From Lachnospiraceae bacterium (GTDB lineage Bacteria > Bacillota > Clostridia > Lachnospirales > Lachnospiraceae), in the NCBI GenBank assembly GCA_910575255.1, contig CAJTEM010000012.1, positions 1 to 64,000 on the forward strand: 64,000 bases of DNA, read 5' to 3'. Made by a program: the position numbers and the translations under genes. The notes beneath the pieces were generated by a model. It saw only the letters and a list, made by a program, of their open reading frames with translations, was not told the origin of the DNA and did not search any database. Positions 1 to 64,000 of this stretch are shown piece after piece (the stretch's first letter is position 1; every line of letters starts with the position of its first letter).

Positions 1-115
1 TTCTTGATCTCGAAACCGGAAAAATCCGCAGACCCTTTTCGATGGCTGCTCTCCCCGTTTCCCTGGCGTACCTTTTGGAACAGCTTAACTAACTGACATT
101 GTATCTGAACTGTTA
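1..115. repeat. Right half of a long hairpin repeat (window edge)
   Basis: The sequence matches the right arm of the dispersed long palindromes at 32210-32549 and 59611-59930. It has the block beginning TCTCGAAACCGGAAAAATC, then CCCTGGCGTACCTTT, then TTAACTAACTGACATTG and a final GAACTGTTAC. The left arm lies outside the window. It sits downstream of the minus-strand amino-acid operon and may act as its terminator. Positions 116-239 show no gene. Confidence 0.6.
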
Positions 116-239
116 CAAAAAATTATACCAAAGACAAGAGGTGATGTCTAATATCTAATTCTGGCCTTATGTTATAACCTGTAGGTTATGGTTTGACTCA
201 AAACAAGACGCTATCTCCCTCATTGAATCGTCTCCAGGC

Positions 240-1565
240 TCAGGATAATTTATGGATAAACAACCCGCTCCGCAGCTTTGGTTCAAACCATGTAGACTTC
301 GGCGGCATTAAAAGCCCGGCATCGGCCACGGAAAACAGCTCCTGGATCGAAGTCGGATACATGGCAAAGGCTACCGCGCCATCTCCGCTGTCCACCATCC
401 GCTCCAGTTCTTTCAGTCCCCGGATACCTCCCACAAACTGAATCCGTGCATCTGTCCGGGGATCTCCGATCCCCAGCACCGGAGCCAGCAGATAATCCTG
501 CAGCAAGGACACATCCAGCCCTTTGACCGGATCCTCTGTCAGGTGTTCTGCAAGAACCTCCAGCTCATACCACTGCCCTGCCAGATACATTCCTATGTGG
601 CGGCGCTCTGTGGGCTGGGCTCCCTGGTTCCCGGCATCCTCAGACAGTCTTTTGACAGCAAACCGCTCTCTTACCTTCTTTAGAAACTCTTCCTCCGTAT
701 TCCCGTTTAAATCTTTTACCACCCGGTTATACGGCATAATCATCAGCTGGTCGTCCGGAAACAGAACCGACAGAAAATAGTTAAACGGCTCCTCTCCCGT
801 ATACTCCGGATTCTCTTTTCTCCTTTTTAAGCCAACCTTGACTGCCGAAGCCGCCCGGTGATGCCCGTCCGCTATGTAGATCCCGGTCATCTGACGGAAC
901 CGCTTCTGAATCCGGCCTGTCCACTGCCCCGACGCCTCCCCGGATGCTCCGTTATCTGCTTTCCCGGCTTCCGTGGCCGTAGCGCCATCTCCGGTACTGC
1001 CTTCCACAGCCTTCCACACCCGATGCCGTATCCCATCTTCAGCGGTAAAATCATACAGTGCCTCGTGACTGCATATCTCAGACACAAGCTGATTCAGCTC
1101 TTCGTCAGAGCGATAGGCCAGAAAGATCGGTCCTGTATGGGCATCTGTCACATCTACATGACAGATCCGATCCTGTTCTTTATCCTCTCGGGTATTCTCA
1201 TGCTTCTTAATTACGCCATTTACGTAGTCATCCACTGCGGCGCAGGCCACAATTCCGGTCTGGCTGCGCCCGTTCATAGTCAGCTCATATACATAATAAC
1301 ATTCGGATTCCTCCGAAACCAGAATCCCCTCTTTCTGCCATTGTTCTAACAGCTCTTTTGCCTTGGCATACACTCTCGGGTCATGCAGATCCACATTATC
1401 TGCAAACTGCGTCTCCGCCCGGTCTGCTGCCAGAAATGACATGGGATTCTTTTCAACCTCCCGCTTTGCCTCTTGCCGGTTGTAAACGTCATAAGGAAGC
1501 GCCGCCACTTTTGACGCCACTTCCTTATTAGGACGGATACACCGAAATGGTCTTACTTCCGCCAT
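240..1565 (-). CDS. DUF1015 family protein (COG4198), last gene of the serine cluster
   Basis: This 441-aa protein belongs to the DUF1015 family, whose biochemical role is not settled. Visible marks are the N-terminal RPFRCIRPNKE block, a KKHENTREDKEQDR stretch near residues 120-133, and IADGHHRAASA near 231-241. A DGHHR-type motif also occurs in ParB-like serine kinases (SerK, SbnI), which suggests a nucleotide- or phosphoserine-handling fold. It lies 26 bp downstream of serA on the same strand and so is probably co-transcribed with serC-serA. No serB is seen in the window. A Gly/Ala/Thr-rich stretch at about 190-215 looks like an inserted loop. Family assignment is firm; any role in serine metabolism is inference from context. 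Confidence 0.85.
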   Translation of the reverse strand: MAEVRPFRCIRPNKEVASKVAALPYDVYNRQEAKREVEKNPMSFLAADRAETQFADNVDLHDPRVYAKAKELLEQWQKEGILVSEESECYYVYELTMNGRSQTGIVACAAVDDYVNGVIKKHENTREDKEQDRICHVDVTDAHTGPIFLAYRSDEELNQLVSEICSHEALYDFTAEDGIRHRVWKAVEGSTGDGATATEAGKADNGASGEASGQWTGRIQKRFRQMTGIYIADGHHRAASAVKVGLKRRKENPEYTGEEPFNYFLSVLFPDDQLMIMPYNRVVKDLNGNTEEEFLKKVRERFAVKRLSEDAGNQGAQPTERRHIGMYLAGQWYELEVLAEHLTEDPVKGLDVSLLQDYLLAPVLGIGDPRTDARIQFVGGIRGLKELERMVDSGDGAVAFAMYPTSIQELFSVADAGLLMPPKSTWFEPKLRSGLFIHKLS

Positions 1566-1591
1566 ATCGCTCTCCTTTTTTCTAAAAAACC

Positions 1592-2755
1592 TTACTGAAT
1601 CACCCGCACCCGCAGGATTCCGCCGATTCCAGACAACTTCTGAATCGTCTCCTCATCCGGCTTCTTATCCAAATCCATCAGTGTATAGGCATACATTTCC
1701 CGGCTCTTGTTGGTCATATCAGAAATATTGATTCCGCAGGAAGCCATCATACCGGTTACCTGACCGATCATATTCGGTACATTCAGATGCATGACTGCCA
1801 CACGGCTGACGGTCTTGCACACGCCCATATCACAGGCCGGATAGTTGACAGAATTACGGATATTACCGTTCTCCAGATAATCCATCATCTCCATCACTGC
1901 CATCTTGGCGCAGTTGTCCTCCGACTCCTCGGTAGAAGCTCCCAGATGGGGAATTGCAATCACGTTCTTCATGTTCACTGCCTTGGGATTCGGGAAATCC
2001 GTCACATATTTCCGCACTTTCCCGGACTCCAGGGCCGCAGCCATATCGTCATCATTGACCAGCAGGTCTCTGGCAAAGTTCAGAACCACAACACCGTCCT
2101 TCATCTTTCCTATAGTCTCTGCATTGATCATTCCTCTGGTCCCATCCAAAAGCGGCACATGGATGGTGATAAAATCGCATTCCTCATAAATCGTATCCAC
2201 ACTGGTAATATGCTTGACATCCCGGGAAAGCATCCATGCCGCATTAACGGAAATATAAGGATCAAAGCCATAAACCTCCATGCCCAGAGATGCCGCCGCA
2301 TTGGCCACCTCAGCGCCAATCGCGCCCAGTCCGATGACTCCGAGCTTCTTTCCCTTGATCTCACCGCCGGCAAAAGCTTTCTTGCTCTTCTCCACGGTCT
2401 TGGAAATGTTGGCATCCTCTTTATTGTCCTGGCACCAGGCAATGCCGCCGATAATATCACGGCTTGCCAACAGCATGCCGGCCAGCACCAGCTCCTTGAC
2501 GCCGTTGGCATTCGCGCCCGGGGTGTTAAATACTACAATGCCCTTTTTGGCGCAATCCTCCAGAGGAATATTATTGACCCCGGCTCCGGCTCTGGCAATG
2601 GCCAGCAAAGCATCGGAAAACTCTGTCTCGTGGAGAGAAGCGCTTCTCACCAGAATGCCCTCTGCCTCCTGGATATCCTCAGTCAGCTTATAATCTTCGG
2701 TCAGAAAGCCCAGACCGTATTTGGAAATCGCGTTTAAACAATGAATGGTCTTCAT
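1592..2755 (-). CDS. serA: D-3-phosphoglycerate dehydrogenase
   Basis: SerA oxidises 3-phosphoglycerate to 3-phosphohydroxypyruvate with NAD, the first step of serine synthesis in the cytoplasm. The 387-aa protein has the Rossmann motif GLGAIG at 142-147, the D-2-hydroxyacid dehydrogenase signature region (VPLLDGTRGMINAET), the IPHLGAST motif that follows the catalytic region, and a short C-terminal ACT-like domain (VMHLNVPNMIGQVTGMM), which in this family often binds serine. The length fits the short ACT-containing form. Its ATG overlaps the serC stop by 4 bp (ATGA), so the two are translationally coupled. Assignment is secure. Confidence 0.95.
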   Translation of the reverse strand: MKTIHCLNAISKYGLGFLTEDYKLTEDIQEAEGILVRSASLHETEFSDALLAIARAGAGVNNIPLEDCAKKGIVVFNTPGANANGVKELVLAGMLLASRDIIGGIAWCQDNKEDANISKTVEKSKKAFAGGEIKGKKLGVIGLGAIGAEVANAAASLGMEVYGFDPYISVNAAWMLSRDVKHITSVDTIYEECDFITIHVPLLDGTRGMINAETIGKMKDGVVVLNFARDLLVNDDDMAAALESGKVRKYVTDFPNPKAVNMKNVIAIPHLGASTEESEDNCAKMAVMEMMDYLENGNIRNSVNYPACDMGVCKTVSRVAVMHLNVPNMIGQVTGMMASCGINISDMTNKSREMYAYTLMDLDKKPDEETIQKLSGIGGILRVRVIQ

Positions 2756-3837
2756 GCCTGATGTGCCTCCTCAAATTTCCTCATAAACTGCACCAGCTTC
2801 TCCACGCCCTCAATCGGCATAGCGTTATAAATGCTGGCCCGCATACCACCTACCGTTCTGTGTCCCTTCAGATTCACAAATCCTGCTGCTGTGGCCTCTT
2901 TGATGAACAGAGCATCCAAATCGGCATCTCCGGTCACAAACGGAACATTCATCAGCGAACGGTCCTCCTTCACCACGGTTCCCTTAAAGAGCTTGCTCTC
3001 ATCCAGGAAATCATAGATAATCTTAGCCTTTTTCTCATTGTACTCTTTCATCGCCTCAAGGCCGCCTTTTGCCTTCAGCCACTTAAACACCTTCCCACAG
3101 ATATAAATGCCATATGCCGGAGGCGTGTTATACAACGACTTCGCGTCCGCATGCGTCTTGTACTGACACATGGTGGGGGTTCCTTCCAGAACGTCCTCGG
3201 TGATCAGATCCTCACGGATGATCACGATCACTACCCCGGCCGGTCCGATATTCTTCTGCACGCCGCCGTAGATCACGCCGTACTTGGTCACATCCACCGG
3301 CTCAGACAAAAAGCAAGAGGAAACATCAGCCACCAGGGTCTTACCCTTAGTGTTGGGCAGGGTCTTATATTTGGTGCCGTAAATCGTGTTGTTCTCGCAG
3401 ATATATACATAATCCGCGTCATCATCGATCGGCAGGTCGGAACAGTCCGGAATATAGCTGAAGGTCTTATCCTCGCTGGAGGCTACTGCCACTGCCTTGC
3501 CGTATTTCTGAGCTTCCTTAAATGCCTTCTTTGCCCATTGTCCGGTGATGATATAATCCGCCACCTTATTCTTCATCAGGTTCTGCGGAATCATAGAGAA
3601 CTGCAGATGGGCGCCGCCCTGCAGAAACAACACCTTGTAATTGTCCGGAATGTTCATCAGCTCCCGAAGGTCTGCCTCCGCCTCCTGAATGATCGTCTCA
3701 AAAGCCTTGGAACGATGGCTCATCTCCATCACAGACATGCCGGTGCCTTTGTAGTCCAACATCTCTTCTGCTGCTTCTTTCAGAACCTCTTCCGGCAATA
3801 CTGCCGGGCCTGCCGAAAAGTTATACACTCTTCCCAT
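2752..3837 (-). CDS. serC: Phosphoserine aminotransferase
   Basis: SerC transaminates 3-phosphohydroxypyruvate with glutamate to give phosphoserine, using PLP. The protein of 361 aa starts with the family hallmark MGRVYNFSAGPAVLPEEVL. The PLP lysine is K195 in GGVQKNIGPAG, and the C-terminal GHRTVGGMRASIYNAM block is typical. I chose the ATG at 3837 because a strong AAGGAGG lies just upstream. The frame stays open for 16 more codons upstream through a segment closely matching the one before ilvD (see findings). It is coupled to serA by a 4 bp overlap and follows ilvB by about 70 bp. Confidence 0.95.
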   Translation of the reverse strand: MGRVYNFSAGPAVLPEEVLKEAAEEMLDYKGTGMSVMEMSHRSKAFETIIQEAEADLRELMNIPDNYKVLFLQGGAHLQFSMIPQNLMKNKVADYIITGQWAKKAFKEAQKYGKAVAVASSEDKTFSYIPDCSDLPIDDDADYVYICENNTIYGTKYKTLPNTKGKTLVADVSSCFLSEPVDVTKYGVIYGGVQKNIGPAGVVIVIIREDLITEDVLEGTPTMCQYKTHADAKSLYNTPPAYGIYICGKVFKWLKAKGGLEAMKEYNEKKAKIIYDFLDESKLFKGTVVKEDRSLMNVPFVTGDADLDALFIKEATAAGFVNLKGHRTVGGMRASIYNAMPIEGVEKLVQFMRKFEEAHQA

Positions 3838-3906
3838 TGAATTTTCCTCCTTTTTCGTCCATGCTTTCCGGACATTCTGGTACACTTCTTGAGTGTTTCC
3901 TCCCTC
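3838..3906 (-). promoter_or_regulatory. serC leader, duplicated before ilvD
   Basis: This ilvB-serC gap is about 65 nt of sequence nearly identical to the leader before ilvD (7334-7400). Shared parts are an upstream GAGG-type Shine-Dalgarno, a small inverted repeat GTCC(n9)GGAC, and the AAGGAGG that serves the main ATG. In both copies the frame is open and continuous with the downstream gene, encoding VYQ(D/N)VRKAWTK. Function is unknown. It could be a leader element or an alternative N-terminus. Confidence 0.55.
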
Positions 3907-5655
3907 TTAATTTATCTTCAGATCTGTATCGTCAAATGCATCCTGAATCGGAGCACCCGGCGAGACCATCGGATATACCTTATCATCGCAGTTGATCTGG
4001 CAGTCAAGAACTACCGGCGCCCTCAGAGCCATAGCCTCCTCCAGAGCCGGCCGCAATTCATCCCGGCTGCTGACACGCATAGCCTTTGCACCCATCGCTT
4101 CCGCCAGCTTCACAAAATCCACTGCATCATTTAACACCGTATGCGAATACCGCTTGCCGTAGAACAACGTCTGCCACTGACGCACCATACCCAGCACATG
4201 GTTATTGATCACCACCTGAATTACCGGGATATTGTAGCGCACTGCGGTGGCAATCTCATTCATATTCATGCGGAAGCAGCCGTCTCCTGCGATATTGATC
4301 ACAGTCTTGTCCGGCTCTCCCATATCGCGGCAGCCAAGCTTCGCCCCTAAGGCAGCGCCCAGGCCGTATCCCATGGTTCCCAGGCCGCCTGAAGTCAGAA
4401 ATGTCCTCGGCTTTTTATATTTATAATATTGTGCCGCCCACATCTGATGCTGTCCCACCTCGGTGACAATCACCGCATCGCCTCTGGTCATATCATAAAC
4501 CGTCTCAACCACATACGGTCCGGTCAGCACGCTCTTGTCATAGCGCAGCGGATACATATCCTTCATCCGCTCCACATGATTCACCCATTCGTCATGATTG
4601 ATCGGATCCAGCCGTGCGTTCAGCCTGCGCAGCACCACCTGCAGGTCTCCGATAATACTGACATCGGTCCGGATATTTTTATTAATCTCTGCCGGATCCA
4701 CGTCAATCTGCAGAATCCTGGCATTCTGCGCAAATTTGGATGCATTGCCGGTCACACGGTCACTGAAACGGGCCCCGGCCACAATCAGCAAATCGCATTC
4801 CGTAACTCCGTAATTGGACGTCTTGGTTCCATGCATGCCGATCATGCCGGTATACATCTCATCCGTCCCGTCAAATGCGCCCTTGCCCATCAGGGAATCC
4901 GCTACCGGCGCCTGAATCCGGTGAGCCAGGGTTCGCAGCTCCTCAGAAGCATTCGCCAGCACCGCTCCGCCGCCTACGAAGATAAACGGCCTCTGCGCCT
5001 TACGGATCATCTCCAGCGCCGCCTCCAGATCTTCCTCACAGATCGTATCGGTCTGACGTTCAACCGGCTCTGGCTCAGCCGCCACATATTCGCAAGTGTC
5101 AGCAGTCACGTTCTTGGTAATATCAATCAGAACCGGGCCCGGCCGGCCGCTCTGGGCAATCGTAAATGCCCGCCGGACCACAGAAGCCAGCTTTTTGATA
5201 TCCTTGACAATAAAATTATACTTGGTAATCGGCATGGTCACTCCCAGGATATCGATCTCCTGAAAGCTGTCTTTTCCCAGCAAGTTCACAGCAACATTGC
5301 AGGTGATCGCCACCATGGGAATGGAATCCATGTAAGCTGTGGCAATCCCTGTCACCAGGTTCGTGGCTCCGGGACCCGAGGTGGCAAGACAGACTCCCAC
5401 CTTTCCGGTTGCCCGGGCATAGCCATCTGCCGCATGCGCTGCCCCCTGTTCATGGGAAGTCAGCACATGGGTGATCTCTCCCTGATGCTTATAGAGGGCA
5501 TCGTATATGTTCAAAATCGCACCGCCCGGATAACCAAAGACGGTTTTCACTCCCTGCTCCTTCAGACATTCGATTAATATCTCAGAACCGTTCAAAACCA
5601 CCGGCTCTTTCGCTGGCTGGGAAGAAAGTGTTTGTGGGGTGTTCCTTTCTGACAT
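3907..5655 (-). CDS. ilvB: Acetolactate synthase, large (catalytic) subunit
   Basis: IlvB condenses two pyruvates (or pyruvate and 2-oxobutyrate) in the first common step of branched-chain amino-acid synthesis, using ThDP, Mg and FAD. The 582-aa length is normal. The ThDP glutamate lies in TSHEQGAAHAADGYARA near residue 70, the central FAD-binding domain contains FVGGGAVLANAS, and the C-terminal ThDP/Mg motif is GDGCFRMNMNEI through VINN. The ATG at 5655 follows an AGGAGCTTAGCT-type site and lies 16 bp after ilvD. No ilvN regulatory subunit is adjacent, so it is encoded elsewhere or absent. Confidence 0.94.
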   Translation of the reverse strand: MSERNTPQTLSSQPAKEPVVLNGSEILIECLKEQGVKTVFGYPGGAILNIYDALYKHQGEITHVLTSHEQGAAHAADGYARATGKVGVCLATSGPGATNLVTGIATAYMDSIPMVAITCNVAVNLLGKDSFQEIDILGVTMPITKYNFIVKDIKKLASVVRRAFTIAQSGRPGPVLIDITKNVTADTCEYVAAEPEPVERQTDTICEEDLEAALEMIRKAQRPFIFVGGGAVLANASEELRTLAHRIQAPVADSLMGKGAFDGTDEMYTGMIGMHGTKTSNYGVTECDLLIVAGARFSDRVTGNASKFAQNARILQIDVDPAEINKNIRTDVSIIGDLQVVLRRLNARLDPINHDEWVNHVERMKDMYPLRYDKSVLTGPYVVETVYDMTRGDAVIVTEVGQHQMWAAQYYKYKKPRTFLTSGGLGTMGYGLGAALGAKLGCRDMGEPDKTVINIAGDGCFRMNMNEIATAVRYNIPVIQVVINNHVLGMVRQWQTLFYGKRYSHTVLNDAVDFVKLAEAMGAKAMRVSSRDELRPALEEAMALRAPVVLDCQINCDDKVYPMVSPGAPIQDAFDDTDLKIN

Positions 5656-5671
5656 CAGCTAAGCTCCTTTT

Positions 5672-7333
5672 CTAATTTCCTTTTAATACTGCACCTTTAT
5701 CGGCACTCGTCACCTGCTCGGCATAACGCTTCAGATATCCGGAAACCTCTTTCTTTTTAGGAGTCCAGTTCTCTCTGCGTTTTGCCAGCTCCTCATCCGA
5801 AACCTTCATATCGATCGTATTGGCATTGATATCGATGGAAATAATATCTCCCTCCTGAACCAGTCCGATCGGCCCGCCGGCCGCTGCCTCCGGGCATACG
5901 TGCCCGATCGAAGCGCCGCGGGAAGCGCCGCTGAAGCGCCCGTCCGTAATCAGTGCCACGGAAGCGCCCAGCCCCATGCCGGCAATCGCGGAGGTAGGAT
6001 TGAGCATCTCTCTCATGCCCGGACCTCCCTTCGGTCCTTCATAGCGGATGACAACCACATCGCCTGCCACGATTCTGCCGCCCTTGATCGCTGCAATCGC
6101 ATCTTCTTCACTGTCAAATACCCTTGCCGGACCTTCATGCTTCAGCATCTCCGGCACAACGGCAGAACGCTTCACCACACAGGAATCCGGTGCCAGGTTC
6201 CCCCGCAATACAGCTATGCCTCCGGTGGCGGAATAAGGATTCTCTGCGGTGCGGATCACCTCCGGGTTCTTATTCTCACATCCTTTGATATTCTCACCGA
6301 CCGTTTTCCCGGTCACTGTCATGCAATCCAGGTTCAAAAGCCCCAGCTTACTGATCTCGTTCATCACTGCATACACACCGCCGGCCTCATTCAGATCCTC
6401 CATATAGGTTGGGCCAGCCGGCGCCAGATGACACAGATTCGGAGTTCTGGCACTGATCTCATTGGCAATATCCACATTCAGCTCCACCCCGGCCTCATGG
6501 GCAATCGCCGGCAGATGCAGCATACTGTTGGTACTGCAGCCCAGTGCCATATCCATGGTCAGAGCATTGCGAAAAGCCGCCTCAGTCATGATATCTTTGG
6601 GGCAGATATTTCTTTCCACCATATCCATCACCGCCATGCCCGCATGCTTAGCCAGGCGGATCCTCTCAGAATATACCGCAGGAATGGTTCCGTTGCCCCG
6701 AAGGCCCATACCCAGCACCTCGGTCAGACAGTTCATGCTGTTCGCCGTGTACATGCCGGAGCACGAACCGCAGGTCGGACATACCTTATTGGCAAAATCC
6801 TCCACATCCTCTTCTGTCATGATGCCTGCCGCATAAGCGCCCACGGCCTCAAACATGCTGGAAAGGCTCTTCTTCTCACCCTTCACACGCCCTGCCAGCA
6901 TGGGCCCTCCGCTGACAAATACCGTGGGGATATTCAGACGCGCTGCCGCCATCAGAAGCCCCGGCACATTCTTATCACAGTTAGGAACCATCACCAATCC
7001 GTCAAACTGATGTGCCAGAGCCATACATTCCGTGGAATCCGCAATCAGATCCCGGGTCACAAGAGAGTATTTCATCCCGATATGGCCCATGGCAATTCCG
7101 TCACAAACCGCGATGGCCGGAAACACGATCGGAGTCCCTCCTGCCATGGCCACACCCTGCTTGACCGCCTCCACAATCTTATCCAGATTCATATGCCCAG
7201 GAACAATCTCATTGTAAGAACTGACCACTCCGATCAGCGGTCTGGCCAGCTCCTCCTCCGTGTAGCCCAGTGCCCGAAACAAAGATCTTGCCGGAGCCTG
7301 CTGCATTCCTGACTTTGCGTTATCACTTCTCAT
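5672..7333 (-). CDS. ilvD: Dihydroxy-acid dehydratase
   Basis: IlvD dehydrates 2,3-dihydroxy acids to the 2-oxo acid precursors of valine and isoleucine and carries an Fe-S cluster. About 553 aa from the chosen start. Cluster-ligand cysteines are visible in [19 protein letters not shown] and [16 protein letters not shown], and the C-terminal half has [12 protein letters not shown] and [15 protein letters not shown]. The ATG at 7333 was chosen because AAGGAGG lies 9-10 nt upstream and [16 protein letters not shown] matches usual N-termini. An open extension of 35 codons upstream includes the leader shared with serC. The next gene, ilvB, begins 16 bp after its stop. Confidence 0.94.
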
Positions 7334-7400
7334 AATTGAATTTCCTCCTTTTGTCCATGCTTTCCGGACATCCTGATACACCCAAAGAGTACTTCCTCCT
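7334..7400 (-). promoter_or_regulatory. ilvD leader, duplicated before serC
   Basis: This is the second copy of the leader described before serC. Between the copies the sequence ATGTCCGGAAAGCATGGAC is identical, and codon differences in the [11 protein letters not shown] frame are mostly synonymous (TAT/TAC, ACA/ACG). That hints at selection on the peptide or a recent duplication. The inverted repeat TGTCC(n9)GGACA lies just before the main Shine-Dalgarno. Confidence 0.55.
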
Positions 7401-7495
7401 CTGCTTTTCTGCCAGACACCCTGTTCAGTAAAAAACACCTTTCTTTGCAGGATACCTCATTCTGCCAGATATCATGTTTCAGCGAAATCCTTCTG

Positions 7496-8578
7496 TCAGA
7501 TCCGTTCCGCAATCAGATCCCCCATCCGGGCAGTTCCTACCCTTGTACAGCCCTCTGACATGATATCCGCAGTACGATATCCCTCAGTCAATACCCTCTG
7601 CACCGCCTTCTCAACGGCATCTGCCTCCTTATCCAGGTCAAAGGAATAACGAAGCATCATAGCTGCCGAAAGAATCGTCGCAATCGGATTCGCCAGATCC
7701 TTCCCGGCAATATCCGGAGCCGAGCCATGGCTGGGCTCATACATGCCAAACCTGCTCTCATTCAGGCTGGCCGAAGACAGCATCCCGATAGAACCGGTAA
7801 TCATGCTGGCCTCATCCGACAAAATGTCGCCAAACATATTCTCTGTCAGCACGACATCAAACTGTCCCGGGTTCATCACCAGCTGCATGGCACAGTTATC
7901 CACCAGCATATGCTCCAGCTTGACATCCGGATAATCCTCTGCCACCGCTTCCACCACCTTGCGCCACAGCCGTGAGGAATCCAGTACATTGGCCTTATCC
8001 ACACTGATGACACTCTTTCTTCTCTTCCTGGCAATGTCAAATGCCTTGACAGCAATCCGGCGGATCTCATTCTCGTTGTATGTAAGAGTATCCGTAGCCT
8101 GAAGCACACCATCCACTTCCTCGGTATGACGCTCCCCGAAATAAAGCCCGCCGGTCAGCTCCCGCATAATCACCATATCAAAGCCGTCCCCAATGATCTC
8201 CTTTTTCAGCGGACATGCCTTTGCCAGCTCCTTGTACAGATAAGCCGGACGGATATTGGCAAACAGATTAAGGCCCTTGCGAATCGCCAGCAATCCGGCC
8301 TCCGGCCTCAGATTCGGCGCCACGTCATACCAACGGGAGTTCCCCACATTGCCCCCTACTGCTCCCAGAAGAACCGCGTCGCTCTGTCTTGCCGTCTCCA
8401 GCGCCTCTTCTGTCAGCGGCACTCCATAAGCATCGATCGAACATCCGCCCATCAATACTTCCTTGTAATGGAAGGAATGCTCATACACCTGCGCCACCCT
8501 GTCTAATACCTTGCATGCTTCCCGAACGATCTCCGGCCCTATGCCGTCACCTGGTATGGTCACTATTCTACAGTCCAT
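7496..8578 (-). CDS. leuB: 3-isopropylmalate dehydrogenase
   Basis: LeuB oxidatively decarboxylates 3-isopropylmalate in leucine synthesis using NAD. The 360-aa protein has the N-terminal GDGIGPEIV, the [15 protein letters not shown] catalytic lysine region, the metal-binding aspartates in [15 protein letters not shown], and the NAD-binding [19 protein letters not shown] loop. The start is supported by AGAGGTGAC 7-8 nt before the ATG. It is first in the leuB-ilvD-ilvB-serC-serA-DUF1015 run and has a promoter directly upstream (8657-8685). leuA and leuCD are not in the window. Confidence 0.95.
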
Positions 8579-8656
8579 TGCCTGTCACCTCTGTTTTTCT
8601 GCTTTTTATGAACCAGAAAAAGGAGCCTGAACCCCCTTCCCAGCATGTTTCCTTTC

Positions 8657-8685
8657 ATATTATCGCATTTGCCTTCATTTTTCAA
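8657..8685 (-). promoter_or_regulatory. Sigma-70 type promoter of the leu-ilv-ser operon
   Basis: On the minus strand a -35 TTGAAA (8685-8680) is followed by a 17-nt spacer and a -10 TAATAT (8662-8657), about 80 nt before the leuB ATG. No T-box signature (GGGTGGNACC-type) was seen in the leader, so the means of amino-acid control is unclear. Confidence 0.6.
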
Positions 8686-8761
8686 CATTTGAATGGGAAT
8701 TTATTTAGAAAATATATACGAGATTGGAATTATGTGTATAACCTGGGGTTATTCTATAAAA

Positions 8762-8783
8762 AGTGTGCGTCCTGACGCACACT
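8762..8783. repeat. Perfect 10-bp inverted repeat
   Basis: AGTGTGCGTC and its exact complement GACGCACACT are separated by two bases. This lies in the 354-bp gap between leuB and the cell-wall protein gene. No T-tract follows on either strand, so it is not an obvious terminator. Confidence 0.6.
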
Positions 8784-8849
8784 CGTGCCGAAGCGCGGCT
8801 GCGGCAGCAGCCATATTCCTTTGCGCGGAGTGCACATCCTCGCGGAGCG

Positions 8850-8885
8850 TTTTATATCATAGGACGACTTTCCTATGATATAAAA
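8850..8885. terminator. 15-bp perfect hairpin, likely bidirectional terminator
   Basis: TTTTATATCATAGGA at 8850-8864 pairs perfectly with 8871-8885 across a 6-nt loop. The arm ends are runs of A and T, so each strand ends in a T-rich tail. A weaker hairpin (TGCGTC/GACGCA, 8890-8919) followed by AACTTTTT on the minus strand lies between it and the 8933 gene stop. Confidence 0.6.
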
Positions 8886-8932
8886 AGTTTGCGTCCATGC
8901 CATTTCTGACACAGACGCATGTTCCCCTCTTC

Positions 8933-9445
8933 TTACTGAACCCACTTCCCGTCGGATCCTACGCGGTATCCGCCGGGAACCAAAGCATCCCTCGCCATCA
9001 CACCACTCTTTAAGAAATAATAATAGTCCTCACCGATCAGCTTCCAGCCATTCTTCATCGCCTTGCCGTCAGCCTGGAAATAATACCACTTGCCATCCTC
9101 TGTCTGAACCCACTCTTCTGCTGCCATCACACCATCCGCGTCCAGCCAGAAGAGATCATTGTTCAGCTTCAAAAGCTGGCTGAGCAGCTTTCTGCCGTTA
9201 TTATCCACATAATACCAGGAACCATTGTCTGACACCCACTGGGTAGTCGCCATGACCCCGTCATCCCTCACCCAGTAAGGGCCGCCATCGGTATCAATCC
9301 AGGTATTCTTGGCCACACCGCCATCCTCCAGATAATAAAACCACTTATTGTCTGTCTTCCCCCAGCCCTGCGCAAATGCCGCAGTGGAAGAAAGTATAGA
9401 AAATGCCAGCGCTGCCGCTGTTATTGCCAGAAATCTTCTCTTCAT
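8933..9445 (-). CDS. Secreted cell-wall-binding repeat protein
   Basis: A 170-aa exported protein made almost only of choline-binding/glucan-binding type repeats. The chosen ATG (9445) follows GAGGAG by 7 nt and opens a signal peptide (MKRRFLAITAAALAFSILS...AFA). After cleavage come about six repeats of the W-(Y/F)Y-aromatic, G-W type (WFYYLEDGGVAKNTWIDTDG, WYYVDNNGRK, WYYFQADGKAMKNGW), ending in GYRVGSDGKWVQ. No catalytic domain is present, so it is either a wall-binding adaptor or a structural protein. A very similar stand-alone protein is encoded at 59109-59510. Confidence 0.85.
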   Translation of the reverse strand: MKRRFLAITAAALAFSILSSTAAFAQGWGKTDNKWFYYLEDGGVAKNTWIDTDGGPYWVRDDGVMATTQWVSDNGSWYYVDNNGRKLLSQLLKLNNDLFWLDADGVMAAEEWVQTEDGKWYYFQADGKAMKNGWKLIGEDYYYFLKSGVMARDALVPGGYRVGSDGKWVQ

Positions 9446-9489
9446 AAAAAACACTCCTCTCAAACACTCCCTGTCATCTCCACGAGGAA

Positions 9490-9822
9490 TTAAAGATCCT
9501 CCTCGCCTACCAGTTCATCATACTCCTGCTCGTCCAGAAGCTCGTCAAACGCATCCGCCACAATGTCATACTCCTCGTCATCCTCGATATTCTCCAGGTT
9601 GGGATTCCCGTTGGCATCCTCCGAATAGCGGTACAGATAAACTTCTCCTTCCTCCGCTTCCTGTCCATCCATGGGCAGAAGAGCAATATACTCTCTCTCC
9701 CCTGCGTCAAAAATGGTCAATACCACACACTCCAGCTGGCTTCCGTCATCCAATGTCAGGGTAACGGTTACCTCCTCCTGATCCACTTCTTCCTTCACAT
9801 TCTTATTCTCATTCCCGTCCAT
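9490..9822 (-). CDS. DUF1292 domain protein
   Basis: A small acidic protein of 110 aa in the DUF1292 (YrzB-like) family, common in Firmicutes and of unknown function. The conserved core is VTVTLTLDDGSQLECVVLTIF, then REYIALLP, then EVYLYRY, followed by an Asp/Glu-rich tail (ENIEDDEEYDIVADAFDEL). It lies 44 bp upstream of the cell-wall protein gene on the same strand. Family membership is clear by sequence; there is no basis for a function. Confidence 0.85.
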   Translation of the reverse strand: MDGNENKNVKEEVDQEEVTVTLTLDDGSQLECVVLTIFDAGEREYIALLPMDGQEAEEGEVYLYRYSEDANGNPNLENIEDDEEYDIVADAFDELLDEQEYDELVGEEDL

Positions 9823-9957
9823 CTTATTTTCTCTCCTCTGCAGCTATTTCAATATTCTTCAAAAAACAAACAAATAATCAACACTATAACTTTACCAAAA
9901 TACGGACAGGAAAGCAAGAAATATCGTGTTTAAAATCAGATTTTAAAGTCAGAATTC

Positions 9958-10479
9958 TCAATATTCGATTCCTTCCCTTGCCGGAATTCCTTTTTCATAA
10001 GGATGCTTTCCCATACAGATCTCCGAAATATAATCTGCCATTTCCAGTAAGCCGGCGGACGGATCTCTCCCGGTCAGTACGATCTCCATAGACTCCGGCC
10101 TCTGCTCCAGAAACCTCCTCACATCCGCTTCCTGTACCATCCCATAATGGCATGCTGCCATGATTTCATCCAATATCAGCACATCATATCGTTCTTCCAG
10201 GGCCTGGCGGCAGGCGCTCTCAAACCGTGTCTGAAAATACTCTGCCGCCTCCATTCTCTGCTCCTCCTTCATCCGGAATATGAAACCGAATTCCCGGTCA
10301 CATGGCATTACCGTAATCCCCGGAATGCTCCGGAGCACCGGCACCTCCCCGGAATCCTCATTCTTCAAAAACCGCACGATCAGAATCCTTTTTCCCCGGC
10401 CGGCAGCCCGCAGAGCCAGTCCTAACGCTGCCGAGGTCTTTCCCTTTCCGTCGCCGCAGTAAATATGGACACATCCCAT
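9958..10479 (-). CDS. cobO: Cob(I)yrinic acid a,c-diamide adenosyltransferase
   Basis: CobO/BtuR transfers the adenosyl group of ATP to cob(I)alamin or its precursors, giving the coenzyme B12 form. The 173-aa protein begins MGCVHIYCGDGKGKTSAALG, the family P-loop at residues 9-16, and contains LILDEIMAACHYG and VLTGRDPSAGLLEMADYISE, both typical. It is the single-domain form and stands alone, with no other cobalamin genes nearby, so it may serve salvage. The helicase gene upstream ends about 80 bp away on the same strand. Confidence 0.9.
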   Translation of the reverse strand: MGCVHIYCGDGKGKTSAALGLALRAAGRGKRILIVRFLKNEDSGEVPVLRSIPGITVMPCDREFGFIFRMKEEQRMEAAEYFQTRFESACRQALEERYDVLILDEIMAACHYGMVQEADVRRFLEQRPESMEIVLTGRDPSAGLLEMADYISEICMGKHPYEKGIPAREGIEY

Positions 10480-10562
10480 CTGATATTCTCCACTCCCTCT
10501 TAAAAAACAATTCCCATCCTCTTTGTCCTCCGAGGATACTTTTCACCCAATCCCCGCATCCT

Positions 10563-12410
10563 TCATCCTCCCAGATACTCATCAATAAATCTGGACCGTT
10601 CCTGCTCCTTCCCGTACCTTTCCTTCGCATAGCATACATGAAGGCGGTCCTTTGCCCGGGTCATGGCCACATAGAACATCCTCCGCTCTTCCTCCAGATC
10701 CGCATCCAGAACTGCCTTATGATGCGGAGTCACCCGTTCATTGGCATCCAGTATATACACAACCGGAAACTCCAGCCCCTTGGAACTGTGCATGGTCATC
10801 AGAGACACGCAATCCGTATCCTTCTCCAACCTCTTTGCCTGTTCCTTCAACTGCTCGCCATATTCCTTCATATGGGCAAACCAGTCCTGAACCGTGTCAA
10901 AGGCGGACGCACTCTCCTGCAGCTGATCCGCCACCTCCAAAAGCTCCTCTGGCTTCATTCTCCGGTAGTCTGCATATTCTCGCAGATATTCATCATATCC
11001 CACACCCTTGCGGATATAGTTCACTGCTGCCACCGGAGCCATCCTCCCGATCATCCGCAGATCATATTCCAGCTGTTCGATCCGCTCTATCATCCACCCT
11101 TTATCCTGATACCAGGATTTTACTCCGTTCCAGGAAATCTCCGTTCCCTCTAATGCTTCCCGGTTCACATAGCGCTTCGGCCGGTTGATGATCCGCACTG
11201 CATCCGCCCTTCTGGCCATCCCTCTTTTGGCCAGCTCATCCACAGCAATCCGGATATACGCACAGATATCCTGCGCAATCCAATGGTCATATAGATTCGG
11301 TAATGTGTCACGCATCCGAAAGGGAATATTATACTCCATCAGACGCTCCATCAGAAGTCTTGGCTCCAGGCTGGTCCGGTAAAGCACTGCCATGTCCGAC
11401 CATCGGTATCCCATCCGCACGTAGTCCTGAAGCTCCTCCACAATTCCCTTTGTCTCCGCCCGGGCATCCTCCCACACAGCCGTCACAACCGGACGCCCTT
11501 TTCCTCTGCTGGCGCGGATCTCTTTCTGATAACGGGTTCTGTTATGGGCGATAAGCCTCCCCGCCGCCTCCACAATCTCCGATGTTGATCGATAGTTCAT
11601 CCCCAGAAGCGTCTGCCTGGCCTGGGGATAATCCCTGGTAAATCCCAGCATAATCTCCGGCTTTGCTCCCCGAAAACGGTAGATAGACTGGTCGTCATCC
11701 CCAACGATAAACAGATTATCCTCCGGAGCCGCCAGCATCCGTACGATCTCATACTGGATCCGGTTAATATCCTGAAACTCATCCACCAGAATATACCTGT
11801 ATTTCTGCTGCCAGGCCGCCAGGATATCCTTCCTCTGGGTGAAAAGCTCGTAGCACATTACCAGCATATCGTCAAAATCCAGCAGCCGCTGCCGCATCAA
11901 AGCATCCATATATCCCTGATACAGCTTCCTGAACAGTTCTTCTGAGCAGTTTTTCGAGTAATAATGCTCCGGATTGATCCTGTCTCCCTTCACTGCACTG
12001 ATCTCTGACAGAATCCCGTCAGCAAACTCGGCCTCATCCTCCACGTCCACATGAAAATGATCCATCAGCTCCCGGATGACTCTCACCCTCTGCTCTTCCC
12101 GGATAATATTCGATGCATCGTAACGGTACGCATGCTTTAATATGCTGAAAAAAACAGCATGAAATGTACCAAAGCTCACCGGAAGTCGCCGCCCCTCCAT
12201 CAATGCCTGAAAACGCAGCTTCATCTCCTCAGCCGCCGCTTTGGTGAACGTAATCACCAGAATGCTCCCCGGATCCACCCGATACTCCTCCGTCAAATAC
12301 CGAATCCGGTGAGTAATCACCGTTGTCTTGCCGGAGCCCGGACCGGCAAGGACCAGCATCGGTCCGTCCTTATGATGAATAGCCTGAAGCTGCGTCTCAT
12401 GAAATGCCAT
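10563..12410 (-). CDS. UvrD/Rep-like ATP-dependent DNA helicase
   Basis: A superfamily 1A 3'-5' DNA helicase of 615 aa. All core motifs are visible: Q-motif region ETQLQAIHH, Walker A GPGSGKTT near 21-28, motif II DEFQDINRIQ, motif III GDDDQSIYRFRGA, motif IV MNYRS, motif V TMHSSKGLEFPVVYI and motif VI VAMTRAKDRLHV. It is shorter than PcrA/UvrD (about 720 aa) and lacks their C-terminal extension, as in several clostridial UvrD-like helicases. The gene follows the Rpn-like nuclease gene by 22 bp and may be co-expressed with it. The exact repair pathway cannot be told from sequence. Confidence 0.9.
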   Translation of the reverse strand: MAFHETQLQAIHHKDGPMLVLAGPGSGKTTVITHRIRYLTEEYRVDPGSILVITFTKAAAEEMKLRFQALMEGRRLPVSFGTFHAVFFSILKHAYRYDASNIIREEQRVRVIRELMDHFHVDVEDEAEFADGILSEISAVKGDRINPEHYYSKNCSEELFRKLYQGYMDALMRQRLLDFDDMLVMCYELFTQRKDILAAWQQKYRYILVDEFQDINRIQYEIVRMLAAPEDNLFIVGDDDQSIYRFRGAKPEIMLGFTRDYPQARQTLLGMNYRSTSEIVEAAGRLIAHNRTRYQKEIRASRGKGRPVVTAVWEDARAETKGIVEELQDYVRMGYRWSDMAVLYRTSLEPRLLMERLMEYNIPFRMRDTLPNLYDHWIAQDICAYIRIAVDELAKRGMARRADAVRIINRPKRYVNREALEGTEISWNGVKSWYQDKGWMIERIEQLEYDLRMIGRMAPVAAVNYIRKGVGYDEYLREYADYRRMKPEELLEVADQLQESASAFDTVQDWFAHMKEYGEQLKEQAKRLEKDTDCVSLMTMHSSKGLEFPVVYILDANERVTPHHKAVLDADLEEERRMFYVAMTRAKDRLHVCYAKERYGKEQERSRFIDEYLGG

Positions 12411-12432
12411 GAATCCTTACCCTCCCCTGACC

Positions 12433-13374
12433 TTACAGCCTGGCCCGATAGAATCCTCTTTCTTCTGCCGGAATCCCCATCACAGCCATCGCCTGGTCAG
12501 CACTCAGTTTCATATTGATCATCAAACTTTGAATGGTCTTTGTCAGGGCCTGCTGCTGTCCTTCCTGCCAGCCCTCCTGCCTGCCTTCTCGTCTGCCTTC
12601 CTGTCTGCCTTCCTGTCTGCCTTCCTGTAGTCCTTCCTGTCTTGCTTTCCTTTTCTCTTCAGCAATCTCTTCTTTCATCAGATCCCTCAACACACTGCCC
12701 ATCCCTGACTTCCTCCTTATCTCCTCATATAATTCCCTGTTTGCTGCAATACTTACCTCCAATACTGCCTCGGCATTGTTTCTGTCTCCTGGCTCCTTCA
12801 ATCTTTGCGCCTCCCGCAGAAAGGCCCTGGCATCTTCTTTTTGTACTTTTGAGGAAAGCAGGCGAAGGCTCCTGTGCTTTTCTCTGCTCAGGCGGCTGCT
12901 CACGATCACCTGCGTCTCAAAAGGAACCGAACCACTGATTTTATAGATGCCGGGAAACGACTCCCCGATCTTCTTTCCTTCCTTTTTTAAGTCCTCAAAC
13001 AGCCTCCCTGGATACCGTTCCCGGATGATCGACACAGTCAACTCCTCTGCCGGGATCTGATTCAGCCGCTCTCCCAGTCCCTTATACAGGCAGGCATACC
13101 CCATGGTTTTGTAATAATCATCGATGGACAGGGGACTGTCCGGACTCTTGTACTCGAGAATATTATAAGTCCTAAACATATGTCCGATCTCATTCGCAAC
13201 CGGCTGGCCTGACTGCTTCCGGATGATCAGCATATCCATCCGAAGCGGCTCCTTGCTCAGTGGATATTCCCTTAAAAATTCCAATAATCCCTTCTCTGCG
13301 ATTAATTCCAGTTCCATGGCCCCGTAAAATCCGGAGTGCCAGGAAATTCCTGTTATTTCCCGGTTATTTTCCAT
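12433..13374 (-). CDS. Rpn-like PD-(D/E)XK nuclease / transposase-family protein
   Basis: A 313-aa protein resembling the Rpn/PD-(D/E)XK 'transposase' family. A D...EYK arrangement (DMLII near 48-52, then ILEYKSPDS near 72-80) fits the nuclease core, with YYKTMGYACLYKG as the following helix. The C-terminal 70 residues are charged and contain tandem QEGR/REGR tetrapeptides (about 245-270), a feature often seen in this group. A promoter candidate lies at 13522-13551. It is not in an obvious mobile element here. Nuclease activity is inference. Confidence 0.7.
   Translation of the reverse strand: MENNREITGISWHSGFYGAMELELIAEKGLLEFLREYPLSKEPLRMDMLIIRKQSGQPVANEIGHMFRTYNILEYKSPDSPLSIDDYYKTMGYACLYKGLGERLNQIPAEELTVSIIRERYPGRLFEDLKKEGKKIGESFPGIYKISGSVPFETQVIVSSRLSREKHRSLRLLSSKVQKEDARAFLREAQRLKEPGDRNNAEAVLEVSIAANRELYEEIRRKSGMGSVLRDLMKEEIAEEKRKARQEGLQEGRQEGRQEGRREGRQEGWQEGQQQALTKTIQSLMINMKLSADQAMAVMGIPAEERGFYRARL
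12560..12643. repeat. 12-bp tandem repeats encoding QEGR units
   Basis: About six imperfect copies of a 12-bp unit (plus strand CTTCCTGTCTGC) lie inside the 12433-13374 gene. Since 12 is a multiple of 3, slippage would change repeat number without shifting the frame. Confidence 0.75.
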
Positions 13375-13521
13375 CCCGCTCCTCCTGCTTTTCTTTTTTA
13401 TTCCGTGATTTTAAAAGCAGGATTTCGATAGAAAGATAAGAACCTTCAAGACACAGCATCGCTGCACAACCGGCTTCCCGCCCCGGACGGGCCTGGCCGC
13501 AGAAATCATTGCTTTAAAGAT

Positions 13522-13551
13522 AGTATACCATGAATGGACGATAAATCACAA
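13522..13551 (-). promoter_or_regulatory. Putative promoter of the Rpn-like gene
   Basis: On the minus strand TTGTGA (13551-13546), an 18-nt spacer and TATACT (13527-13522) precede the 13374 start by about 150 nt. The rest of the 303-bp gap 13375-13677 holds only the terminator at 13591-13629. Confidence 0.45.
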
Positions 13552-13590
13552 CCATTTTCCATCATATGTTTCTGAATTTTTTCTAAAGGA

Positions 13591-13629
13591 CAGGGCCACT
13601 GCCCCGGTCTCCCTTAAGCAGCGGCCCTG
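13591..13629 (-). terminator. Terminator after the 2206-aa surface protein gene
   Basis: CAGGGCC at 13591-13597 and GGCCCTG at 13623-13629 are the ends of a GC-rich hairpin that continues inward with CTGCC/GCAG pairs. On the minus strand it is followed by a TCCTTTAG then A-rich sequence, so the T-tract is imperfect. It lies about 50 bp beyond the stop at 13678. Confidence 0.55.
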
Positions 13630-13677
13630 ACGCCCTCTTATTCGATTTTCAATACCGGATTTTTAATTCCTCTCCGG

Positions 13678-16600
13678 TCACTGACCGGATTCGTCCTTGC
13701 GCCTCCGGAGTCCTGCCGCCGTAAGAAGCATTCCCAGGCCCGCGATTCCGAACATCATCATCAATACGCGGGTATGACGGCTGTCACCGGTCTTCGGCAG
13801 AGCCGCTAACGGCACCTCACTTTCCACGATCGTCTCGGTGAACGAATCCGGCGGAAGGCTTGCCAGCGGCACTCCCGGTTCCTCAATCGGTGTTGTGGCT
13901 CCCGGACCTCCCGGAGTATTGCCGCCTCCGCCAGGGTTGCCGCCTCCGCCTCCCGGATGATGCGGCCTGTCAGGCGTTGACGGAGGATTCTCATTTTTGG
14001 TATTGATGAACGTAACAAGAACGCCGTCTACCGTGATTTCCCCGGATGCATTGGAAGCTTCCACTACATAATCCGCGTTATCATGCTCCTCTACCACATA
14101 GCCGACAGAAACCGGAAGACCTTCTGCCGTAGCAGACTCTCCGCCCTTCAGCTTCAATTCCGCCACGCCGTTTACAAAGTTCATGTCGCCATACTGGCCA
14201 TGGATGCTCTTATCCTCCAGGGTCACAGTAAAGGGGAACTCCTTTTGGGGATCTGCCTGATTCCCACTGATGATTTTCCTCACGGTAAGCTTCCCGCTCT
14301 GGTTCACAAAATCCACCTTTGCTGCCTGGCTGTCTGTAATCGTTCCGCTTACTCCGTCTGCATTTTCTGTAACCGTGCTGCCTTCGCTGCCCTTTACCTC
14401 GGCATAAAGCCCCTGGGTATTGGCCTCATCTTCTGTGACGGTGTATCTCGTGCCAACCGGCAGATCCACAAAGGTAAGGAACTGCCCATGCTTCAGGCGG
14501 AATCTGGCCTTTCCCTGCTCCAGGCTCACCGAGCCATTCTGCGGAGCTTCCACTCCTGCGATCATGCTGCCTCCCTGGTAAGCAACCACAGGCGCCTGCA
14601 TTCCGGCATCCAGTCCCTCGGAGGTATCTTTCGAGACCCCGAAAGAATTCCCGTTTTCGTCAAGCAGCTGCAGGGTAAAGGACCACTCATAATCATGGAA
14701 TGCCTCATTGCCTTTAACCGTCTTACTGACGGTTAAGATATTCGTCTTTGTGTTCACAAAGGAAGCTTTTGCCGTCTGCCTGTCTGCAATCGCGCCTTTG
14801 ATTCCCTTGATCCTCTGCTCTTCATCTGTGATCGGATCCGCTTCTACGTTTCCGACTACACTTGTGATAAATCCTTCCTCATTGGCCTTGACCTCAGAAA
14901 CTTCATATACGGAGCCAACCGGAATATCCCGGATCGTGATTGTCTGGCCGTGCTTTAAAGCAAATCTTATCTTTTCCTCGTCTTCGGCTCCCTGCGGATC
15001 CTTCCAGGCAAGAGAACCGGTATCCACAACCGTCCCGTTCACGCTGATCTCATAGGGCAGAACCTCCTGCTGCATTTCACCGTCCAATTCCCACTCTCCG
15101 CGCAATTCTGCAAAGGACGGGCTGTCCGGATCACGATGCAGCTTCAGTTCAAACTCCCACTCGTCATTCTTCGCTTTCTCATCGCCAATGACAGTCTTTG
15201 TGACTGCCAGAGAACCCAGCCGTGCATTGATAAACTGAACTGCTGCCATATTCCCGGTTTCTTTGTCCGGAGTAACCGTGCCTTCGATACCGATGATCCT
15301 GGTCGGATCCTCCGGATCCCAGATCTCCTTGCTGCCCGTGTTTCCGATGACTCTGATCTCAAAGCCTGTTTCCGCAGCGCCCTCTTCCTGAATCTGATAA
15401 CGGGTTCCGGCCGGAATGCCCTTGAATGTGATGGTCTGATCCTTTTTCAGCACAAACCTTATCTCGCCATTCTCCCCGTCTATTGGCAGTCTGCCCTCCT
15501 CGGCTTCCTCTGATTCCTTCCCGTCTGTATACCTGGTAAATGCTACCGTATTGACTTTCTCTGCACTGGCAAGGGGATTGGGCAGGCCTTTTACAGGCTT
15601 CCCGTCCTCATCAAGCAATATCAGGACAAACGTCCAGCTTTCCCCATCCGTCTTGCCGACCACCTTCTTGCTGACCGACAGATCACTTAACTGCATGTTG
15701 ACAAAGTCCACCTGCGATTTTTCCTGCCACAGGGAGGTTCCTGAACTTTGGGATTCCGTTCCTGGTGCACGGATCGTACCTTCTGCACCGATCACCTTTG
15801 TTGCGTCGTTTTCATCCTCTATGGCAATCGTATCCTCGCTCTCTCTGACTGTGGTAATATATCCGTCCTCATTTGCTGCATCTTCCACCACATGGTAAAC
15901 GGTTCCTGCCGGCAAATCGTCAAAGAGGATCGTCTGGCCGTGTTTCAGGGCGAACTTGACTGTCCCATCTTCCAAAGTAAGGGTGCCATACTCTGTCGTC
16001 GCCTCTTTGCCCTCACTTTGCTGAGTCTTTAAGGCGAAAGCGATTATGCTGTCAGAAGCACCTGTTTCTCCCGTCAGGGGGTTCCCCTCGGAATCGGACA
16101 GGAATAAAGTAAAGCCCCACTCCTTTTCCTGCGCTTCCTTACTTCCCAGAACCGTCTTGCTGACTCCAAAATATCCGGGACCCTTCTCGCCCAGATCCAA
16201 ATAACCATTGCACATGATACCGCCGCCGTGGGTCGTGGAAGTGTTACCGGTAATCCTGACCAGCGCCCTGCTTTCCGCATAAGCCTTGCCGGAATCGTCT
16301 GGGAACGCTTTCAGTCCCATCCGGTAAGAAGCTGTTTTGCATTCATAGCGGTCGATCGTAATTGCTTCCGTCTCTGTACCCTCGCTTTGTTTGCTGCTTC
16401 CCTTCCAGTTCGCGCTGCCGCCGCCCAGCATTTTCCCATAGACTATGCTCTCGTTCTGGCAGTAATAATCCTGATAAAGGCCGTCCTGCATAAAGATCGG
16501 GTCTGCCTGTGCTTCCTTGTCCTGGGTCTTATGGTCTTCCTCTGTCCTTTCCGTCATTCCTGTGCCATTTGCCTGATTGTCATAAATCGCCGCACCATTA

Positions 16601-19600
16601 ACGGTAAAGATTTTCACATGTCCGGAAGGACAGCCCGCCACACCGCCGCCAAAGCCTTCCGCTGTATTATCTGTAACCAGGACATTCGTCATTTTAACGG
16701 TCACGCCGGTCTGGATGAAGATTCCGCCGCCGCCCCAGTCAAATGCGGTCTGCGTCTCGTTGTTGGTGATAGAACCGCCCCCGATGATCCCGTCCCAGCC
16801 AAAATAGATGCCGCCGCCCTCACCGCCTTTTTTCTTATTCTCCTCTCCAGGCCCGAATTTCGCACCAGCCTTATTTCCATCGATCACTCCGCCGGTCATG
16901 AGAAAATCAGCTTTCTCCTTATAGCCATCGCGGTAATCCACATAGACTCCGCCGCCATCGGCCACGGCTTCATTTCCGCTGATTTTCCCTCCCGATATTG
17001 TCAGCTTTCCGTTGGAGAAAATCCCGCCGCCGCCGGATCCTGCATAATAACCAACCTTATCCTCATGCACTGATGGCTCCACCTTGTCAGAATAGTTGCT
17101 GATGATTTTGGCATCGCCGGTCACCTCTGCCGAAGCATCGGGGCAGATGTAGATACCGCCGCCATTATTGGCAGCCGTATTTCCCTTGATCTCGCCGCCG
17201 GTCACCTCATGGAATCCGCCCAGAAGGTAAATGCCGCCGCCATCAGCAGCGTTATTCCCTTCAATACTGCCTCCATAGACTTTTACATTACCTTTTACAG
17301 CATAAATACCACCGCCGTTTTTCGCGGTATTCCCTTTAATGCTGCCATTGTTTATATTCACAATTCCTTTGTCAAGATAAATACCGCCGCCGTCTGTGTT
17401 GACTGTTCCATGGTTTTCAATGCTGGCGCCATTTACATTGAGTACAGCATTCCATCCGTTTACCCGCACCCCGTATTCGCTGGTGCAGCCTTCTCCTGGC
17501 CGGATGGTACCTCCCTCAAGATTCAGTGTCCCGGGATTATCTACATAGATCATCGATTCGACATCCCGATTGCTGTCAATCACTCCCGTACCTATGCTGT
17601 CCATAACGGTTAGCGTTCCCCAGACATAAAACAGACGATGGTTGCTGCTTCCACTCCCGCCATAAGTAAGCGTGTGGCCATTTAAGTCAATAACAAAATC
17701 CTTGCCTGCCGGGATGGCCCATCCATGATCTCCATCTTGAATATTGTCATTGTTGTACGTCACAATATCACTGCTCAGATAAATCTTTTTCGTTTCCCCT
17801 GCAGCAGGAGGATTTATCAAAGCTGTATGAAGCTCCTTCAAATTTTTTGCTTCAATCCACCCTTCATGGCTAATCTCCACACTCTTCGTAACCACAGCCG
17901 CCCATGGTGAAAAGCTCTCTGCCTCAAATGCCAGCTCCTCCACATCGGTATCCGAAACTTCTTTCACGGTCTTCGCCTCTTCTCCTTCCGGGAAGTGCAT
18001 AACCGAAATTCCGGAGGCTTCCTCTGCCATTTCCCCGGTGATTGCAGGCTCCTTAAAGCTGATGCTTACATTTACCGGTTTGCCCGGCTCCACCTCTTCG
18101 TCCGAAGTTGTGAAAAACGCAAGGTCATATGCGAGAATTCCCGCGACAGCCTGCCCTTCTCCTACCGCTTCCTCCGCCTGGCCGGTCAGGTCTTCAAGGA
18201 CATCTTCATCAAGGATTTTCTCTGCACGGAACTCCACTTCTTCCTCAAAAGCATCGCCCGGCACATTTACCGTAAAGACCGCGTCCTCTGTCTCTGCCTC
18301 ATAGACACGCTCAGGGATCACGATCTCGGTCTCTTCCACCTCGATCTCGACAGACAATTCCTCTGTCACGTTTTCCACGACATAGGTATGACCGTAGCCT
18401 TCCCAATCGGAAGCGCTGGCCAGATCAGACCCCTCTTCTGTCTCTTCTGTCTCGGCTCCATTGATCCGTACAGCAAGGATCTCATATCCTTCTTCCGGCT
18501 CCACCGCAAAATACAGGTCTTCTCCCTCTGCCACGCGGTTTTCGCCTTTTACCTTGGCTCCCTCGGGCAGATTCACCTCGTAACTCACAGCATATTCTGC
18601 TTCTGCCTCGTCACTGGCCAGGATCTTTTCGATATCCTCCCATTCCAGCTTGAATGCCCTGGCATTCACATGGTCGAGGATTGTCACCGTATCATATTCT
18701 TTTCCCTTCAGCTCTCCCAAAATCTCGATCTCGTCATCCTCAAGCAGCTGGCCGTCCATATCGATGGCATCACCCTTGCTGCTTCCGCCGGAATCCTCAT
18801 CCGGAATGGCAGAAGAGGAGCTTCCCTCGCTTCCCTCAGCTTCGGTTTCTTCCCCGGCTTCGCTTCCGGTTATGCTCTCCTCCGGCTGGTTCCCGGCTTC
18901 CGTTCCTGCCTCAATGTCAACATCCGGCTTTTCTGTGATGTTGTCTGATTCCGTGTCCGATTTACTTTCTGTTTCCGATCCGCCTTCGGTTTGATCTTCG
19001 GATCCGGTTTCCTTCCCGGATTCTGTTTCCTTTTCTGCTTCAGTTTCTTTTCCTGCTTCTGCTTCTCCGGATTCCGTTTCTCCGGTTTTGGTCTCCTCAG
19101 TTTTGGTTTCCTCGGATCCTTCTCCCTCGGCTTTGGTCTCACTGGATTCGTCTTTCTCAGCCTTCTCCTCCCCGGATTCGATTTTCCCTTCTTCACCCTC
19201 CTCAGGTGCGGTCGTTTCTTCCTCTGTTTCTTCCTCGGCCTCTTCTTCCGAAGCCGCAGTTTCCTCCTCAATCTCTGCTTCTTCGCTCTCCAGCTCATCC
19301 ACAGAAATCGTCACAACGGCGGCCACATGGCGGGAAAGGCTCAGCAGTTCTTCTTCTACTTTCTCTGCTTCGCTCTCCTCCTCAGATGCTTCTGGCTCTG
19401 CGGCCTCGGCCGGTTCTGTCTCGGGCTCTGCTTCGTTCTCCTCTTGTGTTTCTTCCCCGGCTTCTGATGCAGACTCTTCTTCCGTTTCTTCTGCCTCTCC
19501 GGCTTCCGGCTCTTCCTGGCTTTCTTCCTTTTCCTCAGGCTTTTCCTGCCCGGCCTCTCCGCTTCCGTTGCCGTCAGAATCATCGGATGCTGCGGTTTCC

Positions 19601-20298
19601 TCCGTCTCCTCAGTGGACGGCTTCTCCTCTGCATCGTCATCCTTTTGTTCGGAATCGTCTCCCTGCTCCTTGTCCGCTGCAGCTTCTGTCTCACTTCCTG
19701 CTTCCGACGTCTCCTCCGGATTCAGCACCTCAGCTTCCAGCTTCTTTGCTTCATCGTCAATCATGTCCGCTGCTTCATAGTTCTCTGCATAGGACGGGAC
19801 TTCCTCTCCCTCTGCCTCAATATTGGCCGTGTTGGGATTCACCCGCACTGGCTCGGTCTCATATCCGTCGATATTCACCCGATAATCCACTACCAGGTCG
19901 CTCCCGTTCAGGAACAGGAAAATCACATCCTCAGTCCCTGCGTTGTAGAAGACCTGCAGTTCGGTTCCTTCCGGCGCATAACTGTCATCGATCTCCAGAT
20001 TCAAGGCATAGACCGCTCCTTCCTTCTTTCCCAACAGCTTCTCATAGCGGGTCTTGATGCTCTTTCTCTTGGCCGCCAGACGCAGCTCGGAGAAGGCAAA
20101 CACTTCCCCCTGCTCCCTGGCTTCCCGGATCGCTTCCTGCAGATCCTTCCCGTCCACCAAAAACAGGGCATTCTCCGTCTCACCCGCTGCAAAGATCGTG
20201 CCCAGATTCCCGCCGGCATTGGTAATCACCATGGCCATTGTCAGCAGAGATGCAATCAGACGCCGGTAGTTCCTGCGAATTGTTTTCCACATACTCAT
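13678..20298 (-). CDS. Giant LPxTG surface protein with beta-helix and DUF5979-type domains
   Basis: A 2206-aa sortase substrate. Order: signal peptide (about 1-38), a conserved N-terminal domain (40-180), a long Glu/Ser/Thr-rich acidic stretch (about 190-530), two beta-rich domains (about 540-850), a parallel beta-helix region with repeated GGGIY...G..N.A units (about 900-1330), five DUF5979/Cna-B-like repeats each opening with L-V-K-V-G type sequence (LSVSKKVVG, LAVTKTVIG, LTVSKTVKG), a Gly/Pro-rich wall-spanning linker, LPKTGD, a hydrophobic helix and RRRKDESGQ. The start has GGAGG 5 nt upstream. It is likely an adhesin or wall stalk, inferred from architecture. It is a paralogue of the next gene upstream, separated from it by a strong terminator, so it may depend on read-through or its own promoter. 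Confidence 0.9.
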   Translation of the reverse strand: MSMWKTIRRNYRRLIASLLTMAMVITNAGGNLGTIFAAGETENALFLVDGKDLQEAIREAREQGEVFAFSELRLAAKRKSIKTRYEKLLGKKEGAVYALNLEIDDSYAPEGTELQVFYNAGTEDVIFLFLNGSDLVVDYRVNIDGYETEPVRVNPNTANIEAEGEEVPSYAENYEAADMIDDEAKKLEAEVLNPEETSEAGSETEAAADKEQGDDSEQKDDDAEEKPSTEETEETAASDDSDGNGSGEAGQEKPEEKEESQEEPEAGEAEETEEESASEAGEETQEENEAEPETEPAEAAEPEASEEESEAEKVEEELLSLSRHVAAVVTISVDELESEEAEIEEETAASEEEAEEETEEETTAPEEGEEGKIESGEEKAEKDESSETKAEGEGSEETKTEETKTGETESGEAEAGKETEAEKETESGKETGSEDQTEGGSETESKSDTESDNITEKPDVDIEAGTEAGNQPEESITGSEAGEETEAEGSEGSSSSAIPDEDSGGSSKGDAIDMDGQLLEDDEIEILGELKGKEYDTVTILDHVNARAFKLEWEDIEKILASDEAEAEYAVSYEVNLPEGAKVKGENRVAEGEDLYFAVEPEEGYEILAVRINGAETEETEEGSDLASASDWEGYGHTYVVENVTEELSVEIEVEETEIVIPERVYEAETEDAVFTVNVPGDAFEEEVEFRAEKILDEDVLEDLTGQAEEAVGEGQAVAGILAYDLAFFTTSDEEVEPGKPVNVSISFKEPAITGEMAEEASGISVMHFPEGEEAKTVKEVSDTDVEELAFEAESFSPWAAVVTKSVEISHEGWIEAKNLKELHTALINPPAAGETKKIYLSSDIVTYNNDNIQDGDHGWAIPAGKDFVIDLNGHTLTYGGSGSSNHRLFYVWGTLTVMDSIGTGVIDSNRDVESMIYVDNPGTLNLEGGTIRPGEGCTSEYGVRVNGWNAVLNVNGASIENHGTVNTDGGGIYLDKGIVNINNGSIKGNTAKNGGGIYAVKGNVKVYGGSIEGNNAADGGGIYLLGGFHEVTGGEIKGNTAANNGGGIYICPDASAEVTGDAKIISNYSDKVEPSVHEDKVGYYAGSGGGGIFSNGKLTISGGKISGNEAVADGGGVYVDYRDGYKEKADFLMTGGVIDGNKAGAKFGPGEENKKKGGEGGGIYFGWDGIIGGGSITNNETQTAFDWGGGGIFIQTGVTVKMTNVLVTDNTAEGFGGGVAGCPSGHVKIFTVNGAAIYDNQANGTGMTERTEEDHKTQDKEAQADPIFMQDGLYQDYYCQNESIVYGKMLGGGSANWKGSSKQSEGTETEAITIDRYECKTASYRMGLKAFPDDSGKAYAESRALVRITGNTSTTHGGGIMCNGYLDLGEKGPGYFGVSKTVLGSKEAQEKEWGFTLFLSDSEGNPLTGETGASDSIIAFALKTQQSEGKEATTEYGTLTLEDGTVKFALKHGQTILFDDLPAGTVYHVVEDAANEDGYITTVRESEDTIAIEDENDATKVIGAEGTIRAPGTESQSSGTSLWQEKSQVDFVNMQLSDLSVSKKVVGKTDGESWTFVLILLDEDGKPVKGLPNPLASAEKVNTVAFTRYTDGKESEEAEEGRLPIDGENGEIRFVLKKDQTITFKGIPAGTRYQIQEEGAAETGFEIRVIGNTGSKEIWDPEDPTRIIGIEGTVTPDKETGNMAAVQFINARLGSLAVTKTVIGDEKAKNDEWEFELKLHRDPDSPSFAELRGEWELDGEMQQEVLPYEISVNGTVVDTGSLAWKDPQGAEDEEKIRFALKHGQTITIRDIPVGSVYEVSEVKANEEGFITSVVGNVEADPITDEEQRIKGIKGAIADRQTAKASFVNTKTNILTVSKTVKGNEAFHDYEWSFTLQLLDENGNSFGVSKDTSEGLDAGMQAPVVAYQGGSMIAGVEAPQNGSVSLEQGKARFRLKHGQFLTFVDLPVGTRYTVTEDEANTQGLYAEVKGSEGSTVTENADGVSGTITDSQAAKVDFVNQSGKLTVRKIISGNQADPQKEFPFTVTLEDKSIHGQYGDMNFVNGVAELKLKGGESATAEGLPVSVGYVVEEHDNADYVVEASNASGEITVDGVLVTFINTKNENPPSTPDRPHHPGGGGGNPGGGGNTPGGPGATTPIEEPGVPLASLPPDSFTETIVESEVPLAALPKTGDSRHTRVLMMMFGIAGLGMLLTAAGLRRRKDESGQ

Positions 20299-20384
20299 TC
20301 ACTCCTCCCTTCTTATCCTTTTCCCTGGTTCCTTGTTTCATTTATCATAAACGGCAAATTGCCGATTGTTTTCTGAGTCAAAAA

Positions 20385-20416
20385 CCGCTGTTCTGGTTGT
20401 ATATCCAGAACAGCGG
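20385..20416 (-). terminator. Strong intrinsic terminator after the 2227-aa surface protein gene
   Basis: CCGCTGTTCTGG and CCAGAACAGCGG form a perfect 12-bp stem with an 8-nt loop, followed on the minus strand by TTTTTGAC. It lies between the two surface-protein genes. The 13-bp palindrome CGGCAAATTGCCG at 20352-20364, just downstream, could be an operator for the second gene. Confidence 0.85.
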
Positions 20417-20441
20417 TCTCTCTACTTGTTGCTTCTAATGA

Positions 20442-23400
20442 TTAGTCATCTGATTCATCTTTACGCTTTCTGAATCCTGCTGCCGTAAGAAGCATTCCTA
20501 ATCCTGCGATTCCGAACATCATCATTAATGCTTTGGTATGACGACTGTCGCCGGTTCTCGGCAGAGCTGCCAACGGCACCTCGGAATCTTCAATCAATTC
20601 CGTCATAGACTCTGGCGGAAGGTTTGCCAACGGCACTCCCGGTTCTTCGATCGTTGTGGTTCCCGGGCCTCCTGGCGGGTTGCCGCCGCCGGGATTACCT
20701 CCTCCGGGGTTGCCGCCGCCTCCGCCTGGGCGATCCGGTCTGCCGGGAGTATTGGGTGTATGGGTATTCGTAATAACCATAAGATCTCCCTCATAGGTGA
20801 TAACTGCCGAATATCCGTCAGGTATTTCTATTTCTTCTACCGTATAAGAAATCTGATTTCCATTACGGTTTACGGGAAGATCCGTCCATGTATACTTCCA
20901 GCCATTCGTTTCATTTAATATCACAACAGCTACTTCCTGACCATCTGCCAGAAGTCTTGCCTGAATGGAAACCGGGCGCAGATTGTCTTTGTTTTCATTA
21001 TCGTCCCAGCGTTTTTCCACAGTTTTGGAAACTGTTAAAGGCTGATAGGTATTGGTAATGATGAATTTCGTTCCTGTCTCCTGAACCTCTGCCACATACT
21101 TCTCCGGTACATTTACTTCCTCCACCGAATAAGTAATCGGTTTGCCGTTATCATTTACAAACAGATCATTCCATGTGTAAGACCAACCATTTTCCTCACT
21201 CAGAGTTACTGCATCGCCAGAAGCCCTCTTATCTCCGTCAATAGTTTCATATAACTGCACGGTTACGGTTTCCGGACGCACATGGTCTCTGTTTTCTCCA
21301 TCTTTCCAGATTTTTTCTACGGTGCGGCTGGTTCGTCCAGGCGTATGCACGTTCTTAATGTCATACTCGCCTAATCTTGAATCGGCTTTCGGATAAACCG
21401 TACTGTAATCCTTTACCTCTTCCTCACTGACCGTATAGATAACCCGATCTCCATTACCATCCCATTCGGGAAGCTCGGTAAACTTCCAGGACCAATTGTT
21501 GGATGCATCTGCTTTCACCACCTGATCATAGGTCAATCCGTTGGATGCTGTCAGAGTAACATGAATGCTTTCGGGACGTACGCCATCACGGTTCCCATCA
21601 TCGTCCCACTCTTTGGAACCACTGATTTCGATCTTGCTTACATTTACACGAGAAACTTCAAAGATGTTTCCTGTTTCATTTGCCGTAACAATATCCGATT
21701 TGTAGGTGTAGTAATCTCCTTCTTCCTCTTCCACTTCGTAAGTAAAGCCTTCAGGCAGGCCGTCCACTACGGCAGACTGGCCGCTCTTCAGATAGAATTC
21801 GATCTCATTATTGTAAATGGGATACAGCGTTCCGTCCATCTGGAGGGCAAACATCTTATCTCCTACATTATCCAGCTTCAGGGTGAACTTATAGCTGGCG
21901 TCCGGATCCAGTCCGTGTGCGGTCTTGGTGATTACCAGTTTGTCGGACAGTTCTCCACTGGGTTCATTCGTAATGGTCGCGATATAGTATTTATCCGCGA
22001 TTGCGGAAAATTGTGTATCTTTCTCAATCTTTACCGTAGAGTTGTAACCGTGGACAGAAGCCTCTTTCACACCCCATTCAAACTCATTGCCCAGGTTGGT
22101 CCAGGTATAACTCCAGTTATTTCCTTTGTTCAGGATCACAGAGGAATCACTGCGGAAGTCTTTATCCACGATCTTGCCGTCCTTGGTCAGATAGACCAGA
22201 ATCTGGTCGTTATCGTGGTTTTTATCGTCAGCCCACTCCTTAACCACCTTCAGGCTCTTGGTTTCGGTACCAATCTTCAGAATACCGTTGGTCATGATGC
22301 CGGAACCGAACTGACTGGCATAGTTATCAGTAATAATCACACCATCTTTCTCAGCGGTCTCGTAAGCAGCATCAATCACACTTTCGGCGGCCTCAGTATA
22401 AAGACGGAAGTAGCCCTCGATGAACTGGTAATTGGAAGTATCCAATATGTTGCCTTTGCTATCCGTATACCTGACCTCGCCGCCACCAGGAGCATTGCTT
22501 GGCAGGTAAACCTTAGGATCAGCAGCCGTTGGATTAATAGTACCAGCCTTAATTACGCCGATATCCGGATTCTTGCCGTTGTTAATTGACAGAAGCCCCT
22601 CCAGCTCATATATCGCCACCTCGCCGCTGGGACACACCGCCACTGCGGTATAACCGTTACCCGCCTTATCGCTGTCCCTGTTTCCGCTGACATAAACATT
22701 CTTCATATGAGCAGTAGTGCCGCTCTGAATGTAAATTGCACCGCCGTCAAAGTAAGCCATGAACCGATTAGACTGATTATTGGTAAAAGTAGCCTTGTAA
22801 ATATAGTGGTGAGTATTGGCGTTGGTGCCGTTCACCAGGAATACACCGCCACCCAGCTGAGCGGATACGTTGCTGTCGAACAGAGTCCGGCCGCCCTGCA
22901 CACCAAATTCACTGGATGTTGCTTCAATATATGCACCTCCGCCGCCATTGCCGCCGGTGGCTGTGTTCTTGGATACAGTACCACCCTCGAAAACAATCGC
23001 CTTGCTGCCACCGCCCATAGCGTAGATTCCGCCGCCCTCGCAAGCGGTATTGTTCCTAATCTCGCCGCCGCTCATGGTCAGGCTGCCCTGTAAAACATAG
23101 ATGGCGCCGCCTTTACCTTTCGTTGCAGCATTCTTACCATTCTCAATTACCGTATCGCCCGCAATGGTCAGATGACCGCTGCTGGGAACATAGATCAGAG
23201 ACTGATCACCGGCTACATTCTGACCGTCAATATGGGCGTTATTCAGAATAACATCACCATTGATGGTAAACATATGACCAGTAGGATGATCCATACAGCG
23301 GACAAAGGTGACGCCGCTGTTCAAAGAAACAGCACTGGCCATATCTACTGTGGTGTTGCCGCAAACATAGATTTTATCTATGTCATTGTCTTGGGCCGCT

Positions 23401-26400
23401 TTAACTGCCTCGGCCAAATTGTCCGCTTTAATATCCTTCTCACCAGTGTGGGCGCCATTCAGATAAACCCGCGCAGGTTCCTCCGTGCTGGTATAATAGC
23501 CCATCGGCCAGGAATAGCTGTTGCCGGAAAGCCAATAATAACCATTTGGGTTTATCTTTGTACGATCAAATTTAGTTAGAGTATGCTGATTACCATCCTC
23601 ATCAGTAAAAGGATTTTGGATCTTCAACTCCAGATGGGCGTGGGTAAAATTATTAGGATCCTTCGCGGAACCAGATGACGTCACCTTAGTGGAAGATAAC
23701 ACCACATCTGCGCTGCCATGAGTATTCGTGCCCGGTATCAGTTTATCATTAGGAGTATAGTTATTGTAAATGCGCGTGCTGCCACTCAAAGTAACTCTGC
23801 CCTCGGTACTTGCCACATACAAACCGCCGCCGATCTGCCCATATCCCATAGCCTTAGTCACTTTGTCGTTAGCCGTGTTTCTGGTTATGACCGTATCATG
23901 AATGATCGTCGTGCCCTTATTGTCCAGATAGATAGCTCCGCCTCGCTTCTTGGCAGTATTGTCGGTAATTGTACATCCCTTAATTTCGATGGAAGTATTG
24001 CTATCGGAACCGTAAAAGTAAAACGCGCCTCCAAATTCCTTAGTGTTCTCATTCTTAGTAGCTACAACATTCTCTAAGATTACTTTTTTGCCCTTGATGC
24101 TGTTGGCATTCAGTACACTGCCTCCGGAATACATGGAACTCGTTCCGATGTTGCCGGTGGCAACGACATTTCTCAGCGTAATATCGGCACCGCCTCTGAC
24201 TACACCGCTGCCGCTATTGTTGGTAAGCGTCGTGCCATCCATCACAAAGGAACCATTTGAAACATCAATTATTGCGCTCCCATCAGCGATGTTATCACTA
24301 ATCTCACCTTTGCTAACCGTCGTTTCTGAGTTGCTAAGATATACTATTGCTACGTTAAGGCTATTGTTTTTAATAATCTCGCACTCATTCAAAGTCAGTT
24401 TTGTTTTACCGGCATAGATAGCTCTGATGTTTTCGTTGAAAGTACATCCGGTCAGTTCAGCTGTCAAACTGCCAAGAGAAGAAGCATTCAGATAAAGCGC
24501 TGTAACAGGTCCGGTGAACTTGACATCACGTAATGTAAGAATTCCGGCCTTGGCTTCAATCGCTTTGCATTTTTCGACAGCGCTGCTCATCGTACCATTT
24601 TTCACTTCCACATTGCCTGCACTGATGGTCAATGCAGTTTCATTGTCTGCTCCCCTCCAGGTATGTTCGTTCAGGTCGAACGTTACGTTCTTGGAAATGG
24701 TAACACTCTCAGTAAAGTCATCCAACAATGTAATAGTATCGCCATCTGCGGCCCTGGCAACAGCCATGGCGATTGTCGGATACCCCGTTTCACCCACGGT
24801 AACCCTTGGCTTCATAACCAATGCGCGCATATACAGAGAAAAACTGTCTGCCTGGAAAGAAAATTCTGTGGTATCGGCATTCTCTGCACTGGCTACCGTT
24901 TTTGCCTCAGCGTCATCGGGTAAATGGACAACCACTATTTCCTTTGCCGCTTCTGCGGCTTCGTTTTTGTCAGATGCAATCGCTTCCTTAAAGCTCATAT
25001 CCACTGCCACCGGCTTTAAAGGCTCGATCTCTTCGCCGGATTCCAGGGCAATAAAGGCAATATCATATGCCTCCGCTTCCGCAATAGCCTGACCGTCTTT
25101 TAATGCATCATTAGCTTGCTTCACCAATTCCTTCAGCTCGGCTTCCCCTTCGATTTTGGTTACCCGAAGCTTTACTTTCTCTTTAAAGGCGCCGTCCGGC
25201 ACATCCACTGAGAATACCGCGTCACCGGTCTCAGCCGTATAAGTCTCCGCCGCAATCACCAGCTCTTCCGCCTCAACCTCAACCCAGAGATCCTCTTCCA
25301 CTCCCTCTACCACATACACATGGGAGTAGCCCTTCCAGTTCGAGGCGCTCGCCAGCTCTGAGATGTCTTCAATCTCTTCCACCTCACTACCATTCGCATA
25401 CACTCCGACAATCTCAAAGCCCTCTTCCGGCTCCACTGCAAAATACAGGTTCTCACCCTCGGACACGCTGTTCGCACCCTTCACGGTCGCTGCCTCCGGG
25501 AAATTCACCCCATAGTCCACCACATAGTCCATCGCTTCGCTGACGATAATCGCTTCGATATCCTCCAGCGCAATCTTCCAGGCTTTTGCATTCACATGAT
25601 CCAGAATGGTTACCGTATCATATTCCTTACCCTTCAGTTCTCCCAGAATTTCTATATCATCACCTTCCAGCAGCTGGCCATCCATCTCGATCTGGTCGCC
25701 CTTTCCGCTGCCATCCGAATCCGGGATATCAGCTGCAGTGGAGTCCTCCTCCGGGATCTCTGCACTGTCATCCTTACCGGTCTCCTCTATTATAATATCC
25801 TTGCCATCTTCTGCTCCGGTCTCGCTCTCTCCCGGCTTGCTTTCTGCCTCAGTTCCGGCTTCGCTCTCTTCCGGCTTCTTCTCGGTCTCGGTTCCGGCTG
25901 CGCCCTCCTCCGGTACGTTCCCGGTCTCGGCTCCGCTCTCTTCTTCCTTCTCCTCTGCATCGGCTTCGGTCTCGTCTGCTTTGCTCTCAGACTCCGTCTC
26001 CGCTTCGGTCTCTTTCTCAGTTTCTGCCTCGGATTCCTTCTCGGTTTCTGCTTCTGTCTCCGCCTCAGCCTCCTCTTCAGTTTCCTCCTCAGAAGCCTCG
26101 GTCTCTTCCGCAATCCCTGCTTCTCTGTCTTCCAGCTCTTCCACGGATACTGCCACGATGGCTGCCTCATGACGGGAAATGCTTAACAGCTCTCCGTCCT
26201 CGTCCCCGGCTTCCTCAGAAGCTTCCGTCTCAGCTTCCGTCTCGGCTTCCGTCTCAGCCTCTGTGTCGTTTTCCTTCTCTTCTACACTCTCTGACTCCGC
26301 TCCGGTCTCGCCTTCATCCTCCGGCGTTCCCGCTTCTGCCTCATCGCTTCCCTCCGCTTCCTCAGAAGCTTCGGTTCCTTCGGTCTCTGCAGAGTCATTG

Positions 26401-27125
26401 TTCTCTTTGCTTTCTTCAGAAGCATCTACAGCCTCACTGCTCTCCTCCGTCGCAGCATCGCCGGTCTCCTCAGTGGAAGTGTTATCCTTGCCCTCTTCCT
26501 CCGCGGTTCCCGGCTCTTCCTCTGCCGTTCCTGTTGTCTCCTCCGGATTCAGCACCTCGGCTCCCAGCTTCTTCGCTTCGTCGTCGATCATGTCCGCCGC
26601 TTCATAATTCTCCGCATAGGACGGGGCTTCCCCACCGTCTGCCTCAATGTTGGCAGTGTTCGGATTCACCCGCACCGGCTCGGTCTCATAGCCGTCGATG
26701 TTCACCCGGTAATCCACGACCATGTCGCTTCCGTTCAGGAACAGGAAAATCACATCCTCGGTTCCTGCGTTGTAGAATACCTGCAGCTCGGTTCCTTCCG
26801 GCGCATAGCTGTCGTCAATCTCTAAGTTCAGGGCGTAGACCGCTCCTTCCTTCTTTCCCAACAGCTTCTCATAACGGGTCTTAATGCTCTTTCTCTTTGC
26901 CGCCAGATGCAGCTCGGAGAAATCAAATACTTCTCCCTGCTCCCTGGCTTCCCGGATAGCTTCCTTAAGCTCTTCTCCTTCTACCAGGAACAGGGCATTC
27001 TCTGTCTCGCCTGCCGCAAAGATCGTGCCCAGATTCCCGCCGGCATTGGTCACCACCATGGCCATGGTCAGCAGGGATGCAATCAGGCGTCTGTAGTTCT
27101 TGCGAATTGTCTTCCACATACCCAT
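20442..27125 (-). CDS. Giant LPxTG surface protein with beta-helix and Cna-B domains
   Basis: A 2227-aa wall-anchored protein, paralogous to the 2206-aa protein. The first ~180 residues (signal peptide MGMWKTIRKNYRRLIASLL, then a domain ending near ADMIDDEAKKL) and the last ~100 (Gly/Pro linker, LPRTGD, membrane helix, RKRKDESDD) nearly match it. Between lie an acidic low-complexity region (about 190-520), two beta-rich domains, a beta-helix (about 790-1500) and a stalk including at least four Cna-B-like repeats with hallmark (W/K)DD(G/N)NRDGVRPESIHVTL-type sequence. Cna-B domains commonly carry intramolecular isopeptide bonds. The gene follows a small unknown gene by about 80 bp and lies downstream of the invertible promoter at 27835-27863, so its expression is probably phase variable. 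Confidence 0.9.
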   Translation of the reverse strand: MGMWKTIRKNYRRLIASLLTMAMVVTNAGGNLGTIFAAGETENALFLVEGEELKEAIREAREQGEVFDFSELHLAAKRKSIKTRYEKLLGKKEGAVYALNLEIDDSYAPEGTELQVFYNAGTEDVIFLFLNGSDMVVDYRVNIDGYETEPVRVNPNTANIEADGGEAPSYAENYEAADMIDDEAKKLGAEVLNPEETTGTAEEEPGTAEEEGKDNTSTEETGDAATEESSEAVDASEESKENNDSAETEGTEASEEAEGSDEAEAGTPEDEGETGAESESVEEKENDTEAETEAETEAETEASEEAGDEDGELLSISRHEAAIVAVSVEELEDREAGIAEETEASEEETEEEAEAETEAETEKESEAETEKETEAETESESKADETEADAEEKEEESGAETGNVPEEGAAGTETEKKPEESEAGTEAESKPGESETGAEDGKDIIIEETGKDDSAEIPEEDSTAADIPDSDGSGKGDQIEMDGQLLEGDDIEILGELKGKEYDTVTILDHVNAKAWKIALEDIEAIIVSEAMDYVVDYGVNFPEAATVKGANSVSEGENLYFAVEPEEGFEIVGVYANGSEVEEIEDISELASASNWKGYSHVYVVEGVEEDLWVEVEAEELVIAAETYTAETGDAVFSVDVPDGAFKEKVKLRVTKIEGEAELKELVKQANDALKDGQAIAEAEAYDIAFIALESGEEIEPLKPVAVDMSFKEAIASDKNEAAEAAKEIVVVHLPDDAEAKTVASAENADTTEFSFQADSFSLYMRALVMKPRVTVGETGYPTIAMAVARAADGDTITLLDDFTESVTISKNVTFDLNEHTWRGADNETALTISAGNVEVKNGTMSSAVEKCKAIEAKAGILTLRDVKFTGPVTALYLNASSLGSLTAELTGCTFNENIRAIYAGKTKLTLNECEIIKNNSLNVAIVYLSNSETTVSKGEISDNIADGSAIIDVSNGSFVMDGTTLTNNSGSGVVRGGADITLRNVVATGNIGTSSMYSGGSVLNANSIKGKKVILENVVATKNENTKEFGGAFYFYGSDSNTSIEIKGCTITDNTAKKRGGAIYLDNKGTTIIHDTVITRNTANDKVTKAMGYGQIGGGLYVASTEGRVTLSGSTRIYNNYTPNDKLIPGTNTHGSADVVLSSTKVTSSGSAKDPNNFTHAHLELKIQNPFTDEDGNQHTLTKFDRTKINPNGYYWLSGNSYSWPMGYYTSTEEPARVYLNGAHTGEKDIKADNLAEAVKAAQDNDIDKIYVCGNTTVDMASAVSLNSGVTFVRCMDHPTGHMFTINGDVILNNAHIDGQNVAGDQSLIYVPSSGHLTIAGDTVIENGKNAATKGKGGAIYVLQGSLTMSGGEIRNNTACEGGGIYAMGGGSKAIVFEGGTVSKNTATGGNGGGGAYIEATSSEFGVQGGRTLFDSNVSAQLGGGVFLVNGTNANTHHYIYKATFTNNQSNRFMAYFDGGAIYIQSGTTAHMKNVYVSGNRDSDKAGNGYTAVAVCPSGEVAIYELEGLLSINNGKNPDIGVIKAGTINPTAADPKVYLPSNAPGGGEVRYTDSKGNILDTSNYQFIEGYFRLYTEAAESVIDAAYETAEKDGVIITDNYASQFGSGIMTNGILKIGTETKSLKVVKEWADDKNHDNDQILVYLTKDGKIVDKDFRSDSSVILNKGNNWSYTWTNLGNEFEWGVKEASVHGYNSTVKIEKDTQFSAIADKYYIATITNEPSGELSDKLVITKTAHGLDPDASYKFTLKLDNVGDKMFALQMDGTLYPIYNNEIEFYLKSGQSAVVDGLPEGFTYEVEEEEGDYYTYKSDIVTANETGNIFEVSRVNVSKIEISGSKEWDDDGNRDGVRPESIHVTLTASNGLTYDQVVKADASNNWSWKFTELPEWDGNGDRVIYTVSEEEVKDYSTVYPKADSRLGEYDIKNVHTPGRTSRTVEKIWKDGENRDHVRPETVTVQLYETIDGDKRASGDAVTLSEENGWSYTWNDLFVNDNGKPITYSVEEVNVPEKYVAEVQETGTKFIITNTYQPLTVSKTVEKRWDDNENKDNLRPVSIQARLLADGQEVAVVILNETNGWKYTWTDLPVNRNGNQISYTVEEIEIPDGYSAVITYEGDLMVITNTHTPNTPGRPDRPGGGGGNPGGGNPGGGNPPGGPGTTTIEEPGVPLANLPPESMTELIEDSEVPLAALPRTGDSRHTKALMMMFGIAGLGMLLTAAGFRKRKDESDD

Positions 27126-27208
27126 TCTCTCCCCTTCTTATTTTTCCTTTTTTTGAACCTTATCTATCTTCAACGTCTCTTTTGCAAACGTATATTTTTT
27201 ACAGTAAT

Positions 27209-27748
27209 TCAGTCACCATCCGGACTGTGACTTTCTGCCGTACATTGCATCATTTCCGAAAAAAGGTACATCAGTTCCAATGCACTGCGGAAATATACCT
27301 CTTTTTCTCCCGTACTCCTGCAGCGGATCCTCCCCTGAAGGCTCATGTGCTGCATTCCCAACAGCTCTACACGAACGATCTCCTGTGCCTTTTTCAGATG
27401 CATTCCCTGACAAAAGCTGTATCTGGCCCGCTGCCCGGCCGGTATTACTTTACTGTATTCCTCCGGAAGGAGGCCGGTTCCTTCCGAATGCTCCTGAGCC
27501 AGAGACCGATAGGGGGAAGTGTCTCCCTGAAGCTTTAAAAAACGTGCGATCTCGTCAATCCGGAATCCCAGCTGTGCCAGCCCGTGAAAGGGAACCGGTC
27601 TTAACAGATTCATATGTACAATTTCTCCATAAGGTTCCCGCCCCTCTTCCTTCGTCCCGGAAATGTGGATCAACATCGTGTTGCTGTAGCCTGATGCCTT
27701 TTTTCTGATCCTTCTGGTATCTGTCTGCTCCTTCCACTCTACAGGCAA
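27209..27748 (-). CDS. Unknown protein, first gene of the switched surface operon
   Basis: About 179 aa, not recognised. I favour the TTG at 27748, since AGGGAGGTGAT lies 8 nt upstream; a GTG at 27757 would sit inside that Shine-Dalgarno. No signal peptide or membrane helix is seen, so the protein is probably cytoplasmic. The middle holds PVPFHGLAQLGFRIDEIARFLKLQG, and the C-terminal part has alternating hydrophobic stretches (QEIVRVELLGMQHMSLQGRIRC). It is the first gene after the invertible promoter and ends about 80 bp before the 2227-aa surface protein gene with no clear terminator between, suggesting a linked role in surface expression. That role is inference. Confidence 0.7.
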   Translation of the reverse strand: MPVEWKEQTDTRRIRKKASGYSNTMLIHISGTKEEGREPYGEIVHMNLLRPVPFHGLAQLGFRIDEIARFLKLQGDTSPYRSLAQEHSEGTGLLPEEYSKVIPAGQRARYSFCQGMHLKKAQEIVRVELLGMQHMSLQGRIRCRSTGEKEVYFRSALELMYLFSEMMQCTAESHSPDGD

Positions 27749-27775
27749 CGTGATCACCTCCCTGGCTCTTCCGTT

Positions 27776-27801
27776 TATGACATAATGGATATTATGTCAT
27801 A
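27776..27801. repeat. Left inverted repeat (crossover site) of the invertible segment
   Basis: Two 11-bp arms, TATGACATAAT and ATTATGTCATA, flank an asymmetric core GGAT. The 26 bp are the exact reverse complement of 27996-28021, where the core reads ATCC. A palindrome with a short asymmetric spacer is the usual form of a tyrosine-recombinase crossover site, and the opposite core orientation predicts inversion, not deletion. Confidence 0.85.
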
Positions 27802-27995
27802 GCTTATAGGTACGCATCTCTTATATTCAGCCTAAGTATAGCGCATCTGGTTTCAATTTTCAACCATTTTTTGGTTTTTTACATAAAAAAATAGCCATTC
27901 GCCATTACGGATGGGCGCAAGGACCGAAGTGGACAGGTTTTTATGATATTTTTCAGAATTAATGGAAGATATCATCAGAAACGTGTCCATTTTTT
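27802..27995. mobile_element. Putative invertible promoter segment (phase switch)
   Basis: This 194-bp segment between the inverted repeats has no gene. It holds a promoter firing leftward into the surface operon (27835-27863) and an intrinsic terminator near the other end (27930-27996). Flipping it would replace the promoter facing the operon with the terminator and turn the promoter toward the 3' end of the recombinase gene, as antisense. As given, the segment is in the operon-ON orientation. Confidence 0.75.
27835..27863 (-). promoter_or_regulatory. Near-consensus promoter inside the invertible segment
   Basis: On the minus strand -35 TTGAAA (27863-27858), a 17-nt spacer (27857-27841) and -10 TATACT (27840-27835) give a start near 27828. 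That is about 80 nt before the TTG of the 27748 gene, with the left inverted repeat lying in the leader. Confidence 0.8.
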
Positions 27996-27996
27996 T
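27930..27996 (+). terminator. Intrinsic terminator inside the invertible segment
   Basis: TGGACA (27930-27935) pairs with TGTCCA (27984-27989), then GTTTTT pairs with AGAAAC (one wobble), and ATGATAT (27943-27949) pairs with ATATCAT (27969-27975). This gives about 19 pairs with one mismatch and one bulge. Seven Ts follow (27990-27996). In the flipped state it would point at the surface operon. Confidence 0.75.
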
Positions 27997-28021
27997 ATGA
28001 CATAATATCCATTATGTCATA
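27996..28021. repeat. Right inverted repeat (crossover site) of the invertible segment
   Basis: This site has the same arms as 27776-27801 with the core in the opposite sense (ATCC), making a perfect 26-bp inverted pair. It ends 9 bp before the recombinase stop codon at 28030. Confidence 0.85.
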
Positions 28022-28029
28022 GTTATTTT

Positions 28030-29256
28030 TTATCTCCCCTCATCCCTTTCCTCCTCTTCACGGATATATTCTTCCACCCTCTTCTGCCGGATTCTCCTGT
28101 CCGGAAGATATCCCTCCACCAGCATTCCCAGCTCCAGCTGCCGCAGGCAGGCCCTCATGCTGCTGACCATGGTATATCTGCGTGTTGTCTCCACATTGCT
28201 GTGCCCCAGATAATCCGCCAGACGCACAATATCCTTTTCCTTCTCATAATAAGTCCGTGCAAACAAATGCCGCAGATTGTGCGGAAATCCCTTTTTTTCC
28301 ATGACTCCTGCCATCTGGCAGAGCTTTTTCATCTCTGCCCATATATTCCTCCGATCCACCGGTCTTCCGCTTCGGGTAATGAAGATACTGCCGGTCTGGA
28401 TTTTCTCCTGCACGCAATACTCCCTCAGCAGCTTCACCAGGGATTGCGGGAGCACGATACATCGCTCCTTTCCCTTGGAGCGGATGCATACGATCATCTT
28501 ATCCAGGGCTTCCACCGTGATATACGGAAGCTCTCCTACCCGGATTCCGGTGCTTCCGATCGTCTGGAGAATACAGCCCAGCCGCGGGTTGCCATCCTGC
28601 TTTGCCCGAATAACCAGCCTGCGGTACTCCTCCTGTGACAGCTCTTTATCCTCCTCCCGGAAGATCTGTCTCTGAACCCGGCACAGCTTTACGCAGCAAT
28701 CCTCCCTGCCGATAAATTTCAGATACCCGTTCAGGGCTGCCAGCATGGAATTGGTGCTGGTTACCTTATAGCGTTCGATCAGGTATTCCTTATAGCAAAG
28801 AACCCACTCTCGCTTCAGTATCCTGTCTCCCGGACTGTCGTCACCACTTCGTATTTTCCCCCTGCCCTCTTCTTTCCCGTCCTCTGCACAGACCCTTTCT
28901 CTCTCCTGTGCCCCGATGTCATCCCCTCCCTCTGCTTTTGCTCTGTCCGGACCCTGTCTCCCCCGGTCAATATCCGTGCGAGCCTTGTCCGGCAATTCGG
29001 CGCTGTCTCTGTTCTCCGCCTTCATGCGAATCTGAACAAACCGAAAAAAATCCCTGACATCATGCACGTATTTTCTTACAGTATTCGGATGCCGTTCCCG
29101 CTCATATAGATAATTTTCATATATATAGATGCTTTGTTCCGCAGCTGTCCGATACATCTCCTGGTCTCTATACTGATTTGCCATACCTGCTACCTGTCCT
29201 TTTCTATAGTATTTGCTCCGGATCGTATTGGAAAAATCATCCCGGGCAGAAAGCAT
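28030..29256 (-). CDS. Tyrosine recombinase, probable invertase of the adjacent switch
   Basis: A XerC/D-type site-specific recombinase of about 408 aa. The C-terminal catalytic domain shows the full set: R in GSTGIRVGEL, K in SKGKERCIVLP, HNLRH, GHSNVETTRRY with the nucleophilic Tyr. The N-terminal SAM-like core-binding domain is present but split by a charged low-complexity insert of about 60 residues (AENRDSAELPDKARTD...). I chose the ATG at 29256 because GGGAGG lies about 11 nt upstream; 29295 has no ribosome site and follows a TATAAT close by. It ends 9 bp from an inverted-repeat site, and no other phage or transposon gene is near, which supports a local invertase role. Confidence 0.85.
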   Translation of the reverse strand: MLSARDDFSNTIRSKYYRKGQVAGMANQYRDQEMYRTAAEQSIYIYENYLYERERHPNTVRKYVHDVRDFFRFVQIRMKAENRDSAELPDKARTDIDRGRQGPDRAKAEGGDDIGAQERERVCAEDGKEEGRGKIRSGDDSPGDRILKREWVLCYKEYLIERYKVTSTNSMLAALNGYLKFIGREDCCVKLCRVQRQIFREEDKELSQEEYRRLVIRAKQDGNPRLGCILQTIGSTGIRVGELPYITVEALDKMIVCIRSKGKERCIVLPQSLVKLLREYCVQEKIQTGSIFITRSGRPVDRRNIWAEMKKLCQMAGVMEKKGFPHNLRHLFARTYYEKEKDIVRLADYLGHSNVETTRRYTMVSSMRACLRQLELGMLVEGYLPDRRIRQKRVEEYIREEEERDEGR

Positions 29257-29390
29257 TTCTCCAATACCCTCCCTATAGGTCACATTATAATACATTAATT
29301 ATCATGCGAACGGTAACATATTCGGCAAATATTGTATTTTCCCATAAAAAATTTACAGCGAATTATGATAGGTTCAATTTTTCTGACGAA

Positions 29391-29486
29391 GCGCTCCTGA
29401 TCCGGATCTCACGCTCCACCCTACAATCTCATTTCGTTTCGCTCTGAGAATACTCAGCCTCTCCCCTCTTTTTCCAAGGCGTACCT
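29391..29486. repeat. Partial copy of the long hairpin repeat
   Basis: TTTCGTTTCGCTCTGAGAAT and CCAAGGCGTACCTTTCGATAA match the right end of the long palindrome family (compare 31612-31820). It lies between the recombinase and the YbaK gene stop. Confidence 0.5.
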
Positions 29487-29498
29487 TTCGATAAAACT

Positions 29499-29978
29499 TT
29501 ATGATGCCGCTTCCCATCCCTTCCCCACATCAATCCAGGCTAAAGAACCGGAATACCTTTCCAATTCTTCTATCGTTAATTCGATCGCGCTGTTGCTGCT
29601 TCCGCAGGCCGGAAAAACCGTCTCAAACCGTTTCAGAGACTCGTCAAGATAGACTTCCACGCCCTCATTGACGGCAAAGGGGCATACTCCTCCCACCAAA
29701 TGGCCGACCAATGCTTCCACCTCCTCCGGGGTAAGCATTTTTGCCTTTGTCTGAAATCTGGCCTTGAACTTTGCATTGTCAATCCTCGCATCCCCGGCCA
29801 TAACGATCAGCACCGGGTGTCCGCCCACCAGAAAGGAAAGCGTCTTCGCGATCCGGCAGGGCTCGCAATGCAGCGCTTCTGCCGCAAGCTCCACGGTCGC
29901 ACTGGATACGTCAAACTCCTGTATCCGCCCTTCCATATGATATTGGCGGAAATATTCTCTCACTTTATCAATTGCCAT
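29499..29978 (-). CDS. YbaK/EbsC-type aminoacyl-tRNA deacylase
   Basis: A 159-aa protein of the YbaK/ProX family, which hydrolyses mischarged tRNA (such as Cys- or Ala-tRNAPro). It has EFDVSSATVELAAEALHCEPCRIAKTLSF, the conserved lysine in AKTLSFLV, then ARIDNAKFKA and VGGVCPFAV, with G(S/I)E-type C-terminal residues. The ATG at 29978 was chosen for MAIDKVREYF, after GGGAGAGAG; the open frame extends 43 codons upstream without support. It overlaps the end of the MBL gene by 11 bp, so the two are translationally linked. The tRNA specificity cannot be told. Confidence 0.88.
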   Translation of the reverse strand: MAIDKVREYFRQYHMEGRIQEFDVSSATVELAAEALHCEPCRIAKTLSFLVGGHPVLIVMAGDARIDNAKFKARFQTKAKMLTPEEVEALVGHLVGGVCPFAVNEGVEVYLDESLKRFETVFPACGSSNSAIELTIEELERYSGSLAWIDVGKGWEAAS

Positions 29979-30870
29979 GATTCTCTCTCCCTTCCACTCT
30001 CTTCCAGAGAAGTCTGTTGTCATCAAATATACTGTCCAGGTATCCGGTATCCTTAAGCCATGACAGATAAGACCGGACTGTACTCCCCACGAGAACATAC
30101 TGTTCAAAATTCATCTGCAGACCATAATCACTAAAAAGCTTCTGCAAAATACCCTCAAAGCTACAGGCCTCACGGCAGATATCCAGAATCCGGCGGGCAA
30201 TCTCCCATACCTTATCAATATTATACTGAGCCAGCTCCGCGATCTCCTCACACGGCTCTGCATGCGCCGGAACGAACAGCCTTGCTTTCATGGTTTTTAC
30301 TGTCTCAAGAGTCTCCAGATAAGCCGCCACATCGTAGAGAAAGCTGATCTGATACTTGTCGAGGGCTTCCCTGCCTGACAGACAGTCTGCAAGATAGACA
30401 ACATCGTCCGGTGTGCGAAAGCCTGCCATATCAAAAAAATGTCCCGGCAAAGGAATCATCTCAAATCCCTCCGGCAGACATTCCTTAGTCAGATACTGAG
30501 CATCGCTTTCCTGTGCCATGAGGAATTTGTGGCGCAGATCCTTACAGGGAAATCCGCCATACAAAAAGGCCGGCTCCAGAACCGTATGCCTCGTAAAGGC
30601 ACAGTCAATCCCTGGCACATAGATCTTGCAGCCGGTCTGCCCCTGCAAATACCGGTTGCCGCCGATATGATCCGCGTTGGAATGCGTGTTATAGATGGCT
30701 ATTAGATGCCATCCCTTCTCATCCAGGATTTTCCTGACCTTTCTTCCGGCATCCTTATCGTTCCCGCTGTCAATCAGGCACACATTCTGCCCGTCCAGCC
30801 TCACAAGCCCGATTCTGGCAGGGCTTTGAATGTAATAGCTCCGATCTGTGATCGCTATCAGTTCATACAT
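29968..30870 (-). CDS. MBL-fold metallo-hydrolase
   Basis: A 300-aa metallo-beta-lactamase-fold hydrolase. The metal motif appears as THSNADHIGG near residue 62, with a second histidine in PLPGHFFDMAGF and a third in VPAHAEP. Aspartate in VYLADCLSG completes the dinuclear site. The C-terminal 80 residues are helical and probably form a cap. It lies between an XRE-cupin regulator (52 bp upstream, same strand) and the YbaK gene (11 bp overlap). The substrate is unknown; family members include glyoxalase II-like and other esterases. Confidence 0.85.
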   Translation of the reverse strand: MYELIAITDRSYYIQSPARIGLVRLDGQNVCLIDSGNDKDAGRKVRKILDEKGWHLIAIYNTHSNADHIGGNRYLQGQTGCKIYVPGIDCAFTRHTVLEPAFLYGGFPCKDLRHKFLMAQESDAQYLTKECLPEGFEMIPLPGHFFDMAGFRTPDDVVYLADCLSGREALDKYQISFLYDVAAYLETLETVKTMKARLFVPAHAEPCEEIAELAQYNIDKVWEIARRILDICREACSFEGILQKLFSDYGLQMNFEQYVLVGSTVRSYLSWLKDTGYLDSIFDDNRLLWKRVEGRENHGN

Positions 30871-30922
30871 GACTTTCCTCCTGCTATATAATGATGTCTA
30901 TGATACTACGGATTGCCCCGCT

Positions 30923-31498
30923 CTACGTGCATCCGCGAAATGTGACCTCCGGATAAAATATGGTATTATAAATCCTGCACTCACTGTCAGACAGATTCTG
31001 ATATGTATGGGGGATATCCGCCCGGAAGCGGATTGCCTGCCTTTCCCGCACAACCACCGGACGCTCTCCAAGAAGCATCTGCAAGACTCCCTGAAAAACA
31101 AAAACATGTTCCTCCACGCCACCGGTATGTCCGTCTGACCGATGGCAGCACCCCTGATCCAATTCAATATAAAAGGTCTCCACGCTCCGCACCGGATCAT
31201 AAGTAAACATCGGATAAGCCCGCATCCTTCCGCCCTCCCCCAGTATCACCTTCCCCTCCTCCCGTTCGGCAACCATATATTCTGCCTGAGACTCCTCTAA
31301 AAAGGAAGAGAGGGGAACCTTCAGTCCGGTCGCGATCTTCCAGAGTGTCGTGACTGTAGGAACCGACTGGCTCCTCTCAATCTGCCCCAGCATGGGCTTG
31401 CTGACCCCGGTCACCGCAGCTGCTTCCTCCAGTGTCAGATGTTGGATCATACGTATTTTCTTAAGCTTTTCCCCGATTTTCAGATTCGGCTGTTCCAT
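30923..31498 (-). CDS. XRE-family regulator with C-terminal cupin
   Basis: A 191-aa transcriptional regulator. The N-terminal helix-turn-helix (residues about 10-65: IRMIQHLTLEEAAAVTGVSKPMLGQIERSQSVPTVTTLWKIA) is the XRE/Cro type. The C-terminal part (about 100-185) is a single cupin with GGVEEHVFVFQGVLQMLLGERPVVV and RFRADIPHTYQN, as in PuuR-like regulators that sense small ligands. It is first in a three-gene minus-strand run with the MBL and YbaK genes, which it probably controls. Confidence 0.88.
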   Translation of the reverse strand: MEQPNLKIGEKLKKIRMIQHLTLEEAAAVTGVSKPMLGQIERSQSVPTVTTLWKIATGLKVPLSSFLEESQAEYMVAEREEGKVILGEGGRMRAYPMFTYDPVRSVETFYIELDQGCCHRSDGHTGGVEEHVFVFQGVLQMLLGERPVVVRERQAIRFRADIPHTYQNLSDSECRIYNTIFYPEVTFRGCT

Positions 31499-31611
31499 AT
31501 TTGCCTGCCTTTAACTGTTTTTTTATTTCTTTGGATAATATAACATATTTTCTATCAAAAGAAAAGAGTTCTTTTCCTGTGGAAAAAACAAATCACCATA
31601 TCATTGAGTTG

Positions 31612-31820
31612 GTTACTTTTCACGGGATGGGGTTCCGAAAGGTACGCTCTGGAAAAAGGCTTCCCCGGCTTGCGAGTTTCTAGGCATCCTGCAAACGCAA
31701 TCCGGGAAACCCTTTTTCCAGAGCTGGTATCTACCAGCCTTGAAAGAATAGAGAACGGGATGTTCAGCCTTGGAACAAGGCGTACCTTCGGGAACCTCAC
31801 CCCACCCCGTGAACAGTAAC
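31612..31820. repeat. Long hairpin repeat (imperfect palindrome)
   Basis: The ends GTTACTTTTCACGGGATGGGG and the complement of CCCCGTGAACAGTAAC pair with each other. Inside, AAAGGTACGC pairs with GCGTACCTT and CTGGAAAAAGG with CCTTTTTCCAG. It carries no credible protein gene. Its reverse complement closely resembles the left part of 32541-32826. Confidence 0.75.
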
Positions 31821-31859
31821 AAGTAACTTGAGTTGGGAAAAATGTCGAAAAATGTCGTA

Positions 31860-31888
31860 TTGTCGGAATAGGGAAGATATGCTATGAT
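31860..31888 (+). promoter_or_regulatory. Promoter of the Hol-Tox-like toxin mRNA
   Basis: TTGTCG (31860-31865), a 17-nt spacer and TATGAT (31883-31888) predict a start near 31895, leaving a leader of about 64 nt before the toxin ATG. Confidence 0.6.
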
Positions 31889-31923
31889 AGGCATAGGAAA
31901 CAACCGTGTTACAAGGTGGTAAG

Positions 31924-31950
31924 CCTCCCTAACTTGCAAAAGAAGGGAGG
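31924..31950 (+). promoter_or_regulatory. Hairpin sequestering the toxin ribosome-binding site
   Basis: CCTCCCT (31924-31930) is the exact complement of AGGGAGG (31944-31950), which contains the Shine-Dalgarno of the toxin at 31959. Blocking of the ribosome site in the full-length mRNA is a common feature of type I toxins. Confidence 0.65.
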
Positions 31951-31958
31951 TGGTGTGG

Positions 31959-32051
31959 ATGGAGATGTTCACCTTTCAGGATCTGATCCTGTTTGCGACG
32001 TTTTTAATTGCACTGCTTGCCTACATAGATAGGGATAACAAGCCAAAATAA
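31959..32051 (+). CDS. Putative holin-like (Hol-Tox) type I toxin peptide
   Basis: A 30-aa peptide with a single membrane helix: MEMFTFQDLILFATF, then LIALLAYIDR and a charged DNKPK end. This matches the pattern of the Firmicute 'putative holin-like toxin' family (Hol-Tox, TxpA-like): short acidic/aromatic N-terminus, TM helix, Y-I-(D/N)-R, charged tail. The ATG follows AAGGGAGGTGGTGT. The locus has its own promoter, a hidden ribosome site and an opposing promoter whose RNA would overlap the 3' end, so it reads as a type I toxin-antitoxin pair. Overproduced peptides of this kind depolarise the membrane. The peptide is too short for most gene finders. Confidence 0.75.
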   Translation: MEMFTFQDLILFATFLIALLAYIDRDNKPK

Positions 32052-32135
32052 ATAAGCCTACCTTGTACTTGGCCGTCGAGGTAGGCTTATAACTTACTGA
32101 TGGAGGCTAACCACTTTGTGGGCGGTTGTTTTCCT
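32052..32135 (-). ncRNA. Putative antisense antitoxin RNA
   Basis: From a promoter at 32142-32170 an RNA starting near 32135 would run leftward across the 3' region of the toxin mRNA. A candidate terminator is the perfect 11-bp stem ATAAGCCTACC/GGTAGGCTTAT (32052-32091), followed on this strand by TTATTTT. The RNA would be about 80-90 nt. The toxin-sense strand of the same region holds GGAGGCTAACCAC (32102-32114), which can also pair with the toxin 5' leader (31915-31928). Confidence 0.55.
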
Positions 32136-32141
32136 ATGTCC

Positions 32142-32170
32142 AATATACCATATCCGGAATTGGCTTTCAA
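32142..32170 (-). promoter_or_regulatory. Antitoxin promoter
   Basis: On the minus strand -35 TTGAAA (32170-32165), a 17-nt spacer and -10 TATATT (32147-32142). It is closer to consensus than the toxin promoter, as expected for an excess antitoxin RNA. Confidence 0.65.
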
Positions 32171-32209
32171 GCGATTTTTATAATCCGGATGCAGAAATAC
32201 TCTGCGGCC

Positions 32210-32549
32210 GTTACTGTTCACAGACCAATGTCAGTAAGTTAAGCCATTCCAAAGGGTACGCCAGGGAAACGGGGAGAGAAGCAGTCGAAAATGGTCTGCG
32301 AATTTTTCCGGTTTCGAGATCAAGAATTCCTAAAATTCCTGATTTTTGCTAAAAGCGAAACGAAAATTCACAAACTCGCTGCGCTCAGACAGTGTGAATT
32401 TTCGTTTCCACGCAAAACTCAGAAATTTAAGGACTTCTAAATCTCTGCAAAGTCAAAATTCGCAGACCATTTTCGACTGCTTCTCTCCCCGTTTCCCTGG
32501 CTGTGTTTCGCGATTTCTTAACTAACTGACATTGGGTGTGAACAGTAAC
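32210..32549. repeat. Complete long hairpin repeat
   Basis: The 340-bp element begins GTTACTGTTCACAGACC and ends GGGTGTGAACAGTAAC, with AATGTCAGTAAGTTAAG opposite CTTAACTAACTGACATT. Inside are paired blocks: GGGAAACGGGGAGAGAAGC with its complement, then CGAAACGAAAATTCACA with its complement, around a tip reading AACTCGCTGCGCTCAG. It has no gene. Confidence 0.8.
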
Positions 32550-32826
32550 CTGCGGCCTTCCCCTTGTTCCAAGGCTGAACATCCCGTTCCCCGTTCTCTC
32601 GAGGCTGGTAAATACCAGCTCTGGAAAAAGGGTTCCCCGGCTTGCGTTTGCAGGATGCCTGGAAACTCTTAGCTCGCAGGAATCTGCGTCAGTGTCAAAA
32701 ATACAGCTGTCTGAGCGAAGCGAGTTCTGTATTTTTGACACTGCTTTTAGCAGATTTCTGCAAGCTTAGAGTTTCCGCATCCGAAACCCGCAAGCCGGGG
32801 AACCCTTTTTCCAGAGCGTACCTTTC
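32541..32826. repeat. Long hairpin repeat next to dctM
   Basis: A second palindrome shares its left boundary (GTGAACAGTAAC) with the previous element. Paired blocks are CTGGAAAAAGGGTTCCCCGG with its complement near 32800, and GTGTCAAAAATACAG with CTGTATTTTTGACAC around the tip CTGTCTGAGCGAAGCGAG. It ends at the dctM stop codon and may terminate the dctPQM transcript. Confidence 0.75.
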
Positions 32827-34115
32827 TAAACCGCCGCCCCATACACCAGATTCGGCAAAAACAGCACCATCTTTGGGAAGAAGACACAGAGCGCCACCGT
32901 AATCAGGATCGCCACAAACAGAGGAACGGAATACCGCGTCGTCTCCTCCACCGAGCACCCCATAATATTCGAGCAGGTGTAAAGCGCCACTCCGACAGGC
33001 GGGGTCGAACACCCCATAGTAACAATGGTCATCATAATAATGCCAAAGTGCACCGGATCAATCCCGTACTGGGTAATAATCGGGATCAGAATCGGAGTTA
33101 CGATCAGGGTAATCACTGTGGTCTCCATAAACATGCCAAATACCGTAAGCATGATCAGGATTAGAAAAAGCAGGATATACTTATTGCTGGTCAGTCCCAC
33201 CAGCATGGTTGTCAATGTCTTCGGAAGCTGGTCAAACACAACGCCATAGCTGAAGATTCCCGAGAAAGCCAGGATCATGGTAATGACAGAGAGATCCTTG
33301 ACACTGTCTACCACACACTTTTTAAATTTCTCAAGCGTCAGCTCTTTGTAGATAAAGGCACCTACCACCAAAGCATAAAATACGGCAAAAGCACCGGACT
33401 CGGACGGTGTCATCACGCCAAAACGAATCAGCACGATCAGAAGAACCGGGAACAAAAGCGCCCAGATACTCTCGATGCATGCCTTTAAAATCACTCCCGG
33501 AGGCGAGGGCTTATCATGATCCGGCTTATATCCGTGATGGCGGGCCGACCATGCCGTTGCAACCATCATCAGCACACACATAATAAACCCGGGAAGGAAG
33601 CCCGCCACAAACAGCCGGCCGATGGATACCTCGCCTACCGTACCATAGAGAATCAACCCCATGGATGGCGGAATCGTAGCTACAATCAAACCAGACAGAC
33701 AGTTAACCGCAGCCGCCCACCCGGGCGCATAACCGCGCTTTGTCATCTCAGGACCAAGAATCCGGCATTCCATGGCCGCATCTGCCACTGCCGAGCCGGA
33801 CACACCGCCCATCAAAGTGGAAAGCACTACGGATACCTGGCCGATCGACCCATACATATGACCGGTCATGACGTTCGCCAGCTTGACCAGACGGGAAGTA
33901 ATGCCGGTATTATTCATCAGATTACCTGCAAAAATAAACAATGGGATCGCCAGCATGGTAAAGGACTGGGTGGTAGACAGCGACTTCTGAACCAGAATCG
34001 TCCACGGAATCTCCGGACGCATCAGGAAAAAGGCAAATCCGGATACCGCGATGGCAAATGCCACCGGCATTCCCAGAAACAAAAGCACCAGAAAGAATCC
34101 TATTGCACTTAACAT
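32826..34115 (-). CDS. dctM: TRAP transporter large permease
   Basis: The 12-TM large membrane subunit of a tripartite ATP-independent periplasmic-type transporter, driving substrate uptake with an ion gradient. About 429 aa from the chosen start, MLSAIGFFLVLLFLGMPVAFAIAVSG, which is the usual DctM N-terminus. The 35 extra codons upstream overlap dctQ and were rejected. Motifs include PLFIFAGNLMNNTGI, AMECRILGPEMTKRGY and VGVALYTCSNIMG. The ATG overlaps the dctQ stop (TAATG). It is the last gene of the dctP-dctQ-dctM operon, before a long hairpin. The substrate is unknown; C4-dicarboxylates, sialic acids or sugar acids are possible. Confidence 0.93.
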   Translation of the reverse strand: MLSAIGFFLVLLFLGMPVAFAIAVSGFAFFLMRPEIPWTILVQKSLSTTQSFTMLAIPLFIFAGNLMNNTGITSRLVKLANVMTGHMYGSIGQVSVVLSTLMGGVSGSAVADAAMECRILGPEMTKRGYAPGWAAAVNCLSGLIVATIPPSMGLILYGTVGEVSIGRLFVAGFLPGFIMCVLMMVATAWSARHHGYKPDHDKPSPPGVILKACIESIWALLFPVLLIVLIRFGVMTPSESGAFAVFYALVVGAFIYKELTLEKFKKCVVDSVKDLSVITMILAFSGIFSYGVVFDQLPKTLTTMLVGLTSNKYILLFLILIMLTVFGMFMETTVITLIVTPILIPIITQYGIDPVHFGIIMMTIVTMGCSTPPVGVALYTCSNIMGCSVEETTRYSVPLFVAILITVALCVFFPKMVLFLPNLVYGAAV

Positions 34116-34597
34116 TACTGCTTCCCCCCTTCTTTCACCGGCTGCTTCATATCGCCTATGATCTTCCCTATGGCGCTGAAAAACATCAGCAGAGAACCCA
34201 CCGGAACCGCCAGCGTACACCAGGCATAGCTGAGCTTTAAAGTGTTGAAGGTCCGGTTCCAGCTCTGCGATACCAGCAAAAACCCATACACAATCAAAAT
34301 CAAAAGGAACAGCAGCATCATAATATCAAAAACAATTGTCAGAAGCTTTTGGAGCACCTTGGGGAATTTATTCACCAGCATATCAATCCGAATCAGGCCT
34401 CCGCCCTTTATGATGATATCCGAACCGATAAATGTCAGCCATGCAAATGCTAAAAGGGAGACATCCTGCGCCCAGTTCACCGGCATTCCGACTGTTCTGG
34501 CCACTGCGGACCAGAACACCAGGACTGCAATCATACACAGCATCATACCGGCAAGAACTTCTTCAACCTTTAATATGGAATCTGAAATTTTTTTCAT
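34115..34597 (-). CDS. dctQ: TRAP transporter small permease
   Basis: The small four-helix membrane subunit that pairs with DctM. The 160-aa protein has hydrophobic segments near residues 15-35, 50-68, 90-110 and 130-150. It contains the family block NWAQDVSLLAFAWLTFIGSDIIIKGGGLIRIDML, where the W and the F/W-G-A/S pattern are typical. The ATG lies after GGAAAGGAAGC. It follows dctP by about 100 bp and overlaps the dctM start by one base. Confidence 0.9.
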   Translation of the reverse strand: MKKISDSILKVEEVLAGMMLCMIAVLVFWSAVARTVGMPVNWAQDVSLLAFAWLTFIGSDIIIKGGGLIRIDMLVNKFPKVLQKLLTIVFDIMMLLFLLILIVYGFLLVSQSWNRTFNTLKLSYAWCTLAVPVGSLLMFFSAIGKIIGDMKQPVKEGGKQ

Positions 34598-34699
34598 ATG
34601 AAAGCTTCCTTTCCATTTTGTGAGAGCTTAGCGATTGTCTGCAGTTGCCCTGTAACGCAACAAGGCAACTGCCGCCGCGTCTTAGACATCCGCCGTCAC

Positions 34700-35761
34700 T
34701 TAATTCGTCTTGCCAATCTCCTTGTACAGCTGTTCCCTCAGCTCCGCATAACCCAACTTCTCATATACCGGATCTACCAGGGCCTTAAATGGCTCCACAT
34801 CCGGCTCCACGATGGTCATGCCAGCCTCAGCCATCTTCTTCTCTGCATCCTCAACCTCGCTCATAACATCTGCGGCAGTGGTCTTGCCCACCTCAACAGA
34901 GGTCTCAACCAGAAGGGTCTGCAGATCTTCAGGCAGGCTTTCAAACCAGCTCTGGCCACAGATCAGGCCCTGCATCAGCTGGAAATGCCCGGTCTTGGAC
35001 TGATACTCACAGACCTCATAGATCCTGGAAGGATAGGTGGATGTATTCTGAGCCTCACAGCCCTCCAGAGCCTTGGACTGAATTCCATTATAAACCTCGC
35101 CCCAGGACATTGAGATCGGAGTTGCTCCCATAGCCTGAATCGTTTCTGTACATACCTCCTGTCCGATGGTACGGATCCGCAGCCCTTTCAGATCATCTGG
35201 AGTATTGATCGGTTTATTCGTCATGAATTCACGCGGACCATCATAAAAGGTGAAAGACAGAATCTTGATTCCATGATCATTGGACAAGGTATCACACCAG
35301 CCCTTAAAGGTATCGGTCTGTGTAACCTGATAGCACTCATCATAATTGTCTGCAAAATATCCCATCATCAGAATAGAAAAATCCTTCACATACTGTCCCA
35401 TGCGGGAGGCATCCGTATTTACCGCTACATTAGCTCCCTGAATCGCCTGCTCCAGCACATCCTCATCGCTTCCTAACTGACCTGCCGGAAATACTGTCAC
35501 CTTCAGCCTTCCGCCGGACTTCTCATTCAGCTCATCCGCCAGCTTCTGATAATTCCTGGTAATCAGCGCCTGTTCTGTCTGAGAGGTCGAAATCTTCAGT
35601 TCATACACCTTGTCCGTGTCTGCGCTGGCGTCACCACCACCCTCTGCCTTTGCTTCCGGTGCCGCCGGCTGGGCATTCCCCATCCCCGGCATGCCGCTGC
35701 ACGCACTCATAGCGGCCATCATTACTGCCAATACGCCTGCTGTCAATACTCTTTTTTTCAT
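34700..35761 (-). CDS. dctP: TRAP transporter substrate-binding lipoprotein
   Basis: The extracytoplasmic binding subunit. The 353-aa protein has a lipoprotein signal ending MSACSG (cysteine about 22) and an Ala/Gly/Glu-rich spacer, then the DctP fold: FPAGQLGSDEDVLEQAIQGANVAV, the anion-binding arginine region PDDLKGLRIRTIG, and MGATPISMSWGEVYNGIQSKALEGCE. The ATG at 35761 follows AAGAGGAAGGAAA; the open frame continues 12 codons upstream. It is first in dctPQM and divergent from a LacI regulator, with two operator-like palindromes just upstream. The ligand cannot be deduced. Confidence 0.92.
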   Translation of the reverse strand: MKKRVLTAGVLAVMMAAMSACSGMPGMGNAQPAAPEAKAEGGGDASADTDKVYELKISTSQTEQALITRNYQKLADELNEKSGGRLKVTVFPAGQLGSDEDVLEQAIQGANVAVNTDASRMGQYVKDFSILMMGYFADNYDECYQVTQTDTFKGWCDTLSNDHGIKILSFTFYDGPREFMTNKPINTPDDLKGLRIRTIGQEVCTETIQAMGATPISMSWGEVYNGIQSKALEGCEAQNTSTYPSRIYEVCEYQSKTGHFQLMQGLICGQSWFESLPEDLQTLLVETSVEVGKTTAADVMSEVEDAEKKMAEAGMTIVEPDVEPFKALVDPVYEKLGYAELREQLYKEIGKTN

Positions 35762-35808
35762 TTTCCTTCCTCTTTTCTTAGTAATTATGCTTAGCATTGT
35801 TTATTAGC

Positions 35809-35852
35809 TAAACGTTTATATGTATCATATTCATTAATATAAACGATTATAT
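35809..35852. promoter_or_regulatory. Two LacI-type operators before dctP
   Basis: TAAACGTTTA (35809-35818) is a perfect palindrome. ATATAA and TTATAT (35837-35852) flank an ACGA core. Both have a central CG, as LacI/GalR operators do, and their centres are about 30 bp (three helical turns) apart, which suits binding by the divergent regulator at 36182. Confidence 0.6.
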
Positions 35853-35951
35853 GAAAGAAATCAAGTGCTTTTTAACATTTTCTTTATTCCTTTTTCCTTC
35901 TATGAAATATGCTTTGACATGAGCCTTTTAAGCTGATAAAATAATTTCATG

Positions 35952-36138
35952 ATACCAGGGTCAAAAGGTCTGAGATCCGATGCAAGCTTGCTTGCAAGAG
36001 GATTTTTGAACTTGGGACCCGTAGGAAACAGGAAAAAGCAGCCCGATTAGGGCGGATTTTGAATGTTTTTGAGAATTGCGGGAGCACAAAGTGCGGAGCA
36101 ATCCGGTATCAGAGGGGTCAAAAGACCTTTTGACCCCA
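35952..36138. repeat. GGGTCAAAAGACC-type hairpin repeat
   Basis: The region contains GGGTCAAAAGGTCTGAGATCC, then GATGCAAGCTTGCTTGCAAG, and ends GGTATCAGAGGGGTCAAAAG and its palindromic continuation. The end block (GGAGCAATCCGGTATCAGAG...CAAAAGACC) recurs inverted at 50943-50985, so it is a dispersed repeat. The rest of the dctP-lacI gap holds the operators and the regulator's ribosome site. Confidence 0.6.
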
Positions 36139-36181
36139 ACATCATTTCATTCATATAATATTCGGAAGGAGTTACCCGGCC

Positions 36182-37204
36182 ATGGTGACGATCAAGGATG
36201 TTGCGAAGAAATGCGGCTTTTCCGTGTGCACCGTTTCCCGCGCCCTCTCCGGGAAAGGCTATATCAAAAAGGAAACCAGAGAAAAGATCATGGAAGCCGT
36301 GACAGAGCTGAATTATCGCCCCAACACGCTGGCCGTCAACTTAAAGACCGGACGCCGTCAGACTCTGGCTCTGGTTCTGCCTTCTCTGACCAATATTTTT
36401 TACACAAAACTGGAACAGTACATGGAGGCCTTTGCCTCAGAAAAAGGCTATCTGCTCTATTTAAGCAACACTGGATACAACCTCGAAAAAGAAAAGCAGG
36501 TCATTGAAAATCTGTCTGGGATGGATATTGCCGGGGTCATTATCTTTACTGTCTCTGGTGAGCATGAACACATCAAAAAGCTCTCCGAATTCGGGATTCC
36601 CTATGTGTACATGAACCGCCGCTTTGAAGACGATCCGAATCACTGTCTGCGGCTGGACAACAAAAAAGCCGCCTTTGAGGCGGTTGATTACATGATTCAG
36701 CTGGGTCATAAAAAGATCGGCGGCATTTTTCAGGGCTTTGACAACAACTCCTATCAGGAACGTTATGAAGGCATGATGGAAGCATTGGATTCTCATGGAC
36801 TCACATGCAGCCCGAACCATCTGCTGTTTGACGTCAATCCGGAGGACATGGAGAACACCCCTGGCCGGATTCTTCAGATGCTTCAGCAGCCGGACCACCC
36901 CATGGCTATCTTTGCCGGCAATGACATGATTGCCTTCAGTCTGTACCGGGCCGCCTATATCCTGGGGATCCGGATTCCGGACCATCTGTCTGTATTCGGT
37001 TATGATGACTGCATTATGGCAAACTTTGTGACTCCGCCGCTGTCCACAGTTTCCGCTCCTGCCAAGCAGCTTTCCGCAATTGCCGTGGATTTCATCGATC
37101 ATCATATCCACACCGGATGTCTCAAAGAGCTTCCGGTACTCAAAGCGTCTTTGGTCATACGCAGCTCTGTCAAAAACCTGAAAAATTATCGGGAAGGGTT
37201 ATAG
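36182..37204 (+). CDS. LacI-family regulator of the TRAP operon
   Basis: A 340-aa LacI/GalR repressor. The N-terminal HTH is VTIKDVAKKCGFSVCTVSRALSGKGYIKKETREKI and the hinge region is NYRPNTLAVNLKTGR. The periplasmic-binding-like core has TLALVLPSLTNIFYTKL, IGGIFQGFDNNSYQERYEGM and the usual FGYDDCIMANFVTPPLSTV. The ATG follows GGAAGGAG. It is divergent from dctPQM, whose upstream palindromes it probably binds. The ligand is unknown but probably a sugar or sugar acid. Confidence 0.9.
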   Translation: MVTIKDVAKKCGFSVCTVSRALSGKGYIKKETREKIMEAVTELNYRPNTLAVNLKTGRRQTLALVLPSLTNIFYTKLEQYMEAFASEKGYLLYLSNTGYNLEKEKQVIENLSGMDIAGVIIFTVSGEHEHIKKLSEFGIPYVYMNRRFEDDPNHCLRLDNKKAAFEAVDYMIQLGHKKIGGIFQGFDNNSYQERYEGMMEALDSHGLTCSPNHLLFDVNPEDMENTPGRILQMLQQPDHPMAIFAGNDMIAFSLYRAAYILGIRIPDHLSVFGYDDCIMANFVTPPLSTVSAPAKQLSAIAVDFIDHHIHTGCLKELPVLKASLVIRSSVKNLKNYREGL

Positions 37205-37213
37205 ACGGATTTT

Positions 37214-37434
37214 TCCAGAAGGTACGCCTTGAAAAGGGAAGGAGGACGGCAGGAAATGATTTGCTGATTTTTCCGGTTTCGAGATTAAGAATTCCTAAAA
37301 TTTCTGATTTTTGCTAAGTGCGAAACGAAAAAACCAAAAATTTAAGGACTTCTAAATCTCTGCAAAGTCAAAATCTGCAAATCATTTCCTGCCGTCCTCT
37401 TTCCCTTTTCAAGGCTGAGTATTCTCGGAGCTTA
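37214..37434. repeat. Long hairpin repeat
   Basis: AAGGTACGCCTTGAAAAGGG pairs with CCCTTTTCAAGGCT, GGACGGCAGGAAATGATTTGC with its complement near 37380-37400, and the inner AAGAATTCCTAAAATTTCTGA with the AATTTAAGGACTT side. It lies between the convergent lacI and manA genes and is a likely bidirectional terminator. Confidence 0.7.
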
Positions 37435-37478
37435 ATAAAAAATGCCCTGGTGGTTTTCATTCTCAATTCGTCTTTCTG

Positions 37479-38675
37479 TTATTTTTCCATATCCTTCCCC
37501 GGATAAACCAGTACCAGCTCTACCGTTTCCCCGGATCCAGGCACAATCCGATATGTTTCTGCGGCCGCGGCAATCACAAAGCTGTCGCCGGCCTGTAGCT
37601 GTAGTGCTGCCAGTTCTGGTTCTGGCTTTTCTGCTTCCCGGGCGGCTTCTTTTTCCTTGTTTTCCTCTGCTTTTTTAGCTGTCTTTTGCTGCCCGTCTTT
37701 CTCGCAGGAATATTCTTCCTGCAGTTCCATCGTGCAGCTGCCGCTGCACACCACTCCCAAAGTGAACTTCCCGTTATGGGGAATCACCGTCTCCTCCCAT
37801 ATCTGCAAGGATTCTACAAAGAAGCAGGGCGTAAGGTTCTCGCCTGCCAGGCGCCGCCGTTCCCACGCCTTTGTTTTCTCCAATACCTGAGGCTCGATCC
37901 GGCATTTTTCCCTGACCTCCTCTGCGGAGTATTCCGTATAGTCAAAAACGTCCAGACAGAAATCCAGCCCTCTTCCCATAAAACGGGCCTCCTCGGGAAC
38001 CACCACATTTTCCCGCTCAAATTCACAGCGCACCACCAGATCGGACGGCTCCATAATCTCCAGCATGGTGATTCCCTCTCCAATGGCATGGGGCATTCCT
38101 CCGGGTATGTACCACACCTCCCCGGGCCTTACCGGTATCTTCTCAAAGCACCCGTCCATCGCTTCCCGATCCTGCATCTTTACGATCTGCTTCCATCTCT
38201 CACGCCCCGGCGAATGCTGAAACCCAAGGCGTATATAAGGATCTATCCCCTCCCGAATCCCCAGAATATAATAGCACTCCAGCTTCCCGTAAGGCTTCCC
38301 CATAATCTCATTGGCAAACCGGGTAGACGGATGAGCCTGAACATGAAGACGCATAGCCGAATCGAGGATTTTCAAAAGAAAGCTGAGCTGCCAGGTGTTG
38401 TCACTGTGAATGCTCTTTCCCAGATAAAAGCTCTGCTCCTCATCCACCACATCCCGCAGGCAGCGAACGCCCTCTTCTGTATCCACCAAAGCCAGCCCCT
38501 CCTGCTCCACCGGCTCCATCCCCAGATTCACCGCCTCCACCATAGAGCCAATCCACTCCTCCGGACGGTCATTGTCCACACATACTGCCTTTTTGTGAAG
38601 CCGGTCGATTCCGGCTCCCCCCAGATAATTGCGCCGGACACGGTTCTCCGGCAGTTTTATCAATCCCTTCTTCAT
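37479..38675 (-). CDS. manA: Class I mannose-6-phosphate isomerase
   Basis: The enzyme interconverts mannose-6-phosphate and fructose-6-phosphate, using Zn in a cupin fold. The 398-aa protein has the metal-binding HVQAHPSTRFANEIMGKPYGKLECYYI region near 130-155 and PGEVWYIPGGMPHAIGEGITMLEI near 205-230. The C-terminal cupin is interrupted by a charged, probably coiled insert (CEKDGQQKTAKKAEENKEKEAAREAEKPEPE, about 325-355), which is unusual. It lies 35 bp after the binding-protein gene and so probably belongs to the kinase-regulator operon. That suggests a sugar-related stimulus. Confidence 0.85.
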   Translation of the reverse strand: MKKGLIKLPENRVRRNYLGGAGIDRLHKKAVCVDNDRPEEWIGSMVEAVNLGMEPVEQEGLALVDTEEGVRCLRDVVDEEQSFYLGKSIHSDNTWQLSFLLKILDSAMRLHVQAHPSTRFANEIMGKPYGKLECYYILGIREGIDPYIRLGFQHSPGRERWKQIVKMQDREAMDGCFEKIPVRPGEVWYIPGGMPHAIGEGITMLEIMEPSDLVVRCEFERENVVVPEEARFMGRGLDFCLDVFDYTEYSAEEVREKCRIEPQVLEKTKAWERRRLAGENLTPCFFVESLQIWEETVIPHNGKFTLGVVCSGSCTMELQEEYSCEKDGQQKTAKKAEENKEKEAAREAEKPEPELAALQLQAGDSFVIAAAAETYRIVPGSGETVELVLVYPGKDMEK

Positions 38676-38710
38676 ATCATGTTCTCCTCTTATTCCGTTT
38701 CTTACATATC

Positions 38711-39787
38711 TCAGCGTATCTGATGAATCTCCTCAATCAAATCCAGAAACTGTTTGCCATGCTTTTGATACACCGGCTCCATTGCCTCGCTCCATGCCTC
38801 CGAATCCTCCGGCTCCAGAATCTTCACGCCTGCCCGCTTAAGCGCCTCATAAGCCGCCTGATCTGCCCGCTCGATCTCCTCCCGGTTGTAATCCTGTGTC
38901 AGACGGGCCGCCTCTGCCAGCACCTGCCGGTCTGCCTCCGCAAGCGCCTCCCAGGTAATCTCACTGACCAGTATCACCCCCGGTGCATACGTATGTCCGT
39001 CCCTGACGTAATAAGGCGCCACCTCATAAAACTTATTATAATAATAGCTGACTGGCGGATTCTCCGCGCCATCCACGCTTCCCGACTGAAGAGCCGTATA
39101 CAATTCCACGTAGGCGATGGGAACCACCTTTGCCCCCAGAGCCTTCACCGTATCCTCCATCAATTCAGATATCTGTATCCGGATCTTCAGATCTTTCATA
39201 TCTTCAACCCGGGTAACCGGCTTCTCTCTGGTAAAAAAATTCCTCGCCCCCTCATCCAGATACCCAAGTCCCCGGATTCCCTCACATTCCGCCTGAATAT
39301 TGTCCAGGATCTCCTGCCCCAGCGGACTCTCGCATACCTTCCAGAAATGCTCCCGATCCCGGAATATATAAGGCAGGGCCAGCGCCGAAATCATCGGATT
39401 GCCGAATTCCACAAGAGAAGCGCTGTTGCCCCGATACAAATCCAGAGAGCCCATCTGCATGGCACGGTAACACTGCGTATCGTCCCCCATCTGTCCCGAA
39501 GGATAGATCTCCACCGCCATCCGCCCCTCGCTGAGCCTTTCCACCTGCTCTGCAAAAAACTTGGCCGATTCCGTCATGATATGCCCCTCCGGATTCACCT
39601 CTCCATAGCAAAGCACCACCTCCGGTTCCGCTGTCCTGGCCTCCTTCCCCGGCGCCTCCATGCCTCCCCAGCCGACAAGATATCCTCCTGCCAGCAAAAT
39701 CACAGCTCCTGACAGCATAACAGGCAGCAAAAACCCCTCCCTCCTTTTGGCGCTTCCTCCTGTCACATAAAACCTGCCTTCTTTCAT
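38711..39787 (-). CDS. Membrane-anchored DctP-like binding protein
   Basis: A TRAP-type solute-binding protein of about 358 aa with no permease genes beside it. The N-terminus has one hydrophobic helix (FLLPVMLSGAVILLAGGYLVG, split here for length) with no lipobox cysteine, so it is probably anchored. The fold is clear: EIYPSGQMGDDTQCYRAMQMGSLDL, EDMKDLKIRIQ with the ligand-binding Arg, and KVVPIAYVELYTALQSGSVDGAENPP. I chose the ATG at 39787, which overlaps the regulator stop (ATGA). It is coupled to a histidine kinase and response regulator, so a sensory role is likely. It is a second DctP in the window, distinct from 34700-35761. Confidence 0.85.
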   Translation of the reverse strand: MKEGRFYVTGGSAKRREGFLLPVMLSGAVILLAGGYLVGWGGMEAPGKEARTAEPEVVLCYGEVNPEGHIMTESAKFFAEQVERLSEGRMAVEIYPSGQMGDDTQCYRAMQMGSLDLYRGNSASLVEFGNPMISALALPYIFRDREHFWKVCESPLGQEILDNIQAECEGIRGLGYLDEGARNFFTREKPVTRVEDMKDLKIRIQISELMEDTVKALGAKVVPIAYVELYTALQSGSVDGAENPPVSYYYNKFYEVAPYYVRDGHTYAPGVILVSEITWEALAEADRQVLAEAARLTQDYNREEIERADQAAYEALKRAGVKILEPEDSEAWSEAMEPVYQKHGKQFLDLIEEIHQIR

Positions 39788-41007
39788 TCCCCGCAAACCT
39801 CAATTTCAGAAAAATACTCCATGTGGTACTTCAGATTATCTCCGTTAAAGTTCAACTGGCTCAGCCTTTCAAACAATGCCGCTGCCTTATCCGTCCTTAC
39901 GCGGATTCCCGGCATCTGATTCACTCCCCTGAGAATCGTCATCAGGCTTCGCCCAAAATTCAGCTTTACCGACACATCCTGATACATCAGGCAACGCTCC
40001 AGCTCCTCCACCAGCTCCGTCATCCTTTCCTGACATCGTTCCCGGCTCCCCTCTGCCAGCAGACAGCTGACCTCCTCTTCCAGGCCGCACAGCTTCTTCA
40101 TGCTCTTTGTCATCTCAACAAATTCCCTTCCCGTCTCTCCTCCGGAATAACTGCTGATGTAAGAAGCTGCCTCCTCATAAGCGCCTGGCAAATCTTCAAC
40201 GTTAACGCAGGTTCCGCTAACCCCGCAGGCAACCGGAATCTGACTCTCTCCTGCCAAATAATCCCTCGCCCTGCGAATACAGCCGGTCAGATCCGTAAAA
40301 GCGTCCTCCTGATCCGTATACAGACAGACCACCATCCGGTCCATCCAGATACTGTTAATCCCCCTGATCTCCGGCAGACGGAAATAATTTTTAAGAACCT
40401 CCTGGGAAAATGCTCCCATGGAAATCAGCGCCGGGCTGGAAATCAAAACCACTTTCATCCACCCCTTGCCGATTCCCCACTGCTCAAGCTGCTCCCTCAT
40501 CTCCTCTGCCCCTTTTCTCCGGAAAAAAAGATTCCAGAGAAAATCCTTCTCCACATCCTGATAAAAGTCAAATAAAGTCTCCCTGTCCGAACCGTGAGAA
40601 TACGATAAAAGCGCCAGAGAATCCTCCCGCTCCCTTGCTCTTGCGATCACCTTATCCAGCGTCTCCCGCAATTCGGAATCCAGATATGGCTTCAGAAGAT
40701 AATCCGTCACCCCCAGTTTCATAGCTTGTTTGGCATAGGCAAAATCACTGTAGGCAGAAATAATAATCATCTGAATGCCAGGATAATTCTTACGAATCTC
40801 CTGCGCTGCCTCCAGGCCATCCATCCGTGGCATCTTCACATCCAGAAGCACAATATGCGGCTTCCCTTTCTCTAGATTCTCCAACAAATCCACCCCGTCC
40901 ACAGCCTTATAGACCACCTCAAAAAGGTTCGGATAACTTTCCCGGATCACCCTTTCCAAATATTCCCGCTCATACGCCTCATCATCCGCCAGCATCAACC
41001 GCAGCAT
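39784..41007 (-). CDS. Response regulator without a DNA-binding domain
   Basis: About 407 aa. The receiver domain (1-120) has LMLADDEAYERE, phospho-acceptor Asp in IVLLDVKMPRMDG, the ISAY and LLKPY motifs. The next ~280 residues resemble the middle region of YesN-type regulators. However, the C-terminal AraC-type double HTH expected there is missing: the protein ends LKYHMEYFSEIEVCGE and its stop overlaps the next ATG by 4 bp. The start MLRLMLADD was chosen at 41007, 26 bp inside the end of the kinase gene. The output is therefore unknown. Confidence 0.85.
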   Translation of the reverse strand: MLRLMLADDEAYEREYLERVIRESYPNLFEVVYKAVDGVDLLENLEKGKPHIVLLDVKMPRMDGLEAAQEIRKNYPGIQMIIISAYSDFAYAKQAMKLGVTDYLLKPYLDSELRETLDKVIARAREREDSLALLSYSHGSDRETLFDFYQDVEKDFLWNLFFRRKGAEEMREQLEQWGIGKGWMKVVLISSPALISMGAFSQEVLKNYFRLPEIRGINSIWMDRMVVCLYTDQEDAFTDLTGCIRRARDYLAGESQIPVACGVSGTCVNVEDLPGAYEEAASYISSYSGGETGREFVEMTKSMKKLCGLEEEVSCLLAEGSRERCQERMTELVEELERCLMYQDVSVKLNFGRSLMTILRGVNQMPGIRVRTDKAAALFERLSQLNFNGDNLKYHMEYFSEIEVCGE

Positions 41008-42442
41008 GTTCAACCCCTCCTTCCCCTTTTGTCTCCGGCCTGACCGTAACACTCTTATAAAGCTTCAAAATAATTCTGGTAATCCCCTCTGTTCTCTCAA
41101 TCTGAAGTACATCTTCCTTCTTATAATAAAATTGCAGACGCTCCCTCACATTATTCAGACCAATCGAGGTCCGGGGAACCGGCATTCTCTCTGGCATCCT
41201 CTCCTCCTTAACGGACGGAAAACCGACCCCGTTGTCCGCCACCACGATCTCCATGTATTCCGGCTTCTCTGTGATCAGAATCTCCACCTTTCCTCCGCTT
41301 ATCCGATCCCTCAGACCGTGCTGAATACTGTTCTCAACCAGCGGCTGAAGCGTCAGCGGAGGTATCATAAAGGATTCTTCCAGAAATGATTTCCTCACAT
41401 CCAGACAAAACCGGATTCTCCCCTTCAAATGCAGCTTCTGGATATACAGATACGCCTGAAGAAGCTCAATCTCATCATCCAGCGGAATGACTGCTGTTTT
41501 GATCTCAATACTGCTGCGGAGGATTTTGGAAATCGACTTTACCAGCTGAATGGCCGTACCCCCTTCCCCCAGCTGTATGCTGCGGATCACAAGACTCAAG
41601 GTGTTAAACAGAAAATGCGGATTCATCTGCATCTGCAGCTCCCGGATCTTCGCCTCTGCCAGGCGTTCCCTCATCTGGTAGGTCTCATTCAGCTCTGTAA
41701 TCATATTACGTATCGTATGCTTCATCTGGTCAAAGGTCCCGGAAACCTGATTCAGTTCCTCAAAAGCTGTCTCCTCAATGTCCTGCACTTCAAAATTCTT
41801 ATTCGTGATCTCCTTCGCCGCACAGGTAAGCCGCCCAATGGAATCCAGGACGTCGTGATTCATGCGATAATTCACAAGCCAGGTAAACAGACACCCAACC
41901 GCCAGTACAAAATTCATCAGAAGATTCACCATATTCAGCTGTCGGCTGTGCTCCTCAAAGGATTTATTCAAATACTCCAGATACTGACTCATCAGTTGGT
42001 TTAAACATCTCTCAATCTCCAGATCTACCTCATCCAGGCCACTCATATCCCCCGGACTGTAAAGCCCCTCTGGCCGGATATAAGACTGGGCCAGCTGCTG
42101 ATGACGCTTCACCACCTGGCAGACGATCCGGTACATCATTTTACACTGTCGATCATACCGCATCTTATCCGACAAAGCTGCAAGGCCATTGTTTAAACGG
42201 CTACAGTTTTCATAATACTTCTCAAGATTCGTATATTCATGACTTTTGCAGTATAATTTGAAACTGATTTTCCGGTCATTGTTCATCACAGAAAGCTCAT
42301 TTACCTGACGATAATCCTGCAGGAGGCGGTTATACCTGCCCGAGGCCCCTGCGTTCACCAGAATATTGGCGGCAATAAAGACACAGGTAAACAAGATAAG
42401 CTGAAGATGGCTGCGGCGTATTTCACTTCGAATGGATTTCAT
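40982..42442 (-). CDS. YesM-type sensor histidine kinase
   Basis: A 486-aa membrane histidine kinase of the His_kinase (LytS/YesM) type. TM helices are near residues 14-32 and 180-200, flanking an extracytoplasmic helical domain. A HAMP-like linker (NHDVLDSIGRLTCAAKEITNKNFEV) follows. The phospho-acceptor is in MQMNPHFLFNTLSLVIRS, and the ATP-binding site has LQPLVENSIQHGL, DNGVGF and GLNNVRERL. It overlaps the response regulator start by 26 bp. The signal is probably a solute bound by the DctP-like protein encoded downstream. Confidence 0.9.
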   Translation of the reverse strand: MKSIRSEIRRSHLQLILFTCVFIAANILVNAGASGRYNRLLQDYRQVNELSVMNNDRKISFKLYCKSHEYTNLEKYYENCSRLNNGLAALSDKMRYDRQCKMMYRIVCQVVKRHQQLAQSYIRPEGLYSPGDMSGLDEVDLEIERCLNQLMSQYLEYLNKSFEEHSRQLNMVNLLMNFVLAVGCLFTWLVNYRMNHDVLDSIGRLTCAAKEITNKNFEVQDIEETAFEELNQVSGTFDQMKHTIRNMITELNETYQMRERLAEAKIRELQMQMNPHFLFNTLSLVIRSIQLGEGGTAIQLVKSISKILRSSIEIKTAVIPLDDEIELLQAYLYIQKLHLKGRIRFCLDVRKSFLEESFMIPPLTLQPLVENSIQHGLRDRISGGKVEILITEKPEYMEIVVADNGVGFPSVKEERMPERMPVPRTSIGLNNVRERLQFYYKKEDVLQIERTEGITRIILKLYKSVTVRPETKGEGGVEHAAVDAGG

Positions 42443-42591
42443 ACCCTCTTCTCCCCCGGGATATCCCGAATGTTCTGGTTGCTGACATTGCTTCCGGATC
42501 AGGAAAGGTTTTTTACAAAATCTATTTTACACTACTTTTTCATATTTTGAAAGCACATATATATACGTTTACACAAATACTTTCCTCAAAG

Positions 42592-42660
42592 ATTACTTTT
42601 GATGGAGTGGGGTCCGGGAGATACACCTTGGAACAAGGGGAGAGAAGCCGTTCGAAACGG
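42592..42660. repeat. Left arm of a long hairpin repeat (degraded)
   Basis: ATTACTTTTGATGGAGTGGGG and TACACCTTGGAACAAGGGGAG match the left end of the family at 31612 and 59611. The partner arm is missing. The rest of the gap 42443-42767 has a weak kinase-gene promoter candidate (TTCAAA, 16 nt, TAAAAT) and the inverted repeat GGAAAAATC/GATTTTCAC near 42710-42733. Confidence 0.5.
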
Positions 42661-42767
42661 CCAGAATGAATCTATGCATGCTTGTAAGGATTCTTGTTGT
42701 GTGATAGAATGGAAAAATCAGGATTTTCACATTGCATAAGAAAGAAAACAGAAGGAAACATAAGAGA

Positions 42768-42976
42768 ATGAAAAAGCAAATCAAAAAAATGTGAAACAAG
42801 TTAGCGGCAATCACGGTGGCTGTTGCAATGATTGCGCCCCTGACCGTCTGCAGCAGTGTGCCAAGGGCTATGTGCCGGAGGGTTACGTGCCAGAGGGCTA
42901 TCTGGATGGCTGGATTCAGTCTGCTGACAACAGCGGCTCCACAACCTGGCAGAAGGAGCCGACCCATGCCCGATAA
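42768..42976 (+). pseudogene. Broken small secreted protein gene
   Basis: An ATG after GAAGGAAACATAAG opens MKKQIKKM, then a TGA, then the same frame reads NKLAAITVAVAMIAPLTVCSS, a good signal peptide. From there the sensible reading moves to another frame: AKGYVPEGYVPEGYLDGWIQS, then ADNSGSTTWQKEP. An in-frame stop plus a frameshift in about 210 bp point to a decayed exported protein. The parent family is not recognised. Sequencing error could explain one lesion but hardly both. Confidence 0.55.
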
Positions 42977-43061
42977 AGCTACACGCCAAAACAGCAGCCG
43001 GAATGCCTTATACGCGTCCGGCTGCTGTCTTGCAATACGCTCCTGTGCGGCCTGTGCCGCC

Positions 43062-44561
43062 TCACCTGGCAAGCCTCCCATACCGCCTCGCCATATCATA
43101 AAGCTTCTTTTTCAGTTCCTCTGTCAGTTCCTCTCCCGTAAGCCGCCACTTCCAGTTAATCCCCACCGTAGACGGCTTATTCATCCGGCACTCATTTCCG
43201 TATCCCAGATAATCCTGCATGGGAATAATACAGATCCTGGCCGAACTGCGCATAATCAAGCTGATAAACGCCCAGTTCAGTTCCTTTTTCGGAGTCCGGC
43301 TGTCACACAGATATTCCCGGGCCATCTCCTGTTCTTCCGTGGAGATACTGTCAAACCAGCCCCGGATGGTCTCATTGTCATGGGTCCCTGTATAGGCCAC
43401 GCAATTCTCCTCGTAATTATGCGGCAGATAATCATTGGCACAGCCCGAATCCCGGGAGTCAAAAGCAAACTCCAGCACCTTCATCCCCGGAAATCCGCTG
43501 CTTCTCACCAATTCACGAACCGAATCCGTCACATACCCCAGATCCTCCGCAATCACCTCCCGGCGGCCCAAAGCCTCCTCCACCCGGGCAAACAGAGCCA
43601 TCCCCGGCCCCTTTTCCCAGTGTCCGTCCACCGCGGTCGTCGCTTCATAGGGAATGGAATAATACTCGTCAAAGCCCCGGAAATGGTCAATCCGCACCAC
43701 ATCATACAGCCGGAAGCAGTACTCCAGCCGGGAAATCCACCACTCATACCCCGTGTCCCTGTGATAATCCCACCGATACAGAGGATTGCCCCACAACTGT
43801 CCTATAGCAGAAAATCCGTCTGGCGGGCAGCCGGCCACTGCCAGGGGCACATTATTCTCATCCAGCTGGAACAACTCCGGGTGCGCCCATGTATCCGCGC
43901 TGTCCATAGCCACATAGATCGGAATGTCCCCGATCAGACGGATTCCCCTGTCATTGGCATAGTTTTTGAGTTTCATCCACTGCATATAAAAGGTATACTG
44001 CAGATACTGCTGGAATTCGACATCAAAATACAATTCTCTGTGGTAATAATCCATGGCATTCGGCCACCGCAGACGGATGTCCTCGGCCCACTCGGTCCAG
44101 GGCGCCCCGTCAAACCGGTCCTTCACTGCCATAAACAACGCATAATCCCCCAGCCACCAGCCATTATCCGCCACAAACCGCTGATAATCCTGATTCTCAC
44201 TGATTTTACTGCGCTCATAAGCCTTTCTCAGAAGCGGATAGCGGGCCTGATACATTTTCTCATAATCCACACTCCCCGGTTTATCCCCAAAATCCGCTGC
44301 CTCACACTCCGCCTCCGTCAGCACCCCCTCCTCCACCAGCGCCTCCAGGCTGATAAAATACGGATTCCCGGCAAAGGTGGAAAAAGACTGATACGGCGAA
44401 TCTCCATAGCTGGTGGGGCCCAGCGGCAGAATCTGCCAATAGGTCTGCCCCGCCCCCTTCAGCCAGTCCACAAAATCATAAGCGCTTTTCGAAAAACATC
44501 CAATCCCGTACTTCGACGGCAGACTGGTAATCGACAGCAACACTCCTCCGGCTCTGTTCAT
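43062..44561 (-). CDS. malQ: 4-alpha-glucanotransferase (amylomaltase)
   Basis: MalQ moves alpha-1,4-glucan segments between maltodextrins (GH77). The 499-aa protein has N-terminal RAGGVLLSITSLPSKYGIGCFSKSAYDFVDWL and YWQILPLGPTSYGDSPYQSFS, the nucleophile region VRIDHFRGFDEYYSIPY, the acid/base region VIAEDLGYVTDSV, and GTHDNETIRGW. Length and motifs are normal. It ends the minus-strand run after an EEP hydrolase and a PTS permease, consistent with maltose/maltodextrin use. Confidence 0.94.
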   Translation of the reverse strand: MNRAGGVLLSITSLPSKYGIGCFSKSAYDFVDWLKGAGQTYWQILPLGPTSYGDSPYQSFSTFAGNPYFISLEALVEEGVLTEAECEAADFGDKPGSVDYEKMYQARYPLLRKAYERSKISENQDYQRFVADNGWWLGDYALFMAVKDRFDGAPWTEWAEDIRLRWPNAMDYYHRELYFDVEFQQYLQYTFYMQWMKLKNYANDRGIRLIGDIPIYVAMDSADTWAHPELFQLDENNVPLAVAGCPPDGFSAIGQLWGNPLYRWDYHRDTGYEWWISRLEYCFRLYDVVRIDHFRGFDEYYSIPYEATTAVDGHWEKGPGMALFARVEEALGRREVIAEDLGYVTDSVRELVRSSGFPGMKVLEFAFDSRDSGCANDYLPHNYEENCVAYTGTHDNETIRGWFDSISTEEQEMAREYLCDSRTPKKELNWAFISLIMRSSARICIIPMQDYLGYGNECRMNKPSTVGINWKWRLTGEELTEELKKKLYDMARRYGRLAR

Positions 44562-44645
44562 ATTTTAAAATCTCCCCTGTTCTCTGATAAAGTCAATAAC
44601 CTCGCGGCATTCTCCGGACGATATCTAACCGGTCACCGTAGCAGT

Positions 44646-45713
44646 TCAGATAACACTTGAACTATTACCGGTCACCACCAGCACGCCATAATGATCCGAT
44701 ACCACCGGATAATTCTCCCCGTTGCAGATCACGCAGGAGCTGAGAATGGGAACCCTCTCACTGCACCAGATATAATCCATCCTCATGCCTTCCTGACAGG
44801 CACTTCCGTCGTCGGGAGAATCTTCCTTTTCCGTTTTCGGGTTCTTCAGGACCTTTGTGTCTGACAGCCGCTCCCTCCAGCCGTCAATCACCTTTCCCAC
44901 CGTCACGCCACAGTCCCTTTCCCGGGCCAGGCAAAAGGTATCCTTCCACCCGCTTTCACTCACTAAATCATACCCCTGCCCAATAATACTGTCAAGACTG
45001 TTAAAATCCCCCATCAGCCAGACTGGCTGTCCTACATTACCGGCCTGGATGTTTCCAGATTCTGGCCTCTGCATATTTCCGGGTTCTTCATCCACGGTTT
45101 CTGATCTTTGCGCGTTCCCAGCCATCCTCAGATCACATCTGTCACCTGTTTCCGGAAGTTTTTTGTCAGAATCCGCCTCCTCTTCACCTGTCACTGCCCA
45201 AATATGCTTCTGCAGTCTTTCCCATTGCTTAACAAACGGCTCTTCCTCATCATCCCACCAGCCCATGTGCACAGTATAGAACCATCCGGCCTCTGTCTTT
45301 ATCCCCAAAATCCGGCGCGTCTTCCAGTTCCCATAATCCGCACACCCGCTGATCCGGAAAGAATCCACCTCCAGAATCGGATACCGGCTGAAAACAGCCA
45401 GGCCCTCATCATACTTTCCATACCCCAGCTTTGCCCCGACCCAGGTCCAGAAATACTCCGCCCCCTTCTCCCGCAAAAGCCCGGAAAGCCTGGCTGCATG
45501 ATTGTCCCGCCGGACCTCTCCCTCAAAATCCCGGCACCGGACATACCCGGACAATTCCGGCGGCTTCACCCGCTCTGCCGCCGCCGACTGATTCACCTCC
45601 TGCATAGCCACAATATCCGGCTTCTCCGCCAGCACCACATCCACAAACCGATGCAGCTTCTCCTCATAATCCGGCTCCTCCAGACTATGGGTGTTCAATG
45701 TGATCAGTTTCAT
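44646..45713 (-). CDS. Endonuclease/exonuclease/phosphatase family hydrolase
   Basis: A 355-aa EEP-fold protein. It has the N-terminal MKLITLNTHS, the metal Glu in VAMQEVNQS, the Arg/Tyr/His middle region GLAVFSRYPIL and YTVHMGWWDD, the WLMGDFNSLDS motif and the C-terminal SDHYGVLV. These are all catalytic EEP elements. A low-complexity insert (about 185-235, rich in E, N and G) separates two core strands. The ATG at 45713 follows GAGGGGGAGG. The substrate could be nucleic acid, phosphoesters or lipids; the neighbours (malQ and a sugar PTS) do not settle this. Confidence 0.85.
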   Translation of the reverse strand: MKLITLNTHSLEEPDYEEKLHRFVDVVLAEKPDIVAMQEVNQSAAAERVKPPELSGYVRCRDFEGEVRRDNHAARLSGLLREKGAEYFWTWVGAKLGYGKYDEGLAVFSRYPILEVDSFRISGCADYGNWKTRRILGIKTEAGWFYTVHMGWWDDEEEPFVKQWERLQKHIWAVTGEEEADSDKKLPETGDRCDLRMAGNAQRSETVDEEPGNMQRPESGNIQAGNVGQPVWLMGDFNSLDSIIGQGYDLVSESGWKDTFCLARERDCGVTVGKVIDGWRERLSDTKVLKNPKTEKEDSPDDGSACQEGMRMDYIWCSERVPILSSCVICNGENYPVVSDHYGVLVVTGNSSSVI

Positions 45714-45797
45714 AACCTCCCCCTCCTCATGAGAGCACATCTGAAGGCATTCTCTCATCCCTCAGCTGCGGCTCCCTCGACTTGGCCTCACAACTTT

Positions 45798-45966
45798 GCA
45801 GAATGTGAAAACCATCCTTTATGCATGCAAGCCCCTCAACTCCGCAGTGCATCTTCTTGTTTTCCTAACTGCGGAAAACAAGAAGACGGGCTTATCGCCC
45901 TATGGCAGAATGTGAAAACCATCCTTTATGCATGCAAGCATGCAACAGGCTGGTTTTCACATTCTG
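45798..45966. repeat. Cluster of direct and inverted repeats after the PTS gene
   Basis: A 35-bp block beginning GCAGAATGTGAAAACCATCC occurs twice in direct order (45798-45832 and 45905-45939). The second copy also pairs with TGGTTTTCACATTCTG (45951-45966), giving a perfect 16-bp inverted repeat. Between lies CTTCTTGTTTTCC / GGAAAACAAGAAG, a perfect 13-bp stem (45853-45885). The array can fold into one large structure and lies just after the PTS stop. Two direct copies only, so it is not a CRISPR. Confidence 0.75.
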
Positions 45967-45981
45967 ACGCACTGCTCACTA

Positions 45982-48255
45982 TCATAAGATATCATTGATA
46001 TCCGATTTCAGCACATCGGCCTTTGGCCCGTATACAGCCTGAATTCCAGTATCCTTCTTCAGAAGCCCCAGAGCGCCCTCCGCCTTCCATGCAGGCAGTT
46101 CTGCCACCTTCGAAGCGTCCTTCACCGTCACCCTCAGACGTGTCATACAGGCATCCACCAGAGTAATATTCTCCCTGCCGCCCAGCAGTGCAATAATCCG
46201 CTCCGCCTGGCTGTCGCCGCCCTTACCAGAACCTGAGCCGCTGCCGCCGGCTGACGTTCCTCCGTCCTCATCCGCATTTTCATCCGTATAATTCCCCAGA
46301 CGTCCCGGCGTCGCAAAATGCAGCTTGTCAATCATCACATAAGCCACCACATAACCAATGGCAAAGAACACCAGCACGCAGATCACAAAATTAATCAGAT
46401 CCCCTGCCAGCCCTGCCTTCACGGACATGGGCACCCGGGTAATAAACTCCAGATTGCCAAAGGAATGAAGCCTCAAATGCAGGATTCCTGCCATGGCAAA
46501 GGCACATCCCTGCAGAACCGCATAGACCGCGTACAATGGCAGTGCGCAGAACATAAACATGAACTCCAGCGGCTCCGTCACACCCGTCAGAAATACTGCC
46601 AGCACGGTGGAAACAAACATTGAACGGTAAGACTTCTTCTTATCTGCATCCACCCTGCGGTACATAGCCAGAGCAATTCCCAGCAAAAGCCCGGTAGCGC
46701 CGATCATCTGCCCCACCTTAAACCGGGCAGGCGTCACCGTTGTCATCAGATTGGTATAAGCCGCCATATCCCCGGCGTCCTTAAAGTTAATCAGATCCGT
46801 CACCCACGCCAGCCACAGCGGGTCCTGCCCAAACACCTGAGAACCGGCGTTGATTCCCGTCTGAATCGTATACGTGCCGCCAAAAGAAGTATAATTCATG
46901 GGAATCGTCAGCATATGATGCAGACCAAAGGGCAAAAGCAGACGCTCCAAAGTACCATAGATAAACGGCGCAAACACCGGCGAGGTGGAAGAAGAATTGG
47001 CAATCCACACGCCAAAGGCATTGATTCCTGTCTGCACCACCGGCCAGACCACTGCCAACACCAGAGAGATAATCACAGACCAGACAATCACCACCATGGG
47101 TACGAACCGCTTCCCGTTGAAAAATGCCAGAGCATCCGGCAATTTCCGGAAATTATAATACTTATTATATATCATGCCACCGGTAAATCCGGCGATAATT
47201 CCCACAAACACCCCCATATTCAGCGCAGGCGCCCCCAGCACGGAAGTGAAATATCCGTTTACCAGAATCTCCTGCCCGAACAGCGTATGCGTCACAGCCT
47301 CCGGGTCATTCAGCATAGCCGCCGTCACTCCGAAGATTGCACCCGTGATACAGTTAATCAGGATAAAGGCAATCACAGCCGCAAATGCTCCCCCGGCACG
47401 CTCCTTTGCCCAGGAGCCGCCGATAGCCACGGCAAACAGAATATGCAGGTTATTGATCACAGCCCAGCCGATATTTTCCATGGTGCTGCCGATCATGGCG
47501 ATCATATGCACATCCACCCCGGCCATCTGCACCAGCTTGCCAAGGCTGATCATCAGACCTGCCGCCGGCATAACCGCGATAACCACCATCAGCACCTTGC
47601 CCAGCTTCTGCAAAAAGTCAAAATTAATGGCCAGCTTCTTTTCCGGCTTCTGACCGGCTGCTTTGTCCGAAGCATTTCCCCCGGCACCACTTCCTGCCCC
47701 GGCGCTGCCTGAACCAGCGTTGCCTCCTGCCGCTCCCGCACCGCTGCCAGCAGATGTTCCGGCCGCCTCGCTGTCATCCGCCTCCAGCGTCACCAGCACA
47801 TCCTTCCCGGCTGTCACCGGGCCCTCCTGCCCCTTCAGCCTCTTTCCCTCCATGCCGCCGCATACCAGCACCGGCGTGATCGGATTGATCTGTCTCTCCG
47901 CCAGAAATGCCAGATCCACCTCTGCCACCAGGTCCCCGGCCTGTATCCGCTGGCCTGCCTTCACATGAACCTGAAAGCACTCTCCCTTAAGGGCCACCGT
48001 CTCCAGCCCCACATGAACCAGAAGTTCCACCCCCTCATCTGTGCGGAAGCCAAAAGCATGAAGGGTATCTGCCACAGAGGCCACCTCCCCGGTCACCGGG
48101 CTTACAATCCTTCCGTCCTCCGGAATCACTGCCATGCCATCGCCAATAATTTTCTGAGAAAATACCGGATCCGGAACCTGTTCCAATGCAACCGCTTTCC
48201 CGGTCACTGGTGATAGTATAACAAGTTCACTGCTGCTGTTTTTCCTGTCACTCAT
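45982..48255 (-). CDS. PTS sugar permease, IIA-IIC-IIB fusion
   Basis: A 757-aa phosphotransferase permease of the glucose/maltose superfamily. Order: a glucose-type IIA domain (about 10-150, His in VELLVHVGLETVALKG), a Gly/Ser/Ala-rich linker (about 165-205), a IIC membrane domain (about 210-640, starting LQKLGKVLMVVIAVMPAAGL), a second Gly/Ser-rich linker and a IIB domain (about 675-757, phospho-Cys in LVDACMTRLRV). This fusion takes up and phosphorylates a sugar such as glucose, maltose or another alpha-glucoside. The neighbouring malQ favours maltose. The promoter overlaps operator-like motifs shared with the lacI gene at 51143. RBS GAGGAGG. Confidence 0.92.
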   Translation of the reverse strand: MSDRKNSSSELVILSPVTGKAVALEQVPDPVFSQKIIGDGMAVIPEDGRIVSPVTGEVASVADTLHAFGFRTDEGVELLVHVGLETVALKGECFQVHVKAGQRIQAGDLVAEVDLAFLAERQINPITPVLVCGGMEGKRLKGQEGPVTAGKDVLVTLEADDSEAAGTSAGSGAGAAGGNAGSGSAGAGSGAGGNASDKAAGQKPEKKLAINFDFLQKLGKVLMVVIAVMPAAGLMISLGKLVQMAGVDVHMIAMIGSTMENIGWAVINNLHILFAVAIGGSWAKERAGGAFAAVIAFILINCITGAIFGVTAAMLNDPEAVTHTLFGQEILVNGYFTSVLGAPALNMGVFVGIIAGFTGGMIYNKYYNFRKLPDALAFFNGKRFVPMVVIVWSVIISLVLAVVWPVVQTGINAFGVWIANSSSTSPVFAPFIYGTLERLLLPFGLHHMLTIPMNYTSFGGTYTIQTGINAGSQVFGQDPLWLAWVTDLINFKDAGDMAAYTNLMTTVTPARFKVGQMIGATGLLLGIALAMYRRVDADKKKSYRSMFVSTVLAVFLTGVTEPLEFMFMFCALPLYAVYAVLQGCAFAMAGILHLRLHSFGNLEFITRVPMSVKAGLAGDLINFVICVLVFFAIGYVVAYVMIDKLHFATPGRLGNYTDENADEDGGTSAGGSGSGSGKGGDSQAERIIALLGGRENITLVDACMTRLRVTVKDASKVAELPAWKAEGALGLLKKDTGIQAVYGPKADVLKSDINDIL

Positions 48256-48300
48256 CGTTTTTCCTCCTCATTTTTTTACAACTGTATGCACTTATCACGC

Positions 48301-48343
48301 AATCGCTTGCATTAAATATATCTCGTTTGCACAGAGTTTGCAA
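48301..48343 (-). promoter_or_regulatory. PTS promoter overlapped by two operator-like sites
   Basis: On the minus strand -35 TTGCAA (48343-48338), a 17-nt spacer and -10 TATATT (48320-48315). CGTTTGCACA (48324-48333) lies in the spacer, and AATCGCTTGCATT (48301-48313) lies just after the -10. Both motifs recur upstream of the LacI regulator at 51005-51037, so repression by that regulator is likely. Confidence 0.7.
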
Positions 48344-48360
48344 CTATGTTTTTCCCATCT

Positions 48361-48708
48361 TTTCTCATTTCTCCATTTTCAACAAGCTGAAGTTTTCAAT
48401 TTTGTGCATATTGACGGCATTCCCCCAACATCTTTCTGCCTGTTCTTTCTCAGAAATCCCTCCACAGTTCAGGAAAATTCACCCGGCTATTTTCGGACAT
48501 TAAAAAGGAGATCCTGTACCGTTACCAGTTTACCCCGGATCTCCTCTGTGAAATCAGTGATTTAATTGCATCCAAAAACATAGTATTCAGCCATGAAGCA
48601 GTGGCATTGCTTGCCCAAAAGCTTATTTCTCTCTCCGGCCATGCGAGACCTGCAGAAGATCCTTCCCAGATGAGGAAGGTGCGGCGGGAAGCCGGATATA
48701 CCGCCAGG
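48361..48708 (+). other. Non-coding gap with a possible gene remnant and hairpin
   Basis: The 453-bp gap 48256-48708 holds the PTS promoter and then no intact gene. On the plus strand a frame without stops reads FSDIKKEILYRYQFTPDL, then LCEISDLIASKNIVFSHEA and VALLAQKLISLSGHARPAED. This has protein-like composition but no start or ribosome site. It may be a remnant. An inverted repeat GGAGATCC/GGATCTCC (48507-48544) lies inside it. Confidence 0.35.
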
Positions 48709-50148
48709 TCAGCCCTTCCCGGCTTTGCCTGCCTTCTTCTGCATGGACAAAAGCCTGTCCAGATACACAGACTTAAACTGCTTGCCCGCCAATGCCTGCT
48801 TCACAGGCGGCAGCTTTAAAATCGTTCCAAACACCGCTGCCATGGCACGATGATTGGCAAATGCCTGGTTATCAAAAATCAAATTCTGCAAAGTTCCCTT
48901 CTCAATCGCCTGCAAAACAAAACGATGCGTGCTGTTGACCGGCGTAATGACCTGAATCGGCCGGCGCTTCAGTTCAATGGCCTTTGCGGGACAATTCCTG
49001 GCACAGACACCGCAGCCCAGACAGATCTCCGTGTCAATCCTGGCATGCTTTTTCACTATTCTGGCACCAGAAATCCCCTGCGTCCCTGTCCCGCTTTCTT
49101 CGACTTCCTGCACCATATTTTCCGCTCTCCTGGCGGCTTGGGCCATATTCTTCTCTCTCCCGTCTTCCTGCCTTTCGGTCTCCCGTGTCTGCTCTTCTTC
49201 CATCTCCTCCTTCAGAGAAATCGCCAGAATCGGGCAGACCTTCGCGCACTTCCCGCAGCCCACACATTTCTCCAAAGACACCTCCGGAATATAGTTGGTG
49301 GTAGCCACCGGCTGCATGGGACTGAATCTCCGGGCCGCCTGCAAAGCCTCACAGCAGCACCCGCAGCAGTTGCAGATAAAAGCCGGATGCTCCCGCACAT
49401 TTTCCCCGATCTGCACCAGATTGCTGGCATAGGAACGCTCCAGGGCATCCATGGCCTCCTCCTTGGAGATCAGTCTTGCATACCCTCCATGCTCCGCCAG
49501 GGAACGTGCCACATTGTCAAAGGTCAGGCACACATCCCAGGGCGCGTTAATCTCACAGGGACGGCCGTTATGATACATCTTATGACGGCAATAGCAGGTG
49601 CCCAGTCCGATATACCGGGCCTCCTTTACCATATGCGTGGCTCGCTCATAATCCAGAATATGATTCATCTTGTCATTGGTCAGCACCGGCTCCTGGACAA
49701 AAACCCTTCCCAGCTTCGTCTCCGTGGCATAGAACAGATCTTTTACAAAATCCTCCTCCACATTCATATACTGATAATACAGTTCGCTCAGATATTTCTG
49801 GTCAATGTCCCCCCGGGTCCGCATCAGCGCAAACTCAATAAATCCGGCCATGGGCGGCGGCATTACAAACTGACGCTCCCCATGATAATCCGAATCCACC
49901 AGCAGCGCCTTGTCGCAAAGATGGTCTAAAAGCTTCTCTGCCTTTGCCTCTGTGGTCCCCCAAATCCGCGCCGCCCGCTTCAGCGTAAAAGGACGGACCG
50001 GCAGAAGGGCCACCCACTTGGCCTCCTTCTCCGTGTACAACACCTGAAGAATCTTATACAAGGTTTCTGACGGCGGCGCCCCTTGAGTAAACCAGTTAAT
50101 CCTCTCCTCCAGATTCTTATAAGCATCCCTTGTCGTTAAATGTCCCAT
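48709..50148 (-). CDS. 4Fe-4S dicluster protein with extra cysteine motifs
   Basis: A 479-aa cytoplasmic iron-sulfur protein. Two C-terminal ferredoxin motifs are visible, CVGCGKCAKVCP and CLGCGVCARNCP, separated by a variable Glu-rich loop. Two more cysteine clusters lie in the middle: GLGTCYCRHKMYHNGRPC and FICNCCGCCCEAL. The N-terminal part resembles a winged-helix segment (FTLKRAARIWGTTEAKAEKLLDHL). The ATG at 50148 follows AGGAGGGGC; the ORF extends 18 codons upstream. It begins 16 bp after the DUF554 gene and is likely co-transcribed. Probably an electron-transfer or redox-sensing protein; the partner is unknown. Confidence 0.85.
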   Translation of the reverse strand: MGHLTTRDAYKNLEERINWFTQGAPPSETLYKILQVLYTEKEAKWVALLPVRPFTLKRAARIWGTTEAKAEKLLDHLCDKALLVDSDYHGERQFVMPPPMAGFIEFALMRTRGDIDQKYLSELYYQYMNVEEDFVKDLFYATETKLGRVFVQEPVLTNDKMNHILDYERATHMVKEARYIGLGTCYCRHKMYHNGRPCEINAPWDVCLTFDNVARSLAEHGGYARLISKEEAMDALERSYASNLVQIGENVREHPAFICNCCGCCCEALQAARRFSPMQPVATTNYIPEVSLEKCVGCGKCAKVCPILAISLKEEMEEEQTRETERQEDGREKNMAQAARRAENMVQEVEESGTGTQGISGARIVKKHARIDTEICLGCGVCARNCPAKAIELKRRPIQVITPVNSTHRFVLQAIEKGTLQNLIFDNQAFANHRAMAAVFGTILKLPPVKQALAGKQFKSVYLDRLLSMQKKAGKAGKG

Positions 50149-50164
50149 AATGCCCCTCCTTTTC

Positions 50165-50893
50165 TCATCCCAGAAGCGGTGCCGCAAAAGCAGTCCAAAC
50201 ATAGCTGATTGGCATCACCAGCACCATGGCCGGTATCATCTCCGCCACAGGAAACTCCTTCACTTTGATCATGCGGAATCCTGTAGCCAGAAGCAGGATT
50301 CCGCCGCAAGCTTTAAAATCCGCAATCATCGCCTCGCTGCAAAAAGGAATAATCAGTCCTGCCAGCCCAAATAACGCCAGAAAAATCACACACTGCGGCA
50401 CGGCAATAAAAGCCGTAGTCAATCCCAGGGTACAGGAGAAAATCATCGCTGTAGGCAAATCCAGAACGGTTTTCGCCAGCAGAATACTATGATCTCCAGT
50501 CATACCCGATACCATACTCCCATAGATACCTGTGCCGCTGGCACAAAAAAGAACAATGCAGGTGACCAGTACACTCTGATAATCCTCCGCCTGCTTCTTT
50601 GCGCCTGCTCCCGTCAGCTTCGAAATTCCCCGTTCCATCCACATGGCTCCAGCCGAAATTCTCTCTCCCATATGAACCGCCAGACCAAAAACCGTCCCCA
50701 AAATCACGGACAAAATCACCGCCGGCATATTCTTCATTAAGACAATCGAACTGATCCCCATTGCCATGGCACATGCACCAAAGGTCGTATTCAAATTCGC
50801 CTTAAAACTTTCACTGAACTTAGGACCAAGTTTCATCCCCAGCAGCCCCCCGATGAAAATCGAAAATGCATTAGCCAAAATCCCTATCGGCAT
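50165..50893 (-). CDS. DUF554 integral membrane protein
   Basis: About 242 aa, in the DUF554 (YdfK-like) family of membrane proteins, with no known transport substrate. The N-terminus MPIGILANAFSIFIGGLLGM is typical, so I chose the ATG at 50893, about 9 nt after GAGGGGG; M residues at 50902 and 50923 are alternatives. About seven hydrophobic segments run through the protein, including GHTAFIAVPQCVIFLALF-like stretches in the second half. The frame contains GPKFSESFKANLNTTFGACAMAMG, a conserved block. It is paired with the Fe-S protein gene 16 bp downstream. Confidence 0.85.
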   Translation of the reverse strand: MPIGILANAFSIFIGGLLGMKLGPKFSESFKANLNTTFGACAMAMGISSIVLMKNMPAVILSVILGTVFGLAVHMGERISAGAMWMERGISKLTGAGAKKQAEDYQSVLVTCIVLFCASGTGIYGSMVSGMTGDHSILLAKTVLDLPTAMIFSCTLGLTTAFIAVPQCVIFLALFGLAGLIIPFCSEAMIADFKACGGILLLATGFRMIKVKEFPVAEMIPAMVLVMPISYVWTAFAAPLLG

Positions 50894-50942
50894 ATCTCCC
50901 ATCCCCCTCTCTTTATCCATCATACATCAACCAGAAATATTT

Positions 50943-50985
50943 TAAGGTCTTTTGCCCCACTCTGATACCGGATTGCTCCCTTCAA
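50943..50985. repeat. Partial copy of the GGGTCAAAAGACC-type repeat
   Basis: AAGGTCTTTTGCCCCACTCTG followed by ATACCGGATTGCTCCC is the reverse complement, with few changes, of the end of the repeat at 36091-36135. Confidence 0.55.
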
Positions 50986-51004
50986 GGTATACTTCCCGGA
51001 TTGC

Positions 51005-51037
51005 AAACGCTTGCGTTTACCGTGATACGTTTGCACA
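51005..51037. promoter_or_regulatory. Operator-like sites upstream of the LacI gene
   Basis: AAACGCTTGCGTTT (51005-51018) is a perfect 14-bp palindrome, and CGTTTGCACA follows at 51028-51037. Versions of both flank the PTS promoter at 48301-48333, with similar spacing. Autoregulation plus PTS control by the 51143 gene product is the simplest reading. Confidence 0.65.
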
Positions 51038-51142
51038 ATTCTGTTGACTTCATTCAATATTTCCACTAAAATATATTTCATGATGATGAAATCTGTTCAT
51101 TTTTCTGCGAAAATAGCTACATAAAATCCAGGAGGTTTTCCC

Positions 51143-52165
51143 ATGGCTGTCACCATCAAAGACGTCGCGGCGCTGGCGGGGGTTTCCCCCTCCACGGTTT
51201 CCCGCACCTGCAAGGACAATCCGTCCATCAGCGAAGAGACCAAGGAACGGGTACGCCGCGCCATGGCCCAGCTTGGTTATGAGCCCAATTTCCAGGCCAG
51301 TAACCTTGCCTCCCAGAACTCCAGGACCATAGGCATCATCCTTCCCACCTCGGCCCGGGACGCTTATGAGAATCCTTTCTATCTGGAAGCTATCCGGGGA
51401 ATCAGCCAGTTCTGCAATCATCGCCAGTATATCAACACGGTCATCACAGGCAAGGATGAAGACGAGGTCCTTCAGGCCATGCGCACCATGACCCGCAGCG
51501 GTCAGGTGGACGGCTTTATCGTCCTTTACTCCAAGCAGCAGGACCCGGTGATCGATTATCTCTGCAACGAAGGACTGTTATATGTCCTGATCGGCAAGGC
51601 CTACCAGTTCGCCAACCAGACCATCTATATTGATAACGATAATCTTCTGGCCGGCCAGGAGGCCACGGAATATCTTTGCCAGTTAGGACACCGGAAGATC
51701 GCTTATTTAGGCAGCGACAGCAGCCTGATGTTCTCCGCCGACCGCAAATCCGGCTACCAGACTGCCCTGCTGCGGCATGGGCTTCCCCTGCGGGAGGACT
51801 ACTGCGTGGAGGTTCCTTCCATTCCCAGAGATGGGGATCTCCTCATCCACCGTCTGCTTCAGAGCGATGACCGCCCCACCGCCATCATCGTCAGCGACGA
51901 CATCCTGGCAGTGGCCCTGGAACGCTCCTGCATTGCAGTCGGCCTCTCCATTCCGGAAGACCTGTCCATTATTTCCTTCAACAACTCCCTGTTTGCCCGG
52001 CTCACCTCCCCCCAGCTTACCTCCATTGACATCAATTCCTGCCAGCTGGGAATCGAGGCCGCCTCTCAGATGATCAACCATATCGAGAATCCAAATCTTT
52101 TGGCCACCAAAATCATCGTGCCTCACTATCTGATCGAGCGTGACAGCTGCCGGCAGATCAGCTAA
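51143..52165 (+). CDS. LacI-family regulator, probable PTS/maltose repressor
   Basis: A 340-aa LacI/GalR regulator. The HTH is VTIKDVAALAGVSPSTVSRTC and the hinge area GYEPNFQASNLASQNSRTIG. The core has IGIILPTSARDAYENPFYLE, GHRKIAYLGSD, DRPTAIIVSDDILAVALERSC and FNNSLFARLTSPQLTSIDIN, all characteristic and similar to MalR-type proteins. The ATG follows AGGAGG. Shared motifs upstream of itself and the PTS gene support control of that permease. The ligand is not known. Confidence 0.9.
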   Translation: MAVTIKDVAALAGVSPSTVSRTCKDNPSISEETKERVRRAMAQLGYEPNFQASNLASQNSRTIGIILPTSARDAYENPFYLEAIRGISQFCNHRQYINTVITGKDEDEVLQAMRTMTRSGQVDGFIVLYSKQQDPVIDYLCNEGLLYVLIGKAYQFANQTIYIDNDNLLAGQEATEYLCQLGHRKIAYLGSDSSLMFSADRKSGYQTALLRHGLPLREDYCVEVPSIPRDGDLLIHRLLQSDDRPTAIIVSDDILAVALERSCIAVGLSIPEDLSIISFNNSLFARLTSPQLTSIDINSCQLGIEAASQMINHIENPNLLATKIIVPHYLIERDSCRQIS

Positions 52166-52176
52166 TCCCCCTGTCT

Positions 52177-52227
52177 GCACAGCATCCGGGCAAAGACATC
52201 ACAGAATCGTTTTTCCGGATGCTGTGC
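52177..52227. repeat. 13-bp inverted repeat at the lacI/M20 junction
   Basis: GCACAGCATCCGG and CCGGATGCTGTGC are perfect complements separated by 25 nt. The right arm encodes the C-terminus of the M20 peptidase. No T-tract follows the arms, so this may act as a structural barrier between the convergent genes, not a typical terminator. Confidence 0.6.
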
Positions 52228-53401
52228 AATACCGTGCCAGCGTCCCCATAGCCACCAGCATCCCTTCCCTCATACTCTCAATCTCCATCCATTCTTCCCG
52301 GGTATGCTCCAGGCCTCCCCGGACGGTTCCGAACGTATTCGCCGGAATTCCCTCTGACAAAGGGATATTGGCGTCTGTGGACCCCGCCCTCACCGTCACT
52401 GTCCCTGAAATGCAGGATTCTATCAGATCCACATTGACTCTCGTCAGTTCCTCCAGCCTCTTCTCATTCACCGGCCCATTCCCCGGACGGACCCCGAGCA
52501 CCTCAACCGTAATCTCTTTACCGAAATTTTTCCCGGAGGCTCTTTTCCTACAGACAGCCTCCCGGTTCCCGTCCTCCTGCCATTTCCGAATCACTGCCCG
52601 GAACCGCTCTTCCATCTCCTTCAGGCATTCCTGAGAAGCAGAACGGAATTCATACAGCATACTTGCACTCTGTGCGATGGAATTGACCGTTGTGCCTCCC
52701 TCTATGGTCCCCACATTATACGTCGTCTTTTCCCCGAAGGGCGGCTCAATCTGATACAGATCATGGATGATCTCTGCCAGCACGGCGATTGCATTCTCCC
52801 GCCCGAAATCCGAATAAGAATGTCCTCCCCGGACGTTCACACTTACCCGGTAGCGATAAGAGCCCACAGCCCGGTTGACACACTCCCCCAGAACCCCGTC
52901 AAAAGAAATCCACTCCCGGATCCTGCTCCCGTAATCCTTATAGATCTGACGGCTTCCTTTCAGATTCCCCAGTCCCTCCTCACAGGAATTGGCAACCACA
53001 AGCAAGGTAGTCTCCGGGCACAGCCCCTGCTCCAGAACATATTTCGCAGCCATCATAAGATTCACCAGATTCGCCGTATCATCCCCGATTCCCGGAGCAT
53101 AAAGACATCCGTTCTCTTCTCTTAAGGGAAGCATGGTCTCATCGGGAAAAACCACATCCATATGCGCCATAATCACGGTCACCGACTCCGTATCCTTGCC
53201 TTTCATACGGCAGACCACGTTTTTCGCCTCATCCACATACACATCCTCTGCCCCCTGATCCCCGAACCAATTCCGACAGAACTCCACCCTCTGATCCTCC
53301 TTGTGGGACGGTGCCGGAATCCGTCCCAGTGTGCGCAGCAGCCGGACTGCCTCCTCAAAATGTTCCTCCATGTATTGTTTTCGCTTTTCCTGATCTGTCA
53401 T
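52199..53401 (-). CDS. M20 family metallopeptidase
   Basis: A 400-aa zinc amidohydrolase/peptidase of the M20 (ArgE/DapE/PepT) family. It has VTVIMAHMDVVFPDE (first metal His and following Asp), APGIGDDTANLVNL with the bridging Asp, ANSCEEGLGNLKGS with the catalytic Glu pair, and GGHSYSDFGRENA at the start of the dimerisation domain. The C-terminal GGLEHTREEWMEIESM carries the last metal His. It is convergent with the LacI gene; the last codons lie within an inverted repeat (52177-52227). Substrate not determined. Confidence 0.88.
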   Translation of the reverse strand: MTDQEKRKQYMEEHFEEAVRLLRTLGRIPAPSHKEDQRVEFCRNWFGDQGAEDVYVDEAKNVVCRMKGKDTESVTVIMAHMDVVFPDETMLPLREENGCLYAPGIGDDTANLVNLMMAAKYVLEQGLCPETTLLVVANSCEEGLGNLKGSRQIYKDYGSRIREWISFDGVLGECVNRAVGSYRYRVSVNVRGGHSYSDFGRENAIAVLAEIIHDLYQIEPPFGEKTTYNVGTIEGGTTVNSIAQSASMLYEFRSASQECLKEMEERFRAVIRKWQEDGNREAVCRKRASGKNFGKEITVEVLGVRPGNGPVNEKRLEELTRVNVDLIESCISGTVTVRAGSTDANIPLSEGIPANTFGTVRGGLEHTREEWMEIESMREGMLVAMGTLARYCTASGKTIL

Positions 53402-53520
53402 TTTCTGTTCCTCCCCATTGACTAAAGAGTGCTCCCAAACACCTCATATCCGCTCCATTTTCTCCGAAAAACGTCTCCTTTCCGGTGTCTGGCGCTTGTA
53501 TCAAACATATTCTACCACAT

Positions 53521-53700
53521 AAGAATTTTCTGACGGCCGTTGATTTTTCTGATTCGGCACAGGGCTGCAAGACTTATGCCGAGTTCACGGAAAAAATGAA
53601 GCAAATACCAGAAACTGAGTTAAATTATCTGGGGATCGCTATTTACGGCACAAAAAAGAAGGTTACTCCATTGACCGGAAATATCGCTTTACTGCGGTAA
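53521..53700 (+). pseudogene. C-terminal remnant of a DUF2000 gene
   Basis: The frame reads FLTAVDFSDSAQGCKTYAEF, then TEKMKQIPETELNYLGIAIYG, then TKKKVTPLTGNIALLR and a stop. This matches the C-terminal third of DUF2000 proteins (D-F-(S/T)-D-A-Q, TYxEF, YLGIAI-G-KK-V, LTGxxxLLR). No N-terminal two thirds are found upstream, where the M20 gene's leader lies. It is therefore a truncated, probably inactive remnant. Confidence 0.65.
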
Positions 53701-53867
53701 GCTGCCAAGACAGCCGGTCCCGTCAGAAACCCGTAAACGCCTTCATAGTCAGAAAAGCCTCAGAAAAACCGCACATCTTCCCCGCCAAAACGCACTTTAC
53801 ACCTCTCCCTAATTCTACTATAATAGTAAAAGTTGTTCCCATACCAATTACAGCTACAGGAAAGCAG

Positions 53868-54617
53868 GTGAAAATTATGATTTTAGCAGTGAATGACAAA
53901 CGGCGGCAGGATTATCTGAAGGACGGCAAAGTCCTCTGGAATCTGCGAAATAACGGCGGCGGCGGAAAGGGTCTCATGGCAGGCGGCATTGTGCTCCTGA
54001 TCTTCGGAGTTCTCCTTTTTGCCCTGTTCGCTGTCATGGGAAGGGGTGGCGGCGGTCTCCTTTTCGGAGGCTTCTTCGGCATCCCCGGGCTGATTTTGTT
54101 TCTCTGGGGATTTCTCGGACAGAAAAAGAAAATAAAGAACTACCTGGCCTATTATCAGGAGGAAACCGGCTTCAGCCTGGAGGAACTCGGGCTGATGGAA
54201 CAGGAGATCCTGTCTCCGGACATGGTAATGATCGGCAATGTCCCCGCAGAAAACCGCAACGGAGCCAGCGAAAAGCACCCTCAGATCGCCTGCATGATGA
54301 CCGAACACTATTTCATCATGCCCATGCTCATGGGAAAAACCTACATCCGCAGATACCCGGATATGCTTCTGGCCGCTTACTCCGAAAGGATTCCCGGAAC
54401 CGGAGGCTATAAGCACGGCCTCGTCTTTCTTTCCCGCAAAGATGACAGCGCCTACATCAACGCTTTTCTGACCAAAGAGGTATGCGAGGAAGTAATCAGC
54501 CGCCTGCGTGAACACAATCCACAGCTGATCACGGCAACAGCCTTTTCCTGTAATGACAAGGAATATGATGTCATCACCAATGCAAAAGCTGTCATCGACC
54601 TGTTTCAAGGCATGTAA
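53868..54617 (+). CDS. Unknown membrane protein
   Basis: A 249-aa protein not recognised. A GTG at 53868 with AGGA 5-6 nt upstream, or the ATG at 53877, could be the start. Two hydrophobic helices (about residues 36-58 and 65-83) are joined by a glycine-rich loop (MGRGGGGLLFGGFFG), followed by a basic KKKIKNYLAYY segment and a soluble C-terminal domain. That domain has EHYFIMPMLMGKTYIRRYPDML, DSAYINAFLTKEVCEEVI and ends AKAVIDLFQGM. The fold resembles small YcxB/PH-like membrane proteins in layout, but I cannot confirm a family. Convergent with gltX, with a MITE-like element between. Confidence 0.65.
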   Translation: MKIMILAVNDKRRQDYLKDGKVLWNLRNNGGGGKGLMAGGIVLLIFGVLLFALFAVMGRGGGGLLFGGFFGIPGLILFLWGFLGQKKKIKNYLAYYQEETGFSLEELGLMEQEILSPDMVMIGNVPAENRNGASEKHPQIACMMTEHYFIMPMLMGKTYIRRYPDMLLAAYSERIPGTGGYKHGLVFLSRKDDSAYINAFLTKEVCEEVISRLREHNPQLITATAFSCNDKEYDVITNAKAVIDLFQGM

Positions 54618-54685
54618 GCTTCTGCAAAAACATATCACGCAGCCCGCATGCTGTTCTTTCAGCAAACTTCTCTATGCGGGTTATA

Positions 54686-54851
54686 CTAGAGCGTGTTTGA
54701 AAATTCATTCCCGGCATCTGCACGTCCCACTTCGCGGTATATTTGGGCCAAATTCAGGTTGCATAGCCCACTATGCGCCCTTCATTTGGCCCAAATCTCC
54801 CACAAACTGTGACGCACATCTGCCAGAAAGCAATTTTCAAACACGCTCTAG
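54686..54851. mobile_element. MITE-like element with perfect 20-bp terminal inverted repeats
   Basis: CTAGAGCGTGTTTGAAAATT (54686-54705) and its exact complement (54832-54851) bound 166 bp with no gene. Internal complementary blocks (ATTTGGGCCAAAT with ATTTGGCCCAAAT, CATAG with CTATG) allow the whole element to fold. Its outer CTAG supplies the TAG stop of gltX (54850-54848). Confidence 0.75.
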
Positions 54852-56302
54852 TTGTTTCTCAGCTTCTCCACACCGTTTCGGATCCTCATCAGAGATTCCT
54901 CTTTGCCCAGCACTTCCATAATCTCCGTAGCCCCGGCCGGAGTCATCTGCTTACCGGACACTGCCGTGCGGATAGGCCACATGACAAACCCCGTCTTCAC
55001 ACCCTTCTCCTCCACATACTTAGAAAGAGTCTCATACAGGGCGTCGTTGGAGAAATCCTCCTGAGCCTCCAAAAGCGACAGGACATCCGTCAGAACCTGC
55101 AGCGAACTCTCTGCAGTAGACTTCATCTTTTTGTGAGTATACATAGCCGTATCATACTCTGGCATCTCCTCAAAAAAGTCAATATGTCCTGCAATATCCG
55201 GAAAGGTCTCAATCCTGGTCTTCACCATGGCGGCGATCTTCCTCAGATCCAGATCCTTTTTGACTACCTCTTTGATATATGGCTCCGCCATCTCATAGAA
55301 CTTTTCAAAATCCATGGCTTTTAAATACTCGCCGTTCATCCACTTCAGCTTCGTTATGTCAAACACAGCCGGAGATTTGCTCAGATTATGGTAATCAAAC
55401 ACTTCCGCCAACTCATCCAGAGAATAGATCTCCCGGTTCTCCTCCGGTGACCACCCCAGCAGCGCCACATAATTAACCACTGCCTCTGACACAAATCCCT
55501 GCTCGATCAGATCCTCATAAGAAGCATGGCCGCTGCGCTTACTCAGCTTCTTGTGCTCCTCATTGGTGATCAAAGGACAGTGCACATACACCGGAACCTC
55601 CCAGCCAAAGGCGTCATACAGACGATTGTACTTGGGCGAAGAGGATAAATACTCATTCCCCCGCACCACATGGGTGATTCCCATCAGATGATCATCCACC
55701 ACATTGGCAAAATTATAGGTGGGATACCCGTCGGACTTAATCAATACCATATCGTCCAGCTCTGCATTATCGACCGTAATATCCCCATAAATATCATCAT
55801 GGAAGGTCGTCTTCCCCTCCCGCGGATTGTTCTGCCGGATCACATAAGGCATACCAGCTGCCAGATTCGCTTCAATCTCCTCCTTTGACAGATGAAGGCA
55901 ATGCTTGTCATAAGTCATGATCTCCTCACCGTTCACCATAGTCTTCAGAGAATCCAGCCTTTCCTGAGTACAGAAGCAATAGTATGCCTCCCCTTTCTCA
56001 ATCAGCTTCTTCGCATACTCCAGATAGATCCCCGCCGCCTGGCGCTCGCTCTGCACATAAGGCCCCACACCGCCGTCCTTGTCCGGCCCCTCGTCATGAA
56101 TCAGGCCCGTCTTCTCAAGCGTCCGGTAGATAATCTCCGTAGCTCCCTCCACAAAACGCTCCTGGTCCGTATCCTCAATCCTTAAAAGGAAATCACCGCC
56201 GTCATGCTTGGCAATCAGGTAGGCGTACAGCGCTGTCCTTAAGTTCCCCACATGCATCCGCCCGGTAGGACTGGGCGCGTATCTTGTTCTGATCCTCGTC
56301 AT
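54848..56302 (-). CDS. gltX: Glutamyl-tRNA synthetase
   Basis: GltX charges tRNAGlu with glutamate. The 484-aa length is full size. The ATP site shows [21 protein letters not shown] (HVGN in place of HIGH, a common variant) and the KMSKS-type loop KKLSKRSGH near 240. [22 protein letters not shown] and the C-terminal anticodon-binding helices are present. The stop codon lies inside the terminal repeat of the neighbouring MITE-like element, yet the protein is not visibly shortened. Whether it charges tRNAGln as well cannot be told. Confidence 0.95.
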
Positions 56303-56449
56303 ATTGTCATCTCCCTGGAATTTAATTAAGGCAATTCAATCTTTTCCGATTATATAACAACACCGTACAAAAGAAAAGAGGATTTTGCCACTTCCTGTTA
56401 CTTTCGTCAGCCTTATGTCATTTCTTTCAGTTCTGACTGCCTTTCTTCC

Positions 56450-57790
56450 TTAAGCCTGTTCCCAGGCTACCCGATATTCTCCGTCACCGCTCCCTCTTAT
56501 GCTCATGGAATACAGCACCTGTGCTGCTTTGGCCAGATATGCCGTATCCCTGCTGCCTGCCGTCTCGTAGCAGGAATGCATAGCCAGCTGAGGCAAGCCG
56601 ATATCCACGGTGTTCAAAGCCACCTGTGAGTTGGAAATATTCCCCAGTGTGGATCCCCCAAGCATGTCGGAACGATTGAAGAACACCTGATAAGGCACCT
56701 GAGCACGCTCGCAAATCGACTTGAATACAGCTCCTGACACAGCATCTGTGGTGTATTTCTGATTTGCACTGTATTTAATCACAATTCCTTCATTCATAAA
56801 GGGACGGTTCGTGGGGTCTGCCTTGTCAGGCTGATTCGGATGAATGCTGTGAGCATTGTCTGCTGAGACCATAAAGCTGGAAGACAGAGCCATCAGATAT
56901 TCCTCCTCACTCCTCCCCATAGCCTTGTGAATCCGGCGCAGCACATCCCTCAGAAAGGTGGAATCTGCTCCCTGCTTCGTCCCGCTTCCCACCTCTTCAT
57001 TATCCAGCACACAGTGCACGGCAACACTCTCGTTTGGCTCTGCTGCCAGAAGACCTTTCAGCGAGGCAAAGACACATTGCAGGTCATCCAGACGCGGCGC
57101 TGCAATAAATTCCCCCTTAAGCCCCAGCGTGGTTCCTTTCATCCGGTTGTACAAAAACAGATCTGTATCCAGGATATCCTCCCTTTCCACTCCTGCCTCC
57201 CGGGCAATCAGGGACAAGAATCCCTCCCCTGCCTCTTTCCCTCCGAACAAGGGCAGCAGATCCTTCTGGGCATTGAATTCATACCCCTCATTCGCCTTAC
57301 GATTCATATGAATTGCCAGATTTGGAATAATCAACAGATCCCGATCCACATTCACCAGCCGGGTCGCCACACCTTCCTTTGTGCGCACCACGATCCGCCC
57401 GGCCACAGACAAAGGTCGGTCCAGCCAGGGCGCACACAGCATACCGCCATATTTTTCCACATTCAGCTTAACATAATGCTTCTCTACCTGAATCTCTGCA
57501 TTATCCTTAATCTTCAGCGCCGGAGAATCACTGTGGCTCGCCATAATCTGAAATCCTATAAAATTCCTTTTCGGAATTCTGAATGCGATCAGAGAAGAAT
57601 CATTCCTGGTCACATAATATCCGGATCCTTCCTCCAGACTCCAGGCTTCCCCTTCCAGCAGGCGCTTAAAACCCGCATCCTCCAGCATATTCCTCATATT
57701 GGCAACTGCATGGAAGCTGGTGGGACTGTTATCCAGAAAATTCAGCAATTCCCCGTTGATCTTTTCAAAGCTTTCTTTCCGTTCCTTCAT
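56450..57790 (-). CDS. M18 family aminopeptidase
   Basis: A dinuclear-zinc aspartyl-type aminopeptidase of about 446 aa. Zn ligands and catalytic residues lie in IMASHSDSPALKIK, CVLDNEEVGSGTKQGADS, MVSADNAHSIHPNQPDK and LGNISNSQVALNTVDIGLPQLAMHSCYETAG. The N-terminal LLNFLDNSPTSFHAVANM is the family start block. The ATG at 57790 (MKERKESF) is about 10 nt after GAAGGG; an ATG at 57799 is closer to it. It stands alone, 60 bp after the AraC gene on the same strand. Confidence 0.9.
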   Translation of the reverse strand: MKERKESFEKINGELLNFLDNSPTSFHAVANMRNMLEDAGFKRLLEGEAWSLEEGSGYYVTRNDSSLIAFRIPKRNFIGFQIMASHSDSPALKIKDNAEIQVEKHYVKLNVEKYGGMLCAPWLDRPLSVAGRIVVRTKEGVATRLVNVDRDLLIIPNLAIHMNRKANEGYEFNAQKDLLPLFGGKEAGEGFLSLIAREAGVEREDILDTDLFLYNRMKGTTLGLKGEFIAAPRLDDLQCVFASLKGLLAAEPNESVAVHCVLDNEEVGSGTKQGADSTFLRDVLRRIHKAMGRSEEEYLMALSSSFMVSADNAHSIHPNQPDKADPTNRPFMNEGIVIKYSANQKYTTDAVSGAVFKSICERAQVPYQVFFNRSDMLGGSTLGNISNSQVALNTVDIGLPQLAMHSCYETAGSRDTAYLAKAAQVLYSMSIRGSGDGEYRVAWEQA

Positions 57791-57859
57791 CTCTTGCATT
57801 CCCTTCTTTCTTCCGCTTCACTACCTGCCAGGTTCCGGACTCAGACAGCCGGAGATTCG

Positions 57860-58711
57860 TTACAGATAGGGATTATCCCTGCCAAGTTTTTTCAGCTCCC
57901 TGGGCGTGCAGTGAAAGGTCTCTTTAAATTGTTTATAAAATACTTTGCTGTTGAATACTCCGTTTTGCTCCAGGATCTCCTGAATACTGTTCTCTTTATA
58001 CAAAAGATCCTGATAAATATGATTCATCCTTACATGACTGACATACTGCAGGAAAGACATTCCTGTATTCTTTTTAAAAAACCTGCAGAAATACTCTCTG
58101 GAAAACCCAAGCTCATCCGCTGCTTCCCGCAATCCCACCGGCTCTTTATAATGCTGCTCCACATACTGGAAGATCTGCTCCACACGGCTCAGCTCTCTGT
58201 TTTCTGCAGCTGTCACCGTATCCGGAGCCGGAATGCTGAACTCATCCACCAGCACAGCCATAATCGACAGGACCAGGGCAGTGCTGCTGAAGGAATAGCT
58301 CGCCTTCTGCACAAAATAAAGCTCTATCAGATCCTTCAAATACTCGCATAACCGGTTGTAGCCCTCTTTCTGTTTCGGGTGCAGTCTTTCCGCACAGCAG
58401 ACGATCTGCAGCAGGTCAATATCCGGCAAATATCGTCTGAGAGCCACCTTCGAAATATGAATACTGATTCCCATTGTCTGAGGAAGCTCATAGATCACCT
58501 CATGAATCACGGAAGAATCCACAACAATCAGATCCAGAGGGCTTATATGGTATTTTTCCCCTTTCATGTTTAATACCGCGCTTCCATTCAGTATATAGAG
58601 TATCTCCATTTCCCGATGCCAGTGAGGAGGTGAATTATATTTCATCGTCACAAAATGAACCTGAAATCCCGTTTCTGAGGGGACATTCATCTCTTTAAAA
58701 ATCGTATCCAT
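57860..58711 (-). CDS. AraC-family regulator with cupin sensor
   Basis: A 283-aa regulator. The N-terminal cupin (about 1-90) has PPHWHREMEILYILNGSAVLNMKGEKYHI and LIVVDSSVIHEV. The C-terminal double HTH (about 185-280) shows VGLREAADELGFSREYFCRFFKKNTGMSFLQYVSHVRM and SIQEILEQNGVFNSKVFYKQFKETFHCTPRELKK. The ATG at 58711 (MDTIFKEMNVP) was chosen over the longer frame since AGGAGCGGT precedes it. It is divergent from the 39-aa membrane peptide gene at 58901, a possible target. Confidence 0.88.
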   Translation of the reverse strand: MDTIFKEMNVPSETGFQVHFVTMKYNSPPHWHREMEILYILNGSAVLNMKGEKYHISPLDLIVVDSSVIHEVIYELPQTMGISIHISKVALRRYLPDIDLLQIVCCAERLHPKQKEGYNRLCEYLKDLIELYFVQKASYSFSSTALVLSIMAVLVDEFSIPAPDTVTAAENRELSRVEQIFQYVEQHYKEPVGLREAADELGFSREYFCRFFKKNTGMSFLQYVSHVRMNHIYQDLLYKENSIQEILEQNGVFNSKVFYKQFKETFHCTPRELKKLGRDNPYL

Positions 58712-58900
58712 GCTGTTATCATACCGCTCCTCTCCTCGTTTTTCAAGCCAAAAAATCAATATTGACTATATTTTGGATAAAATCTCACCTTTTATCTCCC
58801 CTCTTTTCCCTGTATTATAATCCTATCAGTTCAATCACTGATGCATATTACAGATCAAAAACATCCAAAAAATATGAACAAAAACGGAGGAAGACTTATT

Positions 58901-59020
58901 ATGGTTAAAAATATCAACAAATTCTGGACGGAGCAGAGCGAAAGCATTGCTGCAGGTGCATTTGGAGTTACCATTCTTTTAATTGTTGTGACTTTCCGAT
59001 ACATCAACTACTTTTTATAA
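58901..59020 (+). CDS. 39-aa single-pass membrane peptide
   Basis: ATG after ACGGAGGAAGACTTATT opens a 39-codon frame: MVKNINKFWTEQSESIAAG, then AFGVTILLIVVTFRYINYFL and TAA. The second half is one membrane helix with a short aromatic tail. A terminator follows at 59054-59095, and a good Shine-Dalgarno precedes it, so it is a real small gene. It is divergent from the AraC regulator. No family was recognised. Confidence 0.7.
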   Translation: MVKNINKFWTEQSESIAAGAFGVTILLIVVTFRYINYFL

Positions 59021-59053
59021 GAGATGGGCGCAGCAGAAAGCCCAAAACAAAAC

Positions 59054-59095
59054 GAGAGCAACAGACGGTTCCTTCCTCTGCTGCTCTCATTTTTA
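59054..59095. terminator. Bidirectional terminator
   Basis: GAGAGCA-CAGA and TCTG-TGCTCTC (59054-59088) form a stem with one internal mismatch. ATTTTT follows on the plus strand and GTTTTGTTTTG on the minus strand. It serves the 39-aa peptide gene and the convergent cell-wall protein gene. Confidence 0.8.
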
Positions 59096-59108
59096 TCCGA
59101 TTATGCTC

Positions 59109-59510
59109 TTACGGGATCCATGCTCCGTCCTTGCCGATCCGGTAACCATCGACCTGAGTATCGGTTGCCATGGCAAAGGTATTGCTCTCGGATGCTCTGT
59201 GGAAATAGTACCAGACTCCGTTGATCTCGTACCAGCCCGTAACCGCCTCGCCGGACGGTCCTACATAATAATAAAGTCCGTCTGTATTGATCCATCTGTT
59301 GCTGGCCATCGTGCCATCCTCGTTCATCCAGAACTGGCCTCCGTTGGTAACCACCCAGCGGTTCTTAGCCATTGTACCATCCGCGCTGTAATAGTACCAC
59401 GCATTCCCTCTCTGCACCCATCCGGTCTCTGCAAAGCTTACCATGACGCTGGACATCATCATAACCAGCGCCAACACACATACTGCTAAAATCTGATTTC
59501 TGCGTTTCAT
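59109..59510 (-). CDS. Secreted cell-wall-binding repeat protein
   Basis: A 133-aa exported protein. The signal peptide is MKRRNQILAVCVLALVMMMS through VSFAET. The rest is four or five aromatic repeats of the choline-binding type (WYYYSADGTMAKNRWVVTNG, FWMNEDGTMASNRWINTDG, YYYVGPSGEAVTGW, WYYFHR), ending GYRIGKDGAWIP. There is no catalytic domain. It shares signal, repeat pattern and C-terminal motif with the protein at 8933-9445. RBS GGAGAGGC. Confidence 0.85.
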   Translation of the reverse strand: MKRRNQILAVCVLALVMMMSSVMVSFAETGWVQRGNAWYYYSADGTMAKNRWVVTNGGQFWMNEDGTMASNRWINTDGLYYYVGPSGEAVTGWYEINGVWYYFHRASESNTFAMATDTQVDGYRIGKDGAWIP

Positions 59511-59610
59511 GTGCCTCTCCTTTCTGTTTTCACAAAATCATAGCTTTATCATACTTTGTCCCACATCATTTGTCAAGATTCTCTGCTTTATATCTCACGG
59601 TAAACGCAAG

Positions 59611-59930
59611 GTTACTTTTCATGGGGATGAAGTTCCAAGAGGTACGCCTTGGAACGAGGGGAGGGCCGCAATGGGAAATGGCCTGCAGTTGTTTCCGGTT
59701 TCGAGATCAAGAATTCCTAAAATTTCTGAGTTTTGCGTTGAAACGAAAATTCACACTGTTTGAGCGAAGCGAGTTTGGGAATTTTCGTTTCGTTTTTAGC
59801 AAAAATCAGAAATCTTAGGAATTCTTAATCTCGAAACCGGAAAAATCCGCAGACTCTTTCCGGCGGGGACTTCCCCCTCTTCCCTGGCGTACCTTTCAGA
59901 AACGCTTAACTAACTGACATTGCCCGTGAA
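59611..59930. repeat. Complete long hairpin repeat
   Basis: A 320-bp imperfect palindrome. It starts GTTACTTTTCATGGGGATG and ends TTAACTAACTGACATTGCCC. Inner blocks pair: AGAGGTACGCC with GGCGTACCTTTC, CCGGTTTCGAGATCAAGAAT with ATTCTTAATCTCGAAACCGG, and CGAAAATTCACA with its partner, around the tip TTTGAGCGAAGCGAGTTT. It carries no gene. Confidence 0.8.
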
Positions 59931-59955
59931 GAGGGAGCCAGGAGGTACTGCCGAA

Positions 59956-60567
59956 TCATCGGTTGACCGCCTCCAGCACCGCTTTCAGCCTTTCAAAATC
60001 CCCATCCGCAAAGCAGTATCCATCCATGCCGCAGGCACGTGCGCCTTCAATATTCTCCTGCACGTCATCAATAAAAAAACATTCCTCCGGAATCAGCCCA
60101 AACCGTTCAAACAAATGTCCGTACATTTCCTTTTGCGGCTTCATGCATTTTACATCCGCCGAAAACAGAAGACCATCAAAGCACTCTACCGCAGGAATTA
60201 CCTTTTTGCAGCAGTCCAGCAGCCGGATCGCGGCATTGGAGCACAGGTAAATTCCAAATCCCCGTTCCTTCAGTCTTCGAACCACTGGTTCCATCTCCGT
60301 ATAGGTCCACATGCAGTAATTATGCCACTCCCGCAGACATACTTCCGCCATCTCATGAAGCCTCTGGGGCAGGCGGACGCGGATCGATTGCAGGGCGCGT
60401 TCATCGGTCAAAAGCCCCATATCCATCATCACCCATTCCGGTGAGACAAATACCGCTGTATGTACCCGCTTCCGGTCATGCTCATTTTCAATAAAATGCT
60501 CACAGACCCGCATACCGTCATAGCCTACCAGTACCTTTCCCATATCAAACACAATATTTCTGATCAT
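59956..60567 (-). CDS. HAD-family phosphatase (YihX-like)
   Basis: A 203-aa haloacid-dehalogenase-fold phosphatase. Motif I is NIVFDMGKVLVGYD (the DxGxVL form common in YihX/epoxide-hydrolase-like members). Motif II is YLCSNAA, motif III the K of CMKPQKEMYGHLFER, and motif IV FFIDDVQENIEGARACGM. A helical cap lies between motifs I and II. The ATG at 60567 (MIRNIVFDM) was chosen, after GGGGGAAAGGAA. Sugar-phosphate phosphatases such as alpha-glucose-1-phosphatase have this form; the substrate here is not known. Confidence 0.88.
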   Translation of the reverse strand: MIRNIVFDMGKVLVGYDGMRVCEHFIENEHDRKRVHTAVFVSPEWVMMDMGLLTDERALQSIRVRLPQRLHEMAEVCLREWHNYCMWTYTEMEPVVRRLKERGFGIYLCSNAAIRLLDCCKKVIPAVECFDGLLFSADVKCMKPQKEMYGHLFERFGLIPEECFFIDDVQENIEGARACGMDGYCFADGDFERLKAVLEAVNR

Positions 60568-60660
60568 TTCCTTTCCCCCGCAATCCTTTGTATTTGCCGC
60601 TCTGGCTGGTAACATTATACACCATTCCTGGTTATCTGTCATTCTCTTTTCCCCTGCTTC

Positions 60661-61707
60661 CTACCGCCCTCCGTTCAACAGCATCCATAAAACAGGCATA
60701 TAGCGGCGCAGAATCCTTCCACTCATTTCCGCAATCATCAGCACCAGCACCGGCATCAGAAGATACAAAAGCATCGGCACTACCGGCACCGCCGGAAAAA
60801 TTCTGACCCCCGCCTTATTAATGAAACGTACAAATGCGAAATGAACCCCATATAAATAAAAGTTATGACGCATAAAGCCCCGTGCTGCAGGCAGACATCT
60901 GCCAGGCACGGTTATCCATAGTCCGGCTACTGCAAGCAAACGGCATAACACAAAGCAGGGAACCCATGCGAGACGCAGACCGAGCCGATATAAAAACACG
61001 GCACCAAATATAAAAACAATCCCGGACAGAACCCTTTGCCTGCCATTTCCTCCCTTGTCCGTCTCCTGCCCTTCTTCGACCCACTTCCTTCCGGAAAGCG
61101 CAAACGAAGCCGCTGCGGAATAGTAAAGCAGTGCATCGGTATTAACCAAAGGAATTTCCTTTCCGGCTGCAATCATCCACCAAAGAACAAGAAACAGCCC
61201 TGCCCGGCTTCCCCTGTGTCTTAAAAGCGGATACAGTACAGGCACCAGCAGAATCAGCAAAATCAGTTGAAACAGATACCAGAACACATAGTTATAAGTA
61301 TAATTGATCACTGCATCCACCGCTGCCAGCAGATGAAACGGAATTACGCCCTTCCCGACCACATCCGCTATCCAGGGCAGACGGCTTCCGATCACATATC
61401 CCAGATAATATAGAAAGTTCCATAAAATATACGGCGCCAGCACACTGCGAATGCGTCTTTGCCACTTCTCCCCCAGCTTCTCCCATGTAAAATCCCGGTA
61501 AAACAGATATCCGGATATCATAAAAAACCCCGGCACCGCAATCTGGCCAAGTCCATCCCCAACAGCATGCTGCAGACGATACACTGCGGCCATCTCAGGC
61601 GCCTTTCCCAGATATAGCTCAGCGTTGTAGGAATGTACCCAGATCACCAACAGGCTGAAGCCGAAAGAAAACCATGTCACTTTATTGCGAAACACCTCAT
61701 CCTTCAT
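60661..61707 (-). CDS. Acyltransferase-3 family membrane protein
   Basis: A 348-aa integral membrane protein with about ten hydrophobic helices, of the acyltransferase-3 (OafA/WecH-like) family that transfers acyl groups to glycans or lipids. The N-terminal VTWFSFGFSLLVIWVHSYNAEL holds the conserved His, and GFFMISGYLFYRDFTWEKLGEKWQRRIRSVLAPYILW is the family signature region. It stands alone, about 95 bp upstream of the HAD gene on the same strand. The acceptor is not predictable. Confidence 0.85.
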   Translation of the reverse strand: MKDEVFRNKVTWFSFGFSLLVIWVHSYNAELYLGKAPEMAAVYRLQHAVGDGLGQIAVPGFFMISGYLFYRDFTWEKLGEKWQRRIRSVLAPYILWNFLYYLGYVIGSRLPWIADVVGKGVIPFHLLAAVDAVINYTYNYVFWYLFQLILLILLVPVLYPLLRHRGSRAGLFLVLWWMIAAGKEIPLVNTDALLYYSAAASFALSGRKWVEEGQETDKGGNGRQRVLSGIVFIFGAVFLYRLGLRLAWVPCFVLCRLLAVAGLWITVPGRCLPAARGFMRHNFYLYGVHFAFVRFINKAGVRIFPAVPVVPMLLYLLMPVLVLMIAEMSGRILRRYMPVLWMLLNGGR

Positions 61708-61837
61708 CCGCTTCCCCCTGCATCATCCCGCCATCCTTGCCTCAGAAATCCCCCGGTATCTGAAACGCTGAGACTTTCACTGCTTTTCTATTATTGTAAC
61801 ATGGCAGAAACCTGTTGTAAACGCCCTTGTCCCTCCC

Positions 61838-61880
61838 TCACACGGTAAACGCAAGCTTTTGCTTACTTTTTACGGATATT
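61838..61880. repeat. Fragment of the long hairpin repeat family
   Basis: CACGGTAAACGCAAG followed by TTACTTTTTACGGATATTTACC matches the sequence at and just before the start of the element at 59597-59630. Only the left end is present. Confidence 0.45.
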
Positions 61881-61956
61881 TACCGGCCCTCCCCTATCCC
61901 CTCTTCCGTCTCTTCTGCATATAGTTCTATATACCACTTATCAGAAAGGAACTCGT

Positions 61957-63372
61957 ATGCCGGAATTAACTGTCACACTGACCGCTCTGCATCTTATTTA
62001 TCTGGTTGGCGTAATCGTAATATTATTGGTCATGGTTCTGAGACGTGACACTCCCATGGTTTGTATCCTGTTTCTTTTTCTTTTAGGGCTTACCGCTACC
62101 GGAACCCTGGCTGGCGCAGTTCAGACTGTTTTTAACGCCTCTCTTTACGCAGCAAAGGAATTCATGGAAATCATTGCCACGATCGCACTGATTACCGCAC
62201 TGTCGAAATGTCTTTCTGACTTAGGAAGCGACTATCTGATGATGAAGCCGCTGTCACGGATCATGTGCAGCCCCTCTGTCACCTGGTGGATTCTAGGTGT
62301 TGCCATGCTTGCCTTTTCTCTGTTCCTCTGGCCCTCCCCCTCCGTGGCCCTGGTCGGGGCAATCATGCTGCCGCTGGTTATCCGCAAAGGCCTCAATCCG
62401 CTGGCTGCCGCCATGGCTATGAACCTGTTCGGCCATGGGATTGCCCTCAGCTATGATTTTGTGATCCAGGGCGCACCTGCCATCTCGGCCTCTGCCGCTG
62501 GGATCGAGACCTCAACAATTCTTACGGCTGGCGCCCCTTTATTCATCACCATGGGCACCGTAACTGTACTCTCAGCCTTTTTGCTCAATCGGAAATCTAT
62601 GGGAGATTCCATGGTAACTCTGCAGGGTGTGAAAAAGACTCACCCGGATCCCGTTTCTGAGGCAACGGTTTCCCAGGAAACCAAGGCGGATACCGTTTCC
62701 CGCAAAGCCGCTCTTTTCATTGCCATATTCACCCCGCTGGCCTTTCTGGGAGACATCCTGTTGATGTTTGTCTTCCGGCTGAAGGGCGGCGATGCCACCA
62801 GCCTGGTCTCCGGTACAGCCACGCTCCTGATGGTTCTGGGCGCCTTGCTTGGTTTCGGTCTGGATGCTCCGGAAAAAGTGACGGACTATCTGACTCACGG
62901 CTTTCTCTTTGCCATCAAAATCTTTGCCCCTGTCATCCTGATCGGCGCCTTCTTCTTTATGGGAGGCGAGGGAATCATCTCGATTCTGGGCGAACAGTAC
63001 CAGAGTGGTATTATGAATGACTGGGCCGTGTGGCTGGCAGGAAAAACACCCCTGAATCAATATGCGGCCGCGTTTCTGCAGATGGTAATCGGCGCTCTGA
63101 CTGGTCTGGATGGCTCCGGTTTTTCCGGCCTGCCGCTGACAGGCGCTTTATCCAGGACCTTTTCTCTGATCACTGGCGGTTCTGTTGCCGTCTTTGCCGC
63201 ACTTGGACAGATTACTGCCATCTTTGTCGGCGGCGGGACAATCGTTCCCTGGGGCATCATACCGGTAGCTGCCATCTGCAATGTCAGCCCTCTTGAGCTG
63301 GCCCGCAAAAACCTGCTCCCTGTCCTGATCGGCTTTGGCTGCACCTTTATCGTCGCCTGCCTGCTGATCTGA
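61957..63372 (+). CDS. Multi-pass ion/anion transporter, GntP/DcuC-like
   Basis: A 471-aa permease with about twelve hydrophobic segments. The layout (two halves, re-entrant-like motifs SLFLWPSPSVALVGAIMLP and GALTGLDGSGFSGLPLTGAL, and small-residue-rich FGHGIALSYDFVIQGAPAI) fits the ion transporter superfamily (GntP, DcuC, CitMHS groups), which carries organic anions with protons or sodium. A charged cytoplasmic loop (about 210-245) separates the halves. The ATG follows GAAAGGAACTCGT. The exact family and substrate need a search. The next gene, an asparagine synthetase, begins 150 bp downstream. Confidence 0.7.
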   Translation: MPELTVTLTALHLIYLVGVIVILLVMVLRRDTPMVCILFLFLLGLTATGTLAGAVQTVFNASLYAAKEFMEIIATIALITALSKCLSDLGSDYLMMKPLSRIMCSPSVTWWILGVAMLAFSLFLWPSPSVALVGAIMLPLVIRKGLNPLAAAMAMNLFGHGIALSYDFVIQGAPAISASAAGIETSTILTAGAPLFITMGTVTVLSAFLLNRKSMGDSMVTLQGVKKTHPDPVSEATVSQETKADTVSRKAALFIAIFTPLAFLGDILLMFVFRLKGGDATSLVSGTATLLMVLGALLGFGLDAPEKVTDYLTHGFLFAIKIFAPVILIGAFFFMGGEGIISILGEQYQSGIMNDWAVWLAGKTPLNQYAAAFLQMVIGALTGLDGSGFSGLPLTGALSRTFSLITGGSVAVFAALGQITAIFVGGGTIVPWGIIPVAAICNVSPLELARKNLLPVLIGFGCTFIVACLLI

Positions 63373-63523
63373 ACCGGCTACTTTATTTTTCGTTTCAAAC
63401 AATATCTGTGCAGGAAAATAAAAGCATTTCTGTTTTCTCTGCATAAAAGCTTCTCTTAAAACCGAAAACATCCTCAAAGGAAGTTTTCCTGAATATAAAT
63501 ATCAAAGAAAGAAGGAAATGATC

Positions 63524-64000
63524 ATGTGCGGCATTGGCGGCTTTTGCAGCTTTCACAAAGATTATACCTTACAGCCCGATGAATGCTACGACACCCTGAA
63601 CCATATCCACCAGATCCTGTCCCACCGGGGACCGGACGCGCACGGCACGTATCTGACCTCTCATGCCGGACTTTCTCACGCCCGCCTCTCTGTTATTGAT
63701 TTAAAAGGCGGCCGGCAGCCCATGCTGCGTACCACCGACGGTCACACCTGCGCCATTGTCTATAACGGAGAATTATACAACACTCACGAATTGCGGCAGG
63801 ATCTGATCCTGCGCGGCAGCCGATTGGAAACCAGCAGTGACACGGAAGTGATCCTGCAAGGCTATCTGGAATACGGCTCTGACTTTGTCACGAGGCTGAA
63901 TGGCATCTTCGCCTTTGTCATCTGGGATGAGGCCGCAAACCGTCTGCTTTTGTACCGGGACCGCAGCGGAATCAAACCGCTCTTTTACTCCCTGCAAAAC
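63524..64000 (+). CDS. asnB: Asparagine synthase (glutamine-hydrolysing), N-terminal part
   Basis: Only the glutamine amidotransferase domain is in the window; the gene runs off the right edge (159 codons seen). The start is set at the ATG at 63524 since Cys must follow Met as the nucleophile (MCGIGGFC). AGAAGGAAATGATC gives a Shine-Dalgarno about 7 nt upstream, and the ATG at 63518 would add two residues before it. LSHRGPDAHG, YNGELYN, SSDTEVILQGY and RDRSGIKPLFY are class II glutaminase markers. The ATP-dependent synthetase half is expected beyond the edge. Confidence 0.9.
   Translation, partial: MCGIGGFCSFHKDYTLQPDECYDTLNHIHQILSHRGPDAHGTYLTSHAGLSHARLSVIDLKGGRQPMLRTTDGHTCAIVYNGELYNTHELRQDLILRGSRLETSSDTEVILQGYLEYGSDFVTRLNGIFAFVIWDEAANRLLLYRDRSGIKPLFYSLQN

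Follow-up and report, generated by a model that had tools for sequence, protein, structure and literature searches.

A predicted invertible promoter with an adjacent tyrosine recombinase gene upstream of a surface protein operon in a Lachnospiraceae bacterium

Does a short DNA segment lying between a tyrosine recombinase gene and genes for giant surface proteins act as an invertible switch? The question arises in a 64,000-nucleotide stretch of contig CAJTEM010000012.1 from a Lachnospiraceae bacterium (the window, to which all positions refer). The original prediction was that a surface operon is preceded by an invertible promoter, present here in the ON orientation and served by its own tyrosine recombinase. 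We conclude that the locus is very probably a site-specific DNA inversion switch for phase variation of surface proteins, and the prediction is supported by related loci and by two pairs of paralogues.

Anatomy of the locus

Two inverted repeats of 26 bp, located at 27776-27801 (the distal, operon-side site) and 27996-28021 (the proximal, recombinase-side site), are 100% complementary and spaced by 194 bp. Each is an 11-4-11 palindrome. The distal site has arms TATGACATAAT and ATTATGTCATA flanking a GGAT core, and the proximal site is its exact reverse complement with an ATCC core. The claim of perfect palindromic repeats with 4-bp cores in opposite orientation is therefore confirmed. When up to two mismatches were allowed across the 22 arm bases, the 5.14 Mb genome had the site at these two positions only, and the site was present in only 8 of the 397 family genomes searched, including its own. 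The sites were found blind, and in six of these eight genomes a recombinase relative has a copy no more than about 410 bp to its 3' side. The inner 18-bp site, with the four core bases left free, has exact matches only at the two repeats. The sole other genome of the genus in the drawn set has neither the site nor a recombinase match. No RNA family was found at the element at the Rfam gathering threshold, and viral contigs searched with the recombinase and a stretch of its element gave no matches.

The repeats enclose the putative invertible segment of 194 bp (27802-27995), which from the direction of its promoter is in the ON orientation. The sigma-70-type promoter TTGAAA-17-TATACT directed at the surface operon was found as described, as a consensus match on the minus strand (27863-27835). 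It is the best of six promoter matches in 3.5 kb, but because shuffled sequences give a mean of 3.8 (sd 1.8) the bare match is not significant on its own. The facing repeat is 33 bp beyond the end of its −10 element, and most relatives likewise have it within 60 bp.

At the recombinase end an intrinsic terminator is predicted on the plus strand (27930-27996), comprising a stem at 27930-27989 followed by T7 at 27990-27996. Its computed minimum free energy is −33.2 kcal/mol (z = −9.5), and none of 200 shuffled sequences was equally stable. The terminator and its seven Ts were correctly anticipated, but the stem is longer than the 19 pairs proposed. At present it is directed at the 3' end of the recombinase gene; inversion would turn it toward the operon. 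A simple hairpin scan missed this terminator, apparently because its loop and bulges lie beyond the rules of the scan. A possible second terminator on the minus strand, a short hairpin with T7 directly upstream of the promoter (27885-27914), would be weak (−5.6, z = −1.0, not significant; −10.3 for a longer stretch).

The recombinase gene occupies 28030-29295 on the minus strand. As the longest open reading frame it encodes 421 amino acids; the start is uncertain, with 29256 as an alternative. The match to Phage_integrase (7e-24) upholds its assignment as a tyrosine recombinase adjoining the right repeat, although the stop codon is 8 bp from the proximal repeat and not 9. The frame is open and all the catalytic residues are present; R252, K276, H339, R342, H365 and Y374 are kept in 60 to 62 of 65 aligned rows. 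Its own genome has one close recombinase, and the next best among 10 matches is 34% identical and lies on another contig.

On the other side of the element the first operon gene (27209-27748, minus strand) has a TTG start at 27748 behind GGGAGGTGATC. This small open reading frame has no match in Pfam or NCBIfam. It has two paralogues in the same genome, each likewise ahead of giant surface-type proteins. It is followed by genes for a 2227-amino acid surface protein (20442-27125, minus strand) with Cna_B and DUF7601 domains and an LPRTG motif, and a 2206-amino acid surface protein (13678-20298, minus strand) with DUF7601 and DUF5979 domains and an LPKTG motif. The latter gene probably belongs to the same operon. 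Scored against the NCBIfam anchor model, which has a cut-off of 48, the larger protein reaches 55.0 and the smaller 47.4, just under.

Related loci: paired sites, cores and orientation

The element has many relatives in other Clostridia. Among the 89 loci where a related recombinase occurs, 66 have a repeat pair behind its gene; leaving out the 12 in which the contig ends within about 210 bp makes this 66 of 77. Of the 66, 65 are distinct; a duplicate record (L075 = L015) was dropped, giving the 65 elements counted below. The pair starts between −82 and +78 bp relative to the recombinase stop in 65 of the 66, and at 288 bp in the other. Applied to control windows from the 65 element loci, the same detector called a pair in 2 of 61 upstream windows and in 2 of 177 farther downstream; both downstream calls fall on the second element of L092. 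No pair was called in 11 of the 77 relatives with enough downstream sequence. Inspected by eye, two of these have N gaps at the site, one has a single site, one has an imperfect pair, and in seven nothing was recognised.

The arms of the sites are conserved among the relatives (ACATAAT), and the 4-base core varies from locus to locus, taking 49 values in 65 elements. Within a locus the cores of the two sites are exactly complementary in 60 of 65 elements. The remaining five were kept in the denominator; L020 is a mismatch, and the centring is apparently wrong in L082, L098, L123 and L128. Contig ends also fall unevenly about the recombinase genes. Drawing on all 128 rows of recombinase matches, and counting those with known distance, 12 of 101 have a contig end no more than 250 bp away on their 3' side, and 1 of 101 has one this close on the 5' side. 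For matches measurable on both sides the figures at 250 bp are 10 of 71 and 0 of 71, and the half of the contrast needing no length information is only 3 of 66 against 1 of 62.

Judged by the direction of the predicted promoter, 45 of the 65 elements are OFF, 8 are ON (the window's included) and 12 are undecided. The promoters are consensus matches, and the score, its bonuses and the margin of 1 were our choice; raising the margin to 2 gives 24 OFF and 6 ON. Few elements are called ON, and two of these calls are doubtful: L015 scores low, and L085 shares the orientation of an OFF element that it matches. The OFF layout that had been deduced from the window is apparently displayed by the 45 OFF elements. 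The best promoter ends no more than 60 bp from the facing repeat in 54 of 65 elements, compared with 18.4 ± 3.3 in 40 shuffled sets, and 37 elements have a promoter score of 11 or more, compared with 3.0 ± 1.5.

Two pairs of paralogues, each within one genome, have segments in opposite orientations between colinear flanks. In L111 and L117 the flanks are colinear with 80% and 79% identity, and the inner segments match chiefly in reverse (80% over 173 bp). In L031 and L032, from another genome, the inner segments are reversed (72% over 112 bp) and the right flanks are colinear (82% over 639 bp). Inner segments are similar in 18 pairs of distinct elements, matching in the same orientation in 15 and in reverse in three.

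Terminators are common but not universal. At −12, no terminator faces the target in 18 of the 45 OFF elements, many of the terminators in relatives are bidirectional, and L031, L037 and L069, the nearest kin of the window's element, have none. The bias expected in ON elements is weak (5 of 8 against 3 of 8). The shuffles used as control for terminators in the family were dimer blocks, rather than exact dinucleotide shuffles.

The enzyme need not be encoded in cis, since in the window's genome no recombinase relative lies alongside L032 or four further elements. A TATAAT-type site at 47154 was rejected as a second element in the window, being within a coding frame and lacking an inverted partner. 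A candidate near 65.5 kb (C9) was not counted as a fifth element of the second type because it has only one site.

We give roughly even odds to a broader proposal, that these loci are a Clostridia-wide family of self-contained memory switches. Each would have one recombinase, two sites with universal arms, a core acting as an address private to the locus, and a promoter that is often shielded by an intrinsic terminator placed at the other end. If so, a single flip would both connect the promoter and remove the roadblock, and thanks to the private cores several switches could operate in one genome with no cross-inversion. In the strain of the window one surface operon would then be under this site set, and at least four more would be under a second (TATAAT-N4-ATTATA), operated in trans. 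This would add a large and recognisable class of phase switch to the gut Clostridia, for which the search signature would be a recombinase relative and then an ACATAAT-N4-ATTATGT pair. The single recombinase, private core and built-in insulator would be attractive natural parts for memory circuits.

Proposed mechanism and alternatives

An inverton is expected to have flanking inverted repeats, a predicted inner promoter, an intact recombinase and both orientations among its relatives, and each of these was found. In the mechanism we propose, the product of 28030-29295 would bind the 11-bp arms of both inverted sites, and strand exchange in the matched core would invert the 194-bp segment. In the ON state the promoter would transcribe the small open reading frame and the giant LPXTG surface proteins, and the terminator would stop antisense transcription into the recombinase gene. 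In the OFF state the promoter would point toward the recombinase gene's 3' end, with the strong terminator now facing the operon, where it would block read-through from the recombinase gene.

The segment might instead invert mainly to provide feedback on the recombinase, and read-through or other promoters might chiefly drive the surface operon. In the same 66 of 89 loci the element lies directly beside the recombinase gene, promoters aim at its 3' end in 45 of the 53 decided elements, and a phase-variable terminator controlling a recombinase is described for fimE. Yet the position of the promoter fits the target side equally well, and in many loci the target gene begins close behind the distal site, several kinds being envelope genes. 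We consider this explanation unlikely. Slightly less probable still is that a once-active switch is now locked ON in this strain; the assembly shows the locus in one orientation only, most decided relatives are OFF, and the recombinase carries an unusual insert of about 70 residues, but the two sites are perfect, and the open gene retains its full catalytic set. It is very improbable that the recombinase works elsewhere, in dimer resolution or on a mobile element, and that inert palindromes, for instance operators or transcript hairpins, account for the repeats: its structure-solved sequence relatives are XerC-like, XerA, XerD and XerH proteins, the site also folds as a hairpin in the predicted operon leader, and L017 and L051 (among the 12 loci cut by a contig end) have two sites in direct rather than inverted orientation, but the recombinase scores far below the cut-offs of the Xer family models, inverted pairs with matched private cores stand beside this recombinase family and are rare in controls, and segments occur in both orientations between colinear flanks.

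Comparison with known switches

The statement that a promoter and a terminator in one invertible element were undescribed was too strong. In the passages cited, both the fim promoter and a Rho-dependent terminator for fimE lie within fimS of Escherichia coli (PMC9993118), and the terminator acts on fimE transcription when OFF (PMC9993118, PMC2784873, PMC5386303). A site-specific inversion switch at the present locus appears to work much like fimS. Both have a short invertible segment containing the promoter of a surface operon and a terminator, with a recombinase gene (fimE in E. coli) immediately 5'. As judged from its orientation, the predicted hairpin of our segment would oppose transcription from the recombinase gene in the OFF state. 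The fimS terminator is Rho-dependent, whereas that of the window is a strong predicted intrinsic hairpin with T7. There are two recombinases in fim and one was seen here, and the likeness is one of layout.

The RecV switches of Clostridioides difficile (cwpV, cmr, pdcB and flagellar) are similar in being site-specific inversions in Clostridia that serve surface and signalling genes. According to the passages cited, cwpV has an orientation-dependent intrinsic terminator that is used in the OFF state, and its genomic DNA is mostly OFF (PMC2784873). There is no promoter within the cwpV element, whereas one is predicted inside ours, which is therefore not of the cwpV type. A promoter that is active in the ON state lies within each of the cmr and pdcB elements, and the passages cited report no intrinsic terminator there (PMC8844915, PMC9286219); the word terminator is absent from the pdcB paper. 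RecV serves several switches, whereas most elements here adjoin their own recombinase and have a private core.

In searches of the open-licence literature we recognised no description of a promoter, an intrinsic terminator and one adjacent recombinase in combination, or of this site family. The invertons of a read-based gut survey, with a median of three per Clostridia-like genome, resemble the present element in having a promoter between inverted repeats near surface genes (PMC11892184). The main text of that survey has no word starting with Lachno, and in the parts cited neither this site family nor the promoter and terminator layout is described. It does propose the following up of terminator-like motifs (PMC11892184).

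The element in the window and its recombinase

The sequence bears out each part of the switch set out in the original prediction, i.e. repeats, promoter, terminator, recombinase and surface operon. The inverted repeats at 27776-27801 and 27996-28021 are 26 bp in length and fully complementary, with 194 bp between them. Each is itself an 11-4-11 palindrome in which two arms flank a four-base core, and the cores are GGAT and ATCC on opposite sides. The segment contains the top promoter-like match in 3.5 kb (TTGAAA-17-TATACT, 27863..27835, − strand), a single consensus match of a kind that is not above chance by itself. It faces the surface operon, i.e. the element has the ON orientation. On the + strand a terminator hairpin (27930-27989) followed by T7 has a folding energy of −33.2 kcal/mol (z = −9.5), and none of 200 shuffled sequences was as stable. 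The opposite strand of this stretch folds less stably, at −14.8.

The operon starts with a TTG at 27748 on the − strand, preceded by GGGAGGTGATC, and encodes proteins of 2227 and 2206 aa with LPXTG-type motifs and Cna_B, DUF7601 or DUF5979 domains. In the ON state the site lies in its predicted leader, where it forms a hairpin of 11 pairs. The promoter is adjoined on its upstream side by a weak T7-tailed hairpin; this is not significant, and could provide extra insulation in the ON state.

The recombinase ORF (28030-29295, − strand) has its stop 8 bp from the repeat and matches Phage_integrase at 7e-24, and falls below the cut-off of every named Xer model. The protein clusters with those of three related loci, L031, L037 and L069 (SH-aLRT 99), in a quickly built 61-recombinase tree. 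The catalytic R, K, H, R, H and Y are kept in 60 to 62 of 65 aligned rows, with gaps in 3 or 4 rows and single substitutions making up the rest. In the window protein about 70 polar residues (about 93-160) are inserted between the two domains; its relatives are mostly 273-331 aa in length.

Flipping of the segment by the adjacent recombinase is the best reading of the window element. The enzyme would bind the arms, exchange strands in the core and invert the segment. In the ON state the promoter would be directed toward the operon, and the terminator would stop antisense transcription heading to the recombinase gene. In the OFF state the promoter would be directed toward the 3′ end of the recombinase gene, and the terminator would stop read-through from that gene into the operon. 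Recombinase action, inversion in this strain and an effect on expression are what we infer.

Conservation of the element and its sites

The anatomy of the element is conserved among relatives. In 79 of 397 family genomes the recombinase has matches at 1e-45, and further matches lie at 17 loci in named Clostridia genomes, e.g. Anaerotignum, Blautia parvula and Oscillospiraceae bins. We scanned 89 recombinase loci, including part of the family-genome match set, and found an inverted repeat pair (18-34 bp, with 151-375 bp between) at 66. One was a duplicate record and was dropped, so that element counts refer to 65. At these 65 loci the same detector found pairs in 2 of 177 control windows further downstream, both being the second element of locus L092, and in 2 of 61 control windows upstream.

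Of the 23 loci with no pair, 12 are truncated by the end of the contig about 210 bp or less after the stop. L017 and L051, both among these 12, have two direct-orientation sites behind the recombinase gene close to the contig end, which inversion does not explain; this may be an artefact of assembly or an arrangement of the excision type. Inspection of the other 11 by eye showed N gaps at the site in two, a single site in one, an imperfect pair in one and nothing recognisable in seven. At L028 and L073 runs of N begin right at or within the element that follows the recombinase gene, as would fit a flipping segment that is difficult to assemble. At L035 (G119:C1 near 343.8 kb) a single site, preceded by about a dozen consecutive G, follows the recombinase relative, and the next gene resembles flagellar flgB by eye; the element may have been lost here and the operon locked.

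The site was also sought in the 397 family genomes with up to two mismatches in the 22 arm bases, the protein not being used as input. It occurs at only two places in its own genome, and in eight of the 397 genomes including its own. Six of the eight (its own, G019, G046, G119, G222 and G253) have a copy no more than about 410 bp 3′ of a recombinase relative. In G342 and G033 the site is close to the end of a contig, and the stretch examined contains no recombinase relative. G019 has an additional pair of copies without a recombinase relative. In the L031, L037 and L069 elements at least one arm each has the TGACATAAT of the window or a one-base variant. Within the segments of L031 and L032 (both in G019) an AGGAGG lies seven bases ahead of an ATG belonging to the site; ACA TAA follows, giving a possible two-codon leader frame.

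Across the 65 elements the arm sequence ACATAAT is strongly conserved, with each of positions −7 to −1 kept in 217 to 252 of 256 half-sites. The core takes 49 values and is self-complementary in only one element, and in 60 of 65 loci the cores of the two sites are exactly complementary. Strand exchange between two sites by tyrosine recombinases requires a matched core. Fixed arms with a free core matched within the locus are thus what exchange between its two sites needs.

Orientation, terminators and signs of inversion

In 54 of the 65 elements no more than 60 bp separate the −10 of the best promoter from the repeat that it faces, compared with 18.4 ± 3.3 (maximum 25) in 40 shuffled sets, and the score is 11 or more in 37 (3.0 ± 1.5 in shuffles). 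With a margin of 1, 45 elements are OFF (facing the recombinase), 8 are ON (facing the target) and 12 have no call; shuffled sets gave about 19 OFF and 17 ON. A margin of 2 gives 24 OFF and 6 ON. Two of the eight ON calls are doubtful: L015 has a low score, and L085 has a same-orientation match to the OFF element L108. At least seven changes of orientation are needed for the eight ON rows on the recombinase tree, on which orientation is therefore labile. In the available text of PMC2784873 the genomic DNA of cwpV is likewise mostly OFF.

A target-facing terminator is predicted at −12 or better in 27 of the 45 OFF elements and at −18 or better in 18, the corresponding figures for 195 shuffled segments being 6.7% and 0.5%. 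The opposite direction gives 21 and 8, so that many of these terminators are bidirectional. At −18, five of the eight ON elements have a recombinase-facing terminator and three a target-facing one. No terminator is predicted in L031, L037 or L069, the nearest kin of the window. A far-end terminator is thus a common rather than a defining feature.

Two pairs of paralogous loci differ in the direction of the segment. L111 and L117, in one genome, have recombinase flanks 80% identical over 876 bp and target flanks 79% identical over 580 bp in the same order, and their inner segments match mainly in reverse (80% over 173 bp), with a 31 bp same-strand match (E = 0.006). L031 and L032, in another genome, have target flanks 82% identical along 639 bp, and their inner segments align in reverse (72% over 112 bp); no recombinase relative adjoins L032. 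Similar inner segments are shared by 18 distinct pairs among the 65 elements; the match has the same orientation in 15 pairs and is reversed in three, L111/L117, L034/L100 (62 bp, within one genome) and L089/L104 (46 bp). Of the three, flanks were compared for L111/L117.

Assemblies also show a tendency to end at this position. Contig ends were counted over 128 recombinase match rows, with the 3′ and the 5′ distance each known for 101. An end lies within 250 bp on the 3′ side in 12 of 101 compared with 1 of 101 on the 5′ side (Fisher one-sided 0.001), and within 400 bp in 13 compared with 3 (0.008); the subset needing no record length gives only 3 of 66 compared with 1 of 62. Mixed orientations in a culture would produce such breaks at the element, which is a possible explanation among others. 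The contig-end count, the same-orientation pairs, the direct sites and the doubtful ON calls leave the overall odds unmoved, because the case is carried by the anatomy, the cores and the two paralogue pairs. The window element is real and has good support as one of a family, and the mechanism proposed for it is classical.

Targets, known switches and a second set of sites

Target genes were analyzed as proteins truncated to 900 aa for the first gene behind 61 of the 65 elements, and 47 second genes were analyzed as well. The best 25 of 51 first-gene families include signal peptidases (8), CpsB/CapC (2) and Rrf2 regulators (2), and one each of SLH, choline-binding and pilin domains. The best 25 of 53 second-gene families include sortases (2) and pilin, Ig-like and capsule-type domains. 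Targets unrelated to the envelope also occur, with helicase-associated domains in four among the matches listed. Envelope functions recur among the targets, but are not universal.

Jiang and colleagues (2019) reportedly described invertible promoters in gut metagenomes. Among the papers listed by searches of an open-licence library we recognised no description of this recombinase and site family. Inversions in Clostridia, one of them in Anaerotignum propionicum, are reported in the available text of PMC5903667. As described in the accessible parts of PMC9993118, PMC2784873 and PMC5386303, fimS contains the promoter of fim together with a Rho-dependent terminator that acts on fimE. The window element resembles fimS in its working, with an intrinsic terminator in place of the Rho-dependent one. 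It differs from the cwpV element, which in the available account has no promoter, in having a predicted one. In the available accounts of the cmr and pdcB elements, unlike that of the window, a promoter is reported inside and an intrinsic terminator is not.

Two paralogues of the first gene of the window operon occur in the same genome (45% and 51%), and a giant surface-type protein is encoded behind each. An inverted pair of TATAAT-N4-ATTATA-type sites lies ahead of both genes, with the starts of the two sites spaced 176-186 bp (L139, C5:66687-66878; L140, C9:80033-80234), and two further such elements lie on contigs C17 (L165, 56433-56625) and C7 (L168, near 123 kb). In each of the four the cores are matched, and their inner segments align mutually and are homologous. 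All four share a promoter-like TTGAAAC...GGTGTATTATCAT facing away from the large gene behind; the consensus score alone does not settle its direction. None of the ten recombinase matches in this genome is on the contigs of these four elements. The inner segment of the window has a weak reverse match to that on C9 (71% over 49 bp; the E value of 3e-5 comes from a very small search). Elsewhere in the window, a Clostridiales-1 RNA (Rfam RF01699) is present at 35950-36111, with a score of 121.6 bits.
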